This document shows, in pieces, positions 1 to 64,000 of a stretch of DNA of 64,000 bases (position 1 is the stretch's first letter; every line of letters starts with the position of its first letter). The stretch is from an uncultured beta proteobacterium (GTDB taxonomy: Bacteria; Pseudomonadota; Gammaproteobacteria; Burkholderiales; Burkholderiaceae_C), in NCBI GenBank assembly GCA_903832285.1, contig CAILAY010000016.1, forward strand, positions 1 through 64,000. Direction: 5' to 3'. Both the position numbers and the translations under genes were made by a program. The notes under the pieces were generated by a model that saw only the letters and a list, made by a program, of their open reading frames with translations, was not told the DNA's origin and made no database searches.

Positions 1-33
1 TGACTGGAGTTCAGACGTGTGCTCTTCCGATCT
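1..33 (+). other. Illumina TruSeq read-2 adapter remnant (assembly artefact)
   Basis: tgactggagttcagacgtgtgctcttccgatct matches the TruSeq adapter (reverse complement AGATCGGAAGAGCACACGTCTGAACTCCAGTCA). Confidence 0.98.
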
Positions 34-2678
34 ACCACTTGGGCAAGTTTCGAAAGTACTGACGCGACCGCTGTACTCGTTGTGTCCGTTCCACAAACCC
101 CCGCCACGGTCCAACCGGCCAGGGAGAGCGTGTAGGTGGATGCGGCGCCGATCGTCTGGTCTGCCAGGAAGGTCTTCTTGATCTCGGTGGCGCCGGAACC
201 CGTTGCCGAGCACCCAGCGACCTTCGGTCCGGTCAGTTTCATTTCGAGGGTCGGATGGTAGGTCAGTTCGTACATTTCATGCGGACCCCACAGCCTGAAC
301 TTGATGTTTCCGTAGCTGCTGACGTCCACTGTGCCATTGTTCGGCGCATTCACATACAACCCCATGTAGGAGTTGGCGAACGCCGACGCGGGCGTGGTGA
401 GAACGGCATAACGGAACAGGCTGGGCACGCCAGGCGGATTGTCGATGAGGCCTGCGACCCAGCCGTTTTCATCGATTTTCTGCGCAGACGTGCTGATAGC
501 TGGATCTTCGAAATAGCCGATATTGCCGTTGCTGGCGAGCCCACTGGTCGTGGCCGTCGCCCAACCGGCATGAAGATTGTTCGAGTCCAGCGCACCAACG
601 TAGTCAGCAGCAAATACCCCATTGCCGACCGCGCCAAAATTGCCGAGATAGGCCGCCGTCAATAGCGGAAGCGTCACGGGGCCAGCCGAGCCTGCGGCTG
701 CGCTCGGGTTCGGCGTACCACCAGCGGGCGCGGTGGCCGTTCCCCAGAAGTAGAGGTTGTCGAAGTACAGCGTTCCCCCGCCCGTCGTGGCTGAGGTGCC
801 CACCAGTTTGATCTGGTTGATCTTGGTCTTGTCCGGTGCGGTATAACCCCCCAGATCAATATCAAAGCTGTTCCAGCCTGCCAGCGTCGGCGTCACCGTG
901 ACCGGGTTTTCCAAGTCCGGTGGCGTGGATATCAGGGATATCTGTAGCGAGGTCACGTCGGGCGTCCAAACATCAATGTGCAGTTTGCCCATTGCGGATA
1001 CGTCAATGGGATTGTTGGAGAAATCAATGCCCTCGTAGTTCATCGTCGCGTACTTCTCGGTTTTGTTCCCTGCAATGGTGACTTCCGATACGACAGTCGA
1101 TTGTCCCCAGCCGGGGAATAGATTGACGCCGGGGATCTGCGTGTAAGCGTCGCTGTAGACTGACAGCACGCCGCTGGCCGCTACCGTGGGTGTGGGTGCC
1201 GCCGTCGTTGGCGCCGTGCCACCCGTGCCGCCACCGGATGCAGCCGGCTTCCAGAAGTAGATGTTGTCAAGGTAGACCGTGCCGCCGCCAGTCGTGGCCG
1301 AGGTGCCCACGAACTTCAACTGGTCAATCTGTGTCTTGTTGGGGACGGTATAGCCGGCCAGGTCAATGTCAAAGCTGTTCCAGCCGGCCAGCGTTGGCGT
1401 CACCGTCACGGCGTTCTCCAGGTCGCCCGTGGACGTGATGATGGAGACGGCAAGAGCCGTCACGTCCGGCGTCCAGACATCCAGGTGCAGTTTGGTCATG
1501 GCGGACACGTCGATGGCGTGACCGACAAAGTCAATGCCCTCGTAGTTCAGCGTCGCATATTTCTCGGTCTTGTTGCCGGCAATGGTGACTTCGGAGACTA
1601 CCGTCGATTGTCCCCATCCGGGGAACAGGTTCACCCCGGCAATCGGCGTGTAGGCATCGCTGTAGATCGACAGCACGTTGGCTGCCAGCGCGGTGGGGGT
1701 GGCCGCGGCCGTCGCTGGCGCGGTCGGGGTAACAACTACGAGCTTTGCATAGGTGATGTCGTCGAAGTAAAAGGTGGTGTTGGTTGCCGGTGCGGTCGAG
1801 CCGACAGCCGGAATGCTGAAGGCGGGGAAGATGCTGAGAGTGTTGTACGTAGTGCTGGACGAATAGGTGCCCGTGGTGGGCGTCGCGAAGTTGAAACTCA
1901 ACGTTTCCCAGCCGTTCTGCACGGTGGTCAATGCCTCGGCAGCGATGTTTGCACCGGCGTTATTTCCATCTTCAAGTTTGAGCGTGATGGGTGTGCCGAC
2001 CGGTGCGCCGGTGTAACTTCGCATCGTGACGATCTTGCTGCCTGACAGATCGACGGCGTCCACGAAGATGTGCGCTGCACTGCTCGTCGAGTTCACGGGA
2101 TCGCCCGAGGTGTAGATCGTGGCACCAGCCCAGGGCTGGCCAGTCGGGCCCTTGACCATTTTTGCGACCTGGTTGGATGCGCCCAGCACCGGGTCATCTG
2201 CAACCGCCGCAGAAATCAAACCTTCGAAGGCTTGGAACTTGAGCGTAGTTTCAGAGAAAGTAATCGCCACTGGCACTGTGTTAAACGCCTGTGAAATTGA
2301 GGCCGTCGCGGTATTCGGATTGTTCGCGAGGTCGTTGAACTTGCTGGCGGCAACACTCACGGTGATGGTGCCGCTGGTACCCACCGGTGTCACAACCAGC
2401 GTGTAGTGCGTCGCATCCACCTTGGTCAGCGTGCCGGGCGTCCCGTTCGTGATCACCAGGTCTTCAACGGTGAAACTGGTGCCAACGTCTTCGCTGAAGG
2501 TAAAGGTGAAGGTCACCGGACCCGTGGCCGCGGTAGCTGGGGTGGCTACGTTATCGGTGATGACGACCGTGGGAGGCACCGTATCGGTGGACAGGGTACC
2601 ACCGCCGCAGGCGCTGATCAGCAACGACGCAGCCAGGGCACAGGCGGACAGGGCAAAGGATTTTGCAAGTTGATTCAT
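34..2678 (-). CDS. Secreted lipoprotein with Ig-like domain and two tandem carbohydrate-binding-like repeats; C-terminus truncated by contig end
   Basis: Manual reverse-strand translation gives an uninterrupted frame from ATG at 2678 (MNQLAKSFALSACALAASLLISACGGGTLSTDTVPPTVVITDNV...) to the adapter. Lipobox LISAC. Absent from the ORF track because no stop codon occurs before the edge. Confidence 0.9.
741..1169 (-). repeat. Tandem protein repeat copy 2 (~143 aa) within the truncated lipoprotein
   Basis: VLSVYSDAYTQIPGVNLFPGWGQSTVVSEVTIAGNKTEKYATMNYEGIDF...LYFDNLYFWG, nearly identical to copy 1. Confidence 0.9.
1249..1676 (-). repeat. Tandem protein repeat copy 1 (~143 aa) within the truncated lipoprotein
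   Basis: VLSIYSDAYTPIAGVNLFPGWGQSTVVSEVTIAGNKTEKYATLNYEGIDF...VYLDNIYFWK; copies offset by ~507 bp. Confidence 0.9.
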
Positions 2679-2731
2679 TGAAAGTGCTCCAGGCTGTTGC
2701 AGTGAACGAGGTTGATTTGAAAGCGCAACCA

Positions 2732-2745
2732 TGAAAGCGCTTTCA
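2732..2745. promoter_or_regulatory. LacI-family operator palindrome TGAAAGCGCTTTCA
   Basis: Perfect 14-bp palindrome upstream of the lipoprotein gene; TATGAT lies 4 bp upstream of it on the minus strand. Confidence 0.85.
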
Positions 2746-2958
2746 ATCGATCATAGAAAGAAGGGCCTGGCTTGACTAGCGTCCTGAGCCTAGGGCTTTC
2801 CCTTAAACAGCAGTAGGTGAATACCCTTGCCATAAAGAGCTTCAGGCCAACCGTTGCGCCTGGCAACTATTGGTAAACCCGGACCTGGCCGAATTGCGTG
2901 CTGTCCTGGACAAAGGATGCCGGTATCGGTCCTCCCAGATCGCCACCCCTAGCAAGGT

Positions 2959-3186
2959 TCAGTGGAATGAACTGAGGTGAGTCGAGGACGAGGCTGGACT
3001 GCCCTCAAATACCGGGACGCCCGCTGCGATGAAAGGTAGCCACACTTTTTCTAAAGGCGAAGCTGAAGAGTGAGGATCACCATCATTGGCCGCTGCGGCA
3101 ATGTCTACGGTGGACGGTGTGGTGTCAGCGTTGCTGCAACCGCCGCAAGAAGCAGCGAGCGCGGCGATTGTCAGCGCACAGGCACA
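2959..3186 (-). pseudogene. Possible remnant of a lipoprotein gene (start-less frame with lipobox-like sequence)
   Basis: Frame TGT..TGA encodes CALTIAALAASCGGCSNADTTPSTVDIAAAAND..., resembling a lipoprotein signal peptide, but it is preceded in frame by TGA and has no start. Confidence 0.35.
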
Positions 3187-3203
3187 TCACCTGATTTGAA
3201 AGA

Positions 3204-5468
3204 TCACTGAAGGCGCTCCAGTTTCCCGGGGGCCACGCTTAAGGATTTACCGTCGCTGAATCGCACTGAAATCGGTACCCTGGTGGCGTTGTAGGCAAGG
3301 TAGGTCTTGCTCCCGTCTGGCTTCTTGAAAACCTGATACAGCGTGGTGTCAGCAGTCACACTGAAGTCCGGCGTCCCCATCTCCTGCAGACTGGCCAGCC
3401 AGTGCAGTGCATGGCTGCGCGTGTCGCCGAGTTCGAACGAACCCCAGCGGTTCCAACGCGCCAGACCGGCCGCCGGGTCGGCCAGGCCGAGGTACTCGGC
3501 AAAGATGTCTTGCCAGATGTCAGCGGGGGTCACGCTCTTGCCTCGGGCGTTGAATACTTCGATCTCGGGTTTGAGCGAGGCAACATTTCGACTGATGAAC
3601 TCAGGGTCGCGGGCCAGATAGGTAGAGGTCGTGGTCAGCGGCAGGATGTTGATGCCCTTGATCTGGCGCGGGTCGTCAATCCACCAGGTGTTGTGTGCAT
3701 ACATGCCGCCGAACACCTGACTCACCTCGACGCTCTTGTACTCGGGCGCAAACACCGTATGGTGGATGTCGAACCAGTAGTGGTTGATCGCATCGATTTC
3801 GGTCGTGTATAGGTAGAGGCCCAGATCACGCAAGGCCCGGTCGCCCTTGATCTCGCCCCAAAGAATGAGGCCGGCCCAGGCGTTTACCGCTTCGCTGGAC
3901 GACTCCTGGTTGTTGCCCATGGCGCCCATGCCGATGCCTGAAGCCCAGGAGTGCCCTTCATAGGGATCGAAATTGCGCAGAAACGGGAACTCGGCGCCAC
4001 CTCGCTTGGCCGTAGCGATGTCGGCGATCAGCAGGTCGATCATGCCGCCCCATTTTTCGGTTGCGGCCCAGGCCGGATCCCGCAGCGCAATGTCGGCGGC
4101 GGCGTGGATCCAGTAGCCGTAGGTGAAATGGTGGTCGTTGAGCTGTTCCACCGTGTAGAACTCCTCTGGATAGGCCGCCACCGTGCCAGCCGCCTTGTCC
4201 CAGTGAAAGTAGGTGTTGCCTTCGCCAGAAAGCCATTGCTCGGCACGACCCTTCACCAATGTCAGCAAACGGTCGCGGCCCTCCATGTCACCCTGCTGCT
4301 CAGCCACGTCCATCACTTTCAGGATACGTTGCAGTCCCTTACCCTGCCAGTAGGGCCCCTTGCCCTCTTCCAGCATCATGCGCCGCGCGTTGCGCTGGTC
4401 TGACTTCATGATTTCACCGAGCAGCGTCTTTTGCGCCGGGTCGGCTACCGCGGGCCAGAACGGGACAAACCCGGTATAGGTGGACGTGGTTGTGAACTGC
4501 TGTGCAGCAAGTAGCTTGATCTTGCCGCGCACCGTGTCGTACTCTGGCCCCAACTTGTTCTGGACCGATGCGTTGTTGAACCATTGGTGCGGGTACAGGC
4601 CCAGTAGTGGTCCGTTGTCTTCACCTTCCATCGTACGCGTGCTGGCCTTGAACGTGGTCTCGATCTGGCTGGATCCCTTGTCAAAACGCCAGTCCACATG
4701 CGTGTCCTGGATGAACGAGTAGGCGTGCCGCGTAAAAAGCGCCAAGGTGGGCGCCTTGTCGTCGGGCAGCGCGGCGGCGGCGACGTATCCTTTGCCTGGG
4801 GGCAGGCGCCCAATCCATTCAGTGGCAGAGACCGGTTCCCACCTCACGCCGGTCGGGCCGAACAGCGCATAGGTCTTCCCTTTGAGGCGCAGCGCCAGAA
4901 CGCGCGGATCGGCATCGGCGTGGATGCGCTCGGCGGCGGCAGGCAGACGCGCGCGCAGATCGCCGCGCGACAACTGCAGGTACGCGTAGGGGCTGCCGTG
5001 AGCCACCGTTACGCGCATGTCGTCGGCGCCCCGGCCCAACGAAATGTCGATCGACCAGTCGCTCGCCTTGGCAAGTCGACTCTGCCCGGGCTCGAAGGCG
5101 GTGGGGGAGAGCAGCAGCGCGTCGGTATGCGGGTAGCGGATCTCGGTGTCGCGGCGCTCGGTCGGCACAACGACTTTGCTCGGCAACGCCAGTTCAAATC
5201 CGGCGGCCGTCGGACGCACGGTGATCGGCTGCACGAAGATCGCCTCGGGCGTCGGGTTGTAGATAAGCGTCGAGTACCACTGCGCTGTCTGCGCAGCGGT
5301 CTTGGACAGCGACTCCGTGCGATAAACCGCTGTCGGCACGACTCGGTCGCTGCCCTTGGGTGCCAGAAAATAGGTGCCAGCGCCCATTTTGACGGGCTGA
5401 GCCAAAGCCCCGTGCAAGACGGTACATGTGAGCAGCACTGCCGCGGAGCAAGCTTGAATAAATTTCAT
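3204..5468 (-). CDS. Endo-beta-1,3-glucanase, glycoside hydrolase family 81, secreted
   Basis: 754 aa; signal peptide MKFIQACSAAVLLTCTVLHGALA; GH81-type motifs DHHFTYGYW and NNQESSSEAVNAW. Confidence 0.9.
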   Translation of the reverse strand: MKFIQACSAAVLLTCTVLHGALAQPVKMGAGTYFLAPKGSDRVVPTAVYRTESLSKTAAQTAQWYSTLIYNPTPEAIFVQPITVRPTAAGFELALPSKVVVPTERRDTEIRYPHTDALLLSPTAFEPGQSRLAKASDWSIDISLGRGADDMRVTVAHGSPYAYLQLSRGDLRARLPAAAERIHADADPRVLALRLKGKTYALFGPTGVRWEPVSATEWIGRLPPGKGYVAAAALPDDKAPTLALFTRHAYSFIQDTHVDWRFDKGSSQIETTFKASTRTMEGEDNGPLLGLYPHQWFNNASVQNKLGPEYDTVRGKIKLLAAQQFTTTSTYTGFVPFWPAVADPAQKTLLGEIMKSDQRNARRMMLEEGKGPYWQGKGLQRILKVMDVAEQQGDMEGRDRLLTLVKGRAEQWLSGEGNTYFHWDKAAGTVAAYPEEFYTVEQLNDHHFTYGYWIHAAADIALRDPAWAATEKWGGMIDLLIADIATAKRGGAEFPFLRNFDPYEGHSWASGIGMGAMGNNQESSSEAVNAWAGLILWGEIKGDRALRDLGLYLYTTEIDAINHYWFDIHHTVFAPEYKSVEVSQVFGGMYAHNTWWIDDPRQIKGINILPLTTTSTYLARDPEFISRNVASLKPEIEVFNARGKSVTPADIWQDIFAEYLGLADPAAGLARWNRWGSFELGDTRSHALHWLASLQEMGTPDFSVTADTTLYQVFKKPDGSKTYLAYNATRVPISVRFSDGKSLSVAPGKLERLQ

Positions 5469-5513
5469 GTGGGATCCCCTTTACTGGCAGGTGTCAGACC
5501 ATCGACATGATAA

Positions 5514-5527
5514 TGAAAGCGCTTTCA
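5514..5527. promoter_or_regulatory. LacI-family operator palindrome TGAAAGCGCTTTCA
   Basis: Perfect palindrome in the divergent GH81/porin intergenic region. Confidence 0.85.
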
Positions 5528-5664
5528 AATAGCATCCACAGGATTACCCTGAAAGGGTTTACCCGAGGCTGTTGACGGGGCGCATACCGTCGAAAAATTG
5601 ACGGTGCACTAGGGAAAACACGGAGTCCAAATAATTAAATAAGGCAGCATGATTTCCATGTCTG

Positions 5665-5678
5665 TGAAAGCGCTTTCA
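5665..5678. promoter_or_regulatory. LacI-family operator palindrome TGAAAGCGCTTTCA
   Basis: Second perfect palindrome in the same intergenic region, 24 bp before the porin ATG. Confidence 0.85.
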
Positions 5679-5701
5679 AGTTACCCCGGAATCCACTCAC
5701 C

Positions 5702-7120
5702 ATGAATATCGATTCAACCCCATACCGTTCCTCTGGGCGGCCTGCAGCCTGCACCGCCAGAGCGCCATTCCGCGCCAACCTGCGACTCAGCCTGTTGGCT
5801 GCGGCGCTCTGTCTTTCTGGTGCCAGCCATGCCATTGAATTCGGAGCGAACGGCATGTTCAGCTTGACCGGATTTGCCGAGACGACCACGGGATTGTCCA
5901 GCAACTGGTGCGGCAATTGCCAGTGGGTCAAGGGTGCCGTGAAGGACGAAAACTGGGCCGACGCGCTCGCGCCGGGGCGCCCGTACCAAACGGTGGCAAC
6001 GGGCTTCTATCAGGTGCAACCCTACTTGGGCGCCAAGCTCGACCTGATCGACGGTTTCAAGCTTGCGGGTCTGCTGAGCCAGCGCTACCGTGACGGCGTG
6101 GTGAACGGCGACCATGTGGAAACCCGCTACGGTGGCTTGGTGGATGTCCCGGGGTTCTGGTACCAAAAAAACGTCTCCGTCAGCCACGAAGACTATGGTA
6201 GTTTGCGCATCGGCGCGATGACCACCCGGGGCTGGAGCGTCGCCGACTTCCCCTACGGAACCAACGTCGGCATGTCCTACGAGTGGGGTTCAAGTGGCGC
6301 GGGCTACGGCATGCTGAGCAACGCAGTGAGCTACACCTCACGCATCCTGGACGTGGCCCAGGGGGATCTGGTGCTGGAGGCGACCTACGATCAAGGAAAC
6401 GAACTGTTCAAGATCAACAAGCCACGGTTCATCGAGTTGTACGGGCAGTTCCACAGGGGCGACTTGGTGCTGGATGCTGTGCTACAAGATTCGCACAATG
6501 GGACTCCCGCTGCGTGGGGCCATGCACCCTTCAGTGGCCTGACACCGAACGCGGCCGACGACCCCCTGCTGCGGGGCTCCAGCCAGAACATCGCGATGGT
6601 CATGGCACGCTACCAGATCGATTCCAAACTCGAGATCTCGGGCGGCCTGCGCCGCAACCACTGGAGTGGAGCCAACGCCGTGATCACCAACCCCACGGGT
6701 GCGATCACGCCGACTGGCGTGCAGGGAACATGGAACAACATGTTCAACGTCAATTGGGGCGGTTCCCTCAACGGCGTGCAGAACCCGGGCTACCCCGCCA
6801 CGTCCGTGGACGTGCTGATGGGCGCCCGTTACCGCATGGGCAAATGGGTTGCCTCCACCGGGCTGGTGCACCTGGGAACGGCGAGCACGGCCAACCCAAG
6901 CGAGCGCGGCCAGAGCAACTCTGCGCTGTTCAACACCTTCGGTTTGAACTATGACTACGGTGGCGGTCTGGTGTTTGAGTCCACGCTGGGCACGGTGCAC
7001 TATGCCAGGCTCGGTCTGGCACCGATGTCGATGCCCGGAAACGACGCCTTTTCCAACGTGGATTCGCGTGTGAATCGCAATGGCAACTGGTTCACGGTCG
7101 GCGCGGTCTACTCGTTTTGA
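5702..7120 (+). CDS. Outer-membrane beta-barrel porin, probably carbohydrate-selective
   Basis: 472 aa; signal peptide ending GASHA; alternating aromatic beta-strand pattern; C-terminal FTVGAVYSF ending in F. Confidence 0.75.
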   Translation: MNIDSTPYRSSGRPAACTARAPFRANLRLSLLAAALCLSGASHAIEFGANGMFSLTGFAETTTGLSSNWCGNCQWVKGAVKDENWADALAPGRPYQTVATGFYQVQPYLGAKLDLIDGFKLAGLLSQRYRDGVVNGDHVETRYGGLVDVPGFWYQKNVSVSHEDYGSLRIGAMTTRGWSVADFPYGTNVGMSYEWGSSGAGYGMLSNAVSYTSRILDVAQGDLVLEATYDQGNELFKINKPRFIELYGQFHRGDLVLDAVLQDSHNGTPAAWGHAPFSGLTPNAADDPLLRGSSQNIAMVMARYQIDSKLEISGGLRRNHWSGANAVITNPTGAITPTGVQGTWNNMFNVNWGGSLNGVQNPGYPATSVDVLMGARYRMGKWVASTGLVHLGTASTANPSERGQSNSALFNTFGLNYDYGGGLVFESTLGTVHYARLGLAPMSMPGNDAFSNVDSRVNRNGNWFTVGAVYSF

Positions 7121-7145
7121 CGCCCACAAGTTCAAGGTCAATCCC

Positions 7146-8915
7146 ATGAAACTCACGAAATTCTGCACGATGCACGCGTCTCAATTGGTAAGCGTCGCTT
7201 CAACCCTTGCGCTGGCGATGCTGCTTGCCGCCTGCGGCGGTTCCGGCACGACGCCGATCACCGACGCAACGACCACGCCCAGCGGCCTGCGTGCACTGCC
7301 CGCACCCTACACCTCGGCCAAAGCCGTGAGCTACTCGCCGTATCGCAGCACCACGACCGACGCCGCAACCCATGGCACCGAAGTCATCACCGACGCCATG
7401 GTGGAGCAGGACCTCAGGTTGCTCGTTGCTGGCGGCTTCGGCCTGATCCGGTTGTTTGACAGTGACGATGTCGCAGTAACGGTGATGCGCGTCATCAGCA
7501 CCAAGAACCTGCCGCTCGTGGTGCATCAGGGCATCTACATTCAGGCCGGCAATGACGCTTTCAGCGCCGACGAGATCGCGCGCGGAGTGGCTCTTGCCAA
7601 AAGCTACCCCAACATCATTCTGGCCGTCAGCGTGGGTAACGAGACCATGGTGAATTGGAGCACGACACCCATCAATCCGACCGTGATGGCGCAGCACCTG
7701 GCCTACGTGCGCAGCCAGATCACGCAGCCGGTCACGACCGACGACAACTGGGCTTTCTACGGTCAGGCGCCCAGAATCATCATGGACACCATCGACTTCG
7801 CTTCGGTGCACACCTACTCCATGGTGGACGCGCACTACCTTCCGACCAAGTGGGACTGGAAGCAACTGAGCGTTAGCGATCTGGGGCTGCGTGCCACAGA
7901 CATGATGAACGCCGCCATGGGTTCGACACGCAGCGATTACCAGGTGGTGCGCGATTTCTTCGACGTCCAGGGCTACAAGGCCATGCCTATCGTCATTGGT
8001 GAAACCGGCTGGAAGGCCGTCGATTCCAGCGGCGCCAGTTGGTACCGCTACTTGGCGCACCCGGTGAACCAGAAGATGTACCTGGACCGCCTGGCCACTT
8101 GGGCGAACGAAGGAAAGACCGGCGCCGGTCCAAAGCAGGTCATCTACTTTGAAGCGTTCGACGAACCCTGGAAGGGAAGCGACGACAAGTGGGGGCTGTT
8201 CAACGTGCAGCGCCAGGCGCGTTACGCGGTGCAGGCGCTGCACACCGACAAGAGCAAGCCCGACACTGTCGTGACCTGGAACTGGGAGCCCGGCAGCTAC
8301 ACGGACGCCGACGCCGTCTACTACGCCCCGCCTACCATCCATGCCGCCGTGACGCAGACCAAGTACACGCTGTATTCGGAAGCGACACTGGCAGCGTCAG
8401 AGTTGCGTGAAACCTGGTTTGGCACCGTGCGTATGGACGCCTTTGCCAGCAGCACTTATCCGGAAGTCAGTAGCACCGCAGCCCCAGGCGACGGTACGCA
8501 CAGCATTGATATCGGTCCAAATCCGCAAAGTTACGGCTGGGGCGTGTTGATTCAGTCGAACCCGGGTGGCGCTTCCATCAACCTGTCGAACTTTGCCAGC
8601 GGCAACATCAATTTCAGCGTCAAGACCACCTATGCCGGCAAACTCCAGGTCGGACTGAGCAGCGACAGCGCGGACAACGGCCCTCAAGAAGCCTTTGTAG
8701 TTTTTGGCAATGGCCAGTACGGGTATTGCAATACCGGAAGTTGGTGCCAGGTTTCGATACCGGTGCAGGCCTTCCTTACTGCCAATCCCAAGCTGGATCT
8801 TCATCTTGTATTGACACGCTTCATGCTGGCTGATGTTTACGCCACCACCGGGAACTCCGCCCCGACCACAGCCCAACCTGACGTCTATCTGGACGGCGTT
8901 TACTGGCAGCAATGA
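7146..8915 (+). CDS. GH17-family beta-1,3-glucanase/transglycosylase-like lipoprotein with C-terminal beta-sandwich-like domain
   Basis: Start MKLTKFCTMHASQ...LAMLLAACGGSG (lipobox LLAAC). GH17 signatures SVGNETMV and VIGETGWK; FEAFDEPWKG. Confidence 0.85.
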   Translation: MKLTKFCTMHASQLVSVASTLALAMLLAACGGSGTTPITDATTTPSGLRALPAPYTSAKAVSYSPYRSTTTDAATHGTEVITDAMVEQDLRLLVAGGFGLIRLFDSDDVAVTVMRVISTKNLPLVVHQGIYIQAGNDAFSADEIARGVALAKSYPNIILAVSVGNETMVNWSTTPINPTVMAQHLAYVRSQITQPVTTDDNWAFYGQAPRIIMDTIDFASVHTYSMVDAHYLPTKWDWKQLSVSDLGLRATDMMNAAMGSTRSDYQVVRDFFDVQGYKAMPIVIGETGWKAVDSSGASWYRYLAHPVNQKMYLDRLATWANEGKTGAGPKQVIYFEAFDEPWKGSDDKWGLFNVQRQARYAVQALHTDKSKPDTVVTWNWEPGSYTDADAVYYAPPTIHAAVTQTKYTLYSEATLAASELRETWFGTVRMDAFASSTYPEVSSTAAPGDGTHSIDIGPNPQSYGWGVLIQSNPGGASINLSNFASGNINFSVKTTYAGKLQVGLSSDSADNGPQEAFVVFGNGQYGYCNTGSWCQVSIPVQAFLTANPKLDLHLVLTRFMLADVYATTGNSAPTTAQPDVYLDGVYWQQ

Positions 8916-8979
8916 TGCTGCACTGAAGGCACGGATACTTCGGTGTTCGTGTGCCTCCCGTCTGCATCGCGCCACCCAG

Positions 8980-10326
8980 ATGATCCGGCACATCCTCTCG
9001 TCCCGCGACAGCGCTGCACGCTTGTCGGAGCAGCACGCGCTTGAAGCCGGCGCCGCAGCGGACTTGCCATCGGTCTGGGTGGATGCGCAGCGTTCGTTCC
9101 AGACGCTGCTGGGCTTTGGCGGCGCCTTCACCGAAGCAGCAGCAGTCACTTGGAACAACCTGCCAGAGGCCGAGCGTGAACAGGTGCTGCGCGCCTATTT
9201 TGATCGCGCCATCGGCCACGGCTACGCCATCTGCCGCGTGCACATGAACAGTTGCGACTTTTCGCTGGGCAACTACGCCCATGCAGACGAGCCGGGCGAC
9301 ACCGAACTCAGCGGCTTCTCGATTGAGCGCGACCGCCAGGCACTGCTGCCTTTCATCAAGGCGGCGCAGCGGGTGGCGGGTCAGCCCCTGAAACTGCTGA
9401 TGTCGCCCTGGAGTCCGCCGGCCTGGATGAAGAGCAACGGGCAGATGAATGAAGGCGGCCATCTGCTGGCGCAGTTCGCGCGGAGTTGGGCACGCTGCTA
9501 TGTGCGATTCATCCAGGAATACGAGGCCGAGGGCGTTCCGATCTGGGGCGTCTCGGTACAAAACGAACCCGCAGCCACGCAGCGCTGGGACTCCTGCATT
9601 TACAGCGCCCAGGAGGAGCGCGACTTCGTGCGCGATCATCTGGGGCCGGAACTCGCGGCCGCCGGCCTGGGACACATCCGGATCATTGTGTGGGATCACA
9701 ATCGCGACCTGCTGGTGGAACGTGCCAGTGTCGTCTACTCGGATCCCGAGGCGGCGAAATACGTGTGGGGAGCGGGCTTTCACTGGTACGGCGAGAACCA
9801 CTTCGACCAGGTGCAACTGCTGCACGACGCCTGGCCCGACAAGCAGTTGCTGTTCACCGAAGGCTGCCAGGAAGGCGGACCGCACCAGGGTTCCTGGGAC
9901 CTGGGCGAGCGCTATGCGCACTCGATCATCAACGATCTGAACCGCTGGACCGTTGGCTGGATCGACTGGAACTTGCTGCTGGACCACAACGGCGGCCCCA
10001 ACCATGTAGGTAATTTTTGCAGTGCGCCGATCCTGGCCGACAGCCGCAATGACGCGCTCCTGTACCAGAGTTCCTACTACTATATCGGGCACTTCGCGCG
10101 CCATATCCTGCCCGGCGCGCGGCGCGTGTTGTGCGCTGCATCGCGCCACGATCTGGAGGCCTGCGCCTTTGTCAATCCCGACGGCGGTCTGGCCACCGTT
10201 GTCATGAACCGCACCGAGAATCCGATCCGTTTCCGCCTGACCCTGGGCGGCGTCGAAGCCCAGGCCGAACTGCCGCCGCGCTCTATTGCCACCTACCTGC
10301 AGCACGGTCTGCCCGCGCCGCGATAG
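8980..10326 (+). CDS. Glycoside hydrolase family 30 (glucosylceramidase/beta-1,6-glucanase-like), no obvious signal peptide
   Basis: MSPWSPPAWMKSNG, SVQNEPAATQRWDSC, LLFTEGCQEG, DWNLLLDHNGGPNHVGNFC motifs typical of GH30. Confidence 0.88.
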   Translation: MIRHILSSRDSAARLSEQHALEAGAAADLPSVWVDAQRSFQTLLGFGGAFTEAAAVTWNNLPEAEREQVLRAYFDRAIGHGYAICRVHMNSCDFSLGNYAHADEPGDTELSGFSIERDRQALLPFIKAAQRVAGQPLKLLMSPWSPPAWMKSNGQMNEGGHLLAQFARSWARCYVRFIQEYEAEGVPIWGVSVQNEPAATQRWDSCIYSAQEERDFVRDHLGPELAAAGLGHIRIIVWDHNRDLLVERASVVYSDPEAAKYVWGAGFHWYGENHFDQVQLLHDAWPDKQLLFTEGCQEGGPHQGSWDLGERYAHSIINDLNRWTVGWIDWNLLLDHNGGPNHVGNFCSAPILADSRNDALLYQSSYYYIGHFARHILPGARRVLCAASRHDLEACAFVNPDGGLATVVMNRTENPIRFRLTLGGVEAQAELPPRSIATYLQHGLPAPR

Positions 10327-10387
10327 CCCTTTCAGCGTTGGCCTGCAATGGAACCAGGCCACAGGTTGGACCGGACCGAAACGGCGC

Positions 10388-13300
10388 TCAACCCAACTGG
10401 ATCACTAGGCTCGCCAACCCTTGCTCGCGCAAGTCCAGCGCCATGGCCTGGGGCAGCCAACTGTCGTGGTGGGTGCAGCGCCTGCCATCCAGGTAATTCA
10501 GTTGGTATGAAACCGGGGCGACGGCGTGCGGACCAAAGGTCGGACGCCGGCTCGGGTTCTGGTACACGATCCAGGTCTGCCCGAACAGCTTGAAGCCAAA
10601 GCCGTCGGCGCTGAAGTGCTCCGTGGGCAGGGTTGTGAACAGCCAATCGGCCAGCATGGGGCGCGGCTCAAAGCGCAATGCTCCATCCACCAACCGGAAC
10701 GGCTCTGCACCCAGTCCCATGTGCAGCACCATGCTGATCCACTCGGCCGTGGCACCGCTCAGTCGCGCCACGAACCCGGCGCCGTGGACCCTGGCGTCGG
10801 GGAAACGGCTGCTGGCTATGAAGGACGAGTTCTCCAGCGGCGAGCGTCCGTAAACCTTGGGGTCGTGAAATGCCACCAGTCCGCGCTTGAGGTCTTCGAA
10901 AAATTCCGTGGCCAATCCGCTGCGCAAGGTTTCGAGCAGGAACTTGTAGTGCATGTGCAGGAAGATCGATTCGTTCTCCAGCCATCCCGGCGCAAACACG
11001 CGGCTGCGCCCGATCTCGAAGCTTTCCCGGTCCAGAGGGACGTTCACGCGGTACATGCCAAGCTTTTGATCAAAGAGTTCCGAGCGGCGCACGGCGGCGT
11101 AAAGCGCTGACGCGTCCACCTTGCCCGAGCGCAGCGCATGCACCGTGCCTTCGAGGAAGGCCGCCACAGGCTTGCGGCTGAAACGCCGCGCCCGCACATG
11201 CTGCGCTGGCGCCTCCTCGTGCGCCGCGTGTCCTGGTGATGGCAGCAGGTCGAATTCGACCACCTCGTGCGTGGTGTAGCTCACCGGCAAACCCTGGGCA
11301 TCCACGGCCTGCGCCAGGCCTCGGTCCAAAACGCTCAGCGCGGCGTCGATAAAGCGCAGCAGTTCGTCCCCCGACAGGCCCTGCTCAACGCCCGACACGC
11401 CAAGACGCACCTGCTCACGAAAAGCTTCACGTTCGGTTGCCAGGCGTTGCCAGGTGGGAAAGAACTCCTTGCCGTCGAAACCCGTCAGGGTTTCGGTGAC
11501 GGATCGAATCAGTGTGGCAACTTCCTGCGACACGATCAGTTGCTCGGGCGCGCGAAGATGCTCGCTCACCGTGCGCCGACAGAACTGCGCCCAGCGCTGC
11601 AGCGCGTACGCCTCGTGCGTGGAAGAACCAAACAGCCCAGGCAAGCCGTTAAGCGCGTCACACCATCCTGGCTTTTCGGTCTCCATTTCGAGCCCAATGC
11701 CAAAAGGATCGAACAGCGAAGCCTTTACGGCCAATAGGCTCACGATCTTCCCCAACAAGCTGGTACGGTAGATCGGACCCAGGCCGTGCTGCGTGCGCAT
11801 GCACTGAGCTTGCTCGCTACGCCGCGCCATCAGCGCGGTCTTCTCCATGTCCTGCACCACGGCGTGCAACTGTCGCACCGATCCATCCTGACGCAGCACG
11901 TACTTCTTGTCGCGAGGCTGCACCACGTAATCACTGTCGAAGAAACTGTATCTGGGTTGTGCCAGCAGCACCGCGCCAAGGCGGTCGGGGTAGAGGGCGG
12001 CATAACTGTCGATCAAGTCCAGGTTGTATATCCAGTGATCAACCCAATAGCCTTCGCCGTGCGTTGCACCCTGAATCCTGTCGGCCAAGCCGATGATGGT
12101 CTCAAACCGCGATTGGGCTGAAGCCAGAGTCGCGCAATCCGTGATCAGCATTTCATGCAGCTGCCCGGGGCTGAAAGGCTGAGATAGAAACTCCTGCCAA
12201 CAAGGGTTGGCTCCTTCTAGCCATAACATCTTCAGCGAATTCAACTGCTCGCTGGGCAGGATGAATTGTTCCGGGTGCACGCTCAACGGGTTGTTGCCGT
12301 CGATCTGAATCAGGTCGAAAAATGTCTCGATGTTGGCCGCGTCCACGCCGGGAAAGGTGAAATTCTCGCTGCGACGATTCTGGTTCACGTCGCGGAAATT
12401 GGAGCTGCCTTGTGACCAGTAACTCGGCGCCAACTCAAAGAAGTTGTAGTCGCGCTCCATGTCGCCGTGCTTGCGCGTGAAGCTGTGAAAGACCCGCGGC
12501 CCTCGTGGACCAGAGATCACCACGGGCTGCCCGCCGCGCAATGTATTGTCAAGAAACGCCTGCTGCGTGTAAGGGTCCAGTTGCTGAGGTCGCGCCAGCA
12601 GCGCGAACCGGGAACTCAGACCCGAGATCAGGCTCGCGTTTTCATCGCGACGCTTGACCGCGTACAGCGCATCAGCCTTGACCCGATCGCGCAAAGAGCG
12701 GGCAATCAACCAGTCCGGGACTTGACCGAAGTAGGACTCCCATGACATGCTCGCCCCAGGTTTCAGCGACAGCGGCAAGTGCGCGAACGCGCAAGCGGTC
12801 AGCGTTTCGCGGCGTCCGGCAAGTGCATCAATGCACTCCTTTCCGATGAAGCTGAGCGGATGTCGCAAGCTGGTGTCGAACCCGAACACCTGGTCCGGGT
12901 CGCAGACCACCGGCATGCTCTGGCCCTGATGCATCGTGAAGGAAAAGAAGCCTTCGTGCAGCCATCGCACTTCGGCCTCGTCGGAGGCCTCAACCTTGAG
13001 CTTGAAGAACGGCAGCTTCTCGTCCACATGGCAGACTTCGGCAAACGCCTCCATCGTGCGTGACATCATCTTGAGCGCATTCTGGCCCAGTCCGTAAGGG
13101 ACGATCTGCGGCAGTCCGTCAAGCACCTGGCCACTGCGCGTACTGAGTCCGATGTTCTCCAGCGTGACGCGGCGCACCAGCGCCGGCAGGTTCTCGCCGG
13201 GCAACGTGAAGTACACGACCCGCATGCGCAACCCCAGGGCACGGTTCGTATCCTCGATTTCGATCTCGTGGGCGCGCACGGTGAACCTATGCTCCTTGCC

Positions 13301-13609
13301 CGTGCTGGCGCAGCCCTGGAAGGGTTCGTACAGCACCGGTGCAGCGGCTTCGTTGAGCTTGATGAAGCTGCGAAAGCCGTACAGCGAGGTCAGCGCGTAG
13401 GCCTTGTTCGCCGGGTGAAACTCGAGCATGGAGGCGTTCTTGTCGCGCACACCAAAGCTCGAAATGCACTGTCCGCGGTTCGTGTAGAAAGCCCACAGCG
13501 GTTTTCCATAGGCGCCCGCAATGCCCGGGAGAAAACCGGAAAATGGCCGAGCGGCGTTGAAGTCTTCGAGGGTGAAGCCGGTGGTATCACCGTCGATCTG
13601 TGGATTCAC
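10388..13609 (-). CDS. GH149/GH94-type beta-glucan phosphorylase, likely beta-1,3-oligoglucan phosphorylase
   Basis: ~1073 aa from a GTG (VNPQIDGDTTGF...) 10 bp after the pgm stop. Size and laminarin-locus context fit GH149 better than ~800-aa GH94. The longer M start at 13690 would overlap pgm. Confidence 0.7.
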   Translation of the reverse strand: MNPQIDGDTTGFTLEDFNAARPFSGFLPGIAGAYGKPLWAFYTNRGQCISSFGVRDKNASMLEFHPANKAYALTSLYGFRSFIKLNEAAAPVLYEPFQGCASTGKEHRFTVRAHEIEIEDTNRALGLRMRVVYFTLPGENLPALVRRVTLENIGLSTRSGQVLDGLPQIVPYGLGQNALKMMSRTMEAFAEVCHVDEKLPFFKLKVEASDEAEVRWLHEGFFSFTMHQGQSMPVVCDPDQVFGFDTSLRHPLSFIGKECIDALAGRRETLTACAFAHLPLSLKPGASMSWESYFGQVPDWLIARSLRDRVKADALYAVKRRDENASLISGLSSRFALLARPQQLDPYTQQAFLDNTLRGGQPVVISGPRGPRVFHSFTRKHGDMERDYNFFELAPSYWSQGSSNFRDVNQNRRSENFTFPGVDAANIETFFDLIQIDGNNPLSVHPEQFILPSEQLNSLKMLWLEGANPCWQEFLSQPFSPGQLHEMLITDCATLASAQSRFETIIGLADRIQGATHGEGYWVDHWIYNLDLIDSYAALYPDRLGAVLLAQPRYSFFDSDYVVQPRDKKYVLRQDGSVRQLHAVVQDMEKTALMARRSEQAQCMRTQHGLGPIYRTSLLGKIVSLLAVKASLFDPFGIGLEMETEKPGWCDALNGLPGLFGSSTHEAYALQRWAQFCRRTVSEHLRAPEQLIVSQEVATLIRSVTETLTGFDGKEFFPTWQRLATEREAFREQVRLGVSGVEQGLSGDELLRFIDAALSVLDRGLAQAVDAQGLPVSYTTHEVVEFDLLPSPGHAAHEEAPAQHVRARRFSRKPVAAFLEGTVHALRSGKVDASALYAAVRRSELFDQKLGMYRVNVPLDRESFEIGRSRVFAPGWLENESIFLHMHYKFLLETLRSGLATEFFEDLKRGLVAFHDPKVYGRSPLENSSFIASSRFPDARVHGAGFVARLSGATAEWISMVLHMGLGAEPFRLVDGALRFEPRPMLADWLFTTLPTEHFSADGFGFKLFGQTWIVYQNPSRRPTFGPHAVAPVSYQLNYLDGRRCTHHDSWLPQAMALDLREQGLASLVIQLG

Positions 13610-13619
13610 GAAGGGTCGC

Positions 13620-15272
<1,653 letters not shown>

Positions 15273-16736
15273 TCAGACGCGCAAACCGGGTTGGACGATC
15301 TGAGCGTACAGCGCCAGATAGCTGCGCGCCGCGCCGTCCCAGGAAAAATCCTGCGCCATCGCGTGTTGCATCATCTGCTGCCAGAGCGTCGGATGACGGA
15401 AGGTTTCGATGGCGCGCAGCAACGCGACTTTGAGTGCCTGAGGCGTCGCCTCGTCAAAGCAGAATCCGCTAGCGGTATCGGAGCGCAGCGCTTCGTCGGT
15501 AGCGTCGACGACGGTGTCGGCCAGGCCGCCGACACGACGTACCAGCGGCAGCGTGCCATAACGCAATGCGTAGAGTTGCGTGAGGCCGCAGGGTTCGAAA
15601 CGCGACGGGACCAACATCACGTCGGAACCCGCGACCAAGCGGTGCGCGAACGTCTCGTCGTAGCCGATGCGCACGGCCACCTGCGCGGGATGCTCCTTCG
15701 CGGATGCAAGGAAGGCGGCTTCCAGCGCGGTGTCACCGCTGCCCTGCAACGCAAGCTGCGCACCCGATCGCACAAGGTCGGGCAGGACAGCCAGCAGAAG
15801 GTCCAATCCTTTTTGCTGCGTCAAGCGACTCACGAGCCCGAACATCGGCGCCAGCGGATCCGGCTTCAGGCCCAGTTCGGCTTGCAGTGTGACCTTGCAG
15901 CGCGTCTTGCCGCCCAAGAACTTAGCCGAATAATTCGCCACCAGGCCGGCGTCAGTAAGCGGATTCCAAACCTCCGGGTCGACACCATTGAGGATGCCGC
16001 TGACATCGGCACCGCGCTCCAAAATCACGCCTTCCATGCCGCAGCCAAACTCGGGCGTGGCGATCTCCCTTGCGTAGCTCGGGCTTACGGTGGTGACGCG
16101 CTGCGCAAAGTGCAACCCTGCCTTGAGGAAGGACACTTGGTTGTGAAATTCCAGGCCTCTCGGTCCCATGTGCTTGCGCGGCAAACCCAGTGCCGGGAAT
16201 TCTTCTGCCGGGAAAAGACCCTGAAATGCCAGGTTGTGCACCGTGAACACTGTGGCGCAGCGATTGCCCGGATGCGCAGCAACGTAGGCGCATGCCAGGC
16301 CCGCGTGCCAGTCATGCGCATGCATGAGGTCGGGCACCCACCGCGGGTCAAGTTCACCTGCCGCCAGATGCGCAGCGACCCAACCCAGCATCGCAAATCG
16401 ATGGAAGTTATCGCTCCACTCCGCACCGTCAGCGCTGCGGTAGGGGTCGCCTGGTCTGCGGTACAAGTAAGGTGCGTCGACCACATACACCGGCACACGA
16501 CTGCGCGGCATGCGCCCCAGGCGCAGCATGACGCGGCCGGCGCCAAAGAGCGGACCGAATTCGCATACCAGTTCCTGCTTTTCCACAGCGTCTGCAATCG
16601 CTGGCAGTCCGGGCACCACAAGCCGTACGTCCGCTCCCAGTGCGATCAAGGCCTGCGGTAACGCACCTAGCACGTCGGCCAGACCACCGGTCTTGAGCAG
16701 CGGGAAGATCTCGGTTGCAACCTGCAAGACTTTCAT
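15273..16736 (-). CDS. glgA: Glycogen synthase (ADP-glucose)
   Basis: [60 protein letters not shown]. Confidence 0.96.
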
Positions 16737-16746
16737 GCGCCGAGCT

Positions 16747-18015
16747 TCAGGTATTGAGAGCATCGAGCATGGCCCGTGTCACGAGCGTGATTCCTTTTTC
16801 AGTGCGGAAGAATCTCTCGGCGTCGGCCTGCGCGTCTTCGCCGATCACCATTCCGTCCGGGATTTGGCAGGCACGGTCCACGACCACGCGGTTCAAGCGC
16901 ACGTGGCGTCCGACCTCGACTTCGGGCAATAGCACCGACCAGTCCACACTGGAATAAGAGTGCACACGCACGCTGGAGAACAGCACCGAGCGAAACACCT
17001 TGCCAGAGATGATGCTGCCACCCGATACCAGTGACTCTATCGCCATGCCACGGCGATCCTCCTGGTTGTGCACGAATTTCGCGGGAGCAAGCTGCGCCTG
17101 GTAGGTCCAGATCGGCCAGTGCGTGTCGTACAGGTTGAGCATTGGGTCGGTGGCGGTGAGGTCGATGTTCGCGTCCCAATAGGAATCGATGGTGCCAACG
17201 TCGCGCCAGTACGGGGCTTCGTCGGGGCCACTGGTGACACAGCTTAGCGCGAACGGATGGGCAACCGCGCAGCCATTGCGCACCGCACGCGGAATAATGT
17301 CCTTGCCGAAATCGTGAGTGGAGTCGGGGTCGGTCATGTCGCGCGCGAGTTCGGTGTACAGGTACTTGGCATTGAAGATGTAGATCCCCATGCTGGCCAG
17401 CGACTGATCCGGTTTCCCCGGCACGGCCGGCGGATCGGCCGGCTTCTCGACAAAATCGACGATGCGCCAATTGGCGTCTACGGCCATTACGCCAAAACCC
17501 TTGGCCTCTTCGCGGCTGACCTCGATGCAGGCGACCGTGCACTCAGCGCCCTTGGCCACATGGTCGGCCAGCATCAGTGCGTAGTTCATCTTGTAGATGT
17601 GGTCGCCGCCGAGCACCACCACGTACTGCGCCTCGTAGCTTTCCAGTATGTCCCAGTTCTGTGACACCGCATCAGCCGTGCCTCGGTACCAGAACTCCTC
17701 GTTCATGCGCTGCTGTGCCGGCAGCAGGTCGACAAATTCGTTCATCTCGCTCTTCAGAAACGCCCAGCCGCGCTGCAGATGGCGCAACAGGCTGTGCGAC
17801 TTGTACTGCGTGATGACACCGACGCGCCGGATGCCAGAGTTCATGCAATTCGACAGCGCGAAGTCGACGATGCGAAACTTGCCGCCAAAGTAGACCGCAG
17901 GCTTGGCGCGCCGGTCCGTCAGGTCGCGCAGGCGGCTGCCGCGTCCGCCCGCGAGCACCAACGCAATGGCTCGTTTAGGTAAATCAAGTTGGCGTGCGAG
18001 ATCTTGGGACTGCAT
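16747..18015 (-). CDS. glgC: Glucose-1-phosphate adenylyltransferase
   Basis: [52 protein letters not shown]. Confidence 0.96.
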
Positions 18016-18074
18016 GGAGCCTCCGCAATAAGTGAGTGGGAAAAAGGGGCAGTGGTACGGATCGGGGAGCCGGC

Positions 18075-20429
18075 CTAAACAAACTTGGGTTTGCCGTCTT
18101 TGTCCCAAAGGCCCCAGTTGGCACCTACGTCACCTTCGGCACACACCTTCCAGGGTTCATCGAACGAGGAGAAATAGAACAACTCGACACCTTCAAGGCG
18201 CGCCCAGTCCTGAGTCTCAATGAAGTACCGCATTGCATTCGCGGGCGACGGCATCGCTGCCGACACCGTCTGGCCTTGGCTGGGCCACCCGGTCTCGGCA
18301 ATGATGACTTTCTTGCCGCTGGCAGCCTTTTGCACCAGCGCGTGCATGTGTTTCAGGTAACGCAGTGCCTGTGCAATATCCGCACCTTCCCAAAACGGGT
18401 AGCAGTTGGGTAGCACCACATCGCAGGCCTGCGTCAACGCCGGCCTGTCAAGGAACTCATAGTAGGCGTCGACACAACCCACCGGTACGTGTCCCGGCAG
18501 TGCAGCCTTGACACGCCGGATGTAGCCCAGCAGTTCCTCTTGCGGCAACTCGTTGCGCAGCATCACCTCATTGCCCACTGTTGCGATATTCACCAGACCC
18601 TCAGCGGCCAGTTTCAGCAGCGAAGAGATTTCGCGCTCGTTGCGCTCGCGGTCAGCGCCGATCCAGGCGCCCACCATCGTCTTCAACCCCTGGGCACGGG
18701 CCAGCGCTGGGATCATCTCATGGCCTTCGGTGCACGAGAACGACCGGACCCACCGCGTGTGGGGCGCGACTATGCCGATGCGGCGGCGAATCTGCGCCTC
18801 GGACAACAGGTCGCCGGTGCCCTGCCCCTCGACATAGGGACTGAAGCACAAGCCGTGCACGCCGTCCAAACGCGCCTGCGAGAACAGCACTGCAATCTGC
18901 TGTGGCGACAGACCCGCCAAGCGAGATGCCGGCGCATCCGCAGGGTCCAGCCGGAGCCTCTTCAGGTGATGCCACCCGCCCGATCCCAGGGAAGACGCCG
19001 TGGCGGCAGGCTGCTTGCGCCGCTGCAACTCGGCGTTAACCTCCATGGCGCGCTTCTCGTCCAGGTCATAGTTGCGCATGATCCACATGGCGAGCAGCGT
19101 GCCGAGGATGGGCACGCCAGAATAGAACAGCCGCAGGCCGTCGACAGCGCCTTCGGGCTGCATGGGGGCGCCGGGAGTGAACGCCACCAGTGACATGATC
19201 GCGCCGCTAAGCAGCCCGGCGACGGCAAAGCCGAGCTTCACCATCCACCAGTAGATGGCGCCAAAAATACCTTCGCGTCGCTTGCCGGTGGCCAGTTCGT
19301 CCAGGTCACACACGTCGGCCGTCATCGACATCATCAGCGTGAACAGGCCGCCGATTCCGAACGAGAAGAACGGCAGCGCAAACATGAACAGCCAGGGTTT
19401 GCCGGGCACCATCAGGAACCATAACAACACGTAGCCGAGAAGGGAGACACCCTGCGAAAGCATGAAAGCGTTCTTCTTGCCAACCTTCCTGGACATCCAC
19501 GCCACGGTGGGAATCACGGCGAAGGTGGTCACCAGTGCGCCGATGCTGCCGAACAACGTGGGCCAGATGCCGGCAGCCGCGGTGTCGCCCTTGAAGAGGT
19601 GGTAGACGACGATGAAGAACGAGAACGCCGCCACGGTGTTGAAGGCGTTAAAGATCAGGAACGTGGAAAAGCACAGCTTGCGGAAGGGCGCGCAGCCAAA
19701 GGCCTCCTTGAAGCCGTTCAACAGTTCCTTGACTCCGGCACCCAGGTTCGCGATCGTGAGCGGGATCAGGTGATCGTCATCAGCGGTCGATCGGCTGGGG
19801 ATGAACAAGGCCGGCACCATGGCCAGCAGCATGCAGATTACGCCCACCCAGACCGACAAGTTGCGCGCTGCCGAGTCGGCGTTCGCGAACCACTTGGGGT
19901 CGTACATCACGACCCAGAACCACGGCGCGATCACCCAAGCCCACTGGCCGATCCACTGCGCCACGGCCATGATGCTGGTGCGCTCGTGAAAGTCATCACT
20001 CATCTCGTAGCCGATGGCCACGTAGGGAATGCTGAACACAGTCAACCCGGTGAAGAACACGAGCGACCAGAGCAAGAAGTAGACGAAGTTGTGGGTTAAC
20101 CCGTCCGCTCGATGGAGTTGCCACATCGCCACGAAGGCGACGCCCATCAAAATGGCGCCGATGAAGACATACTGCCGGCGCCGGCCCCATTTGGAGCGCG
20201 TGTTGTCGGAGACGAAGCCCATGATCGGGTCGAGGATCGCGTCGTAGGCACGCGGCAGAAAGAACAGGATGCCCCACATCCAGGTCGGGAAGCCCATGTC
20301 CTGCACTAGCACCACCATGAAGATGCCCAGGGCGGCCGGGAACATCTGGTTGGCCAGCATGCCCAGCCCGAAGGCGACCTTCTGCCCGAACGGGACCTTG
20401 TGAGACCTGGTGGCGGTGGATGTGTTCAT
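18075..20429 (-). CDS. Fusion protein: N-terminal GPH-type MFS sugar transporter + C-terminal GH17 catalytic domain
   Basis: 784 aa in one frame. aa 1-~455 polytopic with [14 protein letters not shown] and [21 protein letters not shown]. aa ~480-784 GH17 with TVGNEVM and IIAETGWPS. Confidence 0.92.
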
Positions 20430-20462
20430 TCAATGCTTTCTAGGGTGAGTGACGCCAGCCAG

Positions 20463-20876
20463 TCAATGGCGAAGATTACTGAGCAGTGCCAGCAGCCACA
20501 GCGCGCCGAAAACGAAGGGCAATGACTTGGCAGCCCAACGGCCGCGGTGAGCAATGTGGCTGGCCGGGGCCAGCGGGCACAGGTCGTTCAACCCGGCCTC
20601 GTCAAACTGCTGTTTGATCGCGTCGGTAGCAGCCATCGCCGTGTAGACGCCCACCCCGGCCAGAAAGGCCACCAGGATGCCGAACACAGGAAAACCCAGC
20701 ACCAGCCAGTTCAAGCCGTCACGCGCCTGCGCGCCGTATGCGGTAAACATCAATCCCTCGGACCATATCAGCCAGCCCATGCGCTGGTTGACCAGGTTGT
20801 CCTCGTGGGTCCACTGCTCGCGCAGTGCGCGGTAGTGGTCCCAAAGCGCCACATCGGGGGTTCGGTGGGTGTGCAT
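20463..20876 (-). CDS. Small membrane protein of unknown function
   Basis: 137 aa; WDHYRALREQWTHEDNLVNQRMGWLIWSEGLMF... with two to three hydrophobic segments; embedded in the glucan operon. Confidence 0.7.
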   Translation of the reverse strand: MHTHRTPDVALWDHYRALREQWTHEDNLVNQRMGWLIWSEGLMFTAYGAQARDGLNWLVLGFPVFGILVAFLAGVGVYTAMAATDAIKQQFDEAGLNDLCPLAPASHIAHRGRWAAKSLPFVFGALWLLALLSNLRH

Positions 20877-20901
20877 GGCCTGTATTGGTTGGGGTCCTGG
20901 C

Positions 20902-21858
20902 TCAGGCGTTGGCCGCCGCAGGCATCAGGTTGGCGTAGAGAGATTGCATCCCGCGTTTGGGCTGCCGATCCACGGTGAACAAACCCCAGTGCTTCTCGGG
21001 TTCCAGCGGGTCAGGCGACCCTTTCCAGGGCTCGTCAAAGGCCTCAAACACAAAAATCATCAACCCGGTTTCTGCCGACCAATCCATCAAATCCTGGTAG
21101 TAAATGGCCTGCAATTCTTCGGACGAGTTGTGCGGCTGAATCCCGCGGCCATTGGAGTTGGTGGCCCATCCCGCTTCGGTGATCATGATCGGCTTGCCGG
21201 GGTACAAGCGCGCGACGCTTTCCACGTTGTCTTTGGTGTATTCCAATGCTTCGTGGATGTGCCTGTACTCCCACACCGGATACGTATGCAGGGAGATGAA
21301 ATCAACTTCTGCAACCAAGTCACGCAACTTGTGTTGCCAAGGTACATAGTTCTCGCAAAAGGTGACGGGTTGGCTGACGTGCTTTTTGACATGGCGCACG
21401 TACTCGATCATGTGGCTGACCGGCACAAAATGGTCGGTCCATTCCACCGTGGCCTCATTGCCAACCGCGACACTGAAAACAATCTTTGGATAACGGTTTG
21501 CCAGATCAATCAGGCGCGCAATCTCGGTGTTGTTGGCAAGCGTGCTTTTTTTAAGATGTTCTTCGCTGTAGGTGCCGCCCCACGGACAGCCAAAGTTGTT
21601 CATTTCGGGGCCAAGGTAGGCGCCAAGCATGATCTGAAAATCGAGCTGATCTTCGGTGATCACCTGGAGCACCCGCTCCGCGTGCATGGTGCAGTCGTAC
21701 AGCCGAAGGTAGCGCCAGTTCCTTTGCAAAATATGCAGGTCCTCCCGGATTTCATCAACGGACGGAAAGATCTGCGTATCCGGGCTTTGTCCCCTTCGAT
21801 AACCCGAATAGCAAATCGCTTTGCCGGGCTTGAGACTGCGAAGAATGGAAGACGTCAA
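20902..21858 (-). CDS. GH17-family glucan hydrolase/transglycosylase, no signal peptide
   Basis: 318 aa from TTG; SVAVGNEATVEW, IMITEAGWATNS, FEAFDEPWKGS. Confidence 0.85.
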   Translation of the reverse strand: MTSSILRSLKPGKAICYSGYRRGQSPDTQIFPSVDEIREDLHILQRNWRYLRLYDCTMHAERVLQVITEDQLDFQIMLGAYLGPEMNNFGCPWGGTYSEEHLKKSTLANNTEIARLIDLANRYPKIVFSVAVGNEATVEWTDHFVPVSHMIEYVRHVKKHVSQPVTFCENYVPWQHKLRDLVAEVDFISLHTYPVWEYRHIHEALEYTKDNVESVARLYPGKPIMITEAGWATNSNGRGIQPHNSSEELQAIYYQDLMDWSAETGLMIFVFEAFDEPWKGSPDPLEPEKHWGLFTVDRQPKRGMQSLYANLMPAAANA

Positions 21859-22820
21859 GGCTTGTACTCCGCAGCAAATTTGGGTTGAGCTTCCTTATCC
21901 CATAAGCCCCAATAGGCGCCCACGTCACCTTCTGCGCCCACCTTCCATGCCTCGTCAAAGGCGGCAAAGTAAAACATGTCAACCTCGGCCTGTTGAGCCC
22001 ACGTGACGGTGTCAATAAAGTAACGCATCGCACCCGCGCGGGATGGCACCGAACCATGAAAAGCCGAACCGCGATCTGGCCAGCCCGTCTCGCTGATGAT
22101 GACCGGTTTGCCGCCCGAAACCGCCTGAACCCGTCGCACCATGGTTTGCATGTAGTCGAGCGCTTGCTCGCGCGGGCAACCTTCCCAAAACGGATAGCAA
22201 TTGGTCAGGAGCACATCGCACGCGGCCGTGATGCGCGGATGCTTCTCAAACAAATAGTAGGCATCGACGTAGCCAACCTTTACCCCAGGCAGCGCTTGCT
22301 TGACACGCTCCATAAATCCGAGCAACTCATCTTCACTCAGGTCTTCACGCAGAAGTACCTCATTGCCGACGGCAACGATGTCTGCGTGGCCTGCCCGGGC
22401 CACTGCAATCACGCCCTCAATCTCGCGCTCATTGATTTCGCTGTCGGTGCCCAACCAAGCGCCCACCAAGGTTTTCAGGCCAAGCTGGTGTGCAATACCA
22501 GGAATGAGTTCATTGCCATCGGTGCAGGAAAAGCTGCGTACCCAACGCGCGTAGGGCGCCATGATCTGCAGCCGCGCGCCGATTTGCTCTGCCGTCACTT
22601 GAGAGCCCGGCGCCTGGCCATCCAGGTAGGGGCTAAAGCACAGACCATGCACACCGACCGCCAGGGTCTGCGCAAAAGCCCCTTCCAGGGACTTTTGATC
22701 GGCAGCACTGAGGGCAGGTTCTGGCACGGCGGTCAAGGCTGACCCGGGTGTAAAACCGGCCGCCCCTGTACCCGTAGCCGCGGGAATCCAGCCGCCGGTT
22801 GAAGAAATAGTTTGTGACAT
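21855..22820 (-). CDS. GH17-family glucan hydrolase/transglycosylase, no signal peptide; paralogue of the GH17 domain in the MFS fusion
   Basis: 321 aa; [43 protein letters not shown]. Confidence 0.88.
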   Translation of the reverse strand: MSQTISSTGGWIPAATGTGAAGFTPGSALTAVPEPALSAADQKSLEGAFAQTLAVGVHGLCFSPYLDGQAPGSQVTAEQIGARLQIMAPYARWVRSFSCTDGNELIPGIAHQLGLKTLVGAWLGTDSEINEREIEGVIAVARAGHADIVAVGNEVLLREDLSEDELLGFMERVKQALPGVKVGYVDAYYLFEKHPRITAACDVLLTNCYPFWEGCPREQALDYMQTMVRRVQAVSGGKPVIISETGWPDRGSAFHGSVPSRAGAMRYFIDTVTWAQQAEVDMFYFAAFDEAWKVGAEGDVGAYWGLWDKEAQPKFAAEYKP

Positions 22821-22846
22821 GGCAATATGCTCGGTAAAGGTAGGCG

Positions 22847-23767
22847 TTAGGTTTTTTTGGCTTTGGGTTTTTTCTGGAACGGCAGCTTGCCCTGGCCGAT
22901 CGGTTTGACCGTGCCATAGCCACCCACCTTGTCGTACACACGCACATAGTCCACCACCATCTCGGCTGGAAACTGCGTCTCAGCGTTTGGGTGGCCAGGG
23001 AAGTTCCCACCCACAGCCACATTCATGACGAGGTAGAACGATTGGTCAAATGGTGCGGGCCAGGGGTTCACGTCAGCCTGGTTTTTAGCGGCCACACCGA
23101 CGCCATCCGCCGTTTTTTTGCTGCAAGACCACCAGAAGTTTTGCGTTGCCCACAATACCCCATCAAGCAACCAGCGAATCTCACCCGGCTCCCACTCAAC
23201 GGTATAAACATGCCAGTCAGCCACGGTGCTGCCGTTGGGGATGTCATAAACATGGGTGACAAGTTCGCGCTCGGGGAAGGTCGACCCAAAGTGGATGGTG
23301 CCAAGCGTCTGCTGCGGCTTTTCACCGACAATTTCCATGACATCAATTTCGCCGGATGCGGCCCAACCACCGTATTTGTCATCCTGCGGCAGCAGCCACA
23401 ACGCGGGCCACATGCCCTTGCCCCAGGGGACCTTGGCGCGGAACTCGAATTTGCCGTATTTCTTTGTGAACAGCGGCGTGCCGTCGCGCTTGCGCGTCTT
23501 CAGCCGGGCTGAGGTGTAGCCGCAGCCATGCAGCGACTCCTTGACCGCCCGGATCGTCAGCAGCGAATCCTTGACGAAGACGTTTTCCGGTTCGCGCGTG
23601 TAGTACTGCAGTTCTTCGTTGCCCCAGCCATCAATCCACTGGTGGTTCTTGTAGTCGAAGAAACCGTTTCCGATGTCGAAGTCCCATTTGGTGGAGTCCA
23701 CGGCGTTGCCGTCGAACTCGTCGCTCCAGACGAGTTTCCATTTTGCTTTGCGAGGCGTTGTCAACAT
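22847..23767 (-). CDS. GH16-family endo-beta-1,3(4)-glucanase, no signal peptide
   Basis: 306 aa; GEIDVMEIVGE catalytic motif, WGNEELQYYT, MNVAVGGNFPG. Confidence 0.93.
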   Translation of the reverse strand: MLTTPRKAKWKLVWSDEFDGNAVDSTKWDFDIGNGFFDYKNHQWIDGWGNEELQYYTREPENVFVKDSLLTIRAVKESLHGCGYTSARLKTRKRDGTPLFTKKYGKFEFRAKVPWGKGMWPALWLLPQDDKYGGWAASGEIDVMEIVGEKPQQTLGTIHFGSTFPERELVTHVYDIPNGSTVADWHVYTVEWEPGEIRWLLDGVLWATQNFWWSCSKKTADGVGVAAKNQADVNPWPAPFDQSFYLVMNVAVGGNFPGHPNAETQFPAEMVVDYVRVYDKVGGYGTVKPIGQGKLPFQKKPKAKKT

Positions 23768-24017
23768 GAAAGTGCTCCTCCTATGAAGTCAGGCGTCCGG
23801 CTGGGTGATGTTCCATCCCGCAATGACCCTGCGAATGATGTCATCCACCTCTGGATGAGCGGCATCAGCGTCATCAGGACCGAACCCATGCTGCCTGCAA
23901 TCGGCTTCAGCCACGGAAAAGGTCTTCGCATCCGTATCTCCGGTTCCTGCAATTTACCGAATCTGGGGGATTCGGAAAGGGATTTGATTGCGCTGACAGG
24001 GTTTCCGACTCGATTTA

Positions 24018-24031
24018 TGAAAGCGCTTTCA
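24018..24031. promoter_or_regulatory. LacI-family operator palindrome TGAAAGCGCTTTCA
   Basis: Perfect palindrome upstream of GH16, 5 bp downstream of TATAAT on the minus strand. Confidence 0.87.
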
Positions 24032-24036
24032 CGCAG

Positions 24037-24064
24037 ATTATAGGATCGACCCGATGAGGGTCAA
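24037..24064 (-). promoter_or_regulatory. Predicted sigma70 promoter for the GH16-led operon
   Basis: Minus strand TTGACC - 16 bp - TATAAT, immediately followed by the operator. Confidence 0.75.
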
Positions 24065-24092
24065 CCTAGGGAAATCCCGTGGAATTGAGATA

Positions 24093-25154
24093 TCAGCCGT
24101 TCCGTAATCGGCTCGACTCGCGGCAGATCAGAACGGGTGACGGGACTTGCAACGTCGGCTTGTCACCGACGAGAAGTTGCAGCATGGCGGACGCCGCAAG
24201 GCGTCCGAGGTGGTACGCCGGTTGATGAATGGTCGTGAGCGGCGGCGTGGCGTACTGCGAGGTCGGTACGTCGTCGAAGCCAACCAGGGAGACATCTTCT
24301 GGAACCCGCAGCGAGTGTCGATGCAGGCCGAGCGCCGCCCCAGCGGCCATCTGGTCGTTGGCGGCGAATATTGCAGTGAATCGCTGGCGCGACTCTAACA
24401 AACGGTCCACCGCGAGCAGGCCACTGACCTCGTGAAAGGCGCCTGCTACGGTGAGCCCGGGTTCGTAGTTGATTCCGGCCGCCTCGAGCGCGGCGCGATA
24501 ACCCCGCTGGCGCTCATTCGCATCAGGATGATCAGGTGGCCCGGCGATAAAGGCAATGCGTTGGTGGCCAAGGTCAATCAGGTGTTGAGTGGCCAGGCAT
24601 CCTCCCTCAAAATTGTTGAAATTCAACGAGAACAGGCCCGCCGCCTTGAGTAGGCGCCCTGTGACCACGACGGGGATGCTCTTGGCACAGGTTTTGAGCG
24701 CCTGATCGGATAGCCGCCCGGTGAGTGCGATGATGCCATCGACTCGGCGTCCTCGCAGAATCTCCAGGCAGCGTGTTTCCACGGCCTCGTTCCAATGCCC
24801 ACTTACAAACAGCGCGTTATAGCCCGCAGGATCGAGTTCGTCCTCCACGCCGCGCAGCGCCGCACCATAGAACGGGCTGTCGATGGCTCCAGTGACCACT
24901 CCGATGCTGAAGGTACGTCCACCCGCCAGCCCTCGCGCCACGGGGTTGGGCACGAATCCCAGTTTCGCGATGGCATTTTCCACCGATTTTTTCTTGCTCT
25001 CACTGACAACTGCAGTGCCATTCAGGATGCGCGACACGGTGCTCGGCGAAACCCCAGCCAATTCAGCCACATGATCCAGCGTGACCACCTTGGCGGTACG
25101 CTTTGGTGGCGCCATTGCACGCGAGCGGTGAGGGGTCGAGTTTTTCATATCCAT
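24093..25154 (-). CDS. LacI-family transcriptional regulator
   Basis: VTLDHVAELAGVSPSTVSRILNGTAVVSESKKKSVENAIAKLGFVPNPVARGL; periplasmic-binding-like sensor domain. Confidence 0.95.
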   Translation of the reverse strand: MDMKNSTPHRSRAMAPPKRTAKVVTLDHVAELAGVSPSTVSRILNGTAVVSESKKKSVENAIAKLGFVPNPVARGLAGGRTFSIGVVTGAIDSPFYGAALRGVEDELDPAGYNALFVSGHWNEAVETRCLEILRGRRVDGIIALTGRLSDQALKTCAKSIPVVVTGRLLKAAGLFSLNFNNFEGGCLATQHLIDLGHQRIAFIAGPPDHPDANERQRGYRAALEAAGINYEPGLTVAGAFHEVSGLLAVDRLLESRQRFTAIFAANDQMAAGAALGLHRHSLRVPEDVSLVGFDDVPTSQYATPPLTTIHQPAYHLGRLAASAMLQLLVGDKPTLQVPSPVLICRESSRLRNG

Positions 25155-25398
25155 CGAGGTCCTGGAAGCGCACAAGTTTAATGCCAGTTCTCACGCTCAT
25201 TTTGGGCCAAAATCAACCCCATTAAAAATTGATGAAGTGCCCAACGCGGGCGCTACGTCCGACAGAACGCCCGCCACCAAGCCGACTGTCCTAAGTTCAG
25301 CGTCAATTCAAATCTTTGCCAAACAGACGCGTTACCGGTTAAGTGGGGCCCCGTTGCGCATCGAGACCTGTCATTTGTTTTCGGCAGTTTGGATATCG

Positions 25399-25749
25399 CT
25401 AATCGCTGGGCCCCGTCGTTAACACACTCAAGTCCAGTGGGCGCACCTGCCCCATCCACATTGCACGTTCTACGTGATCCAGTAACTCGTTGTCGCTGAG
25501 CGGGTGAACAAACACTACCAGACCGGAGCGATGCATTGCCAACCATGGCACCAGTTGCCCAAAAAGCTCGGGCCTAAATGCCAATTGACAACTCCAGTCA
25601 GGGTGCGGCCCTACCGCCTTCTCGTGAACCCGCCCCAGAACCAACTCGAACTGCTGGGACGCCGCCTGACACAGAGCTTTAGCCTGTGCCAGAGTGGCTT
25701 GCGAAAAGTAAACGTGGGCGTGGTAGCCGCGAATGTGAGGGCTGATCAT
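25399..25749 (-). CDS. DOPA 4,5-dioxygenase family protein
   Basis: ISPHIRGYHAHVYF, VGPHPDWSCQLAF, VVFVHPLSDNELLDH. Confidence 0.85.
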   Translation of the reverse strand: MISPHIRGYHAHVYFSQATLAQAKALCQAASQQFELVLGRVHEKAVGPHPDWSCQLAFRPELFGQLVPWLAMHRSGLVVFVHPLSDNELLDHVERAMWMGQVRPLDLSVLTTGPSD

Positions 25750-26030
25750 GACAGGCAGTCCTTGTACGGATGAACAGCGAGGATAGCCGCATTCCACTCA
25801 TGTGCTACCAGTGACAGCGTCGGAGCAGGCAGATCGTGCACGGCTACTTCTGATGAGTCAGTGGCCTGGGAATTCGGCGTTTCCCCCCTTGGTGACTCCA
25901 AGGGCCGGGACCTGTCATAGGGTTTGCCGAACTGCCTGCTCCAAGCCAGCCGCTCAACGCGGCTTCAACAAGCCGGTGGGGCCTTGTTGTACCGATCTGT
26001 ACTTGACGGCAGCCTGTTCAAACGGAATGG

Positions 26031-26654
26031 TCACAAGGATTGCGCGCGCGCTGACTGAGCGAGTGCGGTGGCAATAGACAATATTCGAGCGAACGGAATT
26101 GGCTTAGGAAATACCTCCACCCCTGACGGGAGACCACCACGCTGTTGGATTTCCGCAGCGTCAAGGCCCGTCACGACGACTATTTTGCAAGGCGCCATTT
26201 CTGGTGCCTGGCGCAATACGCGAAGCATTTTAAAGCCATCCATGTCCGGCATTTTCAAGTCTGTTATCAGCAGATCCGGACGATCTCTGCCGATTTCCAG
26301 CAACGCTGCGATCGCATTGTCCATTAATTTGACTGTCGGTCGCATTGGCCATGACGCCAAATTGGTCTGGTACAGCCGCAGAAGATGGATATCGTCCTCA
26401 ACCACCAACACCTTTAAGGGTTGAGCCACTGCTATCGATTCAATTTCTTTAGGCAGGGGCGATCTTTTTTGCAGCAGAGCGTCCACCGAATCGCGCAACA
26501 CCCGGCGATGCCCACCCGATGTTTTCCACGCCTGCAACATACCACTTTCAACCCACATCTGCACCGTGCCCACCGACATCCCCAGCAAGTCAGCGGCCTC
26601 TCGGGTCGTGCAGAAGGTCTTTTGGATCGTCGTGGGCGAATCTGATTTTGACAT
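26031..26654 (-). CDS. Response regulator with N-terminal excisionase/MerR-like HTH and C-terminal REC (copy A)
   Basis: FCTTREAADLLGMSVGTVQMWVESGMLQAWKTSGGHRRV + VLVVEDD...LLITDLKMPDMDG...FPKPIPF. Confidence 0.9.
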   Translation of the reverse strand: MSKSDSPTTIQKTFCTTREAADLLGMSVGTVQMWVESGMLQAWKTSGGHRRVLRDSVDALLQKRSPLPKEIESIAVAQPLKVLVVEDDIHLLRLYQTNLASWPMRPTVKLMDNAIAALLEIGRDRPDLLITDLKMPDMDGFKMLRVLRQAPEMAPCKIVVVTGLDAAEIQQRGGLPSGVEVFPKPIPFARILSIATALAQSARAQSL

Positions 26655-26884
26655 TTGGGTGCTTCATTGATCGAAGATCTAGGTGGATTGCCCATCCATT
26701 GTAGTTTTTTGTCAATTATCGACGTTTCCCACAACCTGCTGCCTATCTGTTGGCGCCGACCACAACTTCGGCAACAGGGATAAATCGATGGCCAGTTCGC
26801 ATAATGCTTCGGTGAAATCGCTTCCAAAGATAAGGCTGTTGTTGCCTGACATTCTCATCCGAGGTTAGGCGGGACCTCGGACAT

Positions 26885-28024
26885 CTATAAAGCCAATTCC
26901 AAATAGTGTGCCTTGGTCTCCAACTCGTCCTGAGTATCATTGAAACGCGTCGTTATGGCCTGAAATTCGTTGGCCACGCAGTGAAACGCGTCCACAATGT
27001 CAGGGTCAAAATGCGTTCCTTTCCCTTGGATGATAATTTCGGCAGCCTGTGCGTGTGACATGCTTGCCTTGTAGACACGGGGGCTGATGAGCGCGTCATA
27101 GACATCGGCAAGCGCCATCAGGCGTGCGGGGATAGGGATGGCCTCGCCGATCAATCCCAACGGATAGCCAGATCCATCCCATTTTTCGTGATGTGAGTAG
27201 ACGATATCCTTGGCGATTTCCAAAAAGTCCAGCATTGCTCCAGAGGTCGCACCTGCGTGCAGAAGAGCGTCGCGCCCCAATTTTGGATGCGTCTTCATGA
27301 TCTCAAATTCCTCCGGTTCGTAGCGTCCCGGCTTGAGCAGGATTCGATCAGGAATACCTACCTTTCCAATGTCGTGCAAGGGTGCACACTTGAAAAGCAA
27401 TTCCACCGTCTCGTCGGTCAAGAATTCAGTGAAACGCGAGTTCAGTCTGAGATGCTTGCTCAATGCCCGCATGTAATGTTGAGTGCGTCTGAGATGGTTT
27501 CCGGTGTCGGCATCGCGCTTCTCAGCCAAGGATGCGAGGGCCAATATGGTCACGTCCTGCAACGCTGCCAGTTCGCGTGTACGCTTGGTGACTTCAAATT
27601 CAAGGTACTCGTTGTTAACCCGCATTGTTTTGGCGTAGGCTGCGTCCGCAACGTGAGCCCGAACACGCGACAGCAAAATCGGCGGATTGATAGGCCGAGT
27701 AATGTAGTCAACCGCTCCCAGCGCCAAGCCAAGCTGTTCATCTTCCACCTCACCGCTGCTGGTCAGGAAAATAATGGGGATTTGCCGCGTTCCTGGCTTG
27801 GCTTTGAGAAGACGACAAACCTCATAACCATCGATTTCAGGCATCACGACATCAAGCAGGATAAGGTCGGGCGGCTCAACCTCTGCAAGTGCCAGAGCCT
27901 TGACGCCGTTAGTCACCGCTTTGACGGTATAGGAGTTTTTCAGCAACTCGGCAACCAGCGCCAGATTGGAGGGGGTGTCATCGACCACCAGAACGGTGGG
28001 TTTGGAAGCTCTAAATAGTTCCAT
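26885..28024 (-). CDS. Response regulator with HD-GYP domain (c-di-GMP phosphodiesterase type)
   Basis: [12 protein letters not shown]...[40 protein letters not shown]. Confidence 0.92.
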
Positions 28025-31000
28025 GCGAAGTCTCTCCGGTCAATGCCACGCCGGAAGAACTGGCAAGCACGCCAAGCACCATCGACGCCGACTCAAATTG
28101 AAAGTCTTCAATTTGTCGTTGCAGTTTTTCAAAATCCATTCCAAGACCCTTTTGCAGCAGGTCTGCATGTTCTCGAAGCAGGGCTAGTGCCTGGGCGTCG
28201 TTGGCGTCCAGCATTGCTGCTAGTTCGCGGCAAACCCGCAGCAGCAGGTCCGGGGCGTCGACTACCTGTAGTGGAATTGGCGCAGGCACAAGTGCTGGCG
28301 TGGCCAAAAGCAATTCCCTGCCGAGTCCGAAAGCATGCGCTTCCAATGTTCGTAGCAGTGCATCCAACTCATGGTGTGGCGCCTTTTGGCGCAGGGCCAG
28401 CTCAATTGCGGAACTCATATCGCTGCACTTCAGCGCTCCAATATTGGCGGCCACTCCTTTGAGCGTGTGTGCCACGCGTTGCGCCAACTCCTGATCTCCG
28501 CCGTCCAGTGCAGAGCGAATTTGTGCCGGATCATATTCAAGATCGCGTCGAAATTTCTGCAACAGCTTGAAGTAGAGACCGCGATTTCCGGCGCAGTGGC
28601 GCAGGCCTGCAACCGAGTCGACGTCGGCTATGTGCAAACCGCCAGGCGCCAGGGCCCAGTGCGCTATGCACCGGGCCAGTGCAATTGGATCTATAGGCTT
28701 TGTCAAGTGCTCATTCATACCCTCGGCCAGGCATCGCGCCCCTTCTTCGGCCATGGCGTGGGCTGTCATGGCAATGATGGGTAGGTCTCGGAAGCGCGTG
28801 TTGCGACGCAGCGTCAAAGTCGCTTGGTGACCATCCATGACCGGCATTTGCAGGTCCATTAGCACCATGGACCAAGGCAACGGATCCGGCGCGGCGTTAA
28901 GCAGGTCCAGTGCCTCCTGGCCGTTGTTTGCGACAGTTACCTGCACACCCAAGGACTGCATCAGTTCCACCGCAATTTGCTGGTTGATTTCGTTGTCTTC
29001 CACCAGCAATACCTTCGACCCTTCAAGATACATGTCATCGCGGTTCGAAAGAGCTATTGCATCATGAGGTGCATGCAGATGTCCGACGATGCCGGCCAGT
29101 GTGTCCCACAGCCTGGACAGACTCACGGGCTTGTCAATAAATGCGCTGGCTCCGGCGCGCAAGCCAGCATCCCGCACCTCATCGGCACCATAGGCTGTCA
29201 CGATAACCACACTGGGTCGATGCATCAGCGGCAAGACGTGGGTGATCAAATTGGTGCCATCCACTCCATCAACATTCGGCATCCGCCAATCCATCAAGAC
29301 CACCTCGAATGGTTCAACCGTGTCAGCGGTCTGCAACGCGGTGATGCCCTCACTTACGTCCGCAACACCCAACGCCGCCATCCCGAGGGTGGCAAGCTGT
29401 TCGATCAGAATCTGCCGCGCCGAGGCGTTGTCGTCCACCACCAAAACATGGACTCCGGCGGCGCTGCCGCGGCACACCACGGATGGTTGTTGTTGATCCG
29501 AAAGCTCCAGCCAGGCCTTGAAAGTGAAGGTGCTTCCGCTTCCAACCTTGGACTTCACCCAGATGGCGCCACCCATCATTTCCACAAACCGCTTGGAAAT
29601 CGCCAAACCCAGTCCGGTGCCACCGAAGCGGCGAGTGGTGGAACTGTCTGCTTGGGTAAACGCAGTAAAAAGTTGGCCGCATTGCTCGGGCGTCATGCCC
29701 ACGCCCGTGTCTTCGACAGATATCGTCAATTCGATCTTGTTGCCCTGGCGTTGTGACACCACAAGTTCCAGTTTGACTTGTCCTTTTTCAGTGAACTTGA
29801 TGGCATTATTTACCAAATTGATCAATACCTGCCGAAAACGCATGGCATCTCCCAGCAGACCTGTGGGTACGTCCGGAGCGACGCGAATCAGGAATTCGAG
29901 TCCTTTGTCGTGCGTCTGTTTCGCGACCACGGACGACATTGCGTCCAGTAGTTCATCAAGCCAGAAAGGCAGCTGTTCCAGTTCCATCTTTCCTGCCTCA
30001 ATTTTTGAGAAGTCCAATATGTCGTTGATCACACCCAACAAGGACGTGCCTTCGGCGTGGATTTTTTGCAGATAGTCACGTTGTCGGGTGGTCATATCGG
30101 TCTTGAGAGCCAGGTGCGAAAGGCCAATGACCGCGTTCATGGGGGTACGGATTTCGTGACTCATGTTGGCCAGAAATTCACTCTTGGCCCTGGTTGCATC
30201 TTCAGCGCGCATCCTTTCGATCTGCAGTTCGTCCCGCTGCAGTCCCAGCTCTCGCGCCTGATCCTGGGTCTGCGTCAGCAACTCGTGCGCGAATTGATTG
30301 CGAGCGAAAATTTCCAGATTGAGCGCAATCAAGGGCACCAACTCCAGCATCAAGACGCGGTGCCGTTCCTGCATCAGACTGAGACTGGCGAGTTCGATCA
30401 CTGCCAGAACATTGCCTGAGGAGTTAACTACCGGGAACAGGCTAACCGCGCGCGGCACCACATCGATGAGCGCTGACTGTATGCGCAGATCACTGGGTTG
30501 CAAGGCGCTAATAAGGATGGATTGACCATCCAGCACACACTGTCCCAAGAGGCCCTCCCCTGCGGAAAAATCGCGCAGCATCCCGCTCAAGCAGGGAACA
30601 CCCCAACCACCCAGGTACACGTACTTGTCGATCCTGGGATCGTGCACGTAGAACAGCCCAATTTGAGCCTGGACAATGGGTGTCAGCCGCGACATCAACG
30701 CGGCCGAGAACTCCTCTAAATCTTCGGTGGCCTGGAGGGCCGGAGATATTTCACTCAAGCAAGTCTTGACCCAGCGCTGTGAATCAGCATCCCGTACCAC
30801 TTTCTGCAACTCTGTGATCGCGCGCGCCATAGCGCCAATTTCGTTGTCCATGTCCGTGTGCTCCACGGTCGTGTCCAATCGGCCCGCCGCAAGCCCCTCG
30901 ACGCTGCGACGCAGCCTCTCTGCCGGCCTTCTCAAGGATATGCCAAGCAGTCCGCCGAGGCTCAGTGCTACCAGCCAACCCGTGGCTTGAAGAGCCAGTG

Positions 31001-31601
31001 TCCAGCGTTCGATCTGATCGGAAAGTGCTATCGAAGTTTCCGAAAAATGACGCGCAGACTCTTCCTTTTGCTGCTCAAGACGCGCCATGGCTTGGTCGGT
31101 CGCCTCGTATATGCGCACGTTCTTCTCACTGGCGAGGAAGCGCACCAACTCGCCGTTCTGAAATGACCTTTCCACGGCCAGCAAGGTGAGGGCATGATCC
31201 ACATTGAGCTGGTACTGCGACAGTAAATCTTCCAGTTGAGACAACATTAGTTGAGTCGCTGGGGTCTGTGCCATCTTGGAACTCTCGTCCAAGGCATGAC
31301 GCAGCGTGTCGCGGGAGTGGTTCAAAGCCACGCGTGCGAGATCACGACTTGCCTCGTCCGGAGCCAGGATCATTTGCCGCAGTGACTGTCCCAACTCCAT
31401 CAGGTGGGTGTTCGCAGTCTTGATGTACGAAACGCCCCGCAGCTCGACCTCATACATGCGCTGAATCTGTTCGCTGTGCAGTCGGTTGGCATAGATCGAC
31501 TGCAGCCCCGTGGTGGTCAGGATCGCGAGCAGCGAGCCCAGGCCAAGCAGCAGCTTGGTGTTGATCTTTAGCCCTTCAAGGAATCTAAACACGGTCCTCA
31601 T
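28011..31601 (-). CDS. Hybrid sensor histidine kinase (HAMP-GAF-HisKA-HATPase-REC-REC-HPt)
   Basis: 1196 aa; [27 protein letters not shown], two REC domains ([24 protein letters not shown]), HPt [14 protein letters not shown]. Confidence 0.93.
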
Positions 31602-32347
31602 GTTGACCTCAGCACATCGACTGCCATCGGAATTTCAAACCAGAAGGTGCTGCCCGGCAACATTGCCGGGGTATAACCAATGTCACCCTGCATCAAGTTC
31701 ACCAATTGGTAGCATATGGCCAGCCCCAACCCCAACCCGCCATACTCTCGGGTAGTGAAACTTTCCCCCTGGACAAAGGGCTGAAACAAGCGGCTCTCAG
31801 TGGCTGGTTGGACACCGATGCCGGTGTCGGTAATTTCAAAGCGAATGCGGGGCGTATCTTGACCATTACGAATTTCTCGCATCGATAGCACAATGCTGCC
31901 CGACGGGGTAAATTTCACAGCGTTGTCCAGCAAGTGGCTCAGGACCTGGCGAATCTTCCTTTCATCGCCGATCAAAGATTGGCTGGTGTGGGGAACTGGT
32001 GCGAAATCTATGTTCAAACACTTACTCGAAGCCAAGGGTGCCACATCGGCTATGCAGTCTTCCACCATTTTTCGCAACTTAATCGGCTGCAAGCAGCTGC
32101 TGAGTACGCCGGCCTCAATCTCGGCAAAAAGCAACCCTTCTTCAATCACGCTCATCAGCGCGTCGGCCGACTCGCGCAGCGCGTTGGCGAGCATCGCCTG
32201 TTCCTGATTCAGCGTGGTGTCCAGCAGGAGTTGAATCAACCCCAGTACACCGTTCATTGGTGTGCGAAGTTCATGGTTCAACGTGGGGAGAAATTGTGCT
32301 TTGTGCAGCAGCGCGCTACATGCTCTATTTTCCGTTGGGTATGACAT
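31598..32347 (-). CDS. Short histidine kinase lacking a sensor domain (HisKA-HATPase)
   Basis: 249 aa; [29 protein letters not shown]; 4-bp overlap with the hybrid kinase. Confidence 0.88.
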
Positions 32348-32351
32348 AGAT

Positions 32352-34424
32352 CTAACGCCGTTGGGTAGCGAGTGTTGGTTCTTTCGGAAAATGCAGTGGC
32401 AGACACAGACTGACTCGGGTGCCCCGGCCGATCGTGCTGGTCAAAGTAATTTGTCCTTGATGCAATGCCATGATTTCCTTGGCAATGCTCATTCCCAAAC
32501 CGGTGCCAGGAAGCTTGCCAGAGGCATCGGCGCGGTAAAAGCGCTCGCCCACGCGTTTTAGTTGTTCTGGTGTCAGGCCAATGCCTGGGTCAGTAATGTG
32601 AATACACACTCGTGGTTCCCGTACCGGTTCGGCCGTCTGTTCCATCTCCAGAATAATGTCGCCGCCGCCTGGTGAGTACTTGTAAGCGTTAGACAAGACG
32701 TTCAAGATGGCCTGCTGCAACTTCCCACTGTCGGCCATGACAAACGTTGGCGTGGTTGGGAACACGAGATTTGGAGCACTGCGCTGCGCGGGTAGTGCAA
32801 AACCTTTGACAAGTTGCGTGATCAGTTCCTGTAGGCAGAGACCGGTATAGCGAAAATCCTTGCCGCGACGTTCTTCGATGCGTGCCAGGTCGAGCAGCTC
32901 ATTGAGGATATTGGCCATGTACTTGGATTGTTCAAATATGATGGTCAAGGATTCCCGCTGTTCTTTCGGACTCAACTCCAGATTCAACAGCACTTCTGAA
33001 AAACCTAGCACGCCTGCCATCGGAGTACGCAGTTCATGCGCCGCTGTGGACAGGAATTCGCTCTTCATTTGATCCAATTCCACTTCGTGCGTCACGTCGC
33101 GGAGGGACAGGATCTGGGACACAGTTCTGTCACTGCTGGGCAGCAGGATAACCTCCAATATCTTCCGACTCGGGTGGTCCATTTCCAGCAATTCACGTTC
33201 CGGATTTCTCTTGAGTTTTGACTTGTCTCGCAGCGCGGAAATTCCGATGAACCGAGCCTCCGCCTTGCAGCGCTGCGCCAGCCACGAGGAGAATGCGTTT
33301 TCGTCCATACCCTCCACGGTGGCCACACCCTGATTCGTCATCTGTGCAAATGCCTGGTTCACATGGCTGACGCGGTGATTCGGACCAAAGGAGACAAAGC
33401 CATCTGGGCTCAAGGATAAGATGGCGCTAAGCTGTTCGGTCTTATCCTGGGCGTTTTGCTGCGCGAGTCGATGCGCGTCGGTGGCCATACGAATTCGCCG
33501 TAAATAGTGGTTCAATCCTGCTGCCAGAATCAGTATCAGCAGGCTAAGCAGAGAGGTCTGAAGGATCAGGGAATCTCTGCCATGGCGATGATTTGCGAGC
33601 AACTCCTGCATCGAAATCCCGGCAGATACCGCAAGCGGGTAACCCGGTATCTTTCGAAAGTAGTACATGCGCTCGACGCCGTCCACCACCGACGAACTGA
33701 TGTAGGTGCCGAACATTTCTCCGCGCTTCATGCGCGCAAACATCGAAGCTCCCGAGGCCGAAGTGCCAAACTCCTCCTTGGAGCCCAGTTTGCGGGCAAG
33801 CGCCATGCCATCGAGTCCATACAGCGCAGCCAAGCCCTGAGAACCCAGGTTCAGTTCGCTGTAGAAGCGCGTGAAATAGCCTGGATCAATGGATACCACT
33901 ACGACTCCGGCAAATTCACCGTCTGCTCGCGTGATGCGCCGCGTGAGTTGGACCGACCATTTTCCGCTGGCGCGACCCAGAACCGGTTTTGAGATAAAGA
34001 GCTGGCCGGTATCGGCCTCCACATGCACCCGAAAGTGCTCGCGGTCCGAGAGATCAAGTCCGCGTGCTATCGTCAAATTGGATAACACGTAAATACCCTT
34101 CTCATTGATGACGCCGACCTGATTAAAAATCTCGACGTCAATCACGCCCTTTTCCGTCAACCCGCGCAAATCGAGCTTGTCCCCCATTTTCAGATAGCCG
34201 GCTTGGACGAAGCGGATGACTTGGTCGGCGCTGCGAAGGGTGCGGATGGCGTGCTCCTGGCTGACTCGTGTCAGGTTGGACAAGTCTCTCTCGACGCCCA
34301 AGGTCTCCCGTGCGCGGTTTGCATTCACCAACTGGTATGCATGTCCCCATGCCAATGAGATGAGCATCACAGCAGTAAGCCAGACAATGAGCTTCGTTAG
34401 CAGAGACGCATTGGATGGCGTCAT
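32352..34424 (-). CDS. Cache-PAS sensor histidine kinase
   Basis: 690 aa; N-terminal TM + extracytoplasmic Cache-like region; MKSEFLSTAAHELRTPMAGVLGFSEVLL; GTGLGMSIAKEI. Confidence 0.9.
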   Translation of the reverse strand: MTPSNASLLTKLIVWLTAVMLISLAWGHAYQLVNANRARETLGVERDLSNLTRVSQEHAIRTLRSADQVIRFVQAGYLKMGDKLDLRGLTEKGVIDVEIFNQVGVINEKGIYVLSNLTIARGLDLSDREHFRVHVEADTGQLFISKPVLGRASGKWSVQLTRRITRADGEFAGVVVVSIDPGYFTRFYSELNLGSQGLAALYGLDGMALARKLGSKEEFGTSASGASMFARMKRGEMFGTYISSSVVDGVERMYYFRKIPGYPLAVSAGISMQELLANHRHGRDSLILQTSLLSLLILILAAGLNHYLRRIRMATDAHRLAQQNAQDKTEQLSAILSLSPDGFVSFGPNHRVSHVNQAFAQMTNQGVATVEGMDENAFSSWLAQRCKAEARFIGISALRDKSKLKRNPERELLEMDHPSRKILEVILLPSSDRTVSQILSLRDVTHEVELDQMKSEFLSTAAHELRTPMAGVLGFSEVLLNLELSPKEQRESLTIIFEQSKYMANILNELLDLARIEERRGKDFRYTGLCLQELITQLVKGFALPAQRSAPNLVFPTTPTFVMADSGKLQQAILNVLSNAYKYSPGGGDIILEMEQTAEPVREPRVCIHITDPGIGLTPEQLKRVGERFYRADASGKLPGTGLGMSIAKEIMALHQGQITLTSTIGRGTRVSLCLPLHFPKEPTLATQRR

Positions 34425-34531
34425 GGGGTGGATCTCTGCACTTGGCGTTGATCCGTAACAAAACGAATTTCCCGCTCAGGTTCCAGGCCCCCGCCGTGCC
34501 ACCGGGTATTGGTTGGAGAAGTCATCGCGAC

Positions 34532-36769
34532 CTAGACACTTTCGGACGGCTGACGCTCAGTCGGCAGGGCCCACGCCAGAAACTCATCAGCCAGCATGGG
34601 CTTTCCTGTTAATAGTCCTTGCACCAAGTTGCATCCCTGGGATGCCAATAGGTCCATCTGAGCCTTGCTCTCGACGCCACCAGCCGTTACCTCCATGCCC
34701 ATAGCCCCCGCAATCCCTATGAAGCATTCGCAAATGGCGTTTGCGGCGGTAGACTGTGTCAGATCTCGCACAAAATTCCGGTCAATCTTCAGTCGATGAA
34801 CAGACAAAGATCCCAAGCGGGAAAGGCTGCTGTAACCCGAGCCAAAATCGTCAATCGCAATTTTTACCGCCATCTCCCTCAATTGGCTCAAACGTGAACG
34901 ACCGTCCTGAAGGTACTGCATGGCATCGGCCTCGGAAATCTCCAACTCCAGCGAGCTGGGATGAATCCCGTTTATGAGCAAAATGTGGCTAATGCGCTCG
35001 GTGAACTGCGGGTCCTGCAATTGGCGAGAGGAGATATTGACCGATAGCGAAAGGTGCGGCAAGCCACCACTTTGCCATTTCCTCAATTGCTGACATGCAG
35101 TTTCAAAAACCCAATAGCCCAAAGCAACGATGGCGCCATTCCTTTCGGCGATTGGAATGAAGGTTAAAGGCGATACATCACCAAGCAGCGGGTGCTTCCA
35201 CCGCAACAAAACTTCGCAGCCGCGCAACTTGTGCGTCCTGTCAGGCGTTACTTGGGGCTGGTACAGCAAGTACAGCTCTCGGCGCTCCAGCGCCTTCCAA
35301 ATCTCAAACCCCAGATCCGCTACTGGATGAACGGTATTGCCAGTCTCAAAGAAGCTGAACTCCAATCCGAAGCGCTTGGCACCGTACATGGCCGCGTCGG
35401 CATTCTTCAGCAGCGTTTGAACATCGTCTCCATCGACTGGATAGCGGGCACCACCGATGCTCACGCCGATGGTCAGAATCTTGCCATCGGCCAATTGAAT
35501 GGGTGCATTCAATGCATTCAACACGCTACTGGCAATGCTATAAGCATCTTCGTCGCTTACCGGACTTTGCAACAGGATGACGAACTCGTCCCCTCCCACA
35601 CGCGCCAACATATCGCTTTGGCGAACGGTGGTCTGAAGGCGCGCGCTCACCTCACGCAAAACCTGATCCCCAACCTCGTGACCAAACTCGTCGTTGATCG
35701 GTTTGAACCTATTCAGATCAATGTACATAACGCAGAAATTGGTACCGTCACGACTGGCGTTTGCGATCGCCTGAGTCAAACGGCTTTCGAGGAGGCGCCG
35801 ATTGGGAAGGCCCGTCAGTGAATCATGGTAGGCCAGATCGGCAAGCTGTTGCGCCTCGCTGTCGCGATGGGTAATGTCGACCATGGCGCTGATGTAGGAC
35901 ACAGTCGCGCCGCTTTCATTCTTGACCGCGCGAACGGTCTTCCACTCGGTGTAGATATGGCCGTTTTTCTTTCGATTGAAGAACTCACCAGTCCAACTAC
36001 CGGCATCGATCAGGTACGTCCAAAACGATCTATAGAAGTCAGTGCCTTGTCGACCTGAACTGAGCACGCGCGGATTGTCACCGACAATATCCGCACCGCT
36101 GTAACCGGTGATCTTGCTGAAAGCGGGATTGACGGAACATACCAACCCATCGGCATCGGTGATTAGCAGACCTTCCGCACAATCGCTCGACATCAGCATC
36201 AGATTCTGGTTTTCGATATCGCTCAAGTCACTTTGTACTTCAGCATTTAGCAACCAAAATATTTCCAATCGGTCAAGCTTTCGCACCGGCATAACCAGTG
36301 CGTCATAGATAATGTTGCGCTGCGTCGCGCTGTCTTTCATCACCAACTTGCGCTGCTCGAGCGCACCGGTGGCTCCAACGCCGACGAACCCGGCCAGCAG
36401 CTTTGTCACCATTTCCAAATGAGACCAATGTATGAACTGCCAGATGAACTTGCCTTTGAGTTCCGGTCCCCCCGATGCGAAGACTCGTTGGGCCCCGGGG
36501 CTGGCCCGCACAATTTCGCCCTGACTGTCCGTCACAAAGTACTGCTCAATGGTCTTGGGAATGGCGCCCAAAAGCACGTCGGCACTCTGTGTGTTTCGGC
36601 CATGAGACTGGAGCACCAGTTGGTACCGCTGTTGCAGCAGCGTCTGCTGTTCCATCAAATCGCGTAGATCTTGAGCGTAGATGAATAGCTGCCGCTGAAG
36701 CGCATCCAGGTTTCGTCGCGGCAATGCGGCCTTGACTGCAACAGCGGCGGTTGCGGCGGCGGTGTTCAT
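34532..36769 (-). CDS. PAS-GGDEF-EAL protein
   Basis: 745 aa; intact ARVGGDEF with RQSD I-site; EAL domain with EVL signature and IDDFGSGYSSL. Confidence 0.92.
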   Translation of the reverse strand: MNTAAATAAVAVKAALPRRNLDALQRQLFIYAQDLRDLMEQQTLLQQRYQLVLQSHGRNTQSADVLLGAIPKTIEQYFVTDSQGEIVRASPGAQRVFASGGPELKGKFIWQFIHWSHLEMVTKLLAGFVGVGATGALEQRKLVMKDSATQRNIIYDALVMPVRKLDRLEIFWLLNAEVQSDLSDIENQNLMLMSSDCAEGLLITDADGLVCSVNPAFSKITGYSGADIVGDNPRVLSSGRQGTDFYRSFWTYLIDAGSWTGEFFNRKKNGHIYTEWKTVRAVKNESGATVSYISAMVDITHRDSEAQQLADLAYHDSLTGLPNRRLLESRLTQAIANASRDGTNFCVMYIDLNRFKPINDEFGHEVGDQVLREVSARLQTTVRQSDMLARVGGDEFVILLQSPVSDEDAYSIASSVLNALNAPIQLADGKILTIGVSIGGARYPVDGDDVQTLLKNADAAMYGAKRFGLEFSFFETGNTVHPVADLGFEIWKALERRELYLLYQPQVTPDRTHKLRGCEVLLRWKHPLLGDVSPLTFIPIAERNGAIVALGYWVFETACQQLRKWQSGGLPHLSLSVNISSRQLQDPQFTERISHILLINGIHPSSLELEISEADAMQYLQDGRSRLSQLREMAVKIAIDDFGSGYSSLSRLGSLSVHRLKIDRNFVRDLTQSTAANAICECFIGIAGAMGMEVTAGGVESKAQMDLLASQGCNLVQGLLTGKPMLADEFLAWALPTERQPSESV

Positions 36770-37128
36770 GACATTTTGTCCCGGACCCAGCCCACAACTT
36801 CGAGCGGGCTGAAGGGTTTGGTGAAGTAGGCATCAGCGCCGCGTTGTCTCGCTGCGTCACCGTCCGCGACTTGTCCCCGTGCGGTAATCATGGCGACCGC
36901 CGTGTCATGGGTTAGCGGATCACCTTTGATTTGTTCAAGCACCTGAAGACCATCCATTTCCCCCGGCATCATGACGTCAAGCAGCACGATCTTGGGCGAA
37001 TGCCGTCGCACCATGTCGAGCGCGGTCGCGCCATCTTCCGCTTCCAGCAATTCAATGCCCTTGCCAAGCGTGATTGCCAGCAGGCGGCGTATGTCCGGGT
37101 GATCGTCAACGATGAGGATTTTGGTCAT
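36766..37128 (-). CDS. Single-domain response regulator (REC)
   Basis: ILIVDDHPDIRRLLAITLGK, VLLDVMMPGEMDG, FTKPFSP. Confidence 0.92.
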   Translation of the reverse strand: MTKILIVDDHPDIRRLLAITLGKGIELLEAEDGATALDMVRRHSPKIVLLDVMMPGEMDGLQVLEQIKGDPLTHDTAVAMITARGQVADGDAARQRGADAYFTKPFSPLEVVGWVRDKMS

Positions 37129-37299
37129 GATGATTCTCCAAAGTATTTTTCATAGAAATGAAAATTTTGTAGATAGTCGATTCGGTATCGCCGTTCTGGT
37201 CTGATCAGGATGGAACGACCCTCTCTGCGCAGATTGGTACCGGGCACAATCGACCCGTGTTTGCAGCAGACGCGGCGTCGCCCTTTTTCGCAGCTGTGA

Positions 37300-38793
37300 T
37301 TAAGGGCCATCATCCAACTCCATTACGCTGTTGAAGTCTGGGTGTTGGCGGTAAGGGGGTGGCAGTCGTTCGTCTGGGCGTGCCATCGCAAATTGCAATA
37401 TCGGCGACTTGTATTGCATCTCGGATCTGGCGATACGCAGCAGTTGCTCAAAGTCCCTGCCATCTTTCGGGTATCGGGCAAGTCCCACACTGACGGAAGT
37501 GACGCTGATGGTCCCTATTGACAGGCTGAACGGTTCGGTGAAGGCGTGGCGTACCATATCTGTGCCGCTATCGTTGTCGGCATCGGCGGGGTCATTTGGC
37601 AAGAGCACCAGAAAGTTCCCGCCCCCCACGCGTGCCACGGTGGTGTCCGGGGGCATCCGGTCCTGCAGCCGCTTGCCACCTGCCTGTAGGAGTTGGTCGG
37701 CTTGCTCATGTCCCAACTCCCGGGCTAGTTCGTCAAATCGCTCCAAAGCGATCCACAATACGGAAACGTTGATGTTTTCTCGGTTCGCGTTGGACAAGGC
37801 CCGCATCAATCGAATCTCGAATAGGCGCCGATTGGCCAGTCCCGTGAGAAGATCAGTGTAAGAGTTCAGGCTGTAGTGCTTGTCTTCGTCAGCGCCCTTT
37901 GACAAGTCGGCACAAGCGGCGATATAGGTGATCGTCTCCCCCAGCGAGTCTTTGACCGCCTTGACAGTAGCCCATTCAAAATATATTTGACCGTTCTTGC
38001 GGCGGTTGAATAGCTCCCCGGTCCAACTGCCATTCTGCTGCAACTGGCTCCAGAAGCTGCGATAGAAAGGGGGATCCTGCAGCCCGGAACTGAGCATGCG
38101 TGGGTTTTGCCCAATGACCTCGGCGGCGCTATATCCAGTGATGCGGGTAAAGGCGGGGTTAACGGCTCGTATGCGGACGTCCGCATTGGTGATCAGCAGC
38201 GCCTCTTTGGCATCGCCAAAAATGGGAAATGCTTTTTCGAAGTCCAGCGTCTCGGAACCTCTGCCCACTGGGTTACCGAAAAGCCAATAGAGTTCCATGC
38301 CCACCATCAGGACCAGAACCTCGTAGCCCTGGTCGCCCGATGCCGGGTCGCCGGCGCACAGGAATAGTCGGTCCTGACGGATGAAGCCGTTTGCGCGGCA
38401 GTCGGAGAAGCTTTGAATGATCTCTTTGATCCGATCGCGCTCGTAGTAGGGCATCAACTGCTGCAGAGGCAGAAAATTTAGGGGTCTGCCTGGCTGGGAC
38501 AGCGTCATTGCTGCATCCGGACTGACCTGCATGATCAGTCCGTCTTTATCGGTCACAAGGTACAGGCTGATTGACTTTAGCAGGCTGCTCAACAGCATGT
38601 CAGCATCCTGCTCACCACGACCAAAAAACTGAAGTACTTTTTGGTGGCGCTGAAGCAATCTGCTTTGCATCGCCAGCAGTTCCTGCAGATCCTGGGCATA
38701 GCGGAATAGCTGCGGCCTCTGGTCCAAGGGTTCGAAATGATCGACGTTGATGGGAATTCCGATGGCGGATTCACCCGCAGCTCGGGTTCCCAT
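37300..38793 (-). CDS. PAS-GGDEF protein with degenerate GGDEF (GGGNF), no EAL
   Basis: N-terminal region paralogous to 34532..36769; TVARVGGGNFLVLLPN. A start further upstream (to 38829) is possible. Confidence 0.87.
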   Translation of the reverse strand: MGTRAAGESAIGIPINVDHFEPLDQRPQLFRYAQDLQELLAMQSRLLQRHQKVLQFFGRGEQDADMLLSSLLKSISLYLVTDKDGLIMQVSPDAAMTLSQPGRPLNFLPLQQLMPYYERDRIKEIIQSFSDCRANGFIRQDRLFLCAGDPASGDQGYEVLVLMVGMELYWLFGNPVGRGSETLDFEKAFPIFGDAKEALLITNADVRIRAVNPAFTRITGYSAAEVIGQNPRMLSSGLQDPPFYRSFWSQLQQNGSWTGELFNRRKNGQIYFEWATVKAVKDSLGETITYIAACADLSKGADEDKHYSLNSYTDLLTGLANRRLFEIRLMRALSNANRENINVSVLWIALERFDELARELGHEQADQLLQAGGKRLQDRMPPDTTVARVGGGNFLVLLPNDPADADNDSGTDMVRHAFTEPFSLSIGTISVTSVSVGLARYPKDGRDFEQLLRIARSEMQYKSPILQFAMARPDERLPPPYRQHPDFNSVMELDDGP

Positions 38794-38804
38794 TGAAAGT
38801 TGGT

Positions 38805-39167
38805 TCACTTCACCTTCTCCCGCACCCACGACACCACTTCAAGTGGGCTGAAGGGCTTAATAAAGTAGGCGTCGGCTCCAAGTTTGCGCGCTGCGTCACC
38901 ATCAGCGGCCTGCCCCCGCGCGGTAACCATGGCGACCAAAACTCCTCGGTTGAGTGGATCGTTCTTAATCTTCTCCAGTACCTGCAGGCCGTTTATTTCG
39001 CCAGGCATCATGACATCGAGCAGCACCACTTGGGGACGGTGTCGTCGCACCACTTCCAGCGCACTCGCTCCGTCTTCCGCCTCCAGTAATTCATACTCCT
39101 TGCCGAGTGTGATTGCCAGTAGGCGGCGTACGTCCGAGTGGTCATCAACGATGAGAACTTTGGTCAT
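38805..39167 (-). CDS. Single-domain response regulator (REC), paralogue of 36766..37128
   Basis: VLIVDDHSDVRRLLAITLGKEYELLEAEDGASAL, VLLDVMMPGEINGLQVLE. Confidence 0.92.
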   Translation of the reverse strand: MTKVLIVDDHSDVRRLLAITLGKEYELLEAEDGASALEVVRRHRPQVVLLDVMMPGEINGLQVLEKIKNDPLNRGVLVAMVTARGQAADGDAARKLGADAYFIKPFSPLEVVSWVREKVK

Positions 39168-40314
39168 GGTGACGGGCTCCAGTGTTTGCGTGATTTTTCG
39201 GAGACATGAGCTGGGCCATGTCCGCGGCGTAGGCTTGTGCCTGCAACGTGTAGCGGCATTCAGAGCAGGAGGCGCGACTGCGTTCGTGATCCGGCAGGCC
39301 CGTCGCCAGCGTGAGCGTGAAAGACTCCACCTGCCGTTCCTGAGCTTCGGCGGTGGAAGAATTTGGCATGTACTCCAGCTTCAGTTGTCCGGAATGTAGC
39401 TCAATGATGCGACGACAGATCGCCTGATGTATGACCTGCTCCCGGGGTGAAACCAACTTGTCGTTAGTGCTCACTCGGTCTTCGTCATGCGCTACGGCGT
39501 TGGCACGCGCGAAGCTGCTTGTGCCCACGACGACATGTCCTGTGATGACGATGAAATCCCCAAGCTGCCGCAAGCCGATCTCGATCTTGCTGGTGGCTGG
39601 TGCACTTCGTCCCAGGTTCTCAAGCAGTACTCGCAATGCCTTGTTCAACCACGCTCCGTGACCATAAACCATGCCACGTGGCATGCCCAGCGGGTTGAAG
39701 AAATATTGAACTCCCGGGGGCGCCGCCAAGCTTGGAAGGAGGTGTTGAAGTACATCAACCAAGTTCAATCGTTCATCGAGAAAGATGTGGTCGCGCTGTT
39801 TCAGCAACCAAAGGTTGGATATCATTTGCAGCGTGTGGTCAATCTCACCGCACGCGACTGCGATGGTTTCGTTCTCGGGCGCTGCTTCCTTCAAGTTATT
39901 CACCAAGACGCGCAACTCGGACATTAACCCGTCGGCGAGCAGTAGCGCGCTGCTGCTGGTCGCATTAGTGTCGGCAAAAGGTGTCCCCGCAGACGCCACC
40001 GGCGCCGCACTGGGGGAAATAAACACTGCGTAGTTCTGTGGTCCGTTTCTGCACAACCAGGCCTTCGCCCATTTCTTCGGTTGGTTGAAGGCACCCAGAC
40101 ATAAGTCGACCCGCGTAGGCACAAGTGCACCAGTCTTCGCTTCCTGTTCTACCAGATGTTTGAGGGCGGTTCGCACGGCCTCACCTTCTTGCATCCAGAA
40201 GTCTGCGGCGCGGTTATGCGTCAGAATTTCCCCATGGCCGTCCAGCAAGATGACTCCCTCTGTCATTTCCTGCAACATCGGCATGTCAAAGTTCAGGAGC
40301 AGGTTCAGATTCAT
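39145..40314 (-). CDS. PAS-like sensor with HATPase-like region, degenerate histidine kinase (pseudokinase candidate)
   Basis: MNLNLLLNFDMPMLQEMTEGVILLDGHGEILTHNRAA; GLMSELRVLVNNL in the H-box position; C-terminal CSECRY. Confidence 0.75.
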   Translation of the reverse strand: MNLNLLLNFDMPMLQEMTEGVILLDGHGEILTHNRAADFWMQEGEAVRTALKHLVEQEAKTGALVPTRVDLCLGAFNQPKKWAKAWLCRNGPQNYAVFISPSAAPVASAGTPFADTNATSSSALLLADGLMSELRVLVNNLKEAAPENETIAVACGEIDHTLQMISNLWLLKQRDHIFLDERLNLVDVLQHLLPSLAAPPGVQYFFNPLGMPRGMVYGHGAWLNKALRVLLENLGRSAPATSKIEIGLRQLGDFIVITGHVVVGTSSFARANAVAHDEDRVSTNDKLVSPREQVIHQAICRRIIELHSGQLKLEYMPNSSTAEAQERQVESFTLTLATGLPDHERSRASCSECRYTLQAQAYAADMAQLMSPKNHANTGARHHDQSSHR

Positions 40315-40912
40315 TGTGCTTGCGCAGCGACCGGTGAGCGATGGCGGTGGCTCTGGCCAACAAGCGATCGAATGGAATTGGTTTGGGAAATAGCTCGACG
40401 CTCGAGGGGACTCCACCACGCCTTTTGATCTCGGTCTCATCCAAGCCGGTCACGACGACGATGCAGACGCCGGGGGCCATCTCGGGCTGACGAAACAGTA
40501 CGCGCAGCATGTTGAACCCATCCATTCCTGGCATTTGCAGGTCGGTTATCAGCAAATCTGGACGGCGTCGGCCCACCTCAAGTAGAGCGGCGACCGCGTT
40601 GTCAACCAGCGCGACCTCGGGGTGCATTGGCCATGACGCCAGATTGGCCTGGTAAAGCCGCAACAGTTGCAAATCGTCCTCTACGACGAGCACCCTGAAC
40701 GGTGGCGGTGTGGTGGACAGACCCGCATGCCCGACGACGGTCGGCCTTCTTTGTAACAGCGCGTCGACCGAGTCGCGAAACACCCGGCGATGCCCACCTG
40801 GAGTCTTCCATGCCTGCAGCCTCCCGCTTTCAACCCACAATTGCACTGTGCTGACCGACATTCCCAGCAAATGAGCCGCTTCACGAGTTGTGCAGAAGGT
40901 CTTCTGAGTCAT
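40286..40912 (-). CDS. Response regulator with N-terminal excisionase/MerR-like HTH and C-terminal REC (copy B)
   Basis: FCTTREAAHLLGMSVSTVQLWVESGRLQAWKTPGGHRRVFRDSVDALL + LLITDLQMPGMDG. Confidence 0.9.
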   Translation of the reverse strand: MTQKTFCTTREAAHLLGMSVSTVQLWVESGRLQAWKTPGGHRRVFRDSVDALLQRRPTVVGHAGLSTTPPPFRVLVVEDDLQLLRLYQANLASWPMHPEVALVDNAVAALLEVGRRRPDLLITDLQMPGMDGFNMLRVLFRQPEMAPGVCIVVVTGLDETEIKRRGGVPSSVELFPKPIPFDRLLARATAIAHRSLRKHNESEPAPEL

Positions 40913-41240
40913 GATGTGTGGCCTATATTTTCGCGTTTATCTGACTTTATTATTAAATATTAACATATAAATGTTGTTTAATGTATTTTTAAATCTAATT
41001 TAATCATTTTATTTGTAATTTTAGCAAATCGACAAAGAAGGCAAGCGCCAGGATGCATGCGGTAGAAGATCCTGGTCGTGGGACACCGGCTTCGGTGGTT
41101 GCAGTGAAATGGCTTGAGGCGGCGCTATTTGCACCCGCTTCAAGCTATAGACGGTGACAGGCTGAACGCGACGGTCCGTTGCGTCCCTTGGGTCATGCCG
41201 TGTAGTCCACCTGCGTCCCGGGTATCCCTGTTATTGCGTC

Positions 41241-43445
41241 CTACTCACCCAACGCCATAGGGATGCATAAGGTCACGCCGGTGCCAACTCCGAACGTGCT
41301 AACAAGCGTCAGCTTTCCACCGTGCAGATCGATGATCTCCTTGACTAGGCTCATCCCCAGTCCAGTGCCTGGCACCTTGCCCGAAGTGTTGGCGCGATAA
41401 AAGCGCTCACCCACGCGGCCCAATTGCTCCTGTGTCAGCCCGAGTCCCTGATCGACCACACTGATGCAGACCATTGGCCCTTCACGCGCCCACTCTGACT
41501 CAGCCACGTGTGGTGATGGGCGCTCTTCAACGCTAATGCGCACGGTAGTTCCCGCAAGTGAATACTTGTATGCGTTGGACAGCACATTCAGGATGGCTTG
41601 CTGAAGCTTCATGCGGTCTGCGCGAACGTACAGTGGCGCCGCTGGCATGACCAACTCCGGCGCAAATCGATCCTTTGGCAGGCTGAATTCACGGATCACT
41701 TCAGCCACCAGATCCTGAACCTGAGTGGCCTTGAAATCAAAGTCCTTGCCGCGACGAGACTCGATCCGTGCAAGATCCAGTAATTCGTTCAGAATAGCCG
41801 CCATCAATTCGGATTGCTTGAAAATGATGGACAGAAATTCCTTCCGGTCCGCCTCGGGCAGGTCCTGCGTCAACAGCACTTCAGAAAAACCGTAGATGCT
41901 GGCCATTGGAGTGCGCAATTCGTGCGCAGCCGTGGACAGAAACTCGCTTTTCAACTGTTCGACTTCCGTCTCTCGCGTCACGTCGCGCAGGTACAAAATC
42001 TGAGAGACGCTTTCCAGATCCGATTCGCGAAAACAGACTTCGAGCACCCGATTTTCGGGACCGTTTAATTCGATGCGCGGCGGTTGTTCATCACTGGCAG
42101 CGAGCATTGCACGCAGAGCTGTCATGCCGGGAAACTCTGCATGGGGCAGGCAGATTTTTGACATGAACTGCGCAAACTCAGCTTCGTCAAGGCCCAGCAC
42201 CTGCTCCTCCCCCAAGCCCGTCATGCGGGTAAATGCCGGGCTGGCGTACTTGACGCGGTGCGCACCGTCGAAAGAAACAAATCCGTCTGGACTCAGCATG
42301 AATATCGTCTGAAGTTGCTGTGCATGCTCACGAGCCAGTGCCTCGGCCAACTTGAGGCCTGAGACATCGATTCGGTTGCCAACGATATGGCCGCTTGGCG
42401 TGCGGTGCTCAACGATCAACAACCAACGGCCGTCATTCAGGCGCTGCTCAAGGACATCACCATTGGCCTGCTGGTGTTGCGCCACGCGTTCACGGACCCA
42501 GGTCTCGACACGGCCTGTTGCCGCGCTGTACTGTCCGCGCTCGGCCCCAATGCGAACGATCTCCTCAAAAGTCGCGCCAGAAACAATTAGGTCGCGGCTA
42601 GTTTCATAGAAACGTAGGTAGGCCTCGTTGCAGAGTACAAGCCGGTCATCTTTATCGTATAGGGTAAAGCCATGGGTGATGCAACTCACTGCCTCTCGCA
42701 GCAGATTGCCGGAATTCTCGGCGTCCTGAAGCGCCTGCTGGCGCAGCAGATTCTCATTGCGCAGCAGCACTTGGCCTTCGCCGAGTTGTTGCGCCATGAG
42801 GTTGAACGCCTGAGCAGTTTGTGCCAGTTCGTCGTCGCCCTGAACCGGCACCCGATCGCCGAAATCACCCGCTGCATAGCGCTGGCTCGCCCTGCGCAGG
42901 GCGACCAATTGACGTGTCAGGTAAGTGCCAAGCAGCCAAGAGAACAGGGCCACCAAGCCAATCTCCAAAGCTGCTACACCGGCGGCCCACCGCTGGCTCG
43001 AAACCAGCAGCACCCTGAGCGGATCCACTGATACGCCCATGCGCACCTCACCGTAGCGAATCCCGCCCGCCAGCACCGGCGTAGAGCGATCGAAGACGCC
43101 ATCGACAACCTGATCGATTCGGGTTTCGGGGTGGAACGGACGTAACAGCACCGCGGGGTCTCCGCGCTGCGCCAACACGGTGCCTCGGGCATCCAGCAGT
43201 CGCACGTATTCGATTTGACCCGAGGACATGACCTCTGCGGCCAAGCTGTCCAAGGTTGCAAGATCCTGCGAAATCACGGCATCCTTGGCGGCTGCGACAA
43301 ACAACCTGGAGCCGAGTTCCAAGCGGCGCGCGAGTTCGGCCTCATTCGAATCTCGCAGAGTGGCCAAGGCACTGCCGATCAGCACCGCAAGCAAGCCTAC
43401 TTCGATCACTGCCACGCCGAAAATAGTTTTGGTGCGAAAACGCAT
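41241..43445 (-). CDS. HAMP-PAS sensor histidine kinase
   Basis: 734 aa; two TM segments flanking a periplasmic domain; HAMP; LKSEFLSTAAHELRTPMASIYGFSEVLL; GTGLGMSLVKEI. Confidence 0.92.
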   Translation of the reverse strand: MRFRTKTIFGVAVIEVGLLAVLIGSALATLRDSNEAELARRLELGSRLFVAAAKDAVISQDLATLDSLAAEVMSSGQIEYVRLLDARGTVLAQRGDPAVLLRPFHPETRIDQVVDGVFDRSTPVLAGGIRYGEVRMGVSVDPLRVLLVSSQRWAAGVAALEIGLVALFSWLLGTYLTRQLVALRRASQRYAAGDFGDRVPVQGDDELAQTAQAFNLMAQQLGEGQVLLRNENLLRQQALQDAENSGNLLREAVSCITHGFTLYDKDDRLVLCNEAYLRFYETSRDLIVSGATFEEIVRIGAERGQYSAATGRVETWVRERVAQHQQANGDVLEQRLNDGRWLLIVEHRTPSGHIVGNRIDVSGLKLAEALAREHAQQLQTIFMLSPDGFVSFDGAHRVKYASPAFTRMTGLGEEQVLGLDEAEFAQFMSKICLPHAEFPGMTALRAMLAASDEQPPRIELNGPENRVLEVCFRESDLESVSQILYLRDVTRETEVEQLKSEFLSTAAHELRTPMASIYGFSEVLLTQDLPEADRKEFLSIIFKQSELMAAILNELLDLARIESRRGKDFDFKATQVQDLVAEVIREFSLPKDRFAPELVMPAAPLYVRADRMKLQQAILNVLSNAYKYSLAGTTVRISVEERPSPHVAESEWAREGPMVCISVVDQGLGLTQEQLGRVGERFYRANTSGKVPGTGLGMSLVKEIIDLHGGKLTLVSTFGVGTGVTLCIPMALGE

Positions 43446-43477
43446 CGCTCAACCCCTCCATTCTTGTGATGGTCGCA

Positions 43478-44362
43478 TCATGGTTTGCTCTGATGTCCGA
43501 TCGCGCCTATCTTCAGCGCTCGAATGTCGTTCCAATCCGTGTCATGCGCAGGAGCGATGCCCTTGAATGCAAGCGGTGCCAGCAACTGCCGCCCGGTTTC
43601 GTCACCCGCCAGCGAGGCCATCGCCGCCATCACCCGCGCGACGGATTCCGCGGGAACGCGAGGGTGGGCGGCAATTGCGTGTGGCGTATAGGCCGGCGTC
43701 TCTGACAAGACGCGCAAAGCACTGCGGATCTCCGTCGGACTTGCTTCCAGCGTGCGCTGTATGCCTCCACCGGCTTCCTGCAGCCCAGAGGCGACAGCGC
43801 GATAGACCGAATCGTGCGAAACGACAAACTTGGCTTCGATGGGAATCTTCAAGCGAGCAAACTCAGCCTGTGGCAGGATGCTCGCCGCGAAAGCCGCAGG
43901 TGCTGGGAACACCACCGTCTTTCCGGCCAGATCGGACGGCTTGCGATAGGGGCTGTTGTGGCGCACAACCAAAATGCCTTTGATCTTGCGTCCCTGCTCA
44001 GTGGCGAAAGCGAGGTACCCTGACGAGGCATGAAATACCACGTAGTGGTAAGGGTTCATATAGGCAAGATCGTAGACACCTTTGGCGAGCCGCTCCTCGA
44101 ACATCGGAATATTGGGCGCAGTTTGGAATGTGAGGGATACGCCGGAGCGGCGGCTGACTTCAGCCAGTAGCGGACCCCATTCTTCCGCTAGACGCGTGGC
44201 CGACTGCTGCGGAACTACGCCAAAGGACAACGGGGGGACCGCCGACTGTGCCAGCGCACTTTGCGGAGAGGTGTTCAGACACCAAAGTACTAACAAAATC
44301 AAACGAGAAATCAACATGCAAATTTTTTGCGCTGTAAACGGTCTATTAAGGGGCCAAAGCAC
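43478..44362 (-). CDS. PhnD-like periplasmic substrate-binding protein
   Basis: Signal peptide ...SALA; LSFGVVPQQSATRLAEEWGPLL, YDLAYMNPYHYVVFH, SDLAGKTVVFPAPAAFAAS. Confidence 0.87.
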   Translation of the reverse strand: MLWPLNRPFTAQKICMLISRLILLVLWCLNTSPQSALAQSAVPPLSFGVVPQQSATRLAEEWGPLLAEVSRRSGVSLTFQTAPNIPMFEERLAKGVYDLAYMNPYHYVVFHASSGYLAFATEQGRKIKGILVVRHNSPYRKPSDLAGKTVVFPAPAAFAASILPQAEFARLKIPIEAKFVVSHDSVYRAVASGLQEAGGGIQRTLEASPTEIRSALRVLSETPAYTPHAIAAHPRVPAESVARVMAAMASLAGDETGRQLLAPLAFKGIAPAHDTDWNDIRALKIGAIGHQSKP

Positions 44363-44577
44363 TAACGCGCACTGGAGAGGCCCGCGATTGCGGGTCTTTA
44401 ACGTTCAAATGCAATCAACTTGAAAACATCAAAATGTAAACTTGCACCAGCGAAATGGCATTCAGAGAATGGCCGTAGAATTCAGCCCAATCTTGCTCAA
44501 AATGCCCTGATGATCGTCAACCAGAGAATGCGCCTATCGGGCTGTGGCCCGCACGGTGCGGGGCTTTGCCAAAGAAA

Positions 44578-44600
44578 GAGCCCCTCACTCGGAGGGGCTC
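44578..44600 (-). terminator. Probable intrinsic terminator downstream of tRNA-Ser
   Basis: GAGCCCCTC-cgagt-GAGGGGCTC hairpin followed on the minus strand by TTTCTTT. Confidence 0.7.
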
Positions 44601-44607
44601 GGACTAC

Positions 44608-44696
<89 letters not shown>

Positions 44697-44750
44697 TAAA
44701 CTCTGACTGACCGGCAAGCCAGCTTGGCCTGTGGTCGGAGCGCGATTCTA

Positions 44751-47037
<2,287 letters not shown>

Positions 47038-47041
<4 letters not shown>

Positions 47042-47514
47042 AGAACACCCAGCAACTGAACTTCAAACGTCACCGCCTCGCCGGCCAGCGGATGGTTGAA
47101 ATCAAACAGCACCGCCTCGCCGCGTTCATCCGAGCGCAGCTGCCGCACCACGCCGGCAAACAGTCCTTTTCCATCGGGGGTGGCAAACTGCACCGCGTCT
47201 CCCACTTGGTACTGTTCCGCAGGATCGCCCAGTTGCGCCAACTCCGCGCGTGAGAGCCATTGCAGCATGGCCGGATTGCGCACGCCAAAGGCGGCACCCG
47301 CAGGCAACTGGAAACTTCTGCAGGTTCCCTCAGCCAGACCCAGCAGATGCTGCTCCAGCGCCTGCGACAGGGCGCCGGTGCCCAGCGTGAGCGTGGCGGG
47401 CTTGCCAGCAAAGGTGTTGATGACATCGCCCGCGGGTCCAGCCAGGCGGTAGTGCAGTGTGAGAAAAGAGTCGGCCTGTACTGTTGGCACAGCCGCTGAA
47501 ATCGCATTGGTCAT
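47038..47514 (-). CDS. FKBP-type peptidyl-prolyl cis-trans isomerase (SlpA/FkpB type)
   Basis: [64 protein letters not shown]; adjacent to ispH. Confidence 0.9.
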
Positions 47515-47590
47515 GAAAGTCCCGATAAACTGGGGCCATTGTAGAAAGTCCGCAGCGTCGCCACGGGTTGCCATCGGATTTTCGCCCACC

Positions 47591-48289
47591 ATGCCCGTCA
47601 AACACCTCCCCACCGACGCGCAACCGCGCGAGAAGCTGCTGGCACGAGGTGCTGGCGCGCTAAGCGATGCCGAGTTGCTGGCGCTGCTGTTGCGCACCGG
47701 TATCAAGGGCAAGGGCGTGCTGCAACTGGCCGACGAGTTGCTGCACCTGAAGAACGCCACGGGCAACCCCGGCTTTGACGGTCTCGCCGGCTTGTTGCAC
47801 GCCACCGCCGACGACCTCCAGCGCGTCAAGGGATTGGGCCCGGCCAAATGCGCCGAACTGGTGGCGGTGCTGGAGCTGGCACGGCGCGCCATGGCTCAGC
47901 AGCTGCAGGAACGGGCCGTATTTGCCACGCCCGACGCGGTCAAAACCTACGTGCAGCTGCAACTGTCGGCACACGCGCACGAGGTTTTTGCCGTGCTGTT
48001 TCTGGACGCGCAGCACCGCTTGCTGGTAATGGAAGAGATGTTTCACGGCACGCTGACGCAGACTTCGGTGTATCCGAAGGAGGTGGTCATCCGCGCATTG
48101 CATCACCAGGCCGCGGCCGTGGTGTTCGCCCACAACCACCCCAGCGGCAGCGTGCAGCCTTCGCCTGCCGACGAGGCGCTGACGCGCACGCTCAAGGCCG
48201 CCCTGGCGCTGGTGGACGTTCGCGTGTTGGACCATGTGATCGTGGCGCGCGGCGTGGCGCTTTCCATGGCAGAAAAGGGACTGTTATGA
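47591..48289 (+). CDS. radC: RadC/JAB-domain protein
   Basis: [47 protein letters not shown]. Confidence 0.95.
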
Positions 48290-48924
48290 CCCGCATCACG
48301 AGCTTGGCCGATCTCAAAAAGATCAGGCAACAGATTGCCGCACAGGAAGCTCAACGCCTGGCACACCAGGCGGCGCAGAAGCTGGCGCAGTCCCGCAAGC
48401 AGGCGCAGGAAACGCTGTTCCGCGCGGCCATCGGCAAGGTGCAACCCATGGCCGACACAGGACGTGTGCGCATGGAGACCCGCAAGCCGCAGCCGGACCC
48501 GGTGCAGCGCCAACTGGATGATCAGGAAGTGCTGCGGGCCTCGCTCAGCGACGACTTTGACGTGAGCAGTCTGCTTGATACCGACACCGCGCTGAGCTAC
48601 AGCAAACCGGGCGTCGGGCAAGACGTGACACGCAAGCTGCGACGGGGTGTTTGGGCGGTGCAGCGCGAACTCGATCTGCATGGTCTGCGCATCGAAGACG
48701 CACGCGAAGCGCTGGTGCAATTCATCCGCGACGCGCAAAGGCAGGGCTGGCGTTGTGTGCGCGTGGTGCACGGCAAGGGGTTGGGGTCTCCCGGAAAGAC
48801 GCCAGTGCTCAAGAGCCGCGTGCAAAGTTGGCTGATGCAAAAAACCGAGGTACTGGCCTACGTGCAGGCCAGGCCGGCCGATGGTGGTGCCGGTGCCGTA
48901 GTGGTATTGCTGCAACCCGGTTGA
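48286..48924 (+). CDS. Smr-domain protein
   Basis: [40 protein letters not shown]. Confidence 0.93.
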
Positions 48925-48940
48925 AGCAAGGCCCGTCGGG

Positions 48941-50173
48941 TTACGCCGGGTTGGGCAAAAATAGCTCCTGCAAATCGCTCAGAAAATCAAAGCCCTTTTC
49001 CGTGGGCCGCACAGACTTCAGGTCGCGGTGCAAAAGGCCGCGGGATTCGGCCAGATCGAGCGCCGGCGCGATGGTGGTGACAGGCAGACCGGTGCGTTCG
49101 GAAAACCGCGCCAGTTCGAAGCCTTCCTTGAGCCGAAGCGCATTCAGCATGAATTCAAACGGCAACTCCGCACGGCCCACTTCATCGCCCTGGGCCACCG
49201 GTTCGCCCTTGGCGGCGTGCTCCATGTAGAGCCGGGGCTCACGATAACGCACCTGACGCAGCACGCGGTGCGCAAAGCTGATCTTGCTGTGGGCGCCCGC
49301 ACCAATGCCGACGTAGTCGCCAAACTGCCAGTAGTTCAGGTTGTGCTGGCAGCGGTGCCCCGGCCGCGCAAAGGCCGAGACTTCATAGCGTTCCAGGCCG
49401 GTCGCCGCGGTGCGTTCGATGATGCGGTCCAGCATCGCGTAGGCCAGATCGTCCTCGGGAATCACGGGCGGGAACTTCGCAAAAAAGGTGTTGGGCTCAA
49501 TCGTCAGGTGGTAGATCGAGAGATGCTTGGGTGCCAACGCCAACGCCATACCCAGATCCTGTTCCATCCCTTCGAGTGTCTGGCCTGGCAGAGCGTACAT
49601 CAGGTCCAGATTGAAGGTGTCAAACGCATGCGCCGCTTCTTCCACCGCGGCAACCGCCTGGGCGCGGTCGTGGACACGGCCCAGCGTTTTCAGCTGTTCA
49701 TCGTCAAAGCTTTGCACCCCCACCGAGAGCCGTGTCACCCCCGCGTTGCGGAACGCCCGAAAGCGATTCTTCTCGAACGTGCCGGGATTCGCCTCGAGCG
49801 TGACTTCGCAGCCGGGCAACAAGGGCAAGCGCGCGCGGATGTCGCCCAGCAGCCGATCCACACCCTGCGGCGACAGCAGACTGGGTGTGCCCCCACCGAT
49901 GAAGACGCTCGTCACGCCGCGTCCCCACACCAGCGGCAGGGCGGCCTCCAGATCGGCGCGCAGCGCGTCCAGATAAGCCTGTTCTGTCGCCTCACCCAGT
50001 CCGGCAGCCGCGCCCGTGGTCAGATCGCCGCCACGCAACTCGTGCGAGTTGAAATCGCAATAGGGGCATTTCTTCAGACACCAGGGCACGTGGACGTACA
50101 GCGACAGCGGTGGCAAAGTGGGCAACTGCAGCGTGCCCGCACGCATGTAGTGCGTGATGTCGGGCTGGATCAC
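48941..50173 (-). CDS. hemW: Radical SAM coproporphyrinogen III oxidase-like / heme chaperone HemW
   Basis: LYVHVPWCLKKCPYCDFNSHE; VFIGGGTPSLLSPQGVDRLL. Confidence 0.94.
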   Translation of the reverse strand: MIQPDITHYMRAGTLQLPTLPPLSLYVHVPWCLKKCPYCDFNSHELRGGDLTTGAAAGLGEATEQAYLDALRADLEAALPLVWGRGVTSVFIGGGTPSLLSPQGVDRLLGDIRARLPLLPGCEVTLEANPGTFEKNRFRAFRNAGVTRLSVGVQSFDDEQLKTLGRVHDRAQAVAAVEEAAHAFDTFNLDLMYALPGQTLEGMEQDLGMALALAPKHLSIYHLTIEPNTFFAKFPPVIPEDDLAYAMLDRIIERTAATGLERYEVSAFARPGHRCQHNLNYWQFGDYVGIGAGAHSKISFAHRVLRQVRYREPRLYMEHAAKGEPVAQGDEVGRAELPFEFMLNALRLKEGFELARFSERTGLPVTTIAPALDLAESRGLLHRDLKSVRPTEKGFDFLSDLQELFLPNPA

Positions 50174-50769
50174 AACCAGTGCTCGCGCATCAGACGCAGC
50201 ATGTCGCGCGCCGCTTTGCCGCGGTGGCTGTGGGCGTTCTTCACCTCGTCGCTCACTTGGGCAAACGTGCAGCCGAGTTCGGGGATGTACATCACCGGAT
50301 CGAAACCAAAGCCACCGCTGCCCACGGGCTCTCGCGCAATCTCGCCCACGGCGCGCCCGACAGCGATCAGCGGCTCGGGGTCCAGCGGCGAACGCACGGC
50401 GACCAGGGTGCTGACCATCGCGGCGCGACGCTGCGTCACGTCTTTCATTTGTTCCAGCAGGGCGCGCAGGTTGTTGGCATCGCTCTTTTCGTAACCGAAG
50501 CGCGTGCAGTAGTAGGCGGTCTGCACGCCCGGCAAACCGCCGAATGCATCAACGCACATTCCGGCGTCGTCCGCAAGCGCGGGCAAGCCGCTGAGGGCGC
50601 TGGCGTGACGCGCCTTGGCCAGCGCATTTTCGACAAACGTGTGATGGGGCTCGGGGGCCTCAGGAATACCCAGTTCCGACTGGCGCACCCACTGCACGCC
50701 AAGCGGCGCAAACATGGCCTGCAACTCGGCCAGCTTGCCGGGGTTGTTCGACGCCAGCACGACCTTCAT
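50170..50769 (-). CDS. rdgB: XTP/dITP diphosphatase (RdgB/HAM1)
   Basis: MKVVLASNNPGKLAELQAMF; ALADDAGMCVDAFGGLPGVQTAYY; GFGFDPVMYIPELG. Confidence 0.95.
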   Translation of the reverse strand: MKVVLASNNPGKLAELQAMFAPLGVQWVRQSELGIPEAPEPHHTFVENALAKARHASALSGLPALADDAGMCVDAFGGLPGVQTAYYCTRFGYEKSDANNLRALLEQMKDVTQRRAAMVSTLVAVRSPLDPEPLIAVGRAVGEIAREPVGSGGFGFDPVMYIPELGCTFAQVSDEVKNAHSHRGKAARDMLRLMREHWL

Positions 50770-50815
50770 GTGACCCGCGCGCTGCCCGACGTCTGCGGAA
50801 AATTCCTGGCTGCTC

Positions 50816-51544
50816 TCATTTTGCGAGTGCCCGCTGCTGCAGGACAATCAGCTCGGCGATGCCCTTGTCCGCCAGCGCCAGCAGGGTGTCCATCTCGGCG
50901 CGCGAAAAGGCCGCACCTTCCGCAGTACCTTGCACTTCGACAAAATGCCCGGCACCGGTCATCACCACGTTCATGTCGGTATCGCAGGCGGAGTCTTCGA
51001 TGTACTCCAGGTCCAGCAAGGGCGTCCCCTGCACGATCCCCACGGAAATCGCGGCCACACTGGACGTGATGGGTGACTCTTTCAACTTGCCGCTGGCCAG
51101 CAAAAAGTTCACCGCATCCTGTGCTGCCACATAGGCGCCGGTGATGGCCGCCGTGCGCGTGCCACCGTCCGCCTGCAGCACATCGCAATCGAGTTGGATC
51201 GTGCGCTCGCCCAGTTTCTTCAGATCAAACACGGTGCGCATGGAGCGACCGATAAGGCGCTGGATCTCCTGGGTGCGCCCGCTTTGCTTGCCGCGCGCGG
51301 CCTCGCGGTCGCTGCGCGTATGCGTGGAGCGCGGCAGCATGCCGTACTCGGCCGTGACCCATCCTTCGCCGCTGCCCCGTTTGTGCGGCGGCACCTTCTC
51401 CTCCACCGAGGCGGTGCACAGCACGCGCGTGTTGCCGAACTCGATCAGCACCGAGCCTTCGGCGTGGATGGTATAGCCGCGGGTGATGCGCACCTGACGC
51501 AGTTGGTCTGCGGCGCGCGCACCGCTTCGTGCAAAGAATGTCAT
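50816..51544 (-). CDS. rph: Ribonuclease PH
   Basis: [57 protein letters not shown]. Confidence 0.97.
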
Positions 51545-51588
51545 GGTGGGATTGTCCTTGGGGCGCGCCTGGGCGCCGGGTTTGAAAA

Positions 51589-52491
51589 CTAGCTCTTCCT
51601 GGCCGCTGAGCGGCGGATGACTTCATTGATCTCTGCAATTGAACGCTCGATGCTGGCGTCGTCCAGATCCTCCTCTGCCGGTACCTGGCCGGAATCCTGG
51701 AACGTGGAAGCAAACTCGCCATCGGGAATGTCTTCAGTGGAAATGTTGCGGCTGGACTCCAGGGCATTGGGCGTTTCCCACTCCAGCGCAATCGCCGACA
51801 CGTTGTCACTGCGTGCGCCCGCATTGCGCAATGCCTGCTCCACCAGATTGGGCACCGCCTGGGACACGGAATTGCGGCTCAGTTGTTCAACGATATCGCC
51901 CTCGCGCACACTGTCCCAAAGACCATCCGAACACAGCAGAATCTTGTCGCCCTGAAGCAGTTGCACCGGACCCACGGTGTCCAGCACCGGCTGCGTCGGC
52001 GAGCCCAGACAGGTGTACAGAATATTGCGGTTGGCATAGGCCAGCGAGGACATGCTGGCCTTGTGCTGCTCCATAAAGGAATGGTCCTGTGTGCGCGCCA
52101 CCAGTTCACCGTCGCGCACCAGGTACAGGCGCGAGTCACCGCAATGCACCCACGTTGCGCAGTTGCCCTGCACGACCACCGCCACGATCGTGGTACGCGG
52201 CGTATCGAGCATTCCTTTGTCGCTGGCATAGCAGATCAGCGCGTGGTGGGCCGCCATGAGGGTGGAGGAAAGAAAAGATCCGATGTCCCTGACTTTGGGC
52301 TTGGCCTCCTTCTGATAGCGCTCCGCGACGGTCTGCAATGCCAACTGGGCCGCCACCTCGCCTTCGGGGTGCCCGCCCATGCCATCGGCCAAGACGAACA
52401 GACCGGACTCGCGCGTGTAGCAATAGCCCATGCGGTCCTCGTTGTTCTCCCGCCCACCCTTGCGACTGACCTGAAAAACCGAGAACTTCAT
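51589..52491 (-). CDS. PP2C-type serine/threonine phosphatase
   Basis: [41 protein letters not shown]. Confidence 0.94.
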
Positions 52492-53510
52492 GCCTTGCTC
52501 GCCCCCAGTTTGGATGAAGGTCCGGAGCCTTCCTTTTTACCGGTCACCAGACCATTGATCTGCAGCCGCATCTTTTCGGTCAGCGACAACTTCGTGTAGC
52601 GTCGCTCCCCTTCGTTGCCAAGTTCCTTCAACAGCGCAAAAACCGATTGGGGACGTGCATCGGGATCAAGCGCCATGCACCACAACACGATTTCGATCAG
52701 ACTGTCGGAGTACACGCCGCGCAAACGCGACAACGCCAATTCAAGCTTGTCCTTCTCCTTGCGCTGCGGCGCCGCCGACGGCGGATAGCCTTGCATGCAC
52801 GCGTAAATGCAGGCCCCTATCGCATAGATATCGGTCCACGGTCCCATCACGCCGTCGCGCCGATACATCTCGGGAGCGGCAAAACCGGGCGTATACATCG
52901 GGCGGATGTAGTTGCCCTCCTTGTTCAGCACTTCGCGTGCCGCGCCAAAATCGATCAGCACCGCCTTGTCTTCGTCCGACACGAAGATGTTTGCCGGCTT
53001 GATGTCCAGATGGAGCATCTTGTACTGGTGCACGATGCGCAAGCCGCGCAGGATTTCATCAAACAGCGAACGAATGGTGGACTCGCTGAAGATCTTGTTT
53101 TTCCTGCGGTCCCGCGCGGTGATGATGTAGTCCTGCATGGTGGCCCCCTGCAGGTAATTCATCACCATGTAGACAGTTTCGTTTTCGCGGAAAAAATTCA
53201 GCACGCCCACCACCGAGGAATGCGAAATCTGCGCCAGGGAACGTCCCTCCTCGAAGAAACTCTTGAGTCCCAACCGATACAACGACTGCTTTTCAGGCGC
53301 TACCTGGGGTGCCAGGGTTCCCGGCTGGCGTGAAGCCAGCGACGCCGGCAAATACTCCTTCACCGCAACCTGTGTCCCCTGTTCGTCCACCGCCAGATAC
53401 ACCACACCGAAGCCGCCCGACGCCAGTTTGCGCACGATGCGATAGCCGCCAATCACGGTGTCGGGCGGTAGCGGGGCGGGTTTCAGCCTGGGTATATTTT
53501 TCGACTGCAT
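52488..53510 (-). CDS. Serine/threonine protein kinase
   Basis: YRIVRKLASGGFGVVYLAVDEQGTQVAVKEYLP; MLHLDIKPANIFV; LIDFGAAR. Confidence 0.94.
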   Translation of the reverse strand: MQSKNIPRLKPAPLPPDTVIGGYRIVRKLASGGFGVVYLAVDEQGTQVAVKEYLPASLASRQPGTLAPQVAPEKQSLYRLGLKSFFEEGRSLAQISHSSVVGVLNFFRENETVYMVMNYLQGATMQDYIITARDRRKNKIFSESTIRSLFDEILRGLRIVHQYKMLHLDIKPANIFVSDEDKAVLIDFGAAREVLNKEGNYIRPMYTPGFAAPEMYRRDGVMGPWTDIYAIGACIYACMQGYPPSAAPQRKEKDKLELALSRLRGVYSDSLIEIVLWCMALDPDARPQSVFALLKELGNEGERRYTKLSLTEKMRLQINGLVTGKKEGSGPSSKLGASKA

Positions 53511-53584
53511 GGTTGAGGGACAGGTCCAGTGGCACTCGCGAATCCGGTTATTCTTCCAAGTCTCGCAACGACAGTTCAATCCTC

Positions 53585-54502
53585 ATGGCAGTTTACAGCA
53601 TGACTGGCTACGCCAGCGCCCAGACCAGCAGCTCGGCAAGCCCGCTTGAGCCGGCGCCAAAGCCCCGCGCAAGCGGTCGTCTGGGACTCGAAATCCGCTG
53701 TGTCAACAGCCGCTTTCTGGACCTGTCGTTTCGGCTGCCTGAGGAACTGCGACATGTCGAACCGGCGCTGCGCGAGCGCGTCAATGCCAGGCTCAAGCGT
53801 GGCAAGGTGGAACTTCGTCTGACACTGGAAAGCGATACGGGCCTGGGCCTGGCAGAGCCTGCGCCGCGCCTGCTGCAACGTCTGAACATGCTGCAGGACA
53901 GCGTGCTCAACTGGCTGCCACGGGCCACTCCCTTGAGCGTGGCCGAAGTGCTGCGCCTGGCGGGAACAGAAGGCGGCGGCCCGACCTGGACCGATGCGCA
54001 AGCGCTGGAACTTGCCGATCAGGTGCTAAGCGGCTTGCTGGACGCCCGAGCCCGCGAAGGTGCGCGCCTGGGCGCCATGCTGCTGGCGCACATCGCGCAA
54101 TTGCGCACCCTTGCGCGGCAAGCCCTGCCTCTGATACCGGCGCTGGTGGAACAACAGCGCCAGCGCTTTCTGGATCGATGGAAGGAAGCCATGGCGTTGA
54201 CCGATGGCGCCACCTTGCCGGAGGCCGCACGCGACCGCGCCCTGACCGAAGCCACCGCCTTCGCCATTCGCATCGACGTGGCCGAAGAACTCACTCGCCT
54301 AAACTCCCACTTTGATGAAGTCGAGCGGCTGGTCGGCAAGGGCGGTGAAATTGGTAAGCGGCTGGAATTCCTGATACAGGAGTTACATCGGGAGGCCAAT
54401 ACACTCGGCTCCAAATCGGCAGCACTGGAATTGACCCACATTTCCGTGGACATGAAAGTGCTGATCGAGCAGATGCGCGAGCAAGTGCAAAATATTGAGT
54501 AG
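53585..54502 (+). CDS. yicC: YicC family endoribonuclease
   Basis: MAVYSMTGYASAQ; EIRCVNSRFLDLSFRLPEELR; ELHREANTLGSKSAALELTHISVDMKVLIEQMREQVQNIE. Confidence 0.95.
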   Translation: MAVYSMTGYASAQTSSSASPLEPAPKPRASGRLGLEIRCVNSRFLDLSFRLPEELRHVEPALRERVNARLKRGKVELRLTLESDTGLGLAEPAPRLLQRLNMLQDSVLNWLPRATPLSVAEVLRLAGTEGGGPTWTDAQALELADQVLSGLLDARAREGARLGAMLLAHIAQLRTLARQALPLIPALVEQQRQRFLDRWKEAMALTDGATLPEAARDRALTEATAFAIRIDVAEELTRLNSHFDEVERLVGKGGEIGKRLEFLIQELHREANTLGSKSAALELTHISVDMKVLIEQMREQVQNIE

Positions 54503-54533
54503 CCGCAACTTCATTCGTTAACCCTTCGCTGCC

Positions 54534-55154
54534 ATGGATTACCCTGGAAACCTGTTCGTTGTCGCCGCTCCCAGCGGAACCGGCAAATCGAGTCTGGTCA
54601 AGGCACTGATGGAACTCGATGCGCACGTCCAGCCTTCGGTTTCGCACACCACACGTCTCCCGCGGGGTCAGGAAAAGCACGGGCGTGAGTACTACTTCAT
54701 ATCCGATGCGGAGTTTGACGCCATGGTGCAGGCGGGCGCCTTCATGGAGTGGGCGTTGGTGCATGGGCACCGTTACGGCACCTCGCGCAGGGCGATTGAA
54801 GAAAGCGTCGCCCAGGGCGCCGACGTGGTGCTGGAAATCGATTTCCAGGGCGCGCTGCAGGTCAAGAAGATATTCTCCAATGCGGTGCTGATTTTCATCC
54901 TGCCCCCGAGTTGGGAGGAATTGCGTGGCCGACTGGAACGACGGGGGGAAGACTCCGCTGAAGTGATCGAGGTTCGACTCAGGAACGCGGCGCTCGAGAT
55001 GAAGCAGGTGCACCAGTTTGACTTCGTTATAATCAACGAGGTTTTCGACCGTGCGCTTTTTGATCTGAAAGCGATAGTCCACGCCCAACGCCTCAAGTTC
55101 GCCGCACAACGCCGCGCCCGGGCCGACACTTTCCAAGCATTGAACATCACCTGA
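54534..55154 (+). CDS. gmk: Guanylate kinase
   Basis: [42 protein letters not shown]. Confidence 0.97.
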
Positions 55155-55169
55155 CTTTTCGGAGAATTT

Positions 55170-55373
55170 ATGGCCCGCATCACCGTTGAAGATTGCCTCG
55201 AACTCATCCCCAACCGGTTTCAATTGGTACTCGCCGCAACCTACCGCGCCCGCATGCTGAGCCAGGGGCATGCACCCAAGATCGAGAGCAAGAACAAGCC
55301 CTGCGTTACGGCGCTGCGCGAGATTGCCGCTGGCAAAGTGGGGCTGGAAATGCTGAAGAAGGTTCCGCTCTAG
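55170..55373 (+). CDS. rpoZ: RNA polymerase omega subunit
   Basis: [30 protein letters not shown]; between gmk and spoT. Confidence 0.97.
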
Positions 55374-55394
55374 GCTATTCCCGTCAGCCCCAAC

Positions 55395-55422
55395 AAAAAG
55401 CACCGGTAACGGTGCTTTTTTT
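55395..55422 (+). terminator. Intrinsic terminator after rpoZ
   Basis: AAAAA-GCACCG-GTAA-CGGTGC-TTTTTTT. Confidence 0.93.
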
Positions 55423-55480
55423 GTGCATCTGCCGTGGCGGGCCTGATTCCTGTGCGCGGCGGAAGCGCTACATTTGAGGC

Positions 55481-57754
55481 ATGAAAGCGGTCTCCCATCC
55501 TTCCGCACCCGTGGCGCACAAAAGCCATGGACCCACACGCGCCAGCGCTGCGGCTGCGAAAGCGGCGGCGGCCAGCTTCGCGGCACTCACGGCCAGCCTG
55601 GACTATCTGGATGCAGCCAGCATCGAGCACGTGCGCCAGGCCTACCGCTTCGCCGACGAAGCCCACCTGGGACAGTTGCGCAGCAACGGCGAGCCCTACA
55701 TCACCCACCCCATCGCCGTGGCAGCGCAATGCGCGCAGTGGCGCCTGGATGCGCAAGCTCTCATGGCAGCGCTGTTGCACGACGTGATCGAAGACTGCGG
55801 CGTCTCCAAGCCCGAACTGATCGAGCGCTTTGGCGCGCCCGTAGCCGAACTGGTGGACGGTCTCACCAAACTGGACCGCCTGCACTTCAATACCCGTGAG
55901 GAAAATCAGGCCGAGTCGTTTCGCAAGATGCTGCTGGCGATGGCGCGCGATGTGCGCGTCATCCTCATCAAACTGGCCGACCGCTCCCACAATATGCGCA
56001 CCCTGGCGGACGTGCCACATGAAAAGTGGGAGCGCACAGCGCGCGAAACCCTGGACATCTATGCGCCGATTGCGCACCGGCTGGGACTGAACCAGAGCTA
56101 CCGCGAACTGCAGGACCTGTCGCTGCGGCACCTGCACCCCTGGCGCTACGAGATTCTTTCCAGGGCGCTGCTCAAGGCGCGCAGCCGGACCCGCGATCTG
56201 CTGCAAAAGGTGCAGCGCCAGGTGGAGTCGGCGTTTGCCGCCGAGGGCTTGAGCCTGCGGCTGGCAGGACGCGAAAAGTCGCTGTTTTCGATCTTCGAAA
56301 AGATGAAGCAAAAGCACCTGAGCTTCGCGCAGGTGACCGACATCTATGGATTTCGCGTCATCGTGCCGCAGTCGCTGGACTGCTACACCTCGCTGGGTAT
56401 CCTGCATCAGCTCTACAAGCCGGTGCCTGGAAAGTTCAAGGACCACATCGCCATTGCCAAACTCAATGGCTATCAATCGCTGCACACCACCGTCGTCGGC
56501 CCGGCTGGCGTGAGTGTGGAGTTTCAGGTGCGCACCGAGGCCATGGATGTGGTGGCGGAGTCCGGTGTTGCCGCGCACTGGCTGTACAAGAGCAGCGAGG
56601 GCGACGCTGCAACGGCCGACCGGCTGGGCACGCAGTGGCTTCAGTCGCTGCTGGACATACAGCAGGAAACCCGCGACGCCGCCGAGTTCTGGGATCACGT
56701 CAAGGTCGATCTGTTCTCGGACGCGGTCTATGTATTCACGCCCAAGAGCCAGATCATGACGCTGCCGCGCGGCGCCACGGTCGTGGACTTTGCCTACGCC
56801 ATCCACAGCAAGATCGGCGACCGCACGGTGGCGGCCAAAGTCAACGGTGAGCAGGTGCCGCTGCGCACCGAGTTGAAGAACGGCGACGTCGTGGAAATCA
56901 TCACCGCCACCGTCTCGGAACCCAATCCGGCGTGGCTGACCTTTGTGCGATCCGGGAGGGCGCGCTCCAAGATTCGCCACCATCTCAAGACCCAGGCCCA
57001 TGCCGAGTCCCAGGGTCTGGGCGAGACTTTACTGGCACACGCCTTGCGCGCCGAGGGCATCGAGGAACTTCCGGCCGCAGATGCGCTAAACCAGCCCATC
57101 TGGGACAAACTGCTGCGCTTCACGGGCAACCGCAACCGCACCGAGTTGCTCACGGAAATCGGACTGGGTCGGCGCATCGCCAGCATCGTGGCCAAGCGGC
57201 TCGCAATGCTGATGATCGAGGGCGGCGCCAAGCCCAACGCCCTGCTGCTCACGCGCGAACGCTACAGTGCCTTGGAGCAGGGGTTGCAACCCGCGCTGGT
57301 GCTGGACGGGAGCGAAAACACGTCGGTCAAATACGCCCCCTGCTGTCGACCCATTCCTGGTGAAGGCATCGTGGGCTATCTGGGCCGCGGCGAAGGGCTA
57401 ATCGTGCACGCCAGCGACTGCGCCGTGGCCATACGACTGCAGCACAAGGACAGCGAGCGCTTCACGGCCGTCGAATGGAGCGACGAATTGCAGCGCTCGT
57501 TCGAGACCGGGATCGTGGTCACCGTCGCCAACGGCAAGGGTGTGCTCGCAAGGGTGGCGGCGGCGCTTGCCGCGGCGGAAGTCGACATCAACCATGTCGA
57601 TATGGGCGACGAGGAGGCGCAAGAAGCGACCGACTTGCGCTTTGTCATAACCGTGCGGGATCGATCACATCTGGAACTGGCGCTTCAAAAGTTGAAACGC
57701 ATTCCTGCGGTTCTGAGTGCCGCGCGTTCCAAACCGCAGGGGTTTTCAGGCTAG
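55481..57754 (+). CDS. spoT: Bifunctional (p)ppGpp synthetase/hydrolase
   Basis: ALLHDVIEDCG hydrolase motif; KFKDHIAIAKLNGYQSLHTTV synthetase motif; TGS and ACT domains. Confidence 0.96.
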   Translation: MKAVSHPSAPVAHKSHGPTRASAAAAKAAAASFAALTASLDYLDAASIEHVRQAYRFADEAHLGQLRSNGEPYITHPIAVAAQCAQWRLDAQALMAALLHDVIEDCGVSKPELIERFGAPVAELVDGLTKLDRLHFNTREENQAESFRKMLLAMARDVRVILIKLADRSHNMRTLADVPHEKWERTARETLDIYAPIAHRLGLNQSYRELQDLSLRHLHPWRYEILSRALLKARSRTRDLLQKVQRQVESAFAAEGLSLRLAGREKSLFSIFEKMKQKHLSFAQVTDIYGFRVIVPQSLDCYTSLGILHQLYKPVPGKFKDHIAIAKLNGYQSLHTTVVGPAGVSVEFQVRTEAMDVVAESGVAAHWLYKSSEGDAATADRLGTQWLQSLLDIQQETRDAAEFWDHVKVDLFSDAVYVFTPKSQIMTLPRGATVVDFAYAIHSKIGDRTVAAKVNGEQVPLRTELKNGDVVEIITATVSEPNPAWLTFVRSGRARSKIRHHLKTQAHAESQGLGETLLAHALRAEGIEELPAADALNQPIWDKLLRFTGNRNRTELLTEIGLGRRIASIVAKRLAMLMIEGGAKPNALLLTRERYSALEQGLQPALVLDGSENTSVKYAPCCRPIPGEGIVGYLGRGEGLIVHASDCAVAIRLQHKDSERFTAVEWSDELQRSFETGIVVTVANGKGVLARVAAALAAAEVDINHVDMGDEEAQEATDLRFVITVRDRSHLELALQKLKRIPAVLSAARSKPQGFSG

Positions 57755-58317
57755 CTTTTCAACGCCGGGTCGGGGTACCTGACCCCCAGTATCTCGATCT
57801 CCTGCACGCCCTGCGGCGACACCAGTTTGAGCACATCGCCCACGCGTGACCGAAGCAGGGTGCGCGCAATCGGGGAAATCCAACTCACCTGCCCCGCCAG
57901 GCTGTCGGCTTCGTCCACGCCCATGATGGTGATGGTGCGCTCGACGCCGTCCGCCTGCAGGTAGGTCACAGTGGCTCCAAAAAAAACCTGCTCGCCGCCA
58001 AAATGCACACCCGGATCCGTCACCTCCGCGATTTCCAGCCTTTGCGTCAGGAAGCGGATGCGCCGGTCAATTTCGCGCAGGCGCTTCTTGCCATAGATGT
58101 AGTCGCCGTTCTCGGAGCGGTCGCCATTGCTTGCAGCCCAGTGCACGATCTCCACCACTTTGGGGCGTTCCACGTCGATCAGTTGCATCAGTTCGCCACG
58201 CAGTCGCGCATAGCCTGCGGGAGTGATGTAGTTTCGGGTTCCCGCAGGCAGCGCCGGCAGGCTCGGTGCCTCCTCTTCGTGCTCGGGATCGGTGTCGCGG
58301 GTGAAGGCTTTACTCAT
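57751..58317 (-). CDS. greB: Transcription elongation factor GreB
   Basis: NYITPAGYARLRGELMQLIDVERPKVVEIVHWAASNGDRSENGDYIYGKKRLREIDRRIRFLTQRLE. Confidence 0.95.
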   Translation of the reverse strand: MSKAFTRDTDPEHEEEAPSLPALPAGTRNYITPAGYARLRGELMQLIDVERPKVVEIVHWAASNGDRSENGDYIYGKKRLREIDRRIRFLTQRLEIAEVTDPGVHFGGEQVFFGATVTYLQADGVERTITIMGVDEADSLAGQVSWISPIARTLLRSRVGDVLKLVSPQGVQEIEILGVRYPDPALKS

Positions 58318-58443
58318 TCGCCAGGTTCCAAGGGGAGGTTTGCGGTGATCCCAGTTTAGTGCCGCCCAAAGTTCGCCATTCAATTCGCATCTGAAATGCA
58401 ATATTCCTCATTATGAAATGTCATCTTATTGCTTGAAGCAAGG

Positions 58444-58457
58444 TTGACGCATATCAA
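58444..58457. promoter_or_regulatory. FNR/Anr-like box TTGACGCATATCAA
   Basis: One mismatch to TTGAT-N4-ATCAA; 94 bp upstream of the oxidoreductase gamma-subunit ATG. Confidence 0.65.
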
Positions 58458-58550
58458 GAAAACTATCGCCCATTCCGTCACCATCCTGTGCATCGGTCCA
58501 TGCACTTCGCACGCCTGCGCTGCTGCATCGCCGCCACGGGAGGCACAGGC

Positions 58551-59138
58551 ATGTTTCAGGTACGAATTCATGGACGCGGTGGTCAGGGCGTGGTGACCGG
58601 CGCCGAAATGCTGTCCATAGCGGCGTTTCTCGGGGGCCGCCACGCGCAGGCGTTTCCCAGCTTCGGATCGGAGCGAATGGGTGCGCCCGTGGTGGCTTTT
58701 TGTCGCATGGACGACAAGGAGATTCGCCTGCGCGAACCCATCATGAAACCCGACGCGCTCATCATCCAGGACCCCACGCTGCTGCATCAGGTGGACGTCT
58801 TCAGCGGCCTGAAGAAGGACGGCTACATCCTGATCAACACCACGCGCAGCTTTGACGAACTGGGCCTGGGGGATTTCGTCAAGGAATTTGCGCACGCCCA
58901 CTGGATCACGGTGGCTGCCACCGAACTGGCGCTCAAGCACGTGGGCCGCCCGGTCCCCAACGTGCCGCTGCTGGGCGCCTTCGCCGCCTTGAGCGGTCTC
59001 ATCACGCTGGACGCGGTACAGGCCGCGATCGGGCAGAAGTTTCGCGGCGCCGTGGCACAGGGCAATATCGAGGCAGCGCGCGAGGCCTATGCCAGCGTAC
59101 AACGTGAAGCCGGACAAGTGGAGATTTCCCATGCTTGA
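58551..59138 (+). CDS. 2-oxoacid:acceptor oxidoreductase gamma subunit
   Basis: MFQVRIHGRGGQGVVTGAEMLSIAAFLGGRHAQAFPSFGSERMGAPVVAFCR. Confidence 0.93.
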   Translation: MFQVRIHGRGGQGVVTGAEMLSIAAFLGGRHAQAFPSFGSERMGAPVVAFCRMDDKEIRLREPIMKPDALIIQDPTLLHQVDVFSGLKKDGYILINTTRSFDELGLGDFVKEFAHAHWITVAATELALKHVGRPVPNVPLLGAFAALSGLITLDAVQAAIGQKFRGAVAQGNIEAAREAYASVQREAGQVEISHA

Positions 59139-60384
59139 ACAATGCGAAGGTTCGCACGCCGTGGCGCAGGCCGTGGCTCTGAGCCGCCCCGAGGTGATTT
59201 GCGCCTATCCGATTTCGCCGCAGACGCACATCGTTGAAGGCTTGGGCGAGTTGGTCAAGTCCGGGGCGCTGCAGCGCTGCGAATTCATCAACGTCGAGTC
59301 AGAGTTTGCCGCCCTGAGCGTGGCGATTGGCGCGTCCGCTGCAGGAGCACGCGCCTACACCGCCACTGCCAGCCAGGGCTTGCTGTTCATGGCTGAAGCC
59401 GTGTACAACGCGTCCGGATTGGGCTTGCCCATCGTGATGACGGTGGCAAACCGCGCCATCGGCGCGCCCATCAACATCTGGAACGACCACACCGACAGCA
59501 TGTCGATGCGCGACGCGGGCTGGCTGCAGCTTTTTGCCGAGACCAACCAGGAGGCGCTGGACCTGCACATCCAGGCCTTTCGCATCGCCGAGGAACTGTC
59601 GCTGCCGGTGATGGTGTGCATGGACGGTTTCATCCTGACGCATGCCTACGAGCGCATTGACATCCCGGATCAGGCGCAGGTGGACCTGTTCCTGCCCGCC
59701 TATGAGCCGCGCCAGGTGCTGGACCCGAACGAGCCGGTCACCATCGGCGCGATGGTCGGGCCCGAAGCCTTCACCGAAGTGCGTTATCTGGCGCACGCCA
59801 AACAGATGCAGGCGCTGGAACTGATTCCCGAGATCGCAAGGGATTTCAAGCAGGTGTTCGGTCGCGACTCGGGCGGGCTCATCAAGTCCTATCGACTGGA
59901 AGATGCCGAAACCATCGTGATCGCCATGGGTTCGGTGCTGGGCACGATCAAGGACACGGTGGACGATTTGCGCGCCGAAGGCGTGAAGGTAGGCGTGCTG
60001 GGTATCACTTCCTACCGCCCCTTCCCCATTGCCGCCATCCGCGATGCGACCGCGAAAGCCTTGCGCATCGTGGTGATCGAAAAATGTTTTGCCGTGGGCA
60101 TCGGTGGCATCGTCTCGCGTGATGTGCGCAGTGCGGTGCAGAGCCGGCCGCAGCCGGTCTATGCGGTCGTGGCCGGCCTGGGCGGTCGGGCCATCACGAA
60201 GGCGTCGGTTGACAAACTGCTGAAGGACGCCGTTGCCGACAAGCTGGAGCAACTCAGTTTTCTCGATCTGGATTGGGAAATCGTGAACCGCGTGCTGGAG
60301 CGCGAGAAGAAGCAACGCCGCTCGGGCCCGATTGCCGAAGGCATATTGCGCGACATCGGCACTGTGTCTTCGAAAATAGGCTGA
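59131..60384 (+). CDS. 2-oxoacid:acceptor oxidoreductase alpha subunit
   Basis: VICAYPISPQTHIVEGLGELV; SQGLLFMAEAVYNASGLGLPIVMTVANRAIGAPINIWNDHTDSM. Confidence 0.94.
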   Translation: MLEQCEGSHAVAQAVALSRPEVICAYPISPQTHIVEGLGELVKSGALQRCEFINVESEFAALSVAIGASAAGARAYTATASQGLLFMAEAVYNASGLGLPIVMTVANRAIGAPINIWNDHTDSMSMRDAGWLQLFAETNQEALDLHIQAFRIAEELSLPVMVCMDGFILTHAYERIDIPDQAQVDLFLPAYEPRQVLDPNEPVTIGAMVGPEAFTEVRYLAHAKQMQALELIPEIARDFKQVFGRDSGGLIKSYRLEDAETIVIAMGSVLGTIKDTVDDLRAEGVKVGVLGITSYRPFPIAAIRDATAKALRIVVIEKCFAVGIGGIVSRDVRSAVQSRPQPVYAVVAGLGGRAITKASVDKLLKDAVADKLEQLSFLDLDWEIVNRVLEREKKQRRSGPIAEGILRDIGTVSSKIG

Positions 60385-60389
60385 CCATC

Positions 60390-61385
60390 ATGGAACAAAC
60401 CATCGTCAAGTTCTACCAGACCGGAACCTTCACCGTGGGCAACCGCCTGCTCGAACCGGAGCAGCGCAGCGTGCAGGCGAATGAGCAACGCAGCAATTCT
60501 CTCAACTCGGGGCATCGTGCCTGCCAGGGCTGCGGTGAGGCGCTGGGCGCACGCTACGCCATCGACGCGGCCATGCAAGCCACGGGCGGCCAACTGATCG
60601 CGGCCAATGCCACTGGCTGCCTGGAGGTGTTCTCCACGCCCTACCCCGAAACGTCGTGGCAGATGCCGTGGATCCACTCGCTGTTCGGCAATACCGCGGC
60701 AGTGGCCACGGGCATTGCCGCAGCCATGCGCGTCAAGGGCCGAAGCGACGTGCGCGTGGTGGCGCAGGGCGGAGACGGTGGCACCACCGACATCGGATTT
60801 GGTTGCCTCTCGGGCATGTTCGAGCGCAACGATGACGTGCTCTACATCTGCTACGACAACGAGGCCTACATGAACACCGGCGTGCAGCGCTCGTCGGCCA
60901 CGCCTCCGGCTGCGCGCACCGCCACCACCATGCCTGTAGGGCCGCAGCCGGGCAATGTGTTCGGCCAGGGCAAGAACCTGCCGCAGATCGCGATGGCGCA
61001 CGAGATACCTTATGTGGCAACGGCGACGGTGGCAGATCTGCGCGACCTGGAATACAAGGTCACCAAGGCCATGACCATCCGCGGTGCGCGCTACATCCAC
61101 ATCTTTGTGCCCTGTCCTCTGGGCTGGGGCGCCGCCTCGCACGACACCATCCGGCTTGCGCGCCTGGCGGTGGAGTCCGGCATGTTCCCGGTGTTCGAAG
61201 CTGAGCGGGGCGAAGTCACCGGTCGCACGGCCATCCGCCGTCGCGTGCCGGTCGAGGATTACCTGAGACCGCAAAAACGCTTCGCCCATCTGTTCGGCAA
61301 GACCCCCGCTTCGCAAACCATCGCCCGCCTGCAGGCCATGGCGGACCGCAACATCCGCCGCTACGGGCTGCTGGACGAGACCTGA
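60390..61385 (+). CDS. 2-oxoacid:acceptor oxidoreductase beta subunit (TPP-binding)
   Basis: GHRACQGCGEALGARYAID; VVAQGGDGGTTDIGFGCLSGMFERNDDVLYICYDNEAYMNTG. Confidence 0.95.
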   Translation: MEQTIVKFYQTGTFTVGNRLLEPEQRSVQANEQRSNSLNSGHRACQGCGEALGARYAIDAAMQATGGQLIAANATGCLEVFSTPYPETSWQMPWIHSLFGNTAAVATGIAAAMRVKGRSDVRVVAQGGDGGTTDIGFGCLSGMFERNDDVLYICYDNEAYMNTGVQRSSATPPAARTATTMPVGPQPGNVFGQGKNLPQIAMAHEIPYVATATVADLRDLEYKVTKAMTIRGARYIHIFVPCPLGWGAASHDTIRLARLAVESGMFPVFEAERGEVTGRTAIRRRVPVEDYLRPQKRFAHLFGKTPASQTIARLQAMADRNIRRYGLLDET

Positions 61386-61447
61386 TCAGTTGGGGACAGA
61401 GCACGCTCACTTTGTGTAGCTTTGGACTGTCCCACAAGGAGACAACA

Positions 61448-63073
61448 ATGACCAAACCCTTTGCCATCACACTGGACGTGGGCAGTTCGCTGGCGAACCA
61501 CACCGGCTCCTGGCGCACCTCGCGCCCGGTCTACCTAAACCGCATGCCGCCCTGCAACCACCAATGTCCGGCGGGTGAAAACATCCAGCAGTGGCTGTTT
61601 CACGCAGAGTCGGGCGACTACCAGCAGGCCTGGTCGCAACTGGTGCAAGACAACCCGTTTCCAGCCGTCATGGGGCGAGTCTGCTACCACTCCTGCGAAG
61701 GGGCATGCAACCGCGGACAAGTGGACGCCGCGGTAGGCATCAATTCGGTGGAACGCTTTCTGGGCGACCAGGCGATCTCTCAGCGCTGGAAATTCGCACC
61801 CCCAGCGCCCGCAACAGGCAAACGGGTACTCGTGGTCGGGGCCGGACCTTCCGGCCTGTCTGCGGCCTATCACCTGGCCTCCCTGGGGCATCAGGTGACG
61901 GTGTTCGAGGCCGGGCCCCTGCCCGGCGGCATGATGCGCTTTGGCATCCCGCAATACCGCCTGCCGCGGGACGTACTCGACGCCGAAGTGCAGCGCATCG
62001 TCGATCTGGGCGTCGTCATTCACTACAACGCCAAGGTCGTCAACGTGCTGGAGGCGAAGCTGCAAGGCCGCTTTGACGCGGTGTTTCTGGCCGTGGGCGC
62101 GCATATCGCCAAGCGCGCCTTCATTCCCGCGGGCGATTCGGCCAAGGTGCTGGACGCGGTGGCGGTGCTGCGCTCCATGGAAGGCGAGGACAAGCCCCTG
62201 CTGGGGCGCAAGGTCGTGGTCTACGGCGGTGGCAACACCGCCATCGATGTGGCGCGCACCGCAAAACGCCTTGGCGCAACCGAGTCCATCATCGTCTACC
62301 GGCGCAACCGCGAGAAGATGCCGGCGCACGACTTCGAAGTGGAAGAGGCGCTGCAGGAAGGCGTGATGATCAAGTGGCTCTCCACCATCAAACACGCCGG
62401 CGACGCCTCCATCACGGTGGAGAAGATGGCGCTGGACGAAAAGGGTTTCCCGCAGCCCACGGGCGAGTTCGAAACCCTGGAGGCCGATTCTGTCGTGCTG
62501 GCGCTGGGCCAGGACGTGGACCTGTCGCTGATCGAAGGCATTCCCGGGCTCACGGTCGAAGACGGTGTGGTGCAGGTCAATCCGCAGATGATGACGGGTC
62601 ACGCAGGCATCTTTGCCGGTGGCGACATGGTGCCTGCGGAACGCAACGTGACGGTGGCCATCGGTCATGGAAAGAAGGCGGCACGCAACATCGACGCCTG
62701 GCTGCGTGGCGAACGCCTTGTGGCAGCACCCAAAAGCGAACTGGCAGCGTTTGACAAGCTTAACCCCTGGTACTACAGCGACGCACCCAAGACCGTGCGG
62801 CCCATGCTGGATCTGCTGCGGCGGCAATCCACGTTCGAAGAAGTGCAAGGCGGTCTGGACGAGGGCACGGCGGTGTTCGAGGCCAGGCGTTGTCTGTCCT
62901 GCGGCAATTGCTTCGAATGCGACAACTGCTATGGCGTGTGCCCCGACAACGCCGTCATCAAGCACGGCCCCGGCAAGGGTTTTGATTTCAACTACGATTA
63001 CTGCAAGGGCTGCGGCATCTGCGTTGCCGAATGCCCTTGCGGCGCGATCAAGATGATGACCGAAGAGACCTGA
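61448..63073 (+). CDS. GltD-like FAD/NAD(P)-binding oxidoreductase with C-terminal 2x[4Fe-4S] ferredoxin domain
   Basis: RVLVVGAGPSGLSAAYHLA; VVYGGGNTAIDVARTAKRLG; CLSCGNCFECDNCYGVCPDNA and CKGCGICVAECPCGAI. Confidence 0.94.
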   Translation: MTKPFAITLDVGSSLANHTGSWRTSRPVYLNRMPPCNHQCPAGENIQQWLFHAESGDYQQAWSQLVQDNPFPAVMGRVCYHSCEGACNRGQVDAAVGINSVERFLGDQAISQRWKFAPPAPATGKRVLVVGAGPSGLSAAYHLASLGHQVTVFEAGPLPGGMMRFGIPQYRLPRDVLDAEVQRIVDLGVVIHYNAKVVNVLEAKLQGRFDAVFLAVGAHIAKRAFIPAGDSAKVLDAVAVLRSMEGEDKPLLGRKVVVYGGGNTAIDVARTAKRLGATESIIVYRRNREKMPAHDFEVEEALQEGVMIKWLSTIKHAGDASITVEKMALDEKGFPQPTGEFETLEADSVVLALGQDVDLSLIEGIPGLTVEDGVVQVNPQMMTGHAGIFAGGDMVPAERNVTVAIGHGKKAARNIDAWLRGERLVAAPKSELAAFDKLNPWYYSDAPKTVRPMLDLLRRQSTFEEVQGGLDEGTAVFEARRCLSCGNCFECDNCYGVCPDNAVIKHGPGKGFDFNYDYCKGCGICVAECPCGAIKMMTEET

Positions 63074-63174
63074 CCGACGTCCAAGAGTTGTCGCGCCGGT
63101 TGGGTGATCAAAGCGATCAGGATATTGGAAACTTCTTTGTGAGTGTTTTCGGACATCCCTGCAAGAGGTGAAGA

Positions 63175-63603
63175 ATGCGTAATTTGATGCTGGCGATAAC
63201 GATTTCTTGTGCCTCGCTTTCGAACCATGCCGCATGTATCGACAAGGCCGCGCCAAACGTGGACTGGTATGGCTGTGACAAGCATGGCGAAAACCTGGAA
63301 CAGGCGAATCTGCGGGATGCCAATCTGCGGATGACTGACCTCAGAGGGGTGGTGCTGAAAGGCGCAGATTTGCGCGGTGCGCATCTGGAGGCTGCCGACC
63401 TGGGCAGCATGAAACGCACCGGCAGCGTGCTTCCAGGAGCGAATCTCACCGGCGCCAACCTGCAGCAAGCACATCTTGAAGACACCAATCTGGAGGAAGC
63501 CAGGCTCGACGGCGCAAATCTCGAAGGCGCGAACTTTTATCGCGCCACGTGGATCGATGGCCGCAAGGTGTGTGGCGTGCGCTCGATTGGTGTGTGCAAC
63601 TGA
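63175..63603 (+). CDS. Exported pentapeptide-repeat protein
   Basis: Signal peptide; repeating A(N/D)LxxA pattern (LEQANLRDANLRMTDLRGVVLKGADLRGAHLEAADL...). Confidence 0.88.
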   Translation: MRNLMLAITISCASLSNHAACIDKAAPNVDWYGCDKHGENLEQANLRDANLRMTDLRGVVLKGADLRGAHLEAADLGSMKRTGSVLPGANLTGANLQQAHLEDTNLEEARLDGANLEGANFYRATWIDGRKVCGVRSIGVCN

Positions 63604-63633
63604 AAAGTCGCGCTCCCCGTCAGCGCAGCAGGA

Positions 63634-63978
63634 TCAGCCCGGCATTTCGACCGTGACCTTGAAGGATGCGTACCACTCTGACAGGTTCTCGATGTCGGCG
63701 TCTGACAGCGTCTTCGCAATGACGTTCATCTGGTCGTTCTGGCGGCGGCCAGTTCGGAACGCGCGCAGTTGTTCCCGCAGGTATTCCTTCTGCTGTCCGC
63801 TCAGATTGGCCGCACCCATCAGCGTGGCGACGCCATTGAAACCGTGGCAGTTTTCGCATAGGGCCTGCGCCTTGGTCCGAGCGGCGGCCAAGTCGGCTGA
63901 CTGGGCCGCTTCGGGCAGAGCGCCCGCCAACGTCACCAGCGCGACGGCGGCCGCCAAGTAATCTTTGGATCTGCGCAT
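63634..63978 (-). CDS. Class I c-type cytochrome
   Basis: Signal peptide; single CENCH heme motif; distal Met candidates ATLMGAANLSGQQ and NDQMNVIAKTLSDADIENLSEWYA. Confidence 0.88.
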   Translation of the reverse strand: MRRSKDYLAAAVALVTLAGALPEAAQSADLAAARTKAQALCENCHGFNGVATLMGAANLSGQQKEYLREQLRAFRTGRRQNDQMNVIAKTLSDADIENLSEWYASFKVTVEMPG

Positions 63979-64000
63979 TTCTTGATGACTCAATGAGAAA

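Follow-up and report, generated by a model that had tools for sequence, protein, structure and literature searches.

A laminarin utilisation locus with an MFS-GH17 gene

The 64,000-nucleotide stretch analysed here (the window) contains a beta-1,3-glucan (laminarin) utilisation locus. Its core is a tight minus-strand cluster encoding GH16, GH17a, GH17b, a 137-residue hydrophobic protein, a fusion of a major facilitator (MFS) transporter to a GH17 domain, GlgC, GlgA, phosphoglucomutase (PGM) and a GH161-like phosphorylase. The genes of the locus are as follows.

3204..5468 (-): GH81 endo-beta-1,3-glucanase, apparent signal peptide
5702..7120 (+): putative outer-membrane porin, so named for the look of its sequence, as it matches no family; syntenic in relatives
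7080..8915 (+): GH17 lipoprotein-like protein with a C-terminal extension
8833..10326 (+): GH30, beta-1,6-glucosidase-like
10388..13690 (-): GH161-like beta-1,3-glucan phosphorylase, 1100 aa, no evident signal peptide on visual inspection
13620..15254 (-): PGM
15273..16763 (-): GlgA, glycogen synthase
16747..18108 (-): GlgC, ADP-glucose pyrophosphorylase; the listed TTG probably lies upstream of the true start
18075..20429 (-): MFS(GPH)-GH17 fusion, 784 aa, from ORF analysis, Pfam, AlphaFold2 with Foldseek, and full-length homologues
20463..20876 (-): small hydrophobic protein of 137 aa without a family
20902..21858 (-): GH17b, no evident signal peptide on visual inspection
21855..22820 (-): GH17a, stand-alone, related to the fused GH17 domain (54-55%), no evident signal peptide on visual inspection
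22847..23767 (-): GH16, no evident signal peptide on visual inspection
24093..25175 (-): LacI-family regulator, located upstream of the operon and retained in syntenic loci

The gene order LacI-GH16-GH17a-GH17b-MFS(-GH17) is kept in other Burkholderiales. The best PDB match of the phosphorylase at 10388-13690 is GH161A (9qqk, E 1.3e-199), and assignment to GH149 was rejected, the NCBIfam score being 98.7 bits against a cut-off of 1150. Clustering of this enzyme with PGM, GlgC and GlgA suggests that glucose-1-phosphate from phosphorolysis flows directly to glycogen. The lack of an evident signal peptide on GH17b, GH17a and GH16 (20902-23767, minus strand) implies entry of long beta-1,3-gluco-oligosaccharides into the cytoplasm. 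The 137-residue hydrophobic protein stands between GH17b and the fusion, and its homologue in another locus (L135, 63%) also adjoins GH17b. Upstream of the laminarin locus, the minus strand from 26031 to 40440 encodes a series of signalling proteins, namely a MerR/receiver protein, hybrid histidine kinases, GGDEF-like proteins and an HD-GYP response regulator.

Architecture and topology of the fusion protein

The minus strand at 18075-20429 is a single 784-residue frame, from ATG to stop with 0 internal stops. An initial annotation of this DNA had described the uninterrupted frame, omitting its strand, and had singled out a stop in the linker as evidence that would speak against a fusion; the frame holds none. 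The protein divides into three parts.

19056..20429 (-): GPH/MelB-type MFS domain, residues 1-458, 12 TM helices, from Pfam, AlphaFold2 and Foldseek
18864..19055 (-): linker, residues 459-522 (~64 residues), conserved in length and poorly in sequence, with a cytosolic helix at 458-472
18075..18863 (-): GH17 catalytic domain, residues 523-784 plus stop, with acid/base E621, nucleophile E712, and Leu624 replacing Tyr136 of MlGH17B, a stand-alone GH17 enzyme

Could the frame be an assembly artefact, or a missed frameshift that joins two genes? The window genome is a 200-contig assembly, and this is what speaks for an artefact. Full-length homologues (58-79% identity) with the identical junction occur in ~75 other genomes, which excludes chance or misassembly, and the junction recurs in dozens of independent assemblies, among them the isolates Rubrivivax rivuli and Flavobacterium filum. 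Since so many genomes share this junction, and no stop interrupts the frame, we reject an artefact, to which we give a vanishingly small chance. Comparison of the window with one relative (L084) gave pN/pS values of 0.17 for the MFS domain, 0.40 for the linker and 0.22 for the GH17 domain, and across three relatives the two domains ranged over 0.17-0.18 and 0.22-0.31, respectively. Both domains are thus under purifying selection.

Pfam places MFS_2 on residues 20-458 (E 1.3e-63) and Glyco_hydro_17 on residues 695-783 (E 1.1e-10, above cut-off), the latter match spanning just the C-terminal third of the GH17 domain. The domain is nonetheless complete in an AlphaFold2 model, computed from an alignment of 41 fused proteins, which predicts an entire barrel starting near residue 505. 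The model (mean pLDDT 85.8, pTM 0.66) comprises 12 membrane helices, the cytosolic helix, a weak linker and a TIM barrel; with the linker at pLDDT 57-65 and the pTM at 0.66, the pose of one domain relative to the other is weakly constrained. Foldseek, run on the two halves separately, matched the MFS half to MelB (9old) and the GH17 half to the R. miehei GH17 glucanosyltransferase (4WTR/4WTP), each with a TM-score of 0.87 by target length. The catalytic glutamates of the VGNE (E621) and AETGWP (E712) motifs, which the annotation had pointed out, are invariant in 171/171 aligned relatives, and alignment, AlphaFold2 and Foldseek together place them in a (beta/alpha)8 barrel. An in-frame fusion of a GPH-type MFS transporter to GH17, as originally proposed, is therefore borne out by Pfam, the model and the fold matches to MelB and 4WTR. 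The linker, then called short, in fact extends over 61-69 residues between TM12 and the barrel in the 41 homologues, the cytosolic helix included; its length is kept, while its sequence is poorly conserved.

The MFS part is a divergent GPH-like transporter. It scores 178 bits against the GPH:cation symporter model TIGR00792, below the curated cut-off of 231, yet its MFS_2 match lies far over cut-off and its fold is that of MelB. D63 and D67 align with the cation-site residues Asp55 and Asp59 of MelB and are invariant in the 41 homologues; Lys398 aligns with MelB Lys377. Lysine and arginine make up 20% of predicted inside loops and 6% of outside loops, and the positive-inside rule holds in 41/41 homologues, in which the segment after the last TM helix carries a mean of 6.4 K+R. 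Because of this charge bias, the C-terminus, and hence the GH17 domain, is predicted to be cytoplasmic. The initial annotation had placed it there too, and the MelB fold match agrees; the predicted topology gives no sign of the periplasmic GH17 that it had named as contrary evidence.

Distribution, origin and a second fusion

LacS is a GPH transporter with a regulatory C-terminal IIA domain, and LplT-Aas is an MFS transporter fused to an acyltransferase-synthetase that acts on lipids. Both resemble the window protein in joining a cytoplasmic C-terminal functional domain to an MFS/GPH transporter, and differ from it in that the attached domain is regulatory (LacS) or lipid-acting (LplT-Aas) and not a glycoside hydrolase. 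A much closer counterpart is FbGH17B (FORMB_24740, AOR29491.1) of Formosa sp. Hel1_33_131, an MFS-GH17 fusion published in 2018, with 12 TM helices followed by GH17, an architecture stated to be common in marine Flavobacteriia (PMC6246565). MFS-GH17 fusions were further described in 2023 in most variant-1 laminarin loci, including those of SAR92, Luminiphilus and SAR86 MAGs (PMC10108472). The initial annotation knew of no characterised fusion of this kind and had named a published characterisation as contrary evidence; one exists, for the Formosa homologue, and in view of these two reports the architecture cannot be called novel. The window protein is a further case of it. What is new here is the Burkholderiales clade, the losses of the tail, an independent second fusion and a residue pattern at the +1 subsite.

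FbGH17B and the window protein share domain order and locus type, and the fusion of a Formosa MAG (L128) is 61% identical to the window protein over its full length. The window differs in its Burkholderiales host and in its porin, GH81 and GH161 locus, with no SusC/SusD among the annotated genes. The SAR92, Luminiphilus and SAR86 fusions likewise combine GH17 with MFS in laminarin loci of Gammaproteobacteria, the class in which GTDB places Burkholderiales; these clades are marine, and their fusions, known here by description, are not assigned to the first or second fusion type distinguished below.

In a set of 300 genomes from the same family, the full fusion is present in five (74-76% identity) and the MFS alone in three (82-88%). 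In named genomes, 75/80 of the best GH17 matches have the same fusion, a proportion biased toward fusion by the ranking of these 80 loci on similarity to the fused GH17 domain. The fused ones comprise 20 Burkholderiales records and many Bacteroidota, isolates included, from Flavobacteriaceae, Saprospiraceae, Lewinella, Cyclobacteriaceae and others, where the cluster order is GH17-GH30-[MFS-GH17]-GH17-GH16. Five Bacteroidota loci (L131, L143, L152, L156, L162) encode MFS and GH17 side by side as separate genes. Sampling across the phylum and the class turned up close relatives of MFS and of GH17 outside the family, all of them unfused; none of the 369 class genomes sampled has the fusion outside the window's family, and the plasmids searched gave MFS or GH17 singly and no fusion.

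Quick trees with SH-aLRT values as their support measure were built for each domain. In the MFS tree the Burkholderiales clade (support 99) is nested within Bacteroidota beside Lewinella-type sequences (96), and in the GH17 tree a single clade (100) unites the fused domains of Burkholderiales, next to those of Bacteroidota and away from the neighbouring stand-alone GH17a. In these trees both domains of the window protein group with the Bacteroidota fusion. The simplest reading is that the fusion reached a Burkholderiales ancestor by horizontal transfer from Bacteroidota. The idea that the fused domain arose from GH17a by local duplication was rejected, since that domain groups with the Bacteroidota fusions and not with its neighbour. 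Three Burkholderiales transporters (L069, L070, L071), 82-88% identical, lack the GH17 tail, and no GH17 remnant was found downstream of them. They occupy three separate positions inside fused clades of the MFS tree, so the tail has probably been lost three times.

A second type of fusion (type II), a YagG-like GPH symporter joined to a GH17a-type domain, is present in three Burkholderiales beta-1,3-glucan loci.

L074:7780-10242 (-): YagG-like GPH symporter plus GH17a-type domain
L072:8509-10917 (-): YagG-like GPH symporter plus GH17a-type domain
L073:8637-11057 (+): YagG-like GPH symporter plus GH17a-type domain

The type II transporter is a canonical YagG-like GPH symporter (TIGR00792 403 and 394 bits, above cut-off) and is 24-25% identical to the window transporter. 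The fused domain of L074 sits inside the clade of stand-alone Burkholderiales GH17a (support 98) and occupies the place of GH17a in the gene order. The AU test rejects one common origin of all MFS-GH17 fusions (p 0.0007 for the constraint grouping all fused GH17 domains) and does not reject a shared origin of the three type II fusions (p 0.119). As judged from these sequences, a YagG-like transporter has been joined to this kind of GH17 in a separate event. A search of 250 family genomes gave no additional type II case, and no published description of one was found in the literature searched, which took in few subscription journals. G101 (L075), in which a long frame had pointed to a fusion, was discarded, that frame being a stop-free extension over GH16.

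Proposed coupling of import to hydrolysis

The GH17 part of FbGH17B was assayed as an exo-beta-1,3-glucosidase that acts solely on debranched laminarin, with reported release of glucose (PMC6246565). The initial annotation had allowed the window enzyme either to trim or to transglycosylate. In Muricauda lutaonensis, MlGH17B is a beta-1,3-glucanosyltransglycosylase whose gene adjoins an MFS gene (PMC11005184, PMC13188888). It resembles the window GH17 in subfamily, locus position, the lack of a signal peptide and an MFS gene beside it, and differs in being unfused, in having the Tyr136 acceptor platform and in transferring to beta-1,6. Its +1 subsite Tyr is considered essential for transglycosylation (PMC11005184), and the Tyr-to-Ala mutant of RmBgt17A at this subsite abolished transfer. 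Of the acceptor-platform residues Tyr136, Trp191 and Glu192, the window protein keeps Trp and Glu and has Leu for Tyr; FbGH17B has Met (PMC11005184), so that both are without the transglycosylation Tyr. The position is non-Tyr in 82/83 fused domains and in 54/55 of those from Bacteroidota, as against Tyr in 53/57 stand-alone Bacteroidota GH17s, although fused and stand-alone Bacteroidota domains form separate clades and the pattern is close to one evolutionary contrast. Stand-alone Burkholderiales domains all have Leu.

A fused GH17 acting mainly as a beta-1,3-glucanosyltransferase like MlGH17B, rebuilding or branching oligosaccharides on entry, perhaps so as to retain or store them, would fit the conserved acceptor-site Trp and Glu (YPFWE), the nearest solved relative by sequence, the R. 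miehei glucanosyltransferase 4WTP, and the 53% identity between MlGH17B and FbGH17B (PMC11005184). We consider this improbable, given the Leu here, the Tyr contrast in Bacteroidota and the glucose release reported for FbGH17B (PMC6246565). Trimming is favoured over transglycosylation because Leu replaces the +1 Tyr and FbGH17B, the fused homologue with a known activity, is a hydrolase; of the two activities first proposed, the residue pattern and this analogy thus support the former and speak against the latter.

Our preferred reading, to which we assign a probability of about 0.8, is that the window protein is a laminarin-locus fusion of the FbGH17B type, derived from Bacteroidota, in which a MelB-like importer carries a tethered cytoplasmic GH17 that hydrolyses beta-1,3-gluco-oligosaccharides as they enter. 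The transporter would import short, debranched oligosaccharides, presumably by cation symport, and the GH17 domain, on its ~64-residue linker and probably at the cytoplasmic face, would hydrolyse them as they emerge. Products and leftover oligosaccharides would pass to cytoplasmic GH17a, GH17b, GH16 and the GH161 phosphorylase, and glucose-1-phosphate to PGM (glycolysis) and GlgC/GlgA (glycogen); the fusion may speed or pull uptake. The frame, domains, fold, catalytic residues, gene cluster and phylogeny were computed here, and the enzyme activity is that of the Formosa homologue's GH17. Coupling of transport to hydrolysis was itself put forward as a hypothesis in 2018.

Two findings count against this mechanism: the operon also holds untethered GH17a and GH17b with no evident signal peptide, and three Burkholderiales lineages keep the transporter without the tail, which indicates that the fusion is dispensable for transport. 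The GH17 domain might be a passenger, the fusion a neutral read-through of neighbouring genes with no benefit from coupling, as the adjacent separate genes of the five Bacteroidota loci and the apparent threefold loss of the tail would allow. We regard this as unlikely, because the fusion is kept across two phyla with a conserved linker length, the GH17 domain is under purifying selection, and a second, distantly related GPH transporter independently acquired a GH17 of the same subfamily, again in a locus of this kind. A stronger proposal, that selection for coupling led two GPH subfamilies, each on its own, to fuse with the same cytoplasmic type of GH17 in laminarin loci, and that this domain lacks transglycosylation and is a dedicated exit-side trimmer that pulls import, is one we put forward tentatively, at a little under even odds.

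Algae store laminarin as a major glucan, and a physical link between uptake and hydrolysis could account for rapid use of its oligosaccharides with little loss. The window shows that the fusion published from marine bacteria has also reached Burkholderiales; its host is a freshwater-type betaproteobacterium. The natural series of fused, tail-less, adjacent but separate and re-fused forms, the last with another transporter, makes the 2018 hypothesis directly testable and offers a comparison of orthologous transporters with and without the enzyme. Apart from this series, the GH17 domain of the Phaeodactylibacter luteus fusion (L147:441-2837, plus strand) retains Tyr and is separated by a long branch from the rest of the fused domains; a further fusion or a domain replacement may be the cause.
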